From contig CAKNQN010000017.1 in NCBI GenBank assembly GCA_930990665.1, forward strand, positions 1-32,988: a stretch of DNA of 32,988 nucleotides, in the 5' to 3' direction. The DNA comes from an uncultured Clostridia bacterium. Its GTDB lineage: Bacteria; Bacillota; Clostridia; Christensenellales; Borkfalkiaceae. Positions 1 through 32,988 of the stretch are shown in pieces. The position numbers were made by a program, and so were the translations under genes. A model generated the notes under the pieces. The model was not told the DNA's origin. It made no database searches and was given only the letters and a program-made list of their open reading frames with translations. Numbering within the stretch: the first letter of the stretch is position 1; every line of letters begins with the position of its first letter.

Positions 1-92
1 CGTCTTGCCTTTTGTACTTTGCTTTTCTTTTTCTATGCAGTTGTCAATCTTCGGAATCCTTTCAAAAGAAAGGAGCTGCCTCAACCGACAGC
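1..92 (-). other. Transcribed leader leaving the window leftward (possibly pre-rRNA leader)
   Basis: No credible ORF is seen here. The minus strand downstream of the promoter at 99-127 begins with a GC-poor leader containing a small hairpin (CCTTTCTTTTGAAAGG, 60-75). It then reads TTGACAACTGCATAG, which resembles the TTGAAAACTG-type motif common in rRNA operon leaders and 16S-23S spacers of Firmicutes. The gene itself lies outside the window, so the rRNA reading is inference. Confidence 0.35.
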
Positions 93-98
93 CTAAAT

Positions 99-127
99 AT
101 AATATCATGTTTAACAGGATATGTCAA
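99..127 (-). promoter_or_regulatory. Strong sigma-A promoter, leftward
   Basis: On the minus strand a perfect -35 TTGACA (122-127) is separated by 17 bases from a -10 TATTAT (99-104). Transcription would start near position 92 and run off the left edge. The near-consensus elements suit a highly expressed unit such as an rRNA or ribosomal protein operon, but no gene is visible to confirm it. Confidence 0.75.
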
Positions 128-188
128 GCAAAAAATAAAAATTTCGCAGAAAAATTTTTATTCCGACAAAACTTCGGAGAAAGCGGGA

Positions 189-219
189 GGGCGGCTGCAT
201 TTTGATCTGCCCGCCGCCC
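189..219 (-). terminator. Weak hairpin after the phosphoglucomutase gene
   Basis: A 7-bp GC stem (GGGCGGC with GCCGCCC) encloses a 17-base loop, 58 bases past the stop codon at 277. No clear T-run follows on the minus strand, so termination here is uncertain. Confidence 0.3.
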
Positions 220-276
220 TCTGAAAAACCTGCGTTTCCGCATTCCGGGATGCTCTCCTATATTATTAAGGAAAGG

Positions 277-1986
277 TTATTTCATATATTCTTCGAAAGC
301 CGCCTTCATCTTTTCAAAAGATTTTTCGGCGGACGCTTCGTCCTTGGCGCGCACGGAATAATAAATTTTCAGTTTCGGCTCGGTGCCGCTGGGCCGCACG
401 CAGATGAAGCTGCCGTTTTCCAGCTCATAATAGACGGCGTTGGTCTTGGGGATATCGAGCGGTTCTTCGGTGCCGTCGGCAAGGCGGCGAACGGATGCGG
501 AATAGTCGCGCACGGCCACGACGTTGTGCACGTCGAATTTCTCCGCCTTTTTCTTTTTGAGGGAATCGACGAGCGCGTTCATTTCCTTCATCGCATTCAG
601 TCCGTCAAATTTGATGCTCACGTTGCGGTCGAGCACATAATCGTAGCGGGAATAGATGTCCATCAGCCTGCCGTAGACCGACTGCTGCCTGTAGGTATAG
701 TAACAGACCATTTCGGCGCAGAGCATACTCGCCACGACGGCGTCCTTGTCGCGGCTGCATTCGGTGCCGCGCAGATATCCGCAGCTCTCCTCGAAACCAA
801 ACAGGAAGGTATGCGAACCCGTCCGGACGTACTCTTTGATCTTTTCGCCGATGAATTTGAACCCGACGGGCACGTCGACCAGCTGCACGCCGAAATCGTC
901 GCAGATGGCCTTGGCCATGCCGGTGGTCACAAAACTCTTGACAACCACCCCGTTCGCGGGGAGTTTCTGCTCCTCTTTGAGACGGTTGAGGATATAATCG
1001 AGAAGGAGAATGCCCACCTGGTTTCCCGAGAGTGCGACAAATTCGCCCTTGTCGTTCTTGATGGCGACGCCGAGGCGGTCGGAATCGGGATCTGTGCCGA
1101 ACACGACGTCGGCCTGGATCTTTTCCGCCAGCGCGATGCCCATCGAAAGGGTCTCTTTGAATTCCGGGTTGGGAACTTCGACCGTGGAGAAATTGGGATC
1201 GGGCTGGACCTGTTCCTTGACCACGCTGACATTGATCCCCAATTTTTTAAGGATGGTCATGACGGGAACATATCCGCTGCCGTGCACGGGCGTGTAGACG
1301 AGACGGATGTTTTTGCCGACCTTGGAGACCGCCTTGCGCGAAAGGCAGAGTTTGGCGATTTTTTTATAATAGCTCCGATCGACGGATGCGGGTACCTTTT
1401 TGATGAGCGGAGACCCCGCCGCCTCTTTGACGGAGAAATAATCGGTGATGTTGCGGATAAATCCGACGACGACGTCCGTCGCTTCGGGGGACATCTGCGC
1501 TCCGTCCTCGCCGTAGACTTTGTAGCCGTTGTATTCCTTCGGGTTGTGGCTGGCGGTGATCATGATGCCCGCGACGGCGCAAAGCCTGCGCACCGCATAC
1601 GAGAGCATGGGGACGGGATGCGGTTCGTGGTAGAGATACGCCGCAATGCCGTTCGCCGCGAGCACACCCGCCGCGGCGCGGGCGAACTCTGCGGATTTCC
1701 TGCGCGTGTCGTAGGAGATCGCGACCCCCCTCTTCATCGCGCGCGGGCCGAGCGACTTCACGTATTCCGCAAGTCCCTGTGTGGCGCGGCGCACCGTGTA
1801 GACGTTCATCATGTTGGTGCCGCAGCCGATGATCCCACGCATACCCGCCGTGCCGAACTCGAGTTCTGCCCCGAAACGGTATTCGATCTCCTTCGTGTTC
1901 CCCCCGATGGCGGTGAGCTCTTCCCTGTCTTCCGCACTGAGCGCAGGGTTTTCAAGCCATTTACGATAAACCGATTGAAAATCCAT
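277..1986 (-). CDS. pgcA: Alpha-phosphoglucomutase / phosphomannomutase family
   Basis: A cytoplasmic enzyme that interconverts glucose-6-phosphate and glucose-1-phosphate (or the mannose equivalents), feeding nucleotide-sugar and envelope glycan synthesis. All four family signatures are visible: the catalytic serine loop TASHNPKEYNGYK (about 144-156, phosphoserine S146), the metal loop GTDPDSDRLG, the sugar-specificity loop GFEESCGY, and the phosphate-binding RPSGTEPKLKIYY near the C-terminus. The 569-residue length fits the Firmicutes PgcA type. The reading frame stays open to 2067, but ATG 1986 is preferred because GGAGGT lies 4 bases upstream. It is the last gene of the operon starting at the 3930-3958 promoter, 77 bases after the preceding membrane gene. 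Substrate preference cannot be read from sequence. Confidence 0.93.
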   Translation of the reverse strand: MDFQSVYRKWLENPALSAEDREELTAIGGNTKEIEYRFGAELEFGTAGMRGIIGCGTNMMNVYTVRRATQGLAEYVKSLGPRAMKRGVAISYDTRRKSAEFARAAAGVLAANGIAAYLYHEPHPVPMLSYAVRRLCAVAGIMITASHNPKEYNGYKVYGEDGAQMSPEATDVVVGFIRNITDYFSVKEAAGSPLIKKVPASVDRSYYKKIAKLCLSRKAVSKVGKNIRLVYTPVHGSGYVPVMTILKKLGINVSVVKEQVQPDPNFSTVEVPNPEFKETLSMGIALAEKIQADVVFGTDPDSDRLGVAIKNDKGEFVALSGNQVGILLLDYILNRLKEEQKLPANGVVVKSFVTTGMAKAICDDFGVQLVDVPVGFKFIGEKIKEYVRTGSHTFLFGFEESCGYLRGTECSRDKDAVVASMLCAEMVCYYTYRQQSVYGRLMDIYSRYDYVLDRNVSIKFDGLNAMKEMNALVDSLKKKKAEKFDVHNVVAVRDYSASVRRLADGTEEPLDIPKTNAVYYELENGSFICVRPSGTEPKLKIYYSVRAKDEASAEKSFEKMKAAFEEYMK

Positions 1987-2063
1987 AATTACCTCCGATA
2001 GATGCAAAAAGCAGCGCAGGATGCAGCGCCGGAAATATCCGTACGCTCCGCCTGCGCGCCCTT

Positions 2064-3041
2064 TCAAAGTTCAAAATCTTCGTAAAAATTTTCGCCCGAA
2101 TCGTCCTGTTTTTCCGGTTTGACGACGGTATCCTTATTGAGGAAATATTTTTTGCGATCGTAAGTATAGCTGCTCACGAACTGAATGCAGATGAGCATCA
2201 TATACGACATCGGAACCGTCAGAAGGAGCGCCGCGCCGAAAGACGAGAGCGCAAACAGAACATTCAGACACAGAATAAACATCGCCGTCACCACATAGGT
2301 GGAAAACAGCGGCCAGAACCTTTCTTTTTTGAACGCGAATGCCTTTTTGAGCGCCGCGCCGAGTTTGAGTTTATCCCCCACCATCGCAGGGACAACCCCG
2401 TTGAAGACGGTCAGCTTGAAGGCCTGGGAAACCAGGTACAGCGCGACCGAAAGCATGAGCGAGACGACCGAGGCGATGAGGCCGACGGAGAAAATGTTCA
2501 GAAGGACGAGGAAAAAGGCATAGCAGATGCCGAGAACGATGGCATCGTACACGAAAGTAACGGGCACATAGATCAGGTGCCACAGCGAGGCCTTGCCCAG
2601 ATTGCTCACCAGCGCACCCGTCAGAGAGACTTTCGCATAGCTGGACATCTTGTTGTCCAGAAGATACCCGAAGGCAAAATTCCCCAGTCCGCTGAGAAAG
2701 CGGGATACCAGAATGACAAAGACGAACGCGAGGAAAAACAGCACCACGTCCGTCGCATTGTTGCGGATATATTCGAGAAGAGTCCTCGTCTTTTCGCCCA
2801 GCTGCGGCCCGAACGTTTCGAGAAAAGCGGTATCCCCCGAGACGAGCGATTTGAAAAACTGCCCGAGAAGGTCCACCACATCCTGAAACTGACGGCTGGA
2901 AAACAGCGTGTTGAGCAAGGGATAGATCAGAGCCGCACTCAGGCCGAGCGTGATCGCACCCACGATGAGCTTATAAAACAACATCTTATAATTCAGCGAA
3001 AAATTATCGACGAGAAGATGAAAGGAATTTTTGAAGATCAC
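2064..3041 (-). CDS. Polytopic membrane protein, function unknown
   Basis: A 325-residue protein with about six hydrophobic segments. The first is near residues 25-45, followed by a soluble loop (about 50-95), then membrane segments from about 98 to 285. It ends in a charged, acidic cytoplasmic tail (EKQDDSGENFYEDFEL). The start is GTG at 3041, supported by GGGAGAG six bases upstream. It lies 15 bases after the gene at 3057-3872, another multi-spanning protein of similar build, so the two probably act together. I do not recognise the family and see no transporter signature or catalytic motif. The layout would suit an integral membrane assembly or envelope protein, but that is a guess. Confidence 0.75.
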   Translation of the reverse strand: MIFKNSFHLLVDNFSLNYKMLFYKLIVGAITLGLSAALIYPLLNTLFSSRQFQDVVDLLGQFFKSLVSGDTAFLETFGPQLGEKTRTLLEYIRNNATDVVLFFLAFVFVILVSRFLSGLGNFAFGYLLDNKMSSYAKVSLTGALVSNLGKASLWHLIYVPVTFVYDAIVLGICYAFFLVLLNIFSVGLIASVVSLMLSVALYLVSQAFKLTVFNGVVPAMVGDKLKLGAALKKAFAFKKERFWPLFSTYVVTAMFILCLNVLFALSSFGAALLLTVPMSYMMLICIQFVSSYTYDRKKYFLNKDTVVKPEKQDDSGENFYEDFEL

Positions 3042-3056
3042 GACAGACTCTCCCGC

Positions 3057-3872
3057 TTAAATTTTTTTCTTTAAGTCCATGCGCTCCTCGCCCGCCGCAT
3101 CGAAATAGGCGACGAACATCAGCACGCAGAAATACAGGATAAAAAACAGGAAGACGAGCTCGACAAGGAGAAACGCGGCCGGGAGAAAGGGTACGAACGC
3201 CACGATGAGCAGGCGCGCGGCAAAGCAGACGAGCGCGGGCAAAAACAGTGCCAGAAAGATCGGACCCTTTTTCCGCACGCTGAGGTTGTTCGAATAGACG
3301 AGCGCATCCATGTAATTGTAACCGGTGATCTGCAGGCAGGGAAGCCAGAGCAAAAAGGTGGAAAAAAGATAACCTAGCACCGCCACCATCCCCACCGCCG
3401 TGGCGAGGGCGACGATGCTGCAGGCGATCCCCCGCAGCAGAAACGTCTCGGCATAGATAAGGCCCGCCGTGATCAGCGCCCATATCTCATAGATGACCAG
3501 GCAGACAAGAAAAACGACGAGCGTTGTCAAAAAATTGAAGTTAAAGCGGCCGGCAATGCCTTTCCAGGTCCGGAACCCCAGGCGCATATGCTTTTCGATG
3601 AACCCGAACAACATGGGCAGACAGAGGACGGACGCAGCAAAAAAGATGAGCGCATACGCCCAGCCGTAGCTGTTGAAGGGAGAGAAAAAGGAAAAGATCT
3701 CGCCGAACTTGATCTCCACGTTCCCTCCGCTGCGGATAAAGGCATCGATCAGCGCGCGCACGGCGGCAGGCGACCCGGAAACCGCCAGAAAATAAGACGG
3801 GATCAGCACGAACGCGAACAAGAATATGAAGTTTTTGATAAGATATCTGAATGCGCCCGCTATGTACCGCAC
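3057..3872 (-). CDS. Polytopic membrane protein, function unknown
   Basis: A 271-residue protein with roughly six membrane segments: residues about 13-32, 72-95, 115-140, 150-185, 205-225 and 230-255. It ends in a basic tail (MDLKKKI). Translation starts at GTG 3872, which has GGAGG five bases upstream. It is the first gene of the operon driven by the promoter at 3930-3958, followed after 15 bases by a second membrane protein and then by phosphoglucomutase. No conserved motif I know is visible. The pairing suggests two subunits of one membrane complex, an inference from position and topology only. Confidence 0.75.
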   Translation of the reverse strand: MRYIAGAFRYLIKNFIFLFAFVLIPSYFLAVSGSPAAVRALIDAFIRSGGNVEIKFGEIFSFFSPFNSYGWAYALIFFAASVLCLPMLFGFIEKHMRLGFRTWKGIAGRFNFNFLTTLVVFLVCLVIYEIWALITAGLIYAETFLLRGIACSIVALATAVGMVAVLGYLFSTFLLWLPCLQITGYNYMDALVYSNNLSVRKKGPIFLALFLPALVCFAARLLIVAFVPFLPAAFLLVELVFLFFILYFCVLMFVAYFDAAGEERMDLKKKI

Positions 3873-3929
3873 AGCATCCTCCGCCCGGACGTCTTACTGT
3901 TTTGGATTCAGACGTTCTTTGATTGTTCC

Positions 3930-3958
3930 ATTATATAATAAAAAAGTGAAATTGTAAA
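3930..3958 (-). promoter_or_regulatory. Sigma-A promoter of the membrane protein–pgcA operon
   Basis: The minus strand reads TTTACA (3953-3958), a 17-base AT-rich spacer, then a perfect TATAAT (3930-3935). Transcription would start near 3923, about 50 bases before the GTG start at 3872. This is one of the best promoters in the window. Confidence 0.85.
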
Positions 3959-4140
3959 GCCTTTTCCCGTTTTTTGCTGAAAATGCGCCTGCCCGGAACA
4001 AGACTTGCCCCTCTTATTTTATGTAGATCCAGAGAAAATACCATTCAATCAGGATAATTTTTCTCATTTTTTTCGATGAAATGCAGCAGACAACACAGTT
4101 TTCTCTTCTTCTGCCGCACGTGCACGGGTTTCCGCCGTTT
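3959..4140. other. Gene-free junction between host operon and phage block
   Basis: No credible gene. The stretch is AT-rich near 3990-4075 and turns GC-rich beyond. It separates the host promoter (facing left) from the palindrome and terminator that close the phage block, so any left attachment site should lie in or near it. I see no tRNA gene or obvious direct repeat. Confidence 0.5.
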
Positions 4141-4176
4141 GCACTTTCTTTTCCGTCCGGACGGAAAAGAAAGTGC
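4141..4176. repeat. 36-bp perfect palindrome
   Basis: An 18-base arm beginning GCACTTTCTTTTCC is followed immediately by its exact reverse complement, with no central spacer. No T-run follows on either side, so it does not look like an ordinary terminator. It lies between the left end of the phage module and the host operon promoter, where an attachment or recombination site, or a protein-binding operator, would be plausible. Confidence 0.85.
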
Positions 4177-4243
4177 AGCTTTCTGCCTTCCGCGCACCTT
4201 TCCTCTCCCCGCCGACAGCGAAATATGCGGCTTCCGATGCCTG

Positions 4244-4270
4244 AAAAAAGGGACCGGCGGCGCCGGTCCC
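4244..4270 (-). terminator. Intrinsic terminator of the phage structural operon
   Basis: On the minus strand a 9-bp stem (GGGACCGGC with GCCGGTCCC, 4250-4270) with a 3-base loop is followed directly by six T (4244-4249). It starts 32 bases after the last phage gene (stop at 4303) and marks the end of the leftward head-gene operon. Confidence 0.9.
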
Positions 4271-4302
4271 CCTGCCGGACTTTTGGGAGTACGGCACCCC
4301 TT

Positions 4303-4776
4303 TTACTGCACCAACAGGAGAAGCTGCAGCAGATAGTCGTAATAGCTGCCGAGATAGTCCTTGGCGATCTCGTCTTTTTCGAAGTCGGAGAGCGCCGCGG
4401 CCATATCGTCGTAGCCGAGGTAATAATTTTTGACGATCACATACCGATCGCGCATGGCAAGAGTATAGTCCACCTCGTAGGGCGCTTCGCCGGGGTCAAT
4501 CCCGGGAGGCGTCGTCCCGCCCGTGCCTTCCTCGGCGTACAGCGCTTCCAGACTCTCGTCGAGATCTTTCTGGATCTGCAAAACGAGCGCGTCGTACTTG
4601 TTTTTTCTGTCTGCGAGGATGTTTTCGAGGATGGTCGAACGGTCTATGCGCTGTTCGAGCGCACGGTATTTCGCCCGCAGACAGTCCTGCTCATATTCCT
4701 CCTTGGCAGCCGAGCTCGAAGCATTCGCCTCCTCTATGAGTTTCTGCACCGCCTTTTCCAGTTCTTCCGCCGTCAT
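4303..4776 (-). CDS. Small coiled-coil phage protein (last head-operon gene)
   Basis: A 157-residue protein. Residues 1-95 are strongly charged and heptad-like (EELEKAVQKLIEEAN..., LEQRIDR..., LQIQKDLDESLEALYAEE). A Gly/Pro linker follows (GTGGTTPPGIDPGE), then a Tyr-rich C-terminal part ending LLQLLLLVQ. Its ATG overlaps the stop of the gp10-like gene (ATGA) and has AAAGGAGG upstream, so the two are translationally coupled. In P22 the gene after gp10 encodes the needle gp26, a trimeric coiled coil; position and coiled-coil content are the only links, so that analogy is weak. No family recognised. Confidence 0.7.
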   Translation of the reverse strand: MTAEELEKAVQKLIEEANASSSAAKEEYEQDCLRAKYRALEQRIDRSTILENILADRKNKYDALVLQIQKDLDESLEALYAEEGTGGTTPPGIDPGEAPYEVDYTLAMRDRYVIVKNYYLGYDDMAAALSDFEKDEIAKDYLGSYYDYLLQLLLLVQ

Positions 4777-6083
4777 TGCAGTCCTCCTTTCGTATAGCGC
4801 ACGGTGAGCGCGCGAAGTTCACAGGCAGGCCCCTCGGAAAGAAGTTCGCAAAGAAACTGCCCGCCCGCCAGGTTCACGGCGGCGCGCGCACGGCCAAACG
4901 CGGCGTTCAGCCGCACGATACGTGTGCCCCTTTCGCCGGAAAATCGGATGACGTACATGCCTTTTCCGTACAAAACCACTTCGGAAAGACAGGATGGCTG
5001 GGCCAGCGGATTTTCCAGGCGGCGCACGATCCTGCGGGAGGGCGCCGCCCCCTTTTGCAGGCGGAACAGCCCCGCATCCGACGCGAAGATCACCTCGCCG
5101 CCGCAGGCCGATGCGAAAGAGGCCGACGCACGCACGACCTGCCTGTCTCCGCGCAGAGGGTGGATGAGCACGAAAGCGTCCTCCTCCCCTCCTTCCGTGC
5201 AGATGCGCGCGTGCAGAGTATACATTCCCGCCGCCGCAACGGCAAAGGGCGAAAGCTGGGTCTCGGAAAAGAAACGGCATGTATCCGCAAAATTTTCCTC
5301 CTTTCCGCCGTCGAACCGATGCAGGCCGTCTTCTCCCAGCCAATAGATACAGCCGCCCGTCTCGCAGACAGTTTCCGCATACACGCGGGCGCAGGAAAAC
5401 TCGTCGCGGACCTCGAATTCCGCCTCGTCACCGCGCGCCGAAAGGCGCTGCACGCCCTGCTCGCGGAAAAGATACAGATAATTTTCACGGCCGACCAGCG
5501 CGCAGATATCCCCCTTTTCGTCGGGAACCCGGACATATCCCCCGCCCCCGATCGCCGAGGAAAAATCCCGAAGGGCGCCCGGTGCCGAAAAATACAGCTG
5601 CTCTGCGTCCGAAGCGGGCACGAGCCACAGCCTTTCGTAGTGCCAGCAGGCGCACGAAAAGGCGGGGATCTCCGCCTCCGCGCCGACGCCGTCCGCCGCA
5701 AACAGGGCGACGGAAGTCCCGTCCGAAAGCAGCCAGCCCGCCTCGCCGCCGCTCACGCGGCAGGCGGCGGGGCGGGCCGCGAACTGCACGCCGGAATCGG
5801 TAAACGCCGACCCGCCCGCCGCGCAGTACCAGACCTTTCCGTCCGCGCTCACAAGGCAGTAAGCCCTGCCCTCCGCCCCGTCCAGAGCGTATACCGCCTG
5901 CGCCTGCTGCCCCTGGGGAAGGGTAAGCGGCAGAGCCTCGGCGCCGTACCCCGCACCGAGAAACTTTCCCTTGTCTTCAAAGCCGAAGTCGGGGGCATCC
6001 CCCTCGGACGAATCCTGCAAAGGCACCTCGCGCACCGCCGTGCGCACGCTGCCGGAAAGCGGCTTTTTCTGTGCCCGCATCAT
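4773..6083 (-). CDS. P22 gp10-like tail/DNA-stabilisation protein
   Basis: A 436-residue, beta-rich protein with short repeated strands typical of a propeller-like fold (examples: GKVWYCAAGG, YLYLFREQGVQRL, YWLGEDGLHRF, GLFRLQKGA) and no signal peptide or membrane segment. It follows the connector gene in the order portal, scaffold, coat, connector. In P22 that slot holds gp10, a 472-residue tail hub protein that plugs the vertex after packaging. The start ATG 6083 overlaps the stop of the upstream gene (ATGATG) and has GGAGG five bases before it; ATG 6080 is an alternative. The assignment rests on length, fold type and gene order; I see no diagnostic motif. Confidence 0.6.
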   Translation of the reverse strand: MMRAQKKPLSGSVRTAVREVPLQDSSEGDAPDFGFEDKGKFLGAGYGAEALPLTLPQGQQAQAVYALDGAEGRAYCLVSADGKVWYCAAGGSAFTDSGVQFAARPAACRVSGGEAGWLLSDGTSVALFAADGVGAEAEIPAFSCACWHYERLWLVPASDAEQLYFSAPGALRDFSSAIGGGGYVRVPDEKGDICALVGRENYLYLFREQGVQRLSARGDEAEFEVRDEFSCARVYAETVCETGGCIYWLGEDGLHRFDGGKEENFADTCRFFSETQLSPFAVAAAGMYTLHARICTEGGEEDAFVLIHPLRGDRQVVRASASFASACGGEVIFASDAGLFRLQKGAAPSRRIVRRLENPLAQPSCLSEVVLYGKGMYVIRFSGERGTRIVRLNAAFGRARAAVNLAGGQFLCELLSEGPACELRALTVRYTKGGLQ

Positions 6084-6634
6084 ACCCACCTCCGCATTTT
6101 CAGCCGCCCGCCCCGCTCGCGGCAGGCGCATGCGAGCGCGTCGCGGTACCGCCTGTCGAGCAGCTGCGCCGCGTCCGTAAGCCCGCTCATCAGCGCGTAT
6201 TCGCAGGCTGTGCCGAGCGCGAGGACCCGTTCGCCCGCCTTTCCGGAGACGGAAGGCTCGTCGTCCGCCTCTTTCACGGCCGGACGGTAAGAATAGGTCA
6301 CGCGGACGCTTCCCGCCTTCACGCGGATGCCCTCCTCCCCCTGCACGAAGGGGAGCTTTTCGCCCCCTTCGCCGTGCACGCTGAAGATCTCGAGCGGGGG
6401 AACTGCAAATGCCGTATACGCGAGCGCGCCGTCCGAATGGAGAATCTCCGTCTTTTTAAGCGGAAGATAATCGAGCGCGATCTCGTTTTCGGCAAGGTTA
6501 TAGCAGCGCAGAAGCGTCTCTTCCTCCCGCGCGGAAGCCGCGGCGTCTGCGGTCAGCCCCTTTTCAAGATAGTCCGCCACGTCGCGCCGGCCGCACAGCT
6601 CCGCCGCCAGCGCCATGATCTGTTTTACTTTCAT
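6080..6634 (-). CDS. Phage head-tail connector (P22 gp4-like position)
   Basis: A 184-residue protein with a helical N-terminal part (MKVKQIMALAAELCGRRDVA... LLRCYNLAENEIALDYLPL) and a beta central part (VPPLEIFSVHGEGGEKLPF, SVRVTYSYRPA). It ends with a helical, basic tail. This helix–beta–helix build is usual for connector or adaptor proteins that ring the portal. P22 gp4, the tail accessory factor, is 166 residues and occupies the same position after the coat gene. The frame stays open to 6787, but ATG 6634 is chosen because AAGGAGGG lies just upstream. The upstream hairpin at 6671-6699 probably lowers its expression relative to coat. Confidence 0.65.
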   Translation of the reverse strand: MKVKQIMALAAELCGRRDVADYLEKGLTADAAASAREEETLLRCYNLAENEIALDYLPLKKTEILHSDGALAYTAFAVPPLEIFSVHGEGGEKLPFVQGEEGIRVKAGSVRVTYSYRPAVKEADDEPSVSGKAGERVLALGTACEYALMSGLTDAAQLLDRRYRDALACACRERGGRLKMRRWV

Positions 6635-6670
6635 ATTCCCTCCTTGCCTTGCCCGGACTTGCGCCGGGCG

Positions 6671-6699
6671 AAAAGCGCCGCGCAATAATTGCGCGGCGC
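6671..6699 (-). terminator. Attenuator-like hairpin after the coat gene
   Basis: An 11-bp perfect stem (GCGCCGCGCAA with TTGCGCGGCGC, loop TAA) is followed on the minus strand by TTTT. It lies between the coat stop (6748) and the connector start (6634). Partial terminators after the major capsid gene commonly boost coat relative to the minor structural proteins. Confidence 0.6.
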
Positions 6700-6747
6700 C
6701 GCCCTTACGGGCCTTTTCCGCAGTCTGAACCGCGAAACTTCCTGTCT

Positions 6748-7920
6748 TTACGCTTCCGTGATGCCGGAAAGCATAGCCTGCCCGCACGGCCGCGTGCAGA
6801 TCAGGTCTGCATACTTGACGAGCGTCGCCGTGTAGAGCGGTTTGCCGGGCACCTGGCGCAGCACTTTGCCGTCATCCCCTTCCAGCCACTTCCAGTCGCA
6901 CAGCTGGTGCAGCGTGAAGTCGGCGGAGTTCAGAAGATACATCGTGCCGTCCGGGCAGAAACGGTCTGCCACCACCGGGATTCCGTTGTACGTCATCGTG
7001 CGATAGCCGCCCGCAAGCTCGGTCATGTCGCTGTTGGTGCGGGAGGCGGAAAGCACCTCCTGCAGCGCGCGCTTGACGCCCCAGCTGCAGAGGATCATAT
7101 CGACGCGGCTGCCCGCCGTCTCTTCCAGCTTGTCGATCGCCTTCTGGATCTTGATCTCCGAAAGCTCGCCCACGCTCGTCTGCATATACGGGACCATCCA
7201 CTTGTGCGTGGAGCGGTCGATGCCGTACAGCGTGCCGGTATCCTGGAAAATGGCGCCCAGCCCCGTGAGTTCAAGGTTGTAGGAACCCTGCACGCACACG
7301 ATGTTGCTTTCCGCCACGCCCGACAGGGCGCCGCCGGAAAGGGTGATCGTGTTGGCGTCGCGGTCGACGGAAAGGATGCGCCTGCCCGTCGCGCCCGAAA
7401 CGGCGCCGCCGCCCGAAGTAAGGATATCCACCGTCATCCCTTCGATGACGTTTTTGACGGAATCGACGGTGACCGTCGTTCCGCTCGCCGAGGAAACGGT
7501 GCAAAGGACGCCCGAACCGTCGCCGAAAAGCATCCTGCCGAAATTGAAGGCGGAAGAGCGGATCAGCCCCTCCATCTCCGCGGTGAGCAGGTTCACGAAC
7601 GCGCCCGCGTTGTTTTCGGAAGCGCGAACCGCCTTGTCGCTGATCTCCACCGTGCCGTAAAGGTTTTTCAGGGTGGTCACAAACTGCTCGTAGTTGTTGC
7701 CCGCCGCCGCAGGGAGCGCGCCCTCTTCGGTGCCTGCCCCCACGCCGCCGTTGACGCCGTACTGCGCAAGGCGGCGCACCTCCTTGCCCCATACGTCCGC
7801 CGTAGACTGGCGCACCTTGGCAAGGAAGGGGTTCACCTCCGTATTCAGCTGCTGCGAAATGGCGCCGAGATAATAGCTCTTTAATGCACTGTCTGCACTG
7901 GTCAAAGTTACCATAGTCAA
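6748..7920 (-). CDS. Phage major capsid (coat) protein
   Basis: A 390-residue coat protein expected to have the HK97 fold. The N-terminus (MTMVTLTSADSALKSYYLGAISQQLN...FLAKVRQST) is typical of scaffold-assembled coats without a cleaved delta domain. A glycine-rich, beta-only stretch around 133-215 (SGTTVTVDSVKNVIEGMTVDI, GRRILSVDRDANTITLSGGAL) looks like an inserted domain, as P22 coat carries an I-domain. The C-terminal part (LYGIDRSTHKWMVPYM, SWGVKRALQEVLSASR, YNGIPVVADRFCPDGTMYLLN) matches the core of phage capsids that bind nascent shells. TTG 7920 sits six bases after GGAGG; ATG 7914 is an alternative. It follows the scaffold gene after 73 bases. Confidence 0.85.
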   Translation of the reverse strand: MTMVTLTSADSALKSYYLGAISQQLNTEVNPFLAKVRQSTADVWGKEVRRLAQYGVNGGVGAGTEEGALPAAAGNNYEQFVTTLKNLYGTVEISDKAVRASENNAGAFVNLLTAEMEGLIRSSAFNFGRMLFGDGSGVLCTVSSASGTTVTVDSVKNVIEGMTVDILTSGGGAVSGATGRRILSVDRDANTITLSGGALSGVAESNIVCVQGSYNLELTGLGAIFQDTGTLYGIDRSTHKWMVPYMQTSVGELSEIKIQKAIDKLEETAGSRVDMILCSWGVKRALQEVLSASRTNSDMTELAGGYRTMTYNGIPVVADRFCPDGTMYLLNSADFTLHQLCDWKWLEGDDGKVLRQVPGKPLYTATLVKYADLICTRPCGQAMLSGITEA

Positions 7921-7993
7921 ATTATTCCTCCGTCAGATTTACGCGGCGGCGCGCGGCACGCGTGCCGCCTTTTTGCAGATTTTCGTGCATACG

Positions 7994-8413
7994 TTACTCA
8001 ATTTTTTTGAACATGGCCGCCGCCAGCGCGGCAGCCTCTTCGAGGGTATGCGCCTTCTGCGCGGGGGCAGCGGAAAATGCGCCGCCCTCCGCCATAAGAT
8101 AGGGCGGCCGCTCTTTCGAGAGGTACGCGTCTACCGCGCGTTCCACCTCTTTGCGGAACCGTCCGTCCTCCGCCGCCTCCGTACGGGGCGGCTCTTCCGC
8201 GCGCGGCGGCTCTTCGGCCGCGCGCGCTTCCCTGCCCTCCAATTCGCGCAGACGCTGGCTGCGGCGGGTAAACTCAGCCTCCAGCGAATTGTACGCGCTG
8301 AGAAGGGCTTCCGCGCTCCTGAATTTCCCGAAAGGTGCCGCCGCGCCTTCCTGCATCCGAGCCTCCGCTCCCTGCGCCGTCTCCTCTCCGGTCGTGTTGT
8401 TCTCCTTCTCCAA
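7994..8413 (-). CDS. Phage scaffold-like protein
   Basis: A 139-residue, highly charged protein rich in Glu, Ala and Arg with long helical stretches (EALLSAYNSLEAEFTRRSQRLRELEGREARAAEE) and an Ala/Pro/Glu-rich middle. It ends in an amphipathic helix (TLEEAAALAAAMFKKIE), the kind of coat-binding tail seen in scaffolds. It lies between portal and coat, the standard scaffold slot. TTG 8413 is used as start because GGGAGGAGA precedes it by six bases. It is shorter than P22 gp8 (303 residues). No protease domain is visible. Confidence 0.7.
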   Translation of the reverse strand: MEKENNTTGEETAQGAEARMQEGAAAPFGKFRSAEALLSAYNSLEAEFTRRSQRLRELEGREARAAEEPPRAEEPPRTEAAEDGRFRKEVERAVDAYLSKERPPYLMAEGGAFSAAPAQKAHTLEEAAALAAAMFKKIE

Positions 8414-8464
8414 CTTTCTCCTCCCTTTTGCCGCTTTGCCCGCCCGCGCGGAAGCGGCTGTTTT

Positions 8465-10357
8465 TTATTCGCGCACGGGCGGCGTGGAATTTTGCGCCTG
8501 TACAGCCTGCGCTTTTTCCCGCCTCTGCCCTTCGTGCGCACGGATGTGCGCCACGAATCTTGCCTTTGCCTCCGGCTGCGCCCGCTTGAACTCGTCGGAA
8601 AGCAAAAACCGCGTATGTTCGGCGACGTGCGCGGCGTCGTCGTCATACCAATCGACGTCCACTTCCCCGCTTGCCAGCTGCAGATTTTCCTCTGCCGCCT
8701 TGTTCGTGTGCATGGCCGTCATGCCGCGCGCCTGTTCCAGCCCGCCGAAGCCGAGCGCGTCCAGCACCTTTTCCTTCGTCTGCACGGGAACCTTCCCGTT
8801 CTCATCTTCCAGCACGCCCAGCCGGTACAGCTCGTAGATGAGCGACCTGCGCTGCGACGGGGATTCGGCACTCTCCGAATCCGCTTCGAACACCACGTCG
8901 TCCGACGAGATGTCCGACGCGGAAAAATAATACATCTTGACCTTTTCGCCCTCGCCCGCCATGCGCATCAGCCGCTTTTCGCCCGCAAACTGCCGCATGA
9001 GACGCAGGATATGTTTCCCGACACAGATCACGGCGCGCCGTATGCTCTCCACCGTGACCATCAGCCTCGTGTCGTCCAGATCGATCAAAAGCTGCAATCC
9101 CGTGGCGCTCGTCACGTTGGTGCGGTTCTGGGTGGAGGAGCTGATCTCGCTCACACCGCTGACAAGGACGAACTCGTCGAGCAGGCGTTCCTCCTCCGCG
9201 CCGAAATCGTACGGCACCGAATCGGCGCCGAGCATTTTGGGCGGCGTGGCACCCTGGCGGTACACGAGCACCTTTCCGGGCGGAAGTCCCTCTTCGAGCA
9301 GCTCTTCCGTGTCCACCGAGCCGTCTTCCACGGCAAGGACGCCCATCGTCAACCTGTTCAGAAACTCGTGTTCGCGGTTTTTGAGCGCGTTGAAGGCGCG
9401 CTGGATGGGGATCATCCTGTCGATGATGCTCGTTCCGAAAAAGGCGCCCGTAAGATGAAGCGCCGACTGCTTCACGAACGGATAGCTCCGCCCGCCCCGC
9501 TCACCGTTCCGATAAGGGAGGTCGCCGCAATGGACGAGCTTTCCGCCCGCCACCACCACGAGCCTGCCGTTCGGAAAATCCGCGCAGGGCTTTTGGTAAT
9601 ACTCGATGACGAGCTCGCTTTCGCGCAGCACGTTGCGCGCCGAAAGCCCCGCCCCGCCCGCAAAATTGGCGGCCTCCGAATAGGGCGCCAGCGAAAATTC
9701 CGCGATCTCGCGGCCGGGCAGGCGAATGCCGTAGCGCTCGAAGATCTCCGAAACGGGCATCGCCTTGGCATGGATGATGCTGGGCTGGTCTTCCACCCGC
9801 TCGCAGCCGAGATTTTCCGGATAGATCTCGAAGGGCGGAAGGGCCGCAATGCGCACCCCCTCTCCGCTCCAGAGCACCTTATAAAAGGCTGTGCCGCACG
9901 TCTCGCTCCACATCGTGGCGCGCGTGATCACGTCGCTGAATGCGCACTCGTCGCAGACGGAGCGGAGCACGCTCGTGCATACCTTGGCGGTATACAGGTC
10001 CCCCTCCTCGCCCGTGGCAGCGCGCACCGTCATGTTCGGCCGCACGCGCGCCAGCTTCGCCAGACGAGTGTCGATGGTGGGCGCGATGTGGTTGAACACG
10101 CGGCGGTATTGCCAAAAATAGCGCGGCTCTTCCTGCTCGATCTCTCCGTCGGGGCCGATGCGGCAATACTGATTTCCCGAAAGAAAGTTCATGTTCAGCT
10201 CCCAGCCCCTTTCGAGGAACCGCCTCTCCGCACGGCGGCGCTCAAACTCCGCGCACACCTCTGCCGCCAGGCGCTCCTCCGCCTTTTTCTGCATATCCGC
10301 TGCCCCTTCCGCCGACAGGGCGGCGCGGGCGCGTATGCTCTGCGTCTTCTTGCTCAA
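8465..10357 (-). CDS. Phage portal protein (P22-like)
   Basis: A 630-residue portal, the dodecameric ring through which DNA enters and leaves the capsid. Family-like segments include GWELNMNFLSGNQYCRI, YFWQYRRVFNHIAPTIDTRLAKLARVRPNM, MWSETCGTAFYKVLWSG and SIIDRMIPIQRAFNALKNREHEFLNR. The last is the wing/stem helix region shared by P22-type portals. The C-terminus is Gln/Ala-rich. TTG 10357 is the chosen start: AAGGAGGAAG lies upstream and the TTG overlaps the preceding stop (TTGA), implying coupling. The open frame continues upstream to 10618, but that stretch overlaps the preceding gene and is Arg/Gly-rich. P22 gp1 is 725 residues. Confidence 0.88.
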   Translation of the reverse strand: MSKKTQSIRARAALSAEGAADMQKKAEERLAAEVCAEFERRRAERRFLERGWELNMNFLSGNQYCRIGPDGEIEQEEPRYFWQYRRVFNHIAPTIDTRLAKLARVRPNMTVRAATGEEGDLYTAKVCTSVLRSVCDECAFSDVITRATMWSETCGTAFYKVLWSGEGVRIAALPPFEIYPENLGCERVEDQPSIIHAKAMPVSEIFERYGIRLPGREIAEFSLAPYSEAANFAGGAGLSARNVLRESELVIEYYQKPCADFPNGRLVVVAGGKLVHCGDLPYRNGERGGRSYPFVKQSALHLTGAFFGTSIIDRMIPIQRAFNALKNREHEFLNRLTMGVLAVEDGSVDTEELLEEGLPPGKVLVYRQGATPPKMLGADSVPYDFGAEEERLLDEFVLVSGVSEISSSTQNRTNVTSATGLQLLIDLDDTRLMVTVESIRRAVICVGKHILRLMRQFAGEKRLMRMAGEGEKVKMYYFSASDISSDDVVFEADSESAESPSQRRSLIYELYRLGVLEDENGKVPVQTKEKVLDALGFGGLEQARGMTAMHTNKAAEENLQLASGEVDVDWYDDDAAHVAEHTRFLLSDEFKRAQPEAKARFVAHIRAHEGQRREKAQAVQAQNSTPPVRE

Positions 10358-10614
10358 TTTTCTTCCTCCTTCAACATCTGCAAAAGTCTGTGCTTTTCCC
10401 GTTCGATCTGCTCGTCGCTCATTTCCCGCGGCGACGGCAGCTCGCCGAGCAGCATCTTTGCCGCTTGTATATCGGGCGGAACGCTCTTCCTCGTCACCTT
10501 CTTTTTTACGAGGATCTCCTCCCCTTCCCGAAATCCGTATTCCTCCACCACTTCGTCCGTCTCGTACCCGAGCGCCTTTCTTTCCAGCGCGCGGCGCACT
10601 CTTTCCTCTTCCAC
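10354..10614 (-). CDS. Small phage protein between terminase and portal; TerS-C-terminus-like motif
   Basis: An 86-residue charged protein: an N-terminal helix, a segment reading EEILVKKKVTRKSVPPD, then IQAAKMLLGEL and a charged C-terminal helix (DEQIEREKHRLLQMLKEEEN). The pattern of basic strand, PPD and xxAxxxL resembles the C-terminal region of many phage small terminase subunits, where a VPPD/VPGD motif precedes a helix. The DNA-binding N-terminal half of a small terminase is missing. GTG 10614 is used because AAGGAG lies five bases upstream; its stop overlaps the portal TTG. Function is unknown; a shortened packaging adaptor is possible. Confidence 0.55.
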   Translation of the reverse strand: MEEERVRRALERKALGYETDEVVEEYGFREGEEILVKKKVTRKSVPPDIQAAKMLLGELPSPREMSDEQIEREKHRLLQMLKEEEN

Positions 10615-10652
10615 ACATTCTCCTTCCCGCACGAGGCCGCCGTGCGGATGTT

Positions 10653-12089
10653 TTATTCGGGCCCTCGCCCCCTCGCCGCGCGGCGCATCAGCCGCATCTT
10701 GTCCCGCTGCAGCGCGGTGGGCTGCGGAAGGGGCGGCGCGTTCTTCGGCTTGGTCATCAGATAGTAGCGCAGCTCGTCGAGAGAGTGATCGTCCCGCTTT
10801 TTCGGCACGTCCCCTTCCCCCCAGAAATATCCCTTGATCTCGCGTATGAGATTCACACAATTTTCAAAAATGTACAGCTTCGGCTTTCCGTTTTCCCCCT
10901 TGAGGTAGCTTTTCACCCGTGCGATGCCCGCAAAGAGATCTTTGTCGACGCGCGCATTGACGTTGATGCCCTGTTCATAGAACAGCTCGCTCACGCTCTT
11001 GGAGGCGGCAAGCGTGCGCTGGTTGGCCGCCGAATCGATGAGCGCGCACAGTCTTCCCCCGTAATCGGTGTGCCAGCCAAGCTTGCGGCTGATCTCCCGG
11101 ATCTTCTCCGCATGATACCCCACGTCTTTGCCCGCTTCGTAATGCTCCGCGACGACATACACATTGCCGTCAAAGTCCACGCAGTACCAGTGCGCCGAAA
11201 GCGGATTGTTGAGCCCGGGGTCGATGGAAATGGTATCCTGCCACTCAGGCGGCACCGAAAAGGGTGCAATTACGTGGGTACGTTCATCAAATTCCGGGTA
11301 CACCAGCCCCTCTTTCACGCAAAATTTACCGTAGCGGCGGCTCTGCAGTTCCTGCGCGTCCATCACCTGCGAAAGGTGAGCGATCTCGCTCTTTTTCAGA
11401 AAGGGGTTGTCTGCCCATTCCATGAACTCGTACCACACTTCGGGGTCGTTTCGCTTGTTCATGTAGATCTCGTCGAACAGAAACGTGAGTCCCTTGAGCG
11501 GGGTCATCGTGCCGAAGATGTCCCCCTTTCTGTCCATCACGCGCATGACGCATTCGCGGTAAACGTCCTCGGGCGGCTCCTCGTCGAACCACACAAAATC
11601 CAGCGACGCCCCCTGAAACTTTTCGCGGCCCTGGTCGCAGCTCTTGAACCCGATCACCGAGATCCCGCCGAACACATTGCGCACGCGGATCTGGTCGATG
11701 ACGCCCGAAGGCGACCCCTTTTTTCCGGAAAGCATCACCACGTCCTCGATCCACCCAGGCGAAAGATACTGCAAAATCTTCTTCTGCGCCACATCCCTCT
11801 GCACCTGCTGCGACAGAGACACCACCCAGCCGAACACGTCTTTCCTGTTCTTGCGATAGGGATGGATCCCGCGCGCCATGTACACGCACTCGGCAGCCCC
11901 GCACTCCGTCTTACCGCTCCGATTCCCCCCGAAAACCCAGCGGTTGCGCTTCTTGCATCTGTGAAAGGCGATCTGCTTCCGATGTTTTTTGCGGCCGCTG
12001 TTGTAGCGGGCAAGCGCGTTTTCGGCGCTCCGCCGCCGCTCCTCCCCCTCCAGCTCCAGAATCCGCTGCACGATCTCCGCTTCCGTCAT
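10653..12089 (-). CDS. terL: Phage terminase large subunit
   Basis: A 478-residue packaging motor. The ATPase domain shows Walker A GNRSGKT (about 55-61), Walker B FVWFDEE (about 165-171, with the catalytic Glu) and a coupling motif near GTMTP (about 193-197). The RNase H-like nuclease domain shows SIDPGLNNP (D290), ALIDSAAN (D352) and a distal acidic motif KKRDDHSLDELRYYL. All key residues are present, so the enzyme looks intact. ATG 12089 is chosen because AGAGGTGA lies just upstream; the frame is open to 12152 without a ribosome site. P22 gp2 has 499 residues. No conventional small terminase gene precedes it; 12090-12437 holds only repeats and basic low-complexity frames. Confidence 0.93.
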   Translation of the reverse strand: MTEAEIVQRILELEGEERRRSAENALARYNSGRKKHRKQIAFHRCKKRNRWVFGGNRSGKTECGAAECVYMARGIHPYRKNRKDVFGWVVSLSQQVQRDVAQKKILQYLSPGWIEDVVMLSGKKGSPSGVIDQIRVRNVFGGISVIGFKSCDQGREKFQGASLDFVWFDEEPPEDVYRECVMRVMDRKGDIFGTMTPLKGLTFLFDEIYMNKRNDPEVWYEFMEWADNPFLKKSEIAHLSQVMDAQELQSRRYGKFCVKEGLVYPEFDERTHVIAPFSVPPEWQDTISIDPGLNNPLSAHWYCVDFDGNVYVVAEHYEAGKDVGYHAEKIREISRKLGWHTDYGGRLCALIDSAANQRTLAASKSVSELFYEQGINVNARVDKDLFAGIARVKSYLKGENGKPKLYIFENCVNLIREIKGYFWGEGDVPKKRDDHSLDELRYYLMTKPKNAPPLPQPTALQRDKMRLMRRAARGRGPE

Positions 12090-12243
12090 TCTCTCACCTC
12101 TGTCATCTGCCCGCTCTCCCGTCGCTCTCCCTTGCCGCCTTTTGCCGCACACCTTTTCCGGTTCGTTCTGTTTTTGTTCGCCCGCCTTTCACTCGGGCGC
12201 TTTTTTGCCGCTTCTGACTTTGGCATATCCCGCTTTATGCCTC

Positions 12244-12322
12244 GTCCGCCATACACGCCGTTTTTTCTCGCCTGCCTTTGCCGCATCCCGCTTTTCTTGT
12301 CCGCCATACACGCCGTTTTTTC
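12244..12322. repeat. 24-bp direct repeat, two copies (55-bp period)
   Basis: GTCCGCCATACACGCCGTTT followed by TTTC occurs at 12244-12267 and again at 12299-12322, identical over 24 bases. The flanks are related too: ATCCCGCTTT precedes both copies by a few bases, so the true unit is an imperfect tandem repeat of about 55 bp. Confidence 0.85.
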
Positions 12323-12383
12323 ACGCTTGCCATGGCCGCGGCACAAATGTGACAAAATCCGTGAAAATACGTGCCGAAAACTT

Positions 12384-12412
12384 TTTTCCCGCGTTCGGAT
12401 CCGCTGTATAAT
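12384..12412 (+). promoter_or_regulatory. Probable sigma-A promoter of the gene at 12438
   Basis: A perfect -10 TATAAT (12407-12412) is followed by GG. The region 17 bases upstream reads TTTTCC (12384-12389), a weak -35. The implied leader is about 19 bases and contains the AAGGAGGT ribosome site. An activator or alternative -35 contact may be needed. Confidence 0.55.
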
Positions 12413-12437
12413 GGCTCTTGCGCGAAGGAGGTAATTT

Positions 12438-13124
12438 ATGAAACTGCTATTTTCCTTTCTCACCGCGGCGGCGATGCTGTTTTTTCTCTCCCCTTCTGCC
12501 GTGCGGGCGGAGGAAACAGCGCGCTACGCGCGCATCCTGGATGAGGAAGTGTATTTTTACGAGCGAGCCGAAGCCGAAAGCGGACTGTTCGTTCTGCCGC
12601 GCACCTATTTTGTGCGCATCACGGGCGAAGAAGGCAATTATTACGCCGCCGAATACCGCACGGGCAGCGCGGCGCTGCAAGGATATTGTCTGAAATCGCA
12701 GGTGGAGCTTGTCGATTATGTTCCCGAAACGCCCTATCTCGACTACACGATCGAAGTCGTGTTCGAAACGGAGGGTGCGGAACAGCTGCCCGCCGGCTTT
12801 ATCACCCGTTATACGGTGGAGGCGGACTTCTACGGCACCTTTTCTTACGGATCGGCGATCTATTACTACGTTTCCCTCGAAGGGGATTTCGGCTATGTTC
12901 CCGCGACCGCCTGCGCTCCCCTCGATTATCCGGAAAACACCGAACATATGCAGGAGGAAAGTTCTCCGCCCGCCCCTCAGGAGAGCGGCGGCATGAACGC
13001 GGTGAACATCGTCCTTATCTGCGCCCTTTCGGTGGCCGGGATCGGCGCCGTATATTTCCTGTTCCGCCCTGCAAAACCGCCGCGGCCGCAGACGTATGGC
13101 GAAGACGCCGAAGACCCATTCTGA
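12438..13124 (+). CDS. Secreted SH3-like protein with C-terminal membrane anchor, unknown function
   Basis: A 228-residue protein with an N-terminal signal peptide (MKLLFSFLTAAAMLFFLSPSAVRAEE, cut near 24). An extracellular beta-rich domain follows, with two SH3-like stretches (ARILDEEVYFYERAEAE...FVRITGEEGNYYAAEY and FITRYTVEADFYG...YYYVSLEGDFGYVPA). After a Pro/Ser/Glu linker there is one membrane segment (VNIVLICALSVAGIGAVYFLF) and a short basic tail. AAGGAGGT precedes the ATG by five bases. It has its own promoter and faces opposite to the phage genes around it. The build (signal, SH3-like region, C-terminal anchor) mirrors the larger protein at 14336-17011, so both may be cell-wall-facing proteins of one pathway. 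It could be a phage cargo gene or a host gene split off by insertion. Confidence 0.8.
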   Translation: MKLLFSFLTAAAMLFFLSPSAVRAEETARYARILDEEVYFYERAEAESGLFVLPRTYFVRITGEEGNYYAAEYRTGSAALQGYCLKSQVELVDYVPETPYLDYTIEVVFETEGAEQLPAGFITRYTVEADFYGTFSYGSAIYYYVSLEGDFGYVPATACAPLDYPENTEHMQEESSPPAPQESGGMNAVNIVLICALSVAGIGAVYFLFRPAKPPRPQTYGEDAEDPF

Positions 13125-13194
13125 GCCCCGCTTTCCCCGCTTTTATGTACAAAATTACGGGATACGTCACCATATTTTCCGAACTGATCGCTCC

Positions 13195-13238
13195 AAGCGG
13201 CGCCCGCCGGGATCCTTCCGCGGCGGGCGCCGCTTTGT
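13195..13238 (+). terminator. Terminator of the 12438 gene
   Basis: A 15-bp perfect stem (AAGCGGCGCCCGCCG with its complement, 13195-13209 and 13221-13235) with an 11-base loop, followed by TTGTCT on the plus strand. It lies between two convergent genes. The U-tract is poor and there is none on the minus strand, so termination rests on stem strength. Confidence 0.6.
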
Positions 13239-13274
13239 CTGCAAGAAGCGTCCGGAAAGATTTGCCGCGCCCCT

Positions 13275-13829
13275 TCAGACGGAAAGAGGTTTTTCCTTTT
13301 CCTCCCTTTCGCCCTTCCCGCTCCCGTCGGAAAAACGGACGGTCCGCCGCACGCGCTTGTCGCAAAAGCTCTTTTCTCCGCCCGCCCTGACCTTCTCGAG
13401 CGCTGCCATCACATAGGGAACGCCCGAATAGGTGGTCATGAACCAGTCCTCGCTCAGCCCGCGCCGCAATAAGAGGGCATTGAATTTGTCCGCCAGACGG
13501 TTCTGGCGCCGGAAATAGGTGCGCTCGCTGCAATCCATGCGCAGATCGGCAAACTCCCCCGCCAGCTTCTGCTTTCTGCGGAAATATTTGTATTCGAGAA
13601 GATACCGCTCCTCCCTGCAAAGCTGCGCGAGAACTTCGTCCATCTCCGCCTTCATCGCAAGAAAACAGCCACGCACGTAGATATAATCGAGCACTCTCTC
13701 CACGCTCTTTTCCGCCCCCTCGCCCGCTCCGCAACAACACGCCAGCGCGTTCACGATCTTTCGTATATCCTCCGCAATCCTCTCCAGTTTCGGATAGAGA
13801 AGCAACATCACCTTCTGATACGCCTTCAT
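13275..13829 (-). CDS. ArpU/sigma-region-4-like phage late regulator
   Basis: A 184-residue protein. Residues about 65-125 contain a sigma-70 region 4/ArpU-like helix-turn-helix: REERYLLEYKYF...KLAGEFADL...CSERTYFRRQNRLADKF. This follows the common phage pattern LLExRY...aeelgySerqvyrlh. An N-terminal helical part (KVMLLLYPKLERIAEDIRKIV) and a basic C-terminal tail flank it. ATG 13829 has AAGGAGGTG upstream. Proteins of this class activate late (head and packaging) genes and usually sit just upstream of the terminase genes, as here. Its promoter (13881-13909) is preceded by a LexA-type box, so induction by DNA damage is likely. A highly diverged small terminase is an alternative reading. Confidence 0.65.
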   Translation of the reverse strand: MKAYQKVMLLLYPKLERIAEDIRKIVNALACCCGAGEGAEKSVERVLDYIYVRGCFLAMKAEMDEVLAQLCREERYLLEYKYFRRKQKLAGEFADLRMDCSERTYFRRQNRLADKFNALLLRRGLSEDWFMTTYSGVPYVMAALEKVRAGGEKSFCDKRVRRTVRFSDGSGKGEREEKEKPLSV

Positions 13830-13880
13830 CTCCGCACCTCCTTGCCCGCTCTTTCGGGCGCACTCCCATTATCGCATATA

Positions 13881-13909
13881 ATTCTGCTTTCCCGAGCGGT
13901 ACATGTCAA
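13881..13909 (-). promoter_or_regulatory. Sigma-A promoter of the phage regulator
   Basis: On the minus strand a perfect TTGACA (13904-13909) lies 17 bases from CAGAAT (13881-13886). Transcription would start near 13875, about 46 bases before the ATG at 13829. The upstream dyad at 13909-13936 abuts the -35. Confidence 0.75.
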
Positions 13910-13936
13910 AAAATACGAACATATGTTTGTATTTTT
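13909..13936. promoter_or_regulatory. LexA/DinR-type SOS box (operator)
   Basis: The core CGAACATATGTTTG (13916-13929) matches the Firmicutes LexA consensus CGAACRNRYGTTYC at 13 of 14 positions. It sits in a longer 28-base dyad (AAAAATA...TATTTTT arms) broken at only one base pair. The dyad directly abuts the TTGACA of the regulator promoter, so bound LexA could hinder RNA polymerase. Confidence 0.75.
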
Positions 13937-13953
13937 CTGAAGACAGTATAGCG

Positions 13954-13991
13954 AATAAAACAGGCATGCGTTTGCCTGTTTTATTATTTTT
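13954..13991 (+). terminator. Rho-independent terminator without an obvious upstream gene
   Basis: A 13-bp perfect stem (AATAAAACAGGCA with TGCCTGTTTTATT, loop TGCGTT) followed by A and five T on the plus strand. There is no plus-strand gene between 13124 and this site, so it would stop read-through or antisense transcripts aimed at the 14336 gene, or end a small unannotated RNA. On the minus strand only the stem T's are available. Confidence 0.7.
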
Positions 13992-14055
13992 CTGGAAAGA
14001 TTTGGAAATTTTTTATTATTTGACGCAATTTTACGCCTGAACCGAGAGAAGAACT

Positions 14056-14120
14056 GCGGCGAAACAGGAAGGCAAGGCACAAAGCGGCGAAACAGTGAGG
14101 CGGGGCACGGAGCGGCGAAA
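14056..14120. repeat. 28-bp imperfect tandem repeat, about 2.3 copies
   Basis: Units start at 14056, 14084 and 14112 with GCGGCGAAA; the first two share GCGGCGAAACAG and a related 16-base remainder (AAGGCAAGGCAC versus GAGGCGGGGCAC). The repeat lies in a gene-free stretch between the phage regulator promoter and the promoter at 14250. No credible ORF covers it. Confidence 0.75.
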
Positions 14121-14249
14121 AAAGTGATTACAGGCCATAATCTACCGAAAGACGGGGTTGTTCGGCTTAGAGGAACGGGGCGAGCAGGGCAATGACGAGG
14201 GCGGGAACATTTGGCAAGAGGCAAAAAGCGCAAATTTTGTAAAATTTTG

Positions 14250-14278
14250 TCGACAAACGCGCGCGATTGTGCTATAAT
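14250..14278 (+). promoter_or_regulatory. Sigma-A promoter of the 14336 gene
   Basis: TCGACA (14250-14255, five of six matches to the -35) is separated by 17 bases from a perfect TATAAT (14273-14278). The start codon at 14336 is about 50 bases past the predicted transcription start. Confidence 0.8.
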
Positions 14279-14335
14279 ATAAAATATATAATTGCGCGCG
14301 CACACACAAACGGGTGCGCATACGCGGGGAAGCGA

Positions 14336-17011
14336 ATGAAAAAGGCTCTTTTGACCATCTTAACGGCGTTGGCGCTCATGGCGGCGCTGTATATACCGGC
14401 GGCGCAAAGCGCGGCCGGCGCTCCTGCACAGAGCGGAGAACTCGGGCTCAACCTGCTGTTGCCGGAGACGTACGAACAGTATCTTGAGCTGGAAAATCCC
14501 TCCGACTTTGCCGTCAACGATGATTATATCGCCATTGCGGATGCCCCTGCCGGCGGCAACGCCCGCATCTATATTTTCGACCGGAATGACCCGGCCGCGG
14601 GATACCGCGTATATGAGCACAGCGCCGCTTCCACCCTCACCTCCCTGCAGTTTTACTCGAGCGGCGAGGAAACGCACCTGTATTTTGTTTCCAGCGGCAC
14701 GAGCACCTTCATCTACCATTTCAGTCTCACCGCGGCGTCTGAAAGCTTCGCCGCCGAGCAGACGAGCGTATCCTGCGTCTCTTTCCTGATCAGCGGCAAA
14801 TATATGTTCTATGCGACGAGCACGGGCGGCAACATCACCGTCGCGCGCATGGATATGCAGGGCTTTGACTTCGCGGGGCCCGAACAGACGCTCACCCTGC
14901 CGGACGGGCTCACCGCTACCAACATCAACCCCTATTTCGCACAGAGCTACACCGCAGGCGATTCGGACAGGATCTATTTTTCCGCCAACAGCGCCATCTG
15001 CTCGGTGACGGGAGACAGCCTCACAGCGACGGAAGAATGGTCGCTCTCCTCTTCTATCCGCAGCTTTGCAGTCGTCGGACAGGAAGTTTATTATTCCACC
15101 ACCGCACTCCAGCCCCCTCTGTTCGTTTACAGCAACGGCGACAGCACGGAGATCCGGAGGAACGGCGAAGAAGTCGTCAATGTTCCCTCTATGCGGCTGA
15201 TCGGCGATACGCTGTACCTGCTCTGCGGAAAAAATCTGCAGACCTTCGATCCCGCTTCCCGCACTTTTGAGGAATATGAGATCGGAAAATATTCGGTGAG
15301 CGACGTCCGCCTGGGTGGCGCCGCGACGATCTCCGCATACGACGGAAACCTCGTCATCGCAGACCAGGCCAACCGGCGCGTCATGGTGTATTCTTCCCGA
15401 ACGCAAAGCTATTCTTATCTGCGCGGTCTCAGCTATATCCCCGCCGCCGTCTGCGCGGGAGAAGATTGTTTCCTCGTCGCAGACAACGAGGCAAACCGCC
15501 TGTATATCTATCGATACGAAGATTTTTCTCCTCTCCTCGAAAGCCCCTTCGCGCTGAGCGGAGATATGCTCGACGGAGCTTATTCGTTCGGAAGTTTCTA
15601 TCTTCTGACTGCGGGAACTCAGCACGGCGCCGTCATCGGACAGACGGATTCCGGATATCAGATCACGCCCGCCAGCCTGTCCGGCACCTTTTCACAGATC
15701 GCGGCCGATCTTTTAGGCAATCTGTACCTGATGAACGGTGGCGCGGTGTACCCCGTCAGCGAAGAGAATTTCCGGACCGGAACGGTGGGCGAAAGCCTGC
15801 ATTCTTTCGGCAGCGACGCCATCGATCTCGCCGTCGACTATACCGGAGCATTGTGCGCTGTCACGCCCGATGCCCTTCTCACCTATAAAGACAGGACGCC
15901 CGCGACCCTTCCCGCCGAAACGGCGCTTGCGCAGCTCGTCTATTCACAGAGGAAGATCGAGCCGGCCTCTCTCGTTTTCGACCCGATCACGGGGGATTGC
16001 TACCTGCTCGGCGACGGCTTTATCGCGACCGTGCAGGGGCTCGGCCTTTCCTCCCTGAGCAATCTTTCCGCCGAAGGCGTATACGAGGATATCTTTGCAT
16101 CGTCGCCCGCAGCGGGCACGGCGGAAAACGGTCTGCTCATCACCGCACCCGCGGGGACCGTGGCAGTCACGCTCGACGCCGCGACGCTGGAAGAGAGCAC
16201 GCGCGCCCTTCTCGACTGCGGCGATTACCGCCGCCTCGACAGCGAACGCACGGGTATCGTCCTCTCACAGCAGAGCTACGGAACGATCGTGCTTTTCCAT
16301 CAGGGCGACGCTTCGGTATCCCCTATCCGCCACGACTACGAGATCTGTCTGCTCCTCGACACCGACGCGGAGATGCTGCATAGCGGCATCGACGGCAGCG
16401 TCACGGGCAATGCAACGGTGAGTAACGCCGTCGGCGTGTACCGCTTCCCCGCCATGCGCATCGGCACCACGGCCAGCGAAGGGAATACCGGAAACACCTA
16501 CCAAGTGTTCGGACGCATCACGCAGCTTGCACGCGGACAGAAAGTGACTCTCCTCGGATATGTATCCGATCAGCAAGGCGCGCTGGATACAGACTACTAT
16601 TTCGTATCCTATACCTCCGAAGGGGGACAGACCGCCTACGGATTTGTGCCCGCCGCGTACATTCTCGGCGAAGGGAGCGGCGGCGTAAGCGGAACGCAGC
16701 AGATCTCTTACCGCCGTCTCGACCGCGGCGAAAGCGTGACGCTCTCGCAATACGGCGACCCGTCCTCGACCATCGAACTTTCCAACCGCGAACTTCTCAA
16801 AGTTTACGACGATACCTTAGACAGCGAAGGGCGCGTCTATGTGGAATATTCCGAAGGCAATACCCTGTATGTCGGCTGGATCTACGAGAGCCAGCTGTAT
16901 GAAGCGACGCCCGCCGTCATTGCGGTGCTCGTCGTCGTGAGCGTGGTGGCCGCCGCCGTCATCCTCAGCGTCTGCTACCTGCTCCTGCGCAAACAGCCTA
17001 CCTTGCAGTAA
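14336..17011 (+). CDS. Large secreted beta-propeller-like protein with C-terminal membrane anchor
   Basis: An 891-residue protein with a signal peptide (MKKALLTILTALALMAALYIPAAQSAAG, cut near 25-30). A long extracellular part is built of repeated short beta segments (for example RIYIFDRND, RVMVYSSRTQSYSYLRGL, NRLYIYRYEDFS, LYLMNGGAVYPVS), consistent with one or more NHL/WD-type propellers. Near residues 700-860 lie SH3-like segments (VFGRITQLARGQKVTLLGYV, AYGFVPAAYIL, GWIYESQLY). One membrane segment (PAVIAVLVVVSVVAAAVILSV) and a basic tail end the protein. ATG 14336 is preferred over 14267 because the earlier frame overlaps the promoter. Probably a host envelope or sensing protein; no catalytic motif seen. 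Its anchor-last layout matches the 12438 gene. Confidence 0.8.
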   Translation: MKKALLTILTALALMAALYIPAAQSAAGAPAQSGELGLNLLLPETYEQYLELENPSDFAVNDDYIAIADAPAGGNARIYIFDRNDPAAGYRVYEHSAASTLTSLQFYSSGEETHLYFVSSGTSTFIYHFSLTAASESFAAEQTSVSCVSFLISGKYMFYATSTGGNITVARMDMQGFDFAGPEQTLTLPDGLTATNINPYFAQSYTAGDSDRIYFSANSAICSVTGDSLTATEEWSLSSSIRSFAVVGQEVYYSTTALQPPLFVYSNGDSTEIRRNGEEVVNVPSMRLIGDTLYLLCGKNLQTFDPASRTFEEYEIGKYSVSDVRLGGAATISAYDGNLVIADQANRRVMVYSSRTQSYSYLRGLSYIPAAVCAGEDCFLVADNEANRLYIYRYEDFSPLLESPFALSGDMLDGAYSFGSFYLLTAGTQHGAVIGQTDSGYQITPASLSGTFSQIAADLLGNLYLMNGGAVYPVSEENFRTGTVGESLHSFGSDAIDLAVDYTGALCAVTPDALLTYKDRTPATLPAETALAQLVYSQRKIEPASLVFDPITGDCYLLGDGFIATVQGLGLSSLSNLSAEGVYEDIFASSPAAGTAENGLLITAPAGTVAVTLDAATLEESTRALLDCGDYRRLDSERTGIVLSQQSYGTIVLFHQGDASVSPIRHDYEICLLLDTDAEMLHSGIDGSVTGNATVSNAVGVYRFPAMRIGTTASEGNTGNTYQVFGRITQLARGQKVTLLGYVSDQQGALDTDYYFVSYTSEGGQTAYGFVPAAYILGEGSGGVSGTQQISYRRLDRGESVTLSQYGDPSSTIELSNRELLKVYDDTLDSEGRVYVEYSEGNTLYVGWIYESQLYEATPAVIAVLVVVSVVAAAVILSVCYLLLRKQPTLQ

Positions 17012-17063
17012 TCCATCAAAACGCATATTTTTCTAGCTTACAGACCGCAGGCCTAGCGATCAC

Positions 17064-17112
17064 AAAGAGAGCGGCGGCGCCCGAAAATTTCGGACGCCGC
17101 CGCTCTCTTTTT
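17064..17112 (+). terminator. Strong terminator, possibly bidirectional
   Basis: A 16-bp perfect stem (17064-17079 with 17095-17110, AAAGAGAGCGGCGGCG) is capped by an inner CCGAAA/TTTCGG element. On the plus strand the stem runs into TTTTT. It lies 53 bases past the 14336 gene's stop and between convergent genes, so it can also catch transcripts from the SSB-like gene at 17247. Confidence 0.85.
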
Positions 17113-17246
17113 CATATCCGCACAGATCTTTCCGCGCAGAAAAGTTGTCTATTTTTTATCGATCGTACACAGTTTCAAAAAGCCGCACGCTCAGACGGAC
17201 TGCTCTTGGAAAACTGCAAAAGGGGCGAGACAACTCTTTGCCGCAC

Positions 17247-17942
17247 TCATTCGAAATCGCCGTGGCCGAGGGGCTGTTCCTCTCCCGTGTACAGAGAAAA
17301 TTCGCGTTCGAGGTCAAAGTTATCGGCGCTGTCGAAGGCGGCGAGCTTGGAGATGGAAACCTCGTAGGCGGTCATCGTCTTGACTTCATAGTCGCTGATC
17401 TTTTTTTGGTATTCGCGGCTCTGGATGCGCCCCGAGAGGGCGATCTTGTCCCCCACCTGCAGATTCTTCACAAAGCGCGCGTTCCTGCCCCAGGCGATGC
17501 AGGGGATATAATCCGATTTGTTGTAAGAACGGTTCACCGCCACCAAAAGATCTGCGATCTCTCGGTTGAAAGGAGTCGTGCGATACACGGGCGGCTTGCA
17601 GATGTAGCCGCTCAGGACGATGCTGTTCGGGTTTTTAACGGGAGGCGCGTCGACGGGCTCGCGCACGAACACCGTCAGCATCAGACGGGAACGCCCGTTT
17701 TCGATCTTGTTATAGGAACGGAACTGCCCCATCGCGCAGAGCGTTGCACCCACTTTCAGGTCGCGCTCCGAGATCAACCGCTCCGAAACGGTGACCGGCA
17801 GAATATCCGCCTGCCCCGAAAGCCGCATCACCTTTACGAACAACTCGTAAAACCCTTCTCCGTACACTTCGTGCGAGAACTTCGCCTCACTCACGATCTC
17901 GCCCATAATGAATACCTTGTTGTTTTTCTCGGTACCGTTCAT
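17247..17942 (-). CDS. Two-OB-fold single-stranded DNA-binding-like protein
   Basis: A 231-residue protein with two tandem SSB-type OB folds. The first spans about 8-100 (KVFIMGEIVSEAKFSHEVYGEGFYELFVKV... VGATLCAMGQFRSYN). The second, about 108-205, is closer to canonical SSB (NSIVLSGYICKPPVYRTTPFNREIADLLVAVNRSYNKSDYIPCIAWGRNARFVKNLQVGDKIALSGRIQSREYQ; segments listed in order). A short acidic tail ends HGDFE rather than the DDIPF interaction tip of housekeeping SSB. Such double-OB proteins occur in Clostridia as an extra SSB paralogue. GGAGGATG precedes ATG 17942. It follows the deacetylase gene by 34 bases, so it may share its transcript; a TACAAT lies in the gap. Confidence 0.8.
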   Translation of the reverse strand: MNGTEKNNKVFIMGEIVSEAKFSHEVYGEGFYELFVKVMRLSGQADILPVTVSERLISERDLKVGATLCAMGQFRSYNKIENGRSRLMLTVFVREPVDAPPVKNPNSIVLSGYICKPPVYRTTPFNREIADLLVAVNRSYNKSDYIPCIAWGRNARFVKNLQVGDKIALSGRIQSREYQKKISDYEVKTMTAYEVSISKLAAFDSADNFDLEREFSLYTGEEQPLGHGDFE

Positions 17943-17976
17943 AAAAACATCCTCCTGCTATTGTATCGCAATTATT

Positions 17977-18744
17977 TTATCCGGCGGCATGCTGCCTTCC
18001 GTTCGGGTCTATGGTAAAGTTTTCGCGGTAGATGAGCTCCCCGATCGGCACAAATGTAAAGCCCTTGTTTTTGAGCGTATCCAGGATCACGGGAAGCGCC
18101 TCGGCCGTATGTTTGCCGTTGTTGTGGCAGAGTATGATGCTCCCGCTTCGGACTCGGCTGATCACACGCATGGCTATATCGTTTGCGGAGAGATCCTTCC
18201 AGTCGAGGCTGTCTACGTCCCACTGGATCGTGTAATATCCCGCATCGCGCGCGGTGCGGATGAGCCGGTCGTTATAGTCGCCGAACGGAGCACGAAAGAG
18301 ATCGGGCCGCACCCCGGACGCCGCCTCGATCACCGCCGAAGAAGTGCTCAGCTCCTGACGGATCTTCTCCTCGGACAGCTTTGACATATACGAGTGCGTG
18401 GCGCTGTGCGTGCCGATCTCATGGCCCGCCTCGGCGATCTTCTTCACATATTCGGGGTACTTTTCCGCCCAGAACTGCACCATAAAAAAGGTAGCGTGCA
18501 CATTCTCCCGCGCCAGCACTTCTAAAAGTTTGTCGGTGTAGTCCGTCCCCCAGGCGCAATCAAAGGAGATCGCGATCTTGTTATCCGACCGCTCCACGCT
18601 GTATATGGGCAGCTCGCGTACCGTTCCGCCCGTATACACGGCATAGGCGCCCGTCAGGCGCAACGCCAGAACGAGCGCCGCCACTACGACAAAAGCCACC
18701 GCCGCAAGCACAGCCCGACGCAACCGTATTACCCCGCATTTCAT
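17977..18744 (-). CDS. Polysaccharide deacetylase, PdaB-like (NodB domain)
   Basis: A 255-residue membrane-anchored deacetylase with an N-terminal membrane segment (about 11-32) followed by a NodB domain (about 53-240). Motifs seen: ISFDCAWG (D62) in motif 1, the zinc-binding HSATH (H113, H117), the RAPFGDYN motif (151-158) and LCHNN (H207) near the end. The SFD-x-x-WG form of motif 1 is characteristic of the PdaB/sporulation group rather than chitin deacetylases. The likely substrate is cell-wall or spore-cortex peptidoglycan. The ATG at 18744 is preceded by GGTGG. A TATAAT lies only about 15 bases upstream (18759-18764) with no good -35, so another sigma factor may be involved. Confidence 0.85.
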   Translation of the reverse strand: MKCGVIRLRRAVLAAVAFVVVAALVLALRLTGAYAVYTGGTVRELPIYSVERSDNKIAISFDCAWGTDYTDKLLEVLARENVHATFFMVQFWAEKYPEYVKKIAEAGHEIGTHSATHSYMSKLSEEKIRQELSTSSAVIEAASGVRPDLFRAPFGDYNDRLIRTARDAGYYTIQWDVDSLDWKDLSANDIAMRVISRVRSGSIILCHNNGKHTAEALPVILDTLKNKGFTFVPIGELIYRENFTIDPNGRQHAAG

Positions 18745-18891
18745 CTGCTTTCCACCTCATTATACCGCCCGCACGCCCGAATTTTTTCGGCGATCCTGTC
18801 GAAAAAAGTCCGCTTTTGCCGAAAACACTTCGCCTGCGGCCGTGTGTATGTTTTAATATATTCCTCCACCCTCGCCTATATGCCTTTTGTG

Positions 18892-18926
18892 AAAAACAGG
18901 GCGGACGCGTTTGCGCGTCCGCCCTG
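18892..18926 (-). terminator. Terminator hairpin (third of three)
   Basis: A 13-bp stem (CAGGGCGGACGCG with its complement, 18897-18926) with a 4-base loop, followed on the minus strand by five T. Confidence 0.7.
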
Positions 18927-18962
18927 CCCTTTCCGGTCATCCGTGCGGTCTTATGTTTCCAT

Positions 18963-18988
18963 AAAAAAAATCCGGGCTTTCTGCCCGG
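18963..18988 (-). terminator. Terminator hairpin (second of three)
   Basis: A 6-bp GC stem (CCGGGC with GCCCGG, loop of five) followed on the minus strand by ATTTTTTTT. A compact, canonical intrinsic terminator. Confidence 0.85.
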
Positions 18989-19055
18989 TTAAAGAATCAG
19001 AAAATCTGCACACCCGAAAGAGTCGGCCATTTTCCAAGTCGATCTGCTTTTCATC

Positions 19056-19087
19056 AAAAAAATTGCCGTCCGCGATGCGGACGGCAA
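19056..19087 (-). terminator. Terminator of the acyl-CoA synthetase-like gene (first of three)
   Basis: An 11-bp perfect stem (TTGCCGTCCGC with GCGGACGGCAA, loop of three) followed by seven T on the minus strand, 30 bases past the stop at 19117. Confidence 0.88.
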
Positions 19088-19116
19088 CAGGGCCGGAGTT
19101 CTCCGGCAAAGATGAA

Positions 19117-20733
19117 TCAATGGAGTTCGAAATTTTCTTGTCCGCGCGCCTCCAGGACTTTGCGGTCGATCTTTCCGATCAGGTTGACAGGCAGACGGTC
19201 TTCGAAAAGGATCTCTTTGGGCTGCGCGTAAACGATGAGCTTGCGGCGGCAGAGCTCGCGGATCTCCGCCTCGACCTTCGCCCTGTCCGCGCCCTGCGCG
19301 CACTCGACGAAAAGCCGCACGGCCTGCCCCTTGACGGGGTCGGGAATGCCGACGGCGCAGACTTTTTTCACACCCGGCGCTTCCTGCGCCGCCGCCTCGA
19401 TCTCGGACGGATAGACGGGTACGCCGCTCACTTTGATCATATTTTTGATGCGCTGTTTGAAGTACAGAAATCCGTCCTCGTCCAGCCAGCCGTAATCGCC
19501 CGTCTTGAGCCATTTTTTGCCGCCGTATTCGGCAAACGGCGCGCCCTCTTCGTGCAGGTAGCCGAGCATGAACTGATCGGAATGCAGCCAGATCTCCCCC
19601 ACTTCGCCCGCGGGAAGTTTCTTTCCATCCTTCGTGATCATCACTTCCGTGCCCGAAAGCGGGTATCCGATGGAATTTTCGCGGCAATGTCTGCGGGTAT
19701 TGACAAGGCAAACGGTGACCGTTTCCGTAAGACCATACCCTTCGTACATGCGGGCGGAACTGCCCTGCCGCCGAAGCATCTCGTTAAATTCATCGATGAG
19801 CGGCTGCGGAGTACGATCGCCGCCCACATACACGTCCTTGATCGCAGAGAGATCCGCCTGCGTAAAGGCCTTTTCTCCGAGAAGTTTCAGATACATCGTC
19901 GGAACGCCCGTAAGGATGTTCGCCTTCTCCTTCACGATCTGCCTGGCACTCATCTTCGCGTTGAACTTGATGCACATGATATTGACGCGGCGCATGAGCA
20001 TGCACATATGCATATTGATGCACAGCCCGAAGCCATGGAAGATGGGCAGGACGTTGTAGAGCGCCCGATAATTCCCGATCGGTTCGCTGAGAAACTCTTC
20101 CGCCTTGCAGCAAAGCACATTGAAGACGAGATTGTTGTGCGCGATGATCTTCGGTTCGCCCGTAGTGCCGCCGCTGGCAAGGTACACCGCAGGCTCCTCA
20201 TCGCCGAATTTTTGGGGGGACGTATGCGGGTTTTTGCGATCTTTCAGGTATTTTTCAAAGGGAATATAGCCGAATGCCGTGGGGCGATTTGTCAGCTTAT
20301 AATATCCCTTTGCCGCCAGGCCCATGAAATAAGAACTGTCGCTCACGAGGGTGGGAAGCCCGAAATCAAACCTTCCGCACTGATACAGATCGTAGATGAG
20401 CAGAAGGCGGCTGCCCGTCGCTTTTGCGCTTTCGCGCAGTTTTTCGGGCGGCAGAAATGGATGTACGAGGTTGACCGCCGCGCCCAGTTTGTTCGCCGCA
20501 TAGAATGTGATCAGCGCGGCGGGCGAGTTGGGCATGCAGAGGGTGACTGTATCCCCCTTTTTTATGCCGAACTCGGCGGACAGATTGTCCGCAAGCGTGT
20601 CGATCCAGCGCAGAACGCGATCGAAAGAATACTTGCGCCCGTAATAAGAGATGGCCGTTTTCACCGTACTTGCGGATACATTTTCAAGGATCGCCTCGTA
20701 CATCGTGGCATCGGCTGGCAAAGATCGGATCAT
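19117..20733 (-). CDS. AMP-forming acyl-CoA synthetase / ligase family enzyme
   Basis: A 538-residue member of the adenylate-forming superfamily, activating a carboxylic acid with ATP and probably passing it to CoA. Core motifs are intact: the P-loop-like YLASGGTTGEPK (A3), YEGYGLTET (A5), KTGDYGWLDEDG (A7), and the catalytic Lys in GKIDRK (A10) near the C-terminus. GVPVYPSEIE lies in the hinge region. The N-terminal part resembles long-chain or medium-chain acyl-CoA ligases, but the substrate cannot be read from sequence. The frame stays open to 20826; ATG 20733 is chosen because AAAGGAGTT lies just upstream. Three terminators follow. The upstream DUF1624-type acyltransferase is 178 bases away and may be cotranscribed. 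Confidence 0.88.
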   Translation of the reverse strand: MIRSLPADATMYEAILENVSASTVKTAISYYGRKYSFDRVLRWIDTLADNLSAEFGIKKGDTVTLCMPNSPAALITFYAANKLGAAVNLVHPFLPPEKLRESAKATGSRLLLIYDLYQCGRFDFGLPTLVSDSSYFMGLAAKGYYKLTNRPTAFGYIPFEKYLKDRKNPHTSPQKFGDEEPAVYLASGGTTGEPKIIAHNNLVFNVLCCKAEEFLSEPIGNYRALYNVLPIFHGFGLCINMHMCMLMRRVNIMCIKFNAKMSARQIVKEKANILTGVPTMYLKLLGEKAFTQADLSAIKDVYVGGDRTPQPLIDEFNEMLRRQGSSARMYEGYGLTETVTVCLVNTRRHCRENSIGYPLSGTEVMITKDGKKLPAGEVGEIWLHSDQFMLGYLHEEGAPFAEYGGKKWLKTGDYGWLDEDGFLYFKQRIKNMIKVSGVPVYPSEIEAAAQEAPGVKKVCAVGIPDPVKGQAVRLFVECAQGADRAKVEAEIRELCRRKLIVYAQPKEILFEDRLPVNLIGKIDRKVLEARGQENFELH

Positions 20734-20911
20734 AGAACTCCTTTGTGTGAAAATATACGGCGCGCATCGCGCGCCGGACTCGAAACCGGATGCGCTCTGC
20801 GGTGCGCCTCTTAAAAACAGGGACAAACCTACGTTCGAAGAGCGGGGCGATTCAACGAATCGCAGCCTTTTTCGCGTTTCAGGAAAGAGCCGCCCGCCGC
20901 GGATGCGATGT
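20734..20911. other. 178-base spacer with two hairpins
   Basis: On the minus strand there are two short inverted repeats: GCGATTC-GTT-GAATCGC and GGCGCGC-GAT-GCGCGCC. Neither is followed by a convincing T-run. No promoter stands out, so the downstream synthetase may be read through from the upstream gene with partial attenuation. Confidence 0.45.
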
Positions 20912-21892
20912 TCAGAACAGGGATGAGATCCACGCGCAGAGCGCGAACAGCATGGGGACGACGATCATGTGCGCCACATAGACGACCGCCGCATGTCTTC
21001 CGAGGAAGCAGACGCCGCTGTTCCACGCGCCGGACAAGGGCGCGAAGGCATACTTTGCCGAAGTGTGGTAGACGAGTCTGCCGATGATTCCGCCCATCAG
21101 CACGGCCGCCGCCCAGGGCAGAATGGGGAAATAGTCGCTCGTATAAGCGCCGTAATCGAACCACCCGTTGGAAGGGGCGGACTTGATATAGACAAAAATG
21201 CTCAGAAACTTGTTCTCCTGCACCGTCGCCGCCCCCGTGAAATCGGAGATCACGTCGAGATACCCGTTTTCGAAGGAGAGATGGGCAAAGCCGTTGAAGA
21301 GCCAGATGAGCATCGCAATCCCGACAAGGCCGGGAAGATAGCGGAGCGCCTCGCGAAAGAAACGGGAAACCTTTCCGTCGCCCAAAAGGTCGCCCACCGC
21401 GACGGCGGCATTGTCTAAAACGGCGTACAGAAAGACGGCCGCGGCCAGCATATGGATGACGCCGAACAGAATGACCTCGTTCAGCCCGAAGTTTTCCAAA
21501 AAGACGGTAAAGGCCGTGATACCCGCAGCCACCAGCGCCAGCGGTATGCTTCGGCGGAAGTTGCCGCGCGTAAGCGTGCAGGAGATGCCGCACAGGATAA
21601 AAAATGCCGTGACGACCCAGAAACGGAAATTCTGACGGAAAGGCCACACCCAGTAGGCTGTACCGAGCTTTTCCGCACCCGCAAGAAAGGAAGTGCCCAA
21701 CACCTCGTTGATAAAGGGCAGCACTCCCCACATGCAGAACATAAAGTGATCGAACACCATCAGCGTGACGCACAGCCCCCGCACAAAATCCAGCTCCCAA
21801 TACCGCTCTTTTGCGCGCCCGCAATAACGCCCGACCATCTTCTTATACCCGGCATATCCGGGATTTTTCAGGTTGATTCCGGAACGATACAT
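20912..21892 (-). CDS. DUF1624 / heparan-alpha-glucosaminide N-acetyltransferase-like membrane protein
   Basis: A polytopic protein of about 326 residues. The N-terminal motif RYWELDFVRG...MVFDHFMF matches the start of the HGSNAT/DUF1624 acyltransferase family, whose ELDxxRG...DH segment carries the conserved catalytic His. About eight membrane segments follow, with a large loop (HLSFENGYLDVISDFTGAATV) and the conserved SDYFPILPW turn in the second half. It probably transfers an acyl group across or within the membrane to a glycan. ATG 21892 is listed, but the promoter at 21900-21928 would put transcription start almost at this ATG. The next start, ATG 21838 (MVGRYCGRAKERYWELD), may therefore be the real one. 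Confidence 0.75.
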   Translation of the reverse strand: MYRSGINLKNPGYAGYKKMVGRYCGRAKERYWELDFVRGLCVTLMVFDHFMFCMWGVLPFINEVLGTSFLAGAEKLGTAYWVWPFRQNFRFWVVTAFFILCGISCTLTRGNFRRSIPLALVAAGITAFTVFLENFGLNEVILFGVIHMLAAAVFLYAVLDNAAVAVGDLLGDGKVSRFFREALRYLPGLVGIAMLIWLFNGFAHLSFENGYLDVISDFTGAATVQENKFLSIFVYIKSAPSNGWFDYGAYTSDYFPILPWAAAVLMGGIIGRLVYHTSAKYAFAPLSGAWNSGVCFLGRHAAVVYVAHMIVVPMLFALCAWISSLF

Positions 21893-21899
21893 CTCTATC

Positions 21900-21928
21900 A
21901 GTTTATCATCTTTCGGCTTTTTTGTCAA
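21900..21928 (-). promoter_or_regulatory. Sigma-A promoter of the DUF1624-type gene
   Basis: On the minus strand a perfect TTGACA (21923-21928) lies 17 bases from TAAACT (21900-21905, four of six matches). Predicted start of transcription is near 21893, giving either a leaderless message from ATG 21892 or a ~55-base leader to ATG 21838. Confidence 0.65.
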
Positions 21929-21949
21929 TCAAAGGGAAAAAATCCCGCG

Positions 21950-22079
21950 ATCGGACCCGTCCAAAACAGTTTCCGCCCCGTTTAGACGCGCGCGAAGGCC
22001 TTTACCACCTTCGCCGCCCCGAAAGGCTCAGCTGCGCACGAAGGCCGTTACTGTCTTTGCCGCCCGGAAAGGGTCCGAT
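21950..22079 (-). ncRNA. Candidate structured RNA between dusB and the DUF1624-type gene
   Basis: The minus-strand RNA is closed by a 9-bp helix ATCGGACCC (22071-22079) with GGGTCCGAT (21950-21958). A nested 6-bp helix TTTCCG (22065-22070) with CGGAAA (21970-21975) lies inside. Two imperfect ~46-base repeats (both containing GGCCTTCG and GGGCGGC) fill the middle; one folds as GCGAAGG...CCTTCGC. No known RNA class recognised. A T6 run follows about nine bases after the closing helix, so it could also be an elaborate terminator for dusB. Confidence 0.35.
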
Positions 22080-22115
22080 GCGGCACACCGCCGCACGAGC
22101 GGAGGAACACAACTT

Positions 22116-23138
22116 TCAATCGGAAGTGTGCGCGCTGTTTTCCGCGCTAACGCTTTCCTCATCGCCGAAAATTTCTGCCACGAGCGAAAGGAGCGAAGAG
22201 ACCTTGTCGCAGGCAAACAGTTTTTCCCGCCACCTGGCCCCGCCGTGCATGCCGCGGGTGTAGAAGGCGGTCATCTTGCGCATCTGCACGACGGTATAGT
22301 TTTCCCCGTAAAAGGGGAGCATGTCCGCGATCTGCTCTTCAATCGCCGCGCGGCGGTCCCACGCGGCAGGCCGGCCGAGGATCTCGGCAAAGATGTGCGG
22401 ATCGTACATGGCCGCCCGCGCTACCATCACGCCGTCCGCGCCCGTCTCGTCCAGCATTTTCAGCGCATCCGCGCGGCTGAAAATGCCGCCGTTGGCGATG
22501 ACGGGGATACCGACCGCATTCTTTGCCGATGCGATCGCCGCATAATCCGGTTCCCCCGCATAATACCGATCGCGGGTGCGCCCGTGCACGGTGATCATGT
22601 CCGCGCCCGCGCCCTCGCACATTTTGGCAAATTCGGCGGCGACGACCCTGTTCTGGTCCAGCCCGATGCGGAATTTCACTGTGATCGTCTTCCCGCTCGC
22701 CTTGCAGGCGGAAATGATCTTTTCCGCGCGCGGCATATCTGCGAGCAGGGCGCTCCCCTCCCCGTTCTTGAAGACTTTGGGAACGGGACAGCCCATGTTG
22801 ATGTCGACCGTCTGATACCCTGCAAGGTATTCGCTCTCACAGGCGGAACGCATGACGGACGGATCGCCGCCGAACAGCTGCGCCGCCGTCTGTTCTTCTC
22901 CCTCCGCCTTATACAACAACTTGCGCGTCGCCTCGCTGTTATAAAGCAACCCCTTCGCGCTGACCATTTCCGTAAAACAAAGGCCCGCCCCGAAACGGTA
23001 GCAAAGTTTTCGGAAAGCAAAGTCGGTATAGCCCGCCAACGGTGCGCAGAGTACTCGATTTTCCGCATACGTATCGCCGAATTTCAGTCGCTGCGCGAGG
23101 CGCTCGCATCCCTTATCCATGGCGTTTTGCCCGCTCAT
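22116..23138 (-). CDS. dusB: tRNA-dihydrouridine synthase
   Basis: A 340-residue FMN/NADPH enzyme that reduces uridine to dihydrouridine in tRNA D-loops. Family motifs are clear: APLAGYTDFAFR at the N-terminus, the TEMVSAKGL segment, DINMGCPVPKV with the catalytic Cys, VKFRIG, the ITVHGRTRDRYYAGEPDY segment, and the phosphate-binding PVIANGGIFS and GVMVARAAM. The C-terminal helical tRNA-binding part is present (HGGARWREKLF). Length suits the DusB group. ATG 23138 overlaps the end of the methylase-MazG gene by 26 bases; ATG 23120 (MDKGCERL) is an alternative. It is the last gene of an overlapping three-gene set. Confidence 0.92.
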   Translation of the reverse strand: MSGQNAMDKGCERLAQRLKFGDTYAENRVLCAPLAGYTDFAFRKLCYRFGAGLCFTEMVSAKGLLYNSEATRKLLYKAEGEEQTAAQLFGGDPSVMRSACESEYLAGYQTVDINMGCPVPKVFKNGEGSALLADMPRAEKIISACKASGKTITVKFRIGLDQNRVVAAEFAKMCEGAGADMITVHGRTRDRYYAGEPDYAAIASAKNAVGIPVIANGGIFSRADALKMLDETGADGVMVARAAMYDPHIFAEILGRPAAWDRRAAIEEQIADMLPFYGENYTVVQMRKMTAFYTRGMHGGARWREKLFACDKVSSLLSLVAEIFGDEESVSAENSAHTSD

Positions 23139-24525
23139 AATACGCCCAAAGCTCCTCCGCCGAAAGGTCCTGCATCCGCTTTCCGTCCGCGAGGATGAGC
23201 TGTTCGGTGCGGCAGAAACGCTCGATAAACTTGTTCGTGCTCGCCTGCAGGCATTCCTCGCAGTCTATGCCCGCAAGCCTGCCAGCATTGACGGCGGAAA
23301 AGAGCAGGTCCCCCGCCTCCTCGGCGATGTGCGCCTCATCCTTTTCCTGCACGGCCGCCAGAAGCTCGCCCAGCTCCTCCTGCACCTTTCCGGCCGCTTC
23401 GCGCACGTCGCGGAAGTCGTAGCCGAACTTGGCCGCCCGCTTGGCCGCCTTCTGCGCGCGCATGACGGCGGGGAAAACTTTCGGCACATCCCGAACGGTG
23501 TCGGAAGCCGTCTTCTGCCCCTTTTCCTCCGCCTTGTTCTTTTCCCAGACGGAGAGAGCACCCTCCGCATTGTCCGCCTTGTCCTTGCCGAAAATATGCG
23601 AATGGCGGAAAATCAGCTTTTCACAGACGGCAGAGAGCACATCTTCGGGAGAAAACGCGCCCCGCTCCTCCGCCAAAACCGAATGAAAGGCACCCTGCAT
23701 GAGCACGTCGCCCGTCTCTTCCAGAATTTTGGAATCGTCGCCGCTCTGCACGGCGTCGACCAGCTCGTATGCCTCTTCGATCATATTCTTGCAGATGCTC
23801 TCGTGCGTCTGAACGCGATCCCAAGGGCAACCGTCGGGCGCGCGCAGGCGGCGCAAAACCTCCACAAGATCGTCGTAGTCGAACCGCGTCCTCTGCAAAA
23901 GCGGAATCTCCCCGATCACGAGTGCGCAGGTCGAATCGTATTTTTTCTGACGGTCAAGCTCGAAGAGTCTGATCTTCGCCGCCTTCCCGCCGTGCACGAA
24001 AAAGGCTTCCGCTTCATCCCCGTACAGGTCGCACAGCCGCAGTTTTACGTCCGAGGCGATGAGGTCGCAGTCGATGTCATAGACGGCGAGCGGCAGGCCC
24101 GGCCGTCCGCTTTCGGGCAGACGGTAGGCGGACAGAGCCGTGCGCGAAGGGGAAAGAACGCGGCAGGCATCGAAGGCGGCATCCGCCTTCGAGATCCCGC
24201 TCACGGCGACGGCAGTGCGGTCGCGCGCGAGCACGATGCGCGCCGAAACGTCGTCCGCGGCGGCGCCGTCCACACAGTACACCACATCCCCCTCTTTGCC
24301 GGCCGAAAGGACGGCGGCGGCAAGTTTTTTGTTCAGCGTATCGAAGTTGCGGCAGGTGGAATATATGTAGTCGAGCGTGGAAAACTCCACGCCCAGCGCC
24401 CTGACCCCTTCCGCGGCGGGCGTATCGCCCGTGCGCAGGAGCACTTTTGCGCCCGAAAGCAACGCCTTTCTGCCCCCTTCGGGCAGATCGGCGGCACTAC
24501 AACCCAACCCCACGACCGTTATCAT
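23113..24525 (-). CDS. yabN: YabN-like tetrapyrrole methylase–MazG pyrophosphohydrolase fusion
   Basis: A 470-residue fusion. Residues 1-~210 form a degenerate tetrapyrrole-methylase-like domain starting MITVVGLGCSAADLP, where the usual GPGDP loop is altered. The rest holds two MazG nucleotide pyrophosphohydrolase repeats. The first has LRAPDGCPWDRVQTHES and the metal-binding pair EEAYELVDA...EETGDVLMQ; the second has KVQEELGELLAAV...EEAGDLLFS. MazG proteins hydrolyse aberrant or excess NTPs. ATG 24525 is preferred (GGAGGAAG upstream), giving a 29-base overlap with the flippase gene; the longer upstream frame is Arg-rich shadow. The SpoVB-like–YabN pairing matches Bacillus yabM–yabN. Confidence 0.9.
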   Translation of the reverse strand: MITVVGLGCSAADLPEGGRKALLSGAKVLLRTGDTPAAEGVRALGVEFSTLDYIYSTCRNFDTLNKKLAAAVLSAGKEGDVVYCVDGAAADDVSARIVLARDRTAVAVSGISKADAAFDACRVLSPSRTALSAYRLPESGRPGLPLAVYDIDCDLIASDVKLRLCDLYGDEAEAFFVHGGKAAKIRLFELDRQKKYDSTCALVIGEIPLLQRTRFDYDDLVEVLRRLRAPDGCPWDRVQTHESICKNMIEEAYELVDAVQSGDDSKILEETGDVLMQGAFHSVLAEERGAFSPEDVLSAVCEKLIFRHSHIFGKDKADNAEGALSVWEKNKAEEKGQKTASDTVRDVPKVFPAVMRAQKAAKRAAKFGYDFRDVREAAGKVQEELGELLAAVQEKDEAHIAEEAGDLLFSAVNAGRLAGIDCEECLQASTNKFIERFCRTEQLILADGKRMQDLSAEELWAYYERAKRHG

Positions 24526-26026
24526 GTTTCTTCCTCCAGGCTGATCTGAGTTCGCGCGCGCCGAAAAAACCGGCAGCGACCGCGACGGCGAGATAGGCAC
24601 AGCCCGCCGCCAGCGCCGCGAGCAGAATATGCACGCCGCTGAGCGGCCAGGCCGCAAGGAGCGCCGCCGCCGATGCGAACGCAAAGAGCAACGCATACGC
24701 CGACGCCCGCGCGCGGGCCTTTCTCTGTGTAATACTATAATACAAATCGACGAGAAGTGCAACCAAATAACAGGCATTGCAGGCATATGCCGCCCCGAAA
24801 ACGGAAATTTGCGCACTTTGCAGCAAGATGACTTCGAGGATGAGTTTGACGGACGCGGCAGAAGCCATCGCGAGCGCGGAGATCTTCGCTTTGCCCCGCC
24901 CCGTGAGGCAGGCGGAAAGCGTCTGCACGATCGCCAGAAGAAGGGAAGAAGGCGCGAGGATGCGCACCAGCCGCGCGAGAGTTTCGCCCTCCGCCCCTGT
25001 CACCGAAGGAAAGATGAAGGCGCAGATCTGCGGGGCGAAAAAAAGCAGAAACGCCGCCGCAGGAAGGGCGAAAAAGAGAGTGCTCTTGACGGCAAACAGG
25101 ACACTTTGCTGCCCCGCCTCCTCGTCTCCCCGCGCATAATGCGCGGCGACGGAAGGGATGACCGCCGCGGCGAGCCCGCTGCAGACGGAGGCCGGCAGGT
25201 TGGAAAGCGCCGTCGCTGCCCCCGCATACAGTCCGTACAGCGCGGTAGCGTTGGCCGCATAGCGCGCCAGAAGGCGGGTGATGAGGACGCTCTCGATCAC
25301 GCCCGAAAGGGGCATGATCCCCGCCGCCAGCGTGACGGGAAGCGTGATGCGCAGCAGAGCCGAGGCCGAAGGCATGCCGCGCACGTCCCTGTACAGCGCG
25401 CGGCGGTTGCTCTCGCTTCCGGCACGAACAAACATAAAGACGCACGCCGCCACCTCGCCGAAGGTGACCGAAAGCAAGGCCATCCATACCGCTTTGTACA
25501 CATTTTCGCGAAACGTATAGGCAAAAAAAAGACCAAGCCCCACCTTGATCGACTGCTCAACGAGCTCGGATATGGCGGTCGGGTAAAAGTTGCTGCGGCC
25601 CTGGAACCACCCGCGATAGCAGGAAAGCACGGATACAAAAAAGATGCCGGGCGCTAACGCACGATATGCCGCGGCCGCACCCGGTTCGCCCTGCGCGGCG
25701 CTCATCGGCACGGACAGCAGGAACATCACCGCGGCGGCCGCCAGCCCCACGAACGAAAAAAGAGCGAGGGCGCGGCGCAGGATCGCGTCATCGTCCTCCC
25801 CCACGGCGCGCGCACGGGAAACGGCGCGCGCCAGCCCTGCCGGTACGCCCGTCGCCGACAGGGTGAGCAGCAGACAGTACAGCGGGTATACCATCTGATA
25901 CACTCCCATGCCTTCTCCGCCCAGGATATTTGTGAGGGGAATGCGATAAAATGCTCCGATGATCTTCGCCAGAATACCGCCGGCCGATATGATGATCGCC
26001 CCTTTGATGTACGATTGCGCCTTCAT
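24497..26026 (-). CDS. MurJ/SpoVB-family lipid-linked polysaccharide flippase
   Basis: A 509-residue MOP-superfamily protein with about 14 membrane segments. The opening SYIKGAIIISAGGILAKIIGAFYRIPLTNILGGEGMGVYQMVYPLY (in segments) is diagnostic of the SpoVB/YabM/MurJ group. Other family traits are the Pro/Gly-rich LPVTLAAGIMPLSGVIESVLITRLL and a GLYAGAATALSNLPASV segment. It should flip lipid II or another undecaprenyl-linked glycan during wall or spore-cortex synthesis. ATG 26026 begins the conserved N-terminus; a TTG at 26071 is possible but less likely. It lies downstream of spoVT as in Bacillus (spoVT–yabM–yabN), but a plus-strand gene intervenes. Confidence 0.9.
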   Translation of the reverse strand: MKAQSYIKGAIIISAGGILAKIIGAFYRIPLTNILGGEGMGVYQMVYPLYCLLLTLSATGVPAGLARAVSRARAVGEDDDAILRRALALFSFVGLAAAAVMFLLSVPMSAAQGEPGAAAAYRALAPGIFFVSVLSCYRGWFQGRSNFYPTAISELVEQSIKVGLGLFFAYTFRENVYKAVWMALLSVTFGEVAACVFMFVRAGSESNRRALYRDVRGMPSASALLRITLPVTLAAGIMPLSGVIESVLITRLLARYAANATALYGLYAGAATALSNLPASVCSGLAAAVIPSVAAHYARGDEEAGQQSVLFAVKSTLFFALPAAAFLLFFAPQICAFIFPSVTGAEGETLARLVRILAPSSLLLAIVQTLSACLTGRGKAKISALAMASAASVKLILEVILLQSAQISVFGAAYACNACYLVALLVDLYYSITQRKARARASAYALLFAFASAAALLAAWPLSGVHILLAALAAGCAYLAVAVAAGFFGARELRSAWRKKHDNGRGVGL

Positions 26027-26363
26027 ATGTACCCTGCATCCGCGCAGAAGTCCGCAAAACGGAAAACTCAATTTTCTCCGACAGAAATTCCGGAAAATTT
26101 TTTTATCGAAAACCTTTTATTCGTCTTTTGTGCCGCTTCCAGCTTCTGTTATCAAGAACACGCCGGCTCCTTCCCTTTGCCGTTGCCGCACCCCTCTTTT
26201 GTGTTTGCCGCTCCATCTCTATGCCGTTGCCGCGCCGCGGCCATTCGGCAAAACATTTTACAGAAAGCGTTCTTCTGCATTTTTTCAAAATACGGGTTTT
26301 AGGGAAAATAAGCCGAAAAAGAGAAAATTTTCTAATAACTTTTCCATATTTTCAAAAAAAGGC
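26027..26363. other. Divergent intergenic region with short direct repeats
   Basis: Lies between the leftward flippase gene and the promoter of the rightward gene at 26538. It contains a 12-bp direct repeat TGCCGTTGCCGC (26178-26189, 26222-26233) in a TGCCG-rich stretch, flanked by AT-rich DNA. No convincing leftward sigma-A promoter was found, so the flippase may use a sporulation sigma factor. No credible gene. Confidence 0.45.
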
Positions 26364-26391
26364 TTGAAAAGAAACGCATTGGTGTTATAAT
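26364..26391 (+). promoter_or_regulatory. Sigma-A promoter of the YwaF-like gene
   Basis: TTGAAA (26364-26369), a 16-base spacer, then a perfect TATAAT (26386-26391). Transcription would start near 26398, just before the paired leader at 26400-26513. Confidence 0.75.
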
Positions 26392-26399
26392 GAAAGCAT

Positions 26400-26513
26400 A
26401 GTAAAGCTGTCCGCACGCAAAAGCGGAAACAATCTGCCGCGTCACGCGGCTGTCAGACATATTTTCGGACAATCGGAAAATATTCCGGCAGAGTTCGGCG
26501 ATATTGCTTTACT
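26400..26513 (+). ncRNA. Structured 5' leader, candidate riboswitch or cis-regulatory RNA
   Basis: The leader is closed by an 8-bp helix AGTAAAGC (26400-26407) with GCTTTACT (26506-26513). Inside are three hairpins: TCCGC/GCGGA (26410-26427), GCCGCG-TCA-CGCGGC (26436-26450) and ATATTTTC/GAAAATAT (26459-26483). A competing helix AATATTCCG with CGGCGATATT (26479-26505, one bulge) would break the third hairpin, as expected for a switch. No class I know matches. The ribosome site AAGGAG (26524-26529) lies 10 bases past the closing helix. Confidence 0.5.
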
Positions 26514-26537
26514 GCAAAAAGAAAAGGAGAAACCGCC

Positions 26538-27371
26538 ATGGACGCGATCGCAAATATCGTGGCATTTTTTGAACAACCCATCGCTGTCCCGGAGCCGTGG
26601 AACGGATACCACGCGATCTGGCTGCTCCTGCTGACGGCTTCCCTTCTCTGTCTTGTCTACGCCGCACCCAACCTTCGCTCGAACCCCTCCCTTACTCGCG
26701 GGATCACGCGCGGGCTCGGACTCTTTCTTCTCTGTATCGAAGTCTTAAAACAGATTTTCGGCGGACTGCACGCGGCGGAAGGTACAGTATACTGGCAATA
26801 CCCGTGGTACATGTTCCCCCTGCAGCTGTGCAGCACCCCCCTCTATATCTGTGCATTGCTCCCCTTTGCACGCGGGAGCGTCGCCCGTCCGATGCAGATG
26901 TATCTCGGGACATTCGGAATGCTCGGCGGGATCGCCGTGATGCTCTTTCCGCAATCCGTCTTTTGCGACTATCTGTTCCTGAATCTGCATACGATGCTCT
27001 GGCATTCGGGCCTCATCCTTCTCGGCGCAACGCAATGGTTGAGCGGAAATATGCGCGGAAATTTCGGCGAATACTGTGGCGCAACGTGTATATTTTTGAT
27101 CTTTGCCGCCGTCGCCGCAGCGCTCAATTTTGCCTTCCCGCAACTGGCAGGAAAAGGATTCGATCTCTTTTACATCAGCCCCTATATTTCCCCGGGGACC
27201 CTCGGTTCTATCGAAGAAATGCGCAGGGCGCTGCCCTATCCCATCTATTTCACCGGCTATCTCGCCGCCCTGTGCACGGGAGCCGCACTTCTGTTTGCGG
27301 CCATGCGATCGCTCGTACGACCCGATGACGCCGCCGAAGAACTCAAACGGGCCAAACCCTTCTCCGAATAA
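26538..27371 (+). CDS. YwaF/TP0381-like integral membrane protein
   Basis: A 277-residue protein with about seven membrane segments. Segment WYMFPLQLCSTPLYICALLPF and the HTMLWHSGLILLG segment resemble the conserved membrane cores of the YwaF/TP0381 family (related to TMEM164), whose members have PLxLC and H-x(n)-G motifs. The function of the family in bacteria is not established; a lipid acyltransferase role has been proposed for the eukaryotic relatives. AAGGAG lies eight bases before ATG 26538. It has its own promoter and a structured leader and is inserted, in the opposite direction, between spoVT and the spoVB/murJ-like gene. The charged C-terminal tail is short. Confidence 0.75.
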   Translation: MDAIANIVAFFEQPIAVPEPWNGYHAIWLLLLTASLLCLVYAAPNLRSNPSLTRGITRGLGLFLLCIEVLKQIFGGLHAAEGTVYWQYPWYMFPLQLCSTPLYICALLPFARGSVARPMQMYLGTFGMLGGIAVMLFPQSVFCDYLFLNLHTMLWHSGLILLGATQWLSGNMRGNFGEYCGATCIFLIFAAVAAALNFAFPQLAGKGFDLFYISPYISPGTLGSIEEMRRALPYPIYFTGYLAALCTGAALLFAAMRSLVRPDDAAEELKRAKPFSE

Positions 27372-27398
27372 AACACCGGCGATCTCTTTTCAAAATAC

Positions 27399-27426
27399 AG
27401 CAGCTGCCAACTCGCAGCTGCTTTTT
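27399..27426 (+). terminator. Terminator between the YwaF-like gene and spoVT
   Basis: A 9-bp perfect stem (AGCAGCTGC with GCAGCTGCT, 6-base loop) runs into TTTTT on the plus strand. It lies between convergent genes. On the minus strand the stem is followed by GTATTTT, so it may act weakly for spoVT as well. Confidence 0.85.
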
Positions 27427-27492
27427 GATGCTATCTTTATTCTGCCGATCTGTACCTTTTCCGACCTGGAGCCAAAAGCGACGAAGCGGGAC

Positions 27493-28035
27493 TTAGTCGA
27501 ACTGATTAGCGAGGATATCAGCCGTGAGGCGGCACAAATTGACCGCGTCGCTCTCCATTCTGACCCCTTCCTTGGCCGTGAGCAGGGAAACGGCACCCAG
27601 GCAATCTCCCCCCACGACGATGGGGACGATGATCTGTGCCGTGGCCTGAAAGTTGTTTTCGGCGAGCGGGACAATGTCTCCCCCTTCAGCGAGGTTGGCA
27701 ATATAACTGCGCCTGTCCTTCATGATCTGTTCGAGTTTTTCGGTGATCTGCTTGCCGGCAAAATCTTTCCTTCCCTCACCCGACGCATACAGAATTTCAT
27801 CGGTATCGCAGATCACGGCAAGATAGCCGCTCAGATCGCTGAGCGACTTGGTCGTGCTTTCCGAAAATTTTTCGAGCGTGGCGATCGGCGAATACTTTTT
27901 GAGCATGAGCTCGTCCCTGTCCGTAAAGATCTCCAGAGGGTCGCCGTCCTTCAACCGAAGAGTGCGGCGGATCTCCTTGGGAATGACCACACGGCCAAGT
28001 TCGTCAATCCTTCTCACGATTCCCGTAGCTTTCAT
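27493..28035 (-). CDS. spoVT: Stage V sporulation regulator SpoVT
   Basis: A 180-residue transcription factor. Residues 1-50 form an AbrB-type swapped-hairpin DNA-binding domain (KATGIVRRIDELGRVVIPKEIRRTLRLKDGDPLEIF in segments). Residues ~55-178 form the GAF-like ligand-binding domain (YLAVICDTDEILYASG, AQIIVPIVVGGDCLGAVSLL). Length and layout match Bacillus SpoVT (178 residues), which tunes sigma-G-dependent forespore genes. ATG 28035 has AGGGAGGA upstream. A good sigma-G-type promoter lies at 28081-28109, as expected. A GC hairpin (GCCGCGC...GCGCGGC) sits in the leader just before the ribosome site. Confidence 0.95.
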   Translation of the reverse strand: MKATGIVRRIDELGRVVIPKEIRRTLRLKDGDPLEIFTDRDELMLKKYSPIATLEKFSESTTKSLSDLSGYLAVICDTDEILYASGEGRKDFAGKQITEKLEQIMKDRRSYIANLAEGGDIVPLAENNFQATAQIIVPIVVGGDCLGAVSLLTAKEGVRMESDAVNLCRLTADILANQFD

Positions 28036-28080
28036 ACAATCCTCCCTTGCGCCGCGCGTCCGGCGCGGCTTTCCGGAAAA

Positions 28081-28109
28081 AAGTATGTGCAACCAACTGC
28101 CGTTTATTC
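28081..28109 (-). promoter_or_regulatory. Sigma-G (forespore) promoter of spoVT
   Basis: On the minus strand GAATA (28105-28109) matches the sigma-G -35 consensus GMATR. After 17 bases comes CATACTT (28081-28087), six of seven matches to CATWHTA. The Bacillus spoVT gene is also transcribed by sigma-G. Predicted start is near 28074, about 40 bases before the ATG. The rest of the 28036-28361 gap shows no gene. Confidence 0.7.
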
Positions 28110-28361
28110 CGAAAAATGGCTGCAACGGAAAATAATCGCGCCCTCACCCATTTACTACCCGCGCACACAAGAATTGATCGGGCAGTCTGGCCGCGCGCTT
28201 CCAAGATAGATTGCCGGACAGACAGCTTTGCCGCACGGACAAAAAGGAAGGCGGGGCGGACATTTCTCAATTCTGAACCCTTTCTCCATGGGCGATGTAT
28301 CTGATGCTCCTTCTATCCGAAAAATCGTGACAGTCATCCTAAAAACTGCGGGAGTTCATAT

Positions 28362-29228
28362 ATGTGGATTTTAGCGGCAATTTTATCAGCTTTATTTGCG
28401 GGCATTACGGCAATCCTGACGAAATGCGGCGTAAAAGAGACCAATTCCGACGTTGCTACAGCCGTACGAACTTTTGTTGTGCTGATCTTTGCGTGGATCA
28501 TTGTCTTTCTTACGGGAGCTCACGCGACTCTTTCAGAGATCAGCGCCCGTTCGTGGATATATCTCATCCTGTCTGGGCTGGCGACAGGGGCTTCATGGAT
28601 CTGTTATTTTAAGGCCCTTTCGCTGGGAAATGTTTCAAAAGTGGCCGCCGTCGACAAATCAAGCACTGTCCTGGCTGTCCTCCTCGCCATAGTTTTCTTT
28701 GCCGATGAGAGAAGACTATGGTGGTTAAAACTTATCTTTCTTGCGGTCATTGCCGCCGGCACGTACCTCATGATAGACATCAAACAAACGGAGGAAAAAT
28801 CAAGACGTTCCTGGCTTATTTTCGCCCTGCTGTCCGCGGTATTCGCCGCAGCCACCTCCCTTCTGGCAAAGGTGGGGATCAGAAATGTCGACACCAACGC
28901 GGCAACGGCCATTCGCACAGGCGTAGTACTCCTCCTCGCCTGGATCATCGTGTTCTGCCGGAAGGAATGCGCCTATGTAAAATCATTAAAAGGAAAAGAA
29001 GTTTTTTTTCTCATCCTGTCGGGAATTGCGACCGGAGCCTCCTGGCTCTGCTATTATTATGCCATTCAACAAGGGCAACTGAGCGTCGTAATACCGATCG
29101 ATAAGTTAAGCATATTGGTGACCGTGGTGTTCTCCCTGATCGTATTCCGGGAAAAACTTTCCGTCAAAGCATGGATAGGTTTGATCCTCCTCACCTGCGG
29201 GACCATCTGCATCGCTGTGTTTACATAA
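28362..29228 (+). CDS. EamA/DMT-superfamily transporter
   Basis: A 288-residue inner-membrane protein with ten membrane segments from two tandem EamA repeats (residues ~1-140 and ~148-288). The repeats are visible as LSALFAGITAILTKCGVKETNSDVATAVRT versus LSAVFAAATSLLAKVGIRNVDTNAATAIRT, and LSGLATGASWICYFKAL versus LSGIATGASWLCYYYAI. The repeats are unusually similar, which suits a dual-repeat DMT protein of the YdcZ/EamA type. Substrate unknown (small metabolites or amino acids in the family). GGGAG precedes ATG 28362. It is monocistronic and ends at a strong terminator. No clear sigma-A promoter was found upstream. Confidence 0.88.
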   Translation: MWILAAILSALFAGITAILTKCGVKETNSDVATAVRTFVVLIFAWIIVFLTGAHATLSEISARSWIYLILSGLATGASWICYFKALSLGNVSKVAAVDKSSTVLAVLLAIVFFADERRLWWLKLIFLAVIAAGTYLMIDIKQTEEKSRRSWLIFALLSAVFAAATSLLAKVGIRNVDTNAATAIRTGVVLLLAWIIVFCRKECAYVKSLKGKEVFFLILSGIATGASWLCYYYAIQQGQLSVVIPIDKLSILVTVVFSLIVFREKLSVKAWIGLILLTCGTICIAVFT

Positions 29229-29306
29229 AACACATCCATGCGGTCCATTTCGCTAACATTGCGGAAAAACTGCGACGAACACCAATCATACAGGCAATCA
29301 CTTACG

Positions 29307-29353
29307 AAAAAACAGGGCTTATCCCGTTTCGGGGATAAGCCCTGTCGCTTTTT
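29307..29353. terminator. Bidirectional terminator
   Basis: A 14-bp perfect stem (ACAGGGCTTATCCC with its complement, 29312-29325 and 29332-29345), 6-base loop. On the plus strand TTTTT follows (29349-29353); on the minus strand six T follow (29307-29312). It ends the transporter gene and shields it from the leftward genes beyond. Confidence 0.9.
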
Positions 29354-29573
29354 ATGTTCCGCAACGTCGCTTTTCAGCCTCTATGCGGCAATATCCAGCA
29401 ATTACTTGCGGGGATTTTTAATGTTGGCCTGTGCTCCTTATCTTTTGCCCTTAGCGAAAAATTGTGCTTCTGGCTTTACGCCGTTATCGCAAGACTAGGA
29501 TCCATATATTTTATCCGCCTTAGCGGTTGTATTCAATTTTAATTTTTTAAGTTTTTCCCTTACCATTCTTTAA
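29354..29573. other. AT-rich spacer at the edge of the accessory island
   Basis: No gene seen. Base composition becomes clearly AT-rich from about 29500 onward, unlike the GC-rich host DNA to the left, so the left border of the accessory island probably lies here. Confidence 0.45.
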
Positions 29574-29954
29574 TTATATAAACACCCTTACCGTTAAATC
29601 TTGCCATTGATTTTGCCTGAGCATACCGTTTTTTTCCTTTCTGTAAGACAGTGCCGACTTATAATCAATGGTAAATTCCCAAACCAACTTTTTCATATCG
29701 TTAGGCTTTTCAATTAGATCAAAGTTCATATACCAATTAAAGCACGTTTCCGTTACAGGAACAATGGTATGAACGAACTGCTTAATCACTTCTCTATCGA
29801 TATAATGCTCGGTAAAATCCATCTTTGATAACAGAAAATCTTCTACCTTTTTCGCAGGTTCTTCTTCTCCGTCTTCGTTTGGAACCATTCCCGCATCAAG
29901 AACACGCCTTTTGTTGATAAGCTCGATTTTTTCCTTTATATAATTGTGTCGCAT
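29574..29954 (-). CDS. Possible C-terminal remnant of a large serine recombinase
   Basis: A 126-residue protein in AT-rich DNA. The stretch KKVEDFLLSKMDFTEHYIDREVIKQFVHTIVPVTET (in segments) resembles the C-terminal end of large serine recombinases. There a conserved (F/I)D(E/R)E(L/V)xxxFVxxI segment precedes a final beta strand (here FNWYMNFDL). The catalytic resolvase domain and zinc-ribbon region are absent, and a stop codon lies directly before ATG 29954, so this is at best a fragment. A ribosome-site-like AGGTG precedes the ATG. If correct, it marks a dead mobile element. The match is from memory and only moderately certain. Confidence 0.45.
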   Translation of the reverse strand: MRHNYIKEKIELINKRRVLDAGMVPNEDGEEEPAKKVEDFLLSKMDFTEHYIDREVIKQFVHTIVPVTETCFNWYMNFDLIEKPNDMKKLVWEFTIDYKSALSYRKEKNGMLRQNQWQDLTVRVFI

Positions 29955-29997
29955 TCACCTACTGAGGCGCAAGTATGCACAAATTGTGTGCGCTGGC

Positions 29998-30021
29998 GCA
30001 CAAGCGTGGTTTTGCTTGTGC
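29998..30021. repeat. 8-bp inverted repeat near the recombinase remnant
   Basis: GCACAAGC (29998-30005) and GCTTGTGC (30014-30021) flank an 8-base spacer; a second small GCACA/TGTGC pair lies at 29977-29991. Neither is followed by a T-run. They could be protein-binding or recombination sites. Confidence 0.5.
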
Positions 30022-30119
30022 CGTAAATAATTTATATTACCCTCATATATATCATCATCTCCTTTGGGTTTTTATCTTTACTCCCACGCCGAAGGCGCAG
30101 AGATTATTTGCTGCTTAGT

Positions 30120-30382
30120 AGTTACCCTCACTTATCCAAGGACACGAAATTTGAAAAGTACATGGTCTGGCTAAAAATTTTGTTAATCTTTCATCTTCGT
30201 ATAAATCCCTCCATATTAACAAGGACACAAGATTGTAAAAGTTCGGAGTGCGCATAAAATTTTCTTGTGTATAACCTCTCAATTATTAACCACGGCACGT
30301 GGCATTTTTCAACGGGTAAATCAAAAATTTTTGCACTAAAAAGCGGAAGGTGTATTTTGCAAAAAAGTCCCTCATAAATACC
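30120..30382. repeat. Degenerate ~70-83-bp tandem repeats, about 3.5 copies
   Basis: On the minus strand each unit contains, in order, a TTGTTAATA-like block, GAGGG, an AAAATTTT block and an ACTTTT...GTGTCC block. AAAATTTT occurs at 30174, 30256 and 30324; GGACAC or its variant GGCACG at 30140, 30223 and 30294 (plus-strand reading). GAGGG-like motifs recur further, near 30049 and 30127, so the array may reach back to about 30040. Open frames across it (for example 30191-30388) are short and merely mirror the repeats. Confidence 0.65.
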
Positions 30383-30413
30383 CGACAATTTAAGGGAAAA
30401 ACTTTGACGTTTT

Positions 30414-30665
30414 TCAAAAAATTACCTTTTTTAAACAGGATACGAAATGCTCCACGGAAAAATCCGCCTTTTTTAACTCGAACAGCACTATATCTCTGCC
30501 TGCTCGAATATTTTCTTCAATTCGGTCCTCTTCAATAAGTTGCAATAAATTCTTTAGCGTATAGTTGGATTTGTCACGGCAAGAAAAACGCAGGGTGTTT
30601 GATATTTCCCGTGTTAATGCGCCTTTTTGAGACAAGCATTTCAAAATAATAAACAGTGTCGTCAA
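30414..30665 (-). CDS. C-terminal piece of the DUF262 gene in the +1 frame
   Basis: An 83-codon frame overlapping the end of the DUF262 gene. Its part after about 30587 (RDKSNYTLKNLLQLIEEDRIEENIRAGRDIVLFELKK, in segments) reads as a natural continuation of the upstream protein, whose frame ends at HPAFFLP-stop. One base fewer in the run TTTTT near 30590, or a +1 ribosomal shift at CCG-TGA, would join the two. It has no ribosome site of its own, so it is probably not an independent gene. Confidence 0.5.
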   Translation of the reverse strand: MTTLFIILKCLSQKGALTREISNTLRFSCRDKSNYTLKNLLQLIEEDRIEENIRAGRDIVLFELKKADFSVEHFVSCLKKVIF

Positions 30666-31509
30666 GCGCTGATTCTAAATAATACGCAACCATCTCAAAA
30701 AAGCTGCTGCCAGCCAGAAACGGTGCTGTAATTTGAAAATAAGGCATGGCGTTATTTGCTCTTTTGGCATACGTGTACGGTGAATATTCAGAAATGCCTT
30801 TATAGCTGTCGATATCTTTAGCAGTAAAAGAATAGCTCTTTTTACCAGCAGACCAATTCTTAATCGGGAAAAGGTACAACGCAAAAAGTTCACGAATTGC
30901 CTTTGAATCAACTGCCTCCCATTTTGTAACAGCATGGCGCATCTCATATGGATATTCTCGCATTTCGCGTAAATGATAAGCTTTCAATAGGTCGTGAGGA
31001 TCCAACACACGTCCTCTGGTGTTTTGTGAATCGAACAACTGGAACGCTTCTGTTACTTTGTCAACACAAATAACGACAACCTCAATTGTATTATCTAACG
31101 CCGCAACCAATTTGGCGGAAAATGAAGGATTATTATAAAGATAATCCCTAGCTATAATAAAATTGTTATGCAGGTTGGTCTGCGTAATTTTATTGCTAAA
31201 ATCGCTATTTCTCAAAAGAGGACATGTGAAAGAATTATCTAAGCATAGCATAATTAGCGCTAAAGATAGTGCGCGCTGCTGCCCATCAACAATATCAAAG
31301 CGTTTTTGATCCCCCTCTACCACTTCATGCAAAATAATAGTACCAACTCGATACTTAAAGCTATCGTATTTCTCTGCATTACTTACCGCATCATTTAAAT
31401 CACCAAGCAAATCCACCATATTTTTGTATCCCCATTTATAGGGGCGCTGGTAATTTGGAAGTGACAGATTCTTATTTAATAATTCCATTATGCTAATAAT
31501 ATCAACCAT
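30574..31509 (-). CDS. DUF262 (GmrSD-like) protein, frameshifted near its C-terminus
   Basis: A 311-residue protein. The N-terminal DUF262 fold shows the family hallmarks LPNYQRPYKWG (about 17-27) and FDIVDGQQRALSLALI (about 71-86), where DGQQR is the ParB-like nucleotide-binding motif. FDSQNTRGRVLDPHDLLKAYHL follows in the middle. DUF262 is found in GmrSD-type modification-dependent nucleases and other phage-defence proteins. The DUF1524 (HNH) half of GmrSD is absent. The ATG overlaps the stop of the helicase gene (TAATG), implying coupling. The frame stops at HPAFFLP, and the remainder continues in another frame (30414-30590), so the gene is broken or recoded. Confidence 0.8.
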   Translation of the reverse strand: MVDIISIMELLNKNLSLPNYQRPYKWGYKNMVDLLGDLNDAVSNAEKYDSFKYRVGTIILHEVVEGDQKRFDIVDGQQRALSLALIMLCLDNSFTCPLLRNSDFSNKITQTNLHNNFIIARDYLYNNPSFSAKLVAALDNTIEVVVICVDKVTEAFQLFDSQNTRGRVLDPHDLLKAYHLREMREYPYEMRHAVTKWEAVDSKAIRELFALYLFPIKNWSAGKKSYSFTAKDIDSYKGISEYSPYTYAKRANNAMPYFQITAPFLAGSSFFEMVAYYLESALDDTVYYFEMLVSKRRINTGNIKHPAFFLP

Positions 31510-32735
31510 TATATCTCTTCAATCCCTAGACTCTTTAAATATTGATATGTTCCATTGTAATATTCGGGCAAACGTGTACTATCTTCCCAGAAACCGCTAA
31601 CTGTCTTATTTCCATTGCCTTCAGGTACACAAATTACCATACCAGCTCTAGCACGTGTGAGCAAAACACGGTAAGCATTTAACATATACTTTATTAAATC
31701 TTGCTTGCTTTCGCTCGTTGGCGTTTGCTCTACCCATTTTGTTTGCCCGTTAAATCTGTAGAAATGCCACTTGCCATTTTCGTATCGCATATCAGCATCC
31801 CAAAGCAAACAAGTATAATCAAGCTCTAATCCTTGTACTTGAATTTCTGTTGCCGCGTCTTCCAGATAATTCGATGCTCGTGTATCAATTTTGTCCTCCA
31901 AGAACCAATGGACTGCATTTTCGTCACCCGAAGGCAACACGTGAATACCCAACGGCTTAAATCTTGCCGATTCCTTTGTGATTAGAACTCCTGTACGCTC
32001 CGTTACCCTGACTTTTTCGTGCAACCATCTTTTTGCCTTTTCCATATCCCTTGTGAGCACAATGGGATACTTGCCCTTAATTTCTTTATATAATTCTGCG
32101 GCTTTAGGTTCAATTGCAAGCAATGCGTGAATAAACGCCGAGAGTTTTTCTGCTCTATAAGAACGTAAAGACACTGCAAGATGCAGATTATCTGAATATG
32201 TAACCTTATCGTTCTTTTCGAGCAACTCGTTTACTTTACCTTCAGCATATTCTGCCTCCGTTAATTTCGATGAAATATAAACGTTCCAATGCGGAAATTT
32301 CTCATTAAGCGCGTTAATCCATTCAGATATACCAGCCTCACCTGTATTAATTTCTTGACCGCCGCCAACAAGACATATTATTGTTGCCCAGTCTTCACGT
32401 TGGTCAAGCGACCAAATCAAAAACGCCGCTTCTGACATAGGAAAATTCGGCACTTTTAATTTATTGCCGTAAGTTCCGCCTCTTTTCAGATAATCGGCAA
32501 GTCTTTTATGAGTCCAAGAACGTTGTGCCTCGTCAAAAATAGCAACGTGTTCTACTTCTCCGTAGCCAGATTCCGCAAATTTTACTGCCTTTTCAGTATT
32601 AATCTCTAAAACCCCGTTTTCAACCGGATTCTTGATTTTCGCAAGCATATTATCACGATAACGGTGGATAATTTGTATAAACTTGCCTACTTCTCTACGA
32701 GAATCTGAAAGTTTTTTCGTTATCGCTAAGTACAA
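31509..32735 (-). CDS. DUF2075 helicase-like protein, N-terminally truncated
   Basis: A 408-residue fragment of a superfamily 1-like DUF2075 helicase. Present: KFIQIIHRYRDNML, the Walker B-type segment VEHVAIFDEAQRSW, CLVGGGQEINTGEAGISEW, the HLAVSLRSYRAEKLSAF segment, KYPIVLTRDMEKAKRWL, the Q-x-QGLELDYTCLLWDAD motif (motif V-like) and AYRVLLTRARAGMVICVPEG (motif VI with the arginine finger). Missing: the N-terminal region with Walker A, which in full-length relatives precedes these by a couple of hundred residues. The frame begins at a TTG (32735) without a good ribosome site and overlaps a different-frame ORF. A deletion is likely; the product should not bind ATP normally. Confidence 0.8.
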   Translation of the reverse strand: MYLAITKKLSDSRREVGKFIQIIHRYRDNMLAKIKNPVENGVLEINTEKAVKFAESGYGEVEHVAIFDEAQRSWTHKRLADYLKRGGTYGNKLKVPNFPMSEAAFLIWSLDQREDWATIICLVGGGQEINTGEAGISEWINALNEKFPHWNVYISSKLTEAEYAEGKVNELLEKNDKVTYSDNLHLAVSLRSYRAEKLSAFIHALLAIEPKAAELYKEIKGKYPIVLTRDMEKAKRWLHEKVRVTERTGVLITKESARFKPLGIHVLPSGDENAVHWFLEDKIDTRASNYLEDAATEIQVQGLELDYTCLLWDADMRYENGKWHFYRFNGQTKWVEQTPTSESKQDLIKYMLNAYRVLLTRARAGMVICVPEGNGNKTVSGFWEDSTRLPEYYNGTYQYLKSLGIEEI

Positions 32736-32928
32736 GTAAGTTTTGTAAATATTCTTTTATTGAAGCGACTACCGTATCCTTCTTGAAATGGTCGTTTTTG
32801 TTAAGCATTGGTTTGAGTTGTCTATTGATATCTCTATCCGTAACGCCATCTAAAATATCAAGTGACACGTCACAAATGTTAGAATCTCCACCAATACAAT
32901 TATAGAAAATAGTACATTTTTTAAGCAT
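32695..32928 (-). CDS. Small ORF of unknown function, overlapping the helicase fragment
   Basis: A 77-residue ORF (starts MLKKCTIFYNCIGGDSNICD, ends VLSDNEKTFRFS) with ASIKEYLQNLLVLS near the end. Its ATG overlaps the stop of the upstream frame by eight bases, suggesting translational coupling, and its 3' end overlaps the helicase fragment by 41 bases in another frame. It could be the intact start of a longer protein whose body was lost in the same deletion that removed the helicase N-terminus. I do not recognise the family. Confidence 0.45.
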   Translation of the reverse strand: MLKKCTIFYNCIGGDSNICDVSLDILDGVTDRDINRQLKPMLNKNDHFKKDTVVASIKEYLQNLLVLSDNEKTFRFS

Positions 32929-32988
32929 TTCTTTTCACTATATATCTCTGCCCGTCTTTCCGATATTTGCGTTCTGCTTTATAGGTCA
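32921..32988 (-). CDS. Partial CDS entering from the right edge
   Basis: Twenty-one in-frame codons followed by a TAA at 32921, giving the C-terminal peptide ...TYKAERKYRKDGQRYIVKRNA. Only this frame is open to the window edge, and its stop overlaps the next ATG by eight bases. Too short to identify; it is probably the end of the upstream gene of the same operon. Confidence 0.4.
   Translation of the reverse strand, partial: TYKAERKYRKDGQRYIVKRNA

Follow-up and report, generated by a model that had tools for sequence, protein, structure and literature searches.

The region from position 4303 to 13829 of the window, the whole analysed stretch of 32,988 nucleotides, is an intact and tightly packed podovirus-type head and packaging operon in the chromosome of a bacterium of Candidatus Borkfalkia type (Christensenellales). 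Very probably, on the sequence comparisons described below, it is a domesticated and vertically inherited head module of podovirus type that acts as a gene transfer agent (GTA) and would package the DNA of the bacterium for its relatives. A domesticated, GTA-like system was among the options of an earlier note on this DNA, and this option is strongly supported by the near-universal presence of the cluster in the family, mostly in the same place, a large-terminase tree congruent with the host within the family, purifying selection, host-matched GC3 and a truncated small terminase.

Genomic Organization of the Cluster

The features of the region are detailed in Table 1. All listed reading frames between 4303 and 13829 were open, and the large terminase (TerL), portal and coat proteins matched known families, in accordance with the intact, tightly packed operon that the earlier note had described. 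Host-type genes were found on both sides, also as described there: PGM with memA and memB on one side, and EamA, HGSNAT and others on the other. The window contained neither a tRNA nor an Rfam family at the gathering threshold. The attL/attR-like repeats that would have pointed to a larger prophage were not found: no exact direct repeat of at least 18 bases brackets the block between 2000 and 18500, and imperfect bracketing repeats, such as 3216-3235 and 14749-14768 (85%), were chance-like. None of the scanned open reading frames was an integrase or repressor gene, or a gene for replication or lysis. The small terminase (TerS), listed as missing in the earlier note, is present in truncated form after TerL. 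The sh3-TerL intergenic region carries a 44-nt direct repeat (12241-12284 and 12296-12339, 89%).

Table 1. Position, strand and basis of assignment of the cluster genes and flanking genes.
Feature	Position	Strand	Basis or remark
memA and memB, flanking membrane proteins	2064..3872	-	by eye; followed by PGM at 277-2067
Coiled-coil protein	4303..4776	-	position and weak PF25588 match
gp10/nozzle-like tail hub candidate	4773..6131	-	phrog_3287, profile A1, AlphaFold model; start uncertain
gp4-like head-tail adaptor candidate	6080..6634	-	weak profile A2 match and position; putative start
Major capsid protein	6748..7920	-	phrog_14242; SU10_MCP near cut-off
Scaffold candidate, 139 aa	7994..8413	-	position between portal and capsid
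Portal protein, 609 aa	8465..10294	-	P22_portal, phrog_156; putative start 10294
Truncated small terminase, C-terminal part, ~92 aa	10354..10632	-	phrog_309; putative start
TerL, large terminase	10653..12089	-	PF03237, phrog_2; ORF extends to 12152, putative start 12089
Intergenic region, divergent sh3/TerL	12153..12437	.	putative regulatory role
sh3, signal peptide, membrane segment (by eye) and SH3-like part	12438..13124	+	profile A4
reg, sigma-70 region-4-like regulator, candidate cluster activator	13275..13829	-	profile and conserved position upstream of TerL
nhl, flanking secreted membrane-anchored protein (by eye)	14336..17011	+	upstream neighbour in close relatives and further family genera

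Two conserved parts lie beyond those listed in the earlier note, the upstream gene reg and the oppositely oriented gene sh3, which are conserved together with the block. The profile of reg (A3) matched sigma factors (8x6g, E 0.0019), with weak matches to the transcription regulators phrog_36 and phrog_248, and its position upstream of TerL is conserved among relatives. For sh3, the profile (A4) matched a chain of an autolytic lysozyme (4krt; E 6e-5), and the gene was on the strand opposite to TerL in all 47 full-core loci where it was detected.

Packaging and Head Proteins

TerL scored 46.5 bits against Terminase_6N (cut-off 22). Its catalytic residues are intact, as previously claimed: the Lys of the presumed Walker A motif, the Asp-Glu of the presumed Walker B motif and an Asp in each of three nuclease motifs were invariant in 45 of 45 aligned sequences, and DNA is therefore probably still packaged. 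The portal protein matched P22_portal (60.6 bits, cut-off 26.1), SU10_portal (30.1, cut-off 30) and phrog_156 (E 6e-33), and the coat protein the major head protein family phrog_14242 (E 5e-64), with a score slightly below the cut-off against SU10_MCP (23.4, cut-off 24.1). The scaffold candidate was present in 80 of 81 loci with a profile built from those same loci; none of the library families scored above cut-off against it.

On profile evidence, the small gene that follows TerL encodes a truncated TerS, with the N-terminal part absent. It aligns with positions 189-242 of the 319 positions of phrog_309 (E 6e-6), a TerS family matched by 20 of the 23 members of the small-gene family; longer N-termini, as judged by the ORF start, were seen in three aligned rows (L085, L088 and L105). 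In view of these family matches, and with phage loci unmatched, the suspicion that it is one of the ordinary phage genes that lie between TerL and portal was rejected. The small-gene profile gave a best, unconvincing E of 0.079 against Jasmine, DS1, EBPR podovirus 1, Baldr and class-level loci including prophage L296, and tblastn with one member found no phage record. The loss of the N-terminal part suggests putative random packaging of host DNA, as in GTAs that package without sequence choice.

Tail, Fibre and Lysis Genes

The cluster probably includes a short tail core, with a gp4-like adaptor candidate and a gp10-like nozzle or hub candidate. The sequence evidence is weak: the top PDB sequence for the gp4-like profile A2 was tail tubular protein A (E 0.26), and the gp10-like gene matched phrog_3287 (E 1e-3) and, with profile A1, the 'Surface protein' 7z47 (E 0.006). 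The AlphaFold model of the latter gene product is all-beta (pLDDT 87.6). The statement that no tail is visible is thus right for fibres and spikes and does not extend to these tail core candidates. The coiled-coil protein is perhaps a short relative of cc10, whose gene follows gp10 in other genera and families; it matched PF25588 weakly (E 0.16), whereas cc10 did so at 1e-26.

The BhlA holin (PF10960) was found in 13 of 151 genomes, on the same contig as the cluster in 11, and in none of the 91 family genomes; two further holin families (PF05105 and PF04531) were absent from 55 family genomes. A fibre-like relative (alignment A6) was absent from the window's genome, which is 74% complete, and a single weak match was obtained within the genus (G032, E 1.6e-4). 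Lysis and tail genes nearby had been named in advance as evidence against a domesticated system. Tail-fibre-like and holin genes do sit inside the cluster in other genera and families, and none was found in the window's genome; this pattern fits a fuller ancestral GTA and is not a refutation.

The same absences, of a fibre relative in the window's genome and of a known holin in the family, would suit a domesticated particle with a use other than transfer, such as the killing of kin, the export of DNA for biofilms or repair, or a PBSX-like role in which host DNA is packaged but not injected; passages of PMC12946183 raise a PBSX-like function for the FpGTA of Faecalibacterium itself. We consider such a use improbable, as the invariant TerL residues indicate that DNA is probably still packaged and the adaptor and nozzle candidates have been retained.

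Distribution and Genomic Place

As proposed in the earlier note, the block was sought at the same locus across the genus. TerL was found in 38 of 40 same-genus genomes, the window's own included, and in 49 of 51 genomes from other genera of the family. Three genomes without a TerL match carried another cluster gene (the portal gene in G050 and G071, the coiled-coil gene at a contig end in G009), and TerL or another cluster gene was thus present in 39 of 40 and 51 of 51 genomes, respectively. Among 60 genomes from other families of the order, 28 carried TerL at 55-71% identity, 14 gave only distant TerL matches and 18 none. The element was detected in 17 of 33 sampled families. In G016 and G117 the cluster was absent and the absence looks real, which indicates that the cluster is dispensable.

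The seven core genes were collinear and on one strand, as judged by gene 3' ends, in all 53 loci holding all seven (81 scanned). Among the 23 close-relative loci long enough to include these neighbours, memA and memB followed the cluster in 17 and nhl preceded it in 18; the place is common to most close relatives, not to all, since other downstream genes were found in six. The cluster is broken by insertions in some relatives, and in G140 (family f28) the operon is split between two places ~45 kb apart. A relative was found in 15 IMG/VR contigs. In 14 of these loci several genes of the cluster keep the order seen on chromosomes, and some of the loci also carry reg, sh3, memA or holin genes.

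The earlier note also offered a capsid-forming satellite, considered here as a phage satellite or mobile island that encodes its head and packages itself. A compact head module without replication genes, the IMG/VR contigs and the varying downstream neighbours would agree with it, but the scanned frames hold no integrase, no exact repeat brackets the block, most close relatives share the neighbours, the IMG/VR loci keep the chromosomal order and one operon is split; this reading has been abandoned as very improbable.

Inheritance, Selection and Composition

Inheritance of the cluster is largely vertical. TerL and rpoB distances were correlated among 31 family genomes (r 0.87, Mantel p 1e-4) and among all 45 (r 0.51, p 1e-4). 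Of the 15 supported TerL splits, 12 were compatible with supported rpoB splits and three conflicted, and only 11 of 42 splits were common to both trees. The TerL rows formed one side of a branch against eight phage or prophage rows (SH-aLRT 85). The tree conflicts and the lower correlation across the order, together with the six loci with other downstream neighbours, point to a degree of movement or rearrangement, or to a weak signal.

Purifying selection acts on TerL and capsid. The dN/dS check that had been proposed gave 0.17 for TerL, 0.25 for portal and 0.18 for coat, without relaxed selection, and 0.27 for TerS; pair numbers are inflated by genomes that occur twice, several of L002-L030 recurring from L031 onward, although identical pairs fall outside the dS range. 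Rows with internal stops or below 60% of the length were excluded. Values for flanking genes were 0.11 (PGM), 0.33 (memA) and 0.43 (memB). Those for gp10 (0.65) and reg (0.485) are above memA and memB, which counts against the GTA reading. The GC3 of the cluster tracked that of the host (r 0.987, 31 loci).

Neither confinement to a single strain nor relaxed selection on TerL, portal or coat, which would have spoken for decay, was seen. A prophage eroded to its head genes and being lost would explain the lack of integrase, repressor, replication and lysis genes among the scanned frames, the broken clusters and the two genomes without one, but it is hardly credible beside near-universal, non-sporadic presence in the family, constant gene order, purifying selection, intact key residues and host-matched GC3. 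An ordinary phage was likewise tested and set aside, along with the eroded prophage and the satellite.

Proposed Function and Comparison with Known Systems

In the proposed GTA, the sigma-like regulator would switch the operon on in some cells, and scaffold and capsid would build a small head on the portal. TerL and the TerS lacking its N-terminal part would fill this head with host DNA without sequence choice, and the adaptor and nozzle would close it to give a short-tailed particle. After cell lysis, for which other families have BhlA-type holins, the particle would bring host DNA to kin. In the window's genome, where no counterpart of the fibre-like gene known from sister genera was found, binding to the recipient may be the task of the fast-evolving nozzle-like protein. 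Passages of PMC9662315 define GTAs by six features, three of which are caudoviricete-derived proteins that form caudovirion-like particles, full endogenization, often at several loci, and vertical inheritance with co-diversification. Here, the first is seen as protein similarity, which that definition accepts, the second as host flanks and the split operon of G140, and the third as the TerL-rpoB correlations in family and order, with three of 15 supported splits in conflict. The other three are encapsidation of mainly random host DNA, at which the truncated TerS would hint indirectly, a head too small to take up the entire GTA genome, and delivery of the DNA to other cells.

Few gene transfer agents are known, most of them from Alphaproteobacteria. 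With gene kinds alone compared, the closest known system by gene content is FpGTA of Faecalibacterium (2026). The present element differs in occurring in 17 of 33 sampled families of a different order; a Faecalibacterium 16S probe matched none of 391 genomes. It differs also in having TerS after TerL, with the sigma-like regulator and the reversed SH3 gene preceding TerL. As described in passages of PMC12946183, FpGTA is likewise a podovirus-like operon of ~10 kb in the chromosome of a gut member of the Clostridia and comprises a TerS without an obvious DNA-binding domain, TerL, portal, scaffold (assigned here by position) and capsid. In contrast, particles and packaged host DNA were shown there, and the fibre and lysis genes lie in a second operon; FpGTA was not found in Gemmiger or Subdoligranulum (PMC12946183).

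RcGTA of Rhodobacter, in the parts of PMC6854486 and PMC9662315 concerned, is similar in its vertically inherited head operon with lysis genes elsewhere and, compared by description, in a TerS without N-terminal DNA-binding domain; it has a 49-nm tail, whereas a podovirus-type portal and short-tail candidates are found here. Among phages, P22, SU10-like phages, Arthrobacter phage Jasmine and Cellulosimicrobium phage DS1 share the portal and capsid families, and Jasmine also the order TerL, small genes, portal, hypothetical gene and capsid. However, top phage identity was ~30% for TerL and capsid, and in Jasmine, DS1 and EBPR podovirus 1 the genes located between TerL and portal show no relation to the truncated TerS.

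A wider proposal is possible but doubtful: that this is an ancient podovirus-type GTA which predates the split of the families of the order and has been kept even by genomes as small as ~0.8-1.2 Mb (family f28); that it has a sigma-like switch of its own and, in the SH3 membrane protein encoded within the operon on the opposite strand, a dedicated envelope partner that acts as a receptor or in self-protection; and that mobile defence islands insert into the cluster genes and silence it.

Among the papers listed in the literature search, none named the Christensenellales cluster, and PMC12946183 alone was directly relevant. Its passages report GTA-like packaging observed experimentally in 'Christensenellaceae (HMG11616, QANA01)', in three of 25 events, and name no cluster; if the GTA reading is true, the genes described here would be candidates for that packaging. 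The cluster makes the question testable, as genomes with it can be compared with genomes without it, such as G016-like losses. If true, a mostly uncultured order of gut Clostridia would possess a built-in route for the exchange of chromosomal DNA.

Gene Order and Genomic Place

The window corresponds to the entire contig G000:C17 of a 1.5 Mb genome, 74% complete. Several 'Candidatus Borkfalkia' assemblies, placed by NCBI in Clostridia, Christensenellales, were among the named relatives matching the capsid locus. The block delimited in the earlier note (4303–13829) held up as the most widely conserved stretch, the neighbours on either side being present in fewer loci.

Arrangement of the cluster and of two further stretches of the window
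Feature	Window positions	Place	Strand
TerL, small gene, portal, scaffold candidate, capsid, gp4-like, gp10-like and coiled-coil genes		in the order given	minus
Regulator gene	13275–13829	upstream of TerL	minus, as TerL
SH3-type gene (sh3)	12438–13124	between regulator and TerL	plus, opposite to TerL
SSB-like two-OB protein and polysaccharide-deacetylase-like genes (named by eye)	17247–18744	adjoin the cluster in several families	
GmrSD-type and Schlafen-group-3 helicase genes, perhaps a defence island	30574–32735	low-GC contig end	

The window and 80 loci of named genomes (81 in total) were scanned. All seven core genes were present in 53 loci, collinear and on one strand in every case; the reversed SH3-type gene was found in 47 of these and the regulator in 45. 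Of the 31 close-relative loci (capsid 72–92% identical), 23 extended far enough to show the downstream neighbours; the flanking genes memB and memA followed the cluster in 17 of these, the exceptions being L034, L040, L041, L045, L054 and L056. Upstream, nhl preceded the cluster in 18 of 23, the exceptions being L032, L040, L044, L051 and L058. This place is thus common to most close relatives, not all. In family f28, the operon was split into two parts about 45 kb apart in G140 (TerL at 136 kb, capsid at 181 kb) and was in one unbroken piece in G271 (L293).

The genes of this putative GTA seem to have been targeted by insertions repeatedly. Islands of methylase/restriction-type genes (by eye) were observed at about capsid codon 381 in the IMG/VR loci L278, L274 and L277, one with a serine-recombinase-like frame, and contigs G048:C28 and G079:C22 end at or near the same codon. 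In L309 (G046), methylase and TIR-like genes occupy the place of everything between TerL codon ~299 and the capsid tail, and in L315/L316 (G014) two recombinase-like genes adjoin a break in TerL near codon 460 (names by eye). In L032/L317 (G033), an insert of about 5 kb with carbohydrate-type genes (named by eye) separates sh3 from TerL.

Distribution

TerL matches were obtained in 129 of 151 relatives: 38 of 40 genomes of the genus (including that of the window), 49 of 51 of other genera of the family and 42 of 60 of other families of the order. Since G050 and G071, lacking a TerL match, carry the portal, and the coiled-coil gene was recovered from the end of a contig in G009, likewise without one, the misses within the family come down to G016, in which the flank genes were present and the cluster was not found. 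Neither TerL nor portal was found in G117 (f28, 100% complete). Of the matches in other families, 28 showed 55–71% identity and were spread over 16 families; the remaining 14, at about 27–32%, look like ordinary phage. G122 alone carries a second full copy in the GTA range; second TerL matches in other genomes are pieces or distant.

Capsid matches were detected in 26 of 391 genomes of the class. All five sampled genomes of family f76, from another group of the class, had one, with a small scaffold-capsid operon in four loci (L280–L283). Two f76 loci read frame by frame showed this operon with gp4- and gp10-like frames, adjoining housekeeping genes; TerL and portal were not detected within these two stretches. 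The f76 loci may represent a second, dispersed GTA-like system.

Packaging, Tail and Release Genes

The Walker A lysine, the Walker B Asp-Glu and the Asp of three nuclease motifs of TerL were invariant in 45 of 45 sequences. The product of the small gene, about 92 aa long, matched only positions 189–242 of a 319-position TerS family, the absent part presumably holding the DNA-binding domain of this TerS type; 20 of 23 members matched this family and eight a second TerS family. RcGTA also has a TerS without the N-terminal DNA-binding part (PMC6854486), and that of FpGTA has no obvious DNA-binding domain (PMC12946183).

The AlphaFold model of the gp10-like protein showed a confident all-beta fold (pLDDT 87.6). 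Its profile matched the 'Surface protein' 7z47 of phage SU10 (E 0.006), and the gp4-like profile weakly matched a tail tubular protein A (E 0.26); fold and matches are leads to candidate tail functions. The gp10-like gene was the fastest-changing measured, with 28–39% identity to that of the window among close relatives whose capsids are 72–92% identical, a pattern that would fit a role in contacting a receptor. The regulator resembled the end of sigma factors in profile searches.

Clusters of other genera and families extend further, with BhlA and Phage_holin_1 holins and with fibre-like genes, one of which hit a PHROG tail family at E 1e-31. BhlA was detected in 13 of 151 genomes, on the contig of the cluster in 11; in the other two, TerL lies at or near a contig end. 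Within the family of the window, BhlA was found in none of 91 genomes and holins of two further families in none of 55; no fibre relative was found in the window's genome.

Inheritance and Selection

From 115 genomes with TerL at 55% identity or more, 45 spanning genera and families were selected. With partial rpoB rows and quick trees, TerL and rpoB tree distances correlated at r 0.51 over all 45 and r 0.87 over 31 genomes of the family (Mantel p 1e-4 in both); the trees shared 11 of 42 splits, and of 15 supported TerL splits 12 agreed with supported rpoB splits and three conflicted. Median dN/dS (Nei–Gojobori, pairs with dS 0.05–1.2) was 0.166 for TerL, 0.177 for capsid, 0.25 for portal, 0.27 for TerS, 0.39 for sh3 and gp4, 0.41 for scaffold, 0.45 for the coiled-coil gene, 0.485 for the regulator and 0.65 for gp10; the flanking genes PGM, memA and memB gave 0.105, 0.33 and 0.43. 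GC3 of the cluster tracked that of the flanks across hosts (r 0.987, 31 loci, range 0.17–0.85), and total GC was slightly above the flank in 25 of 31 loci (mean +0.043). Tree agreement, dN/dS and host-matched GC3 together point to long residence under selection.

In the TerL tree, one branch (SH-aLRT 85) separated the cluster rows from eight phage and prophage rows, long branches being flagged. Locus L296 (G307:C18) is related to the cluster but of prophage type; it carries helicase-like, TerS-like, TerL, portal and capsid genes and very long frames downstream of a gp10-like frame, and is a useful sister for comparison.

Relation to Known Gene Transfer Agents

The sections seen of PMC12946183 describe FpGTA of Faecalibacterium as a podovirus-like GTA, very similar in gene content to the cluster. 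They also report GTA-like packaging in 'Christensenellaceae (HMG11616, QANA01)', in 3 of 25 events, and name no gene cluster for it. Of 33 families sampled in this order of gut Clostridia, 17 carry the element, a lineage not found described in the literature searched. Of the six GTA features in the definition of PMC9662315, three were found for the cluster: gene content, genomic fixation and co-inheritance. With high probability the cluster works like a GTA, and it is a candidate for formal membership.
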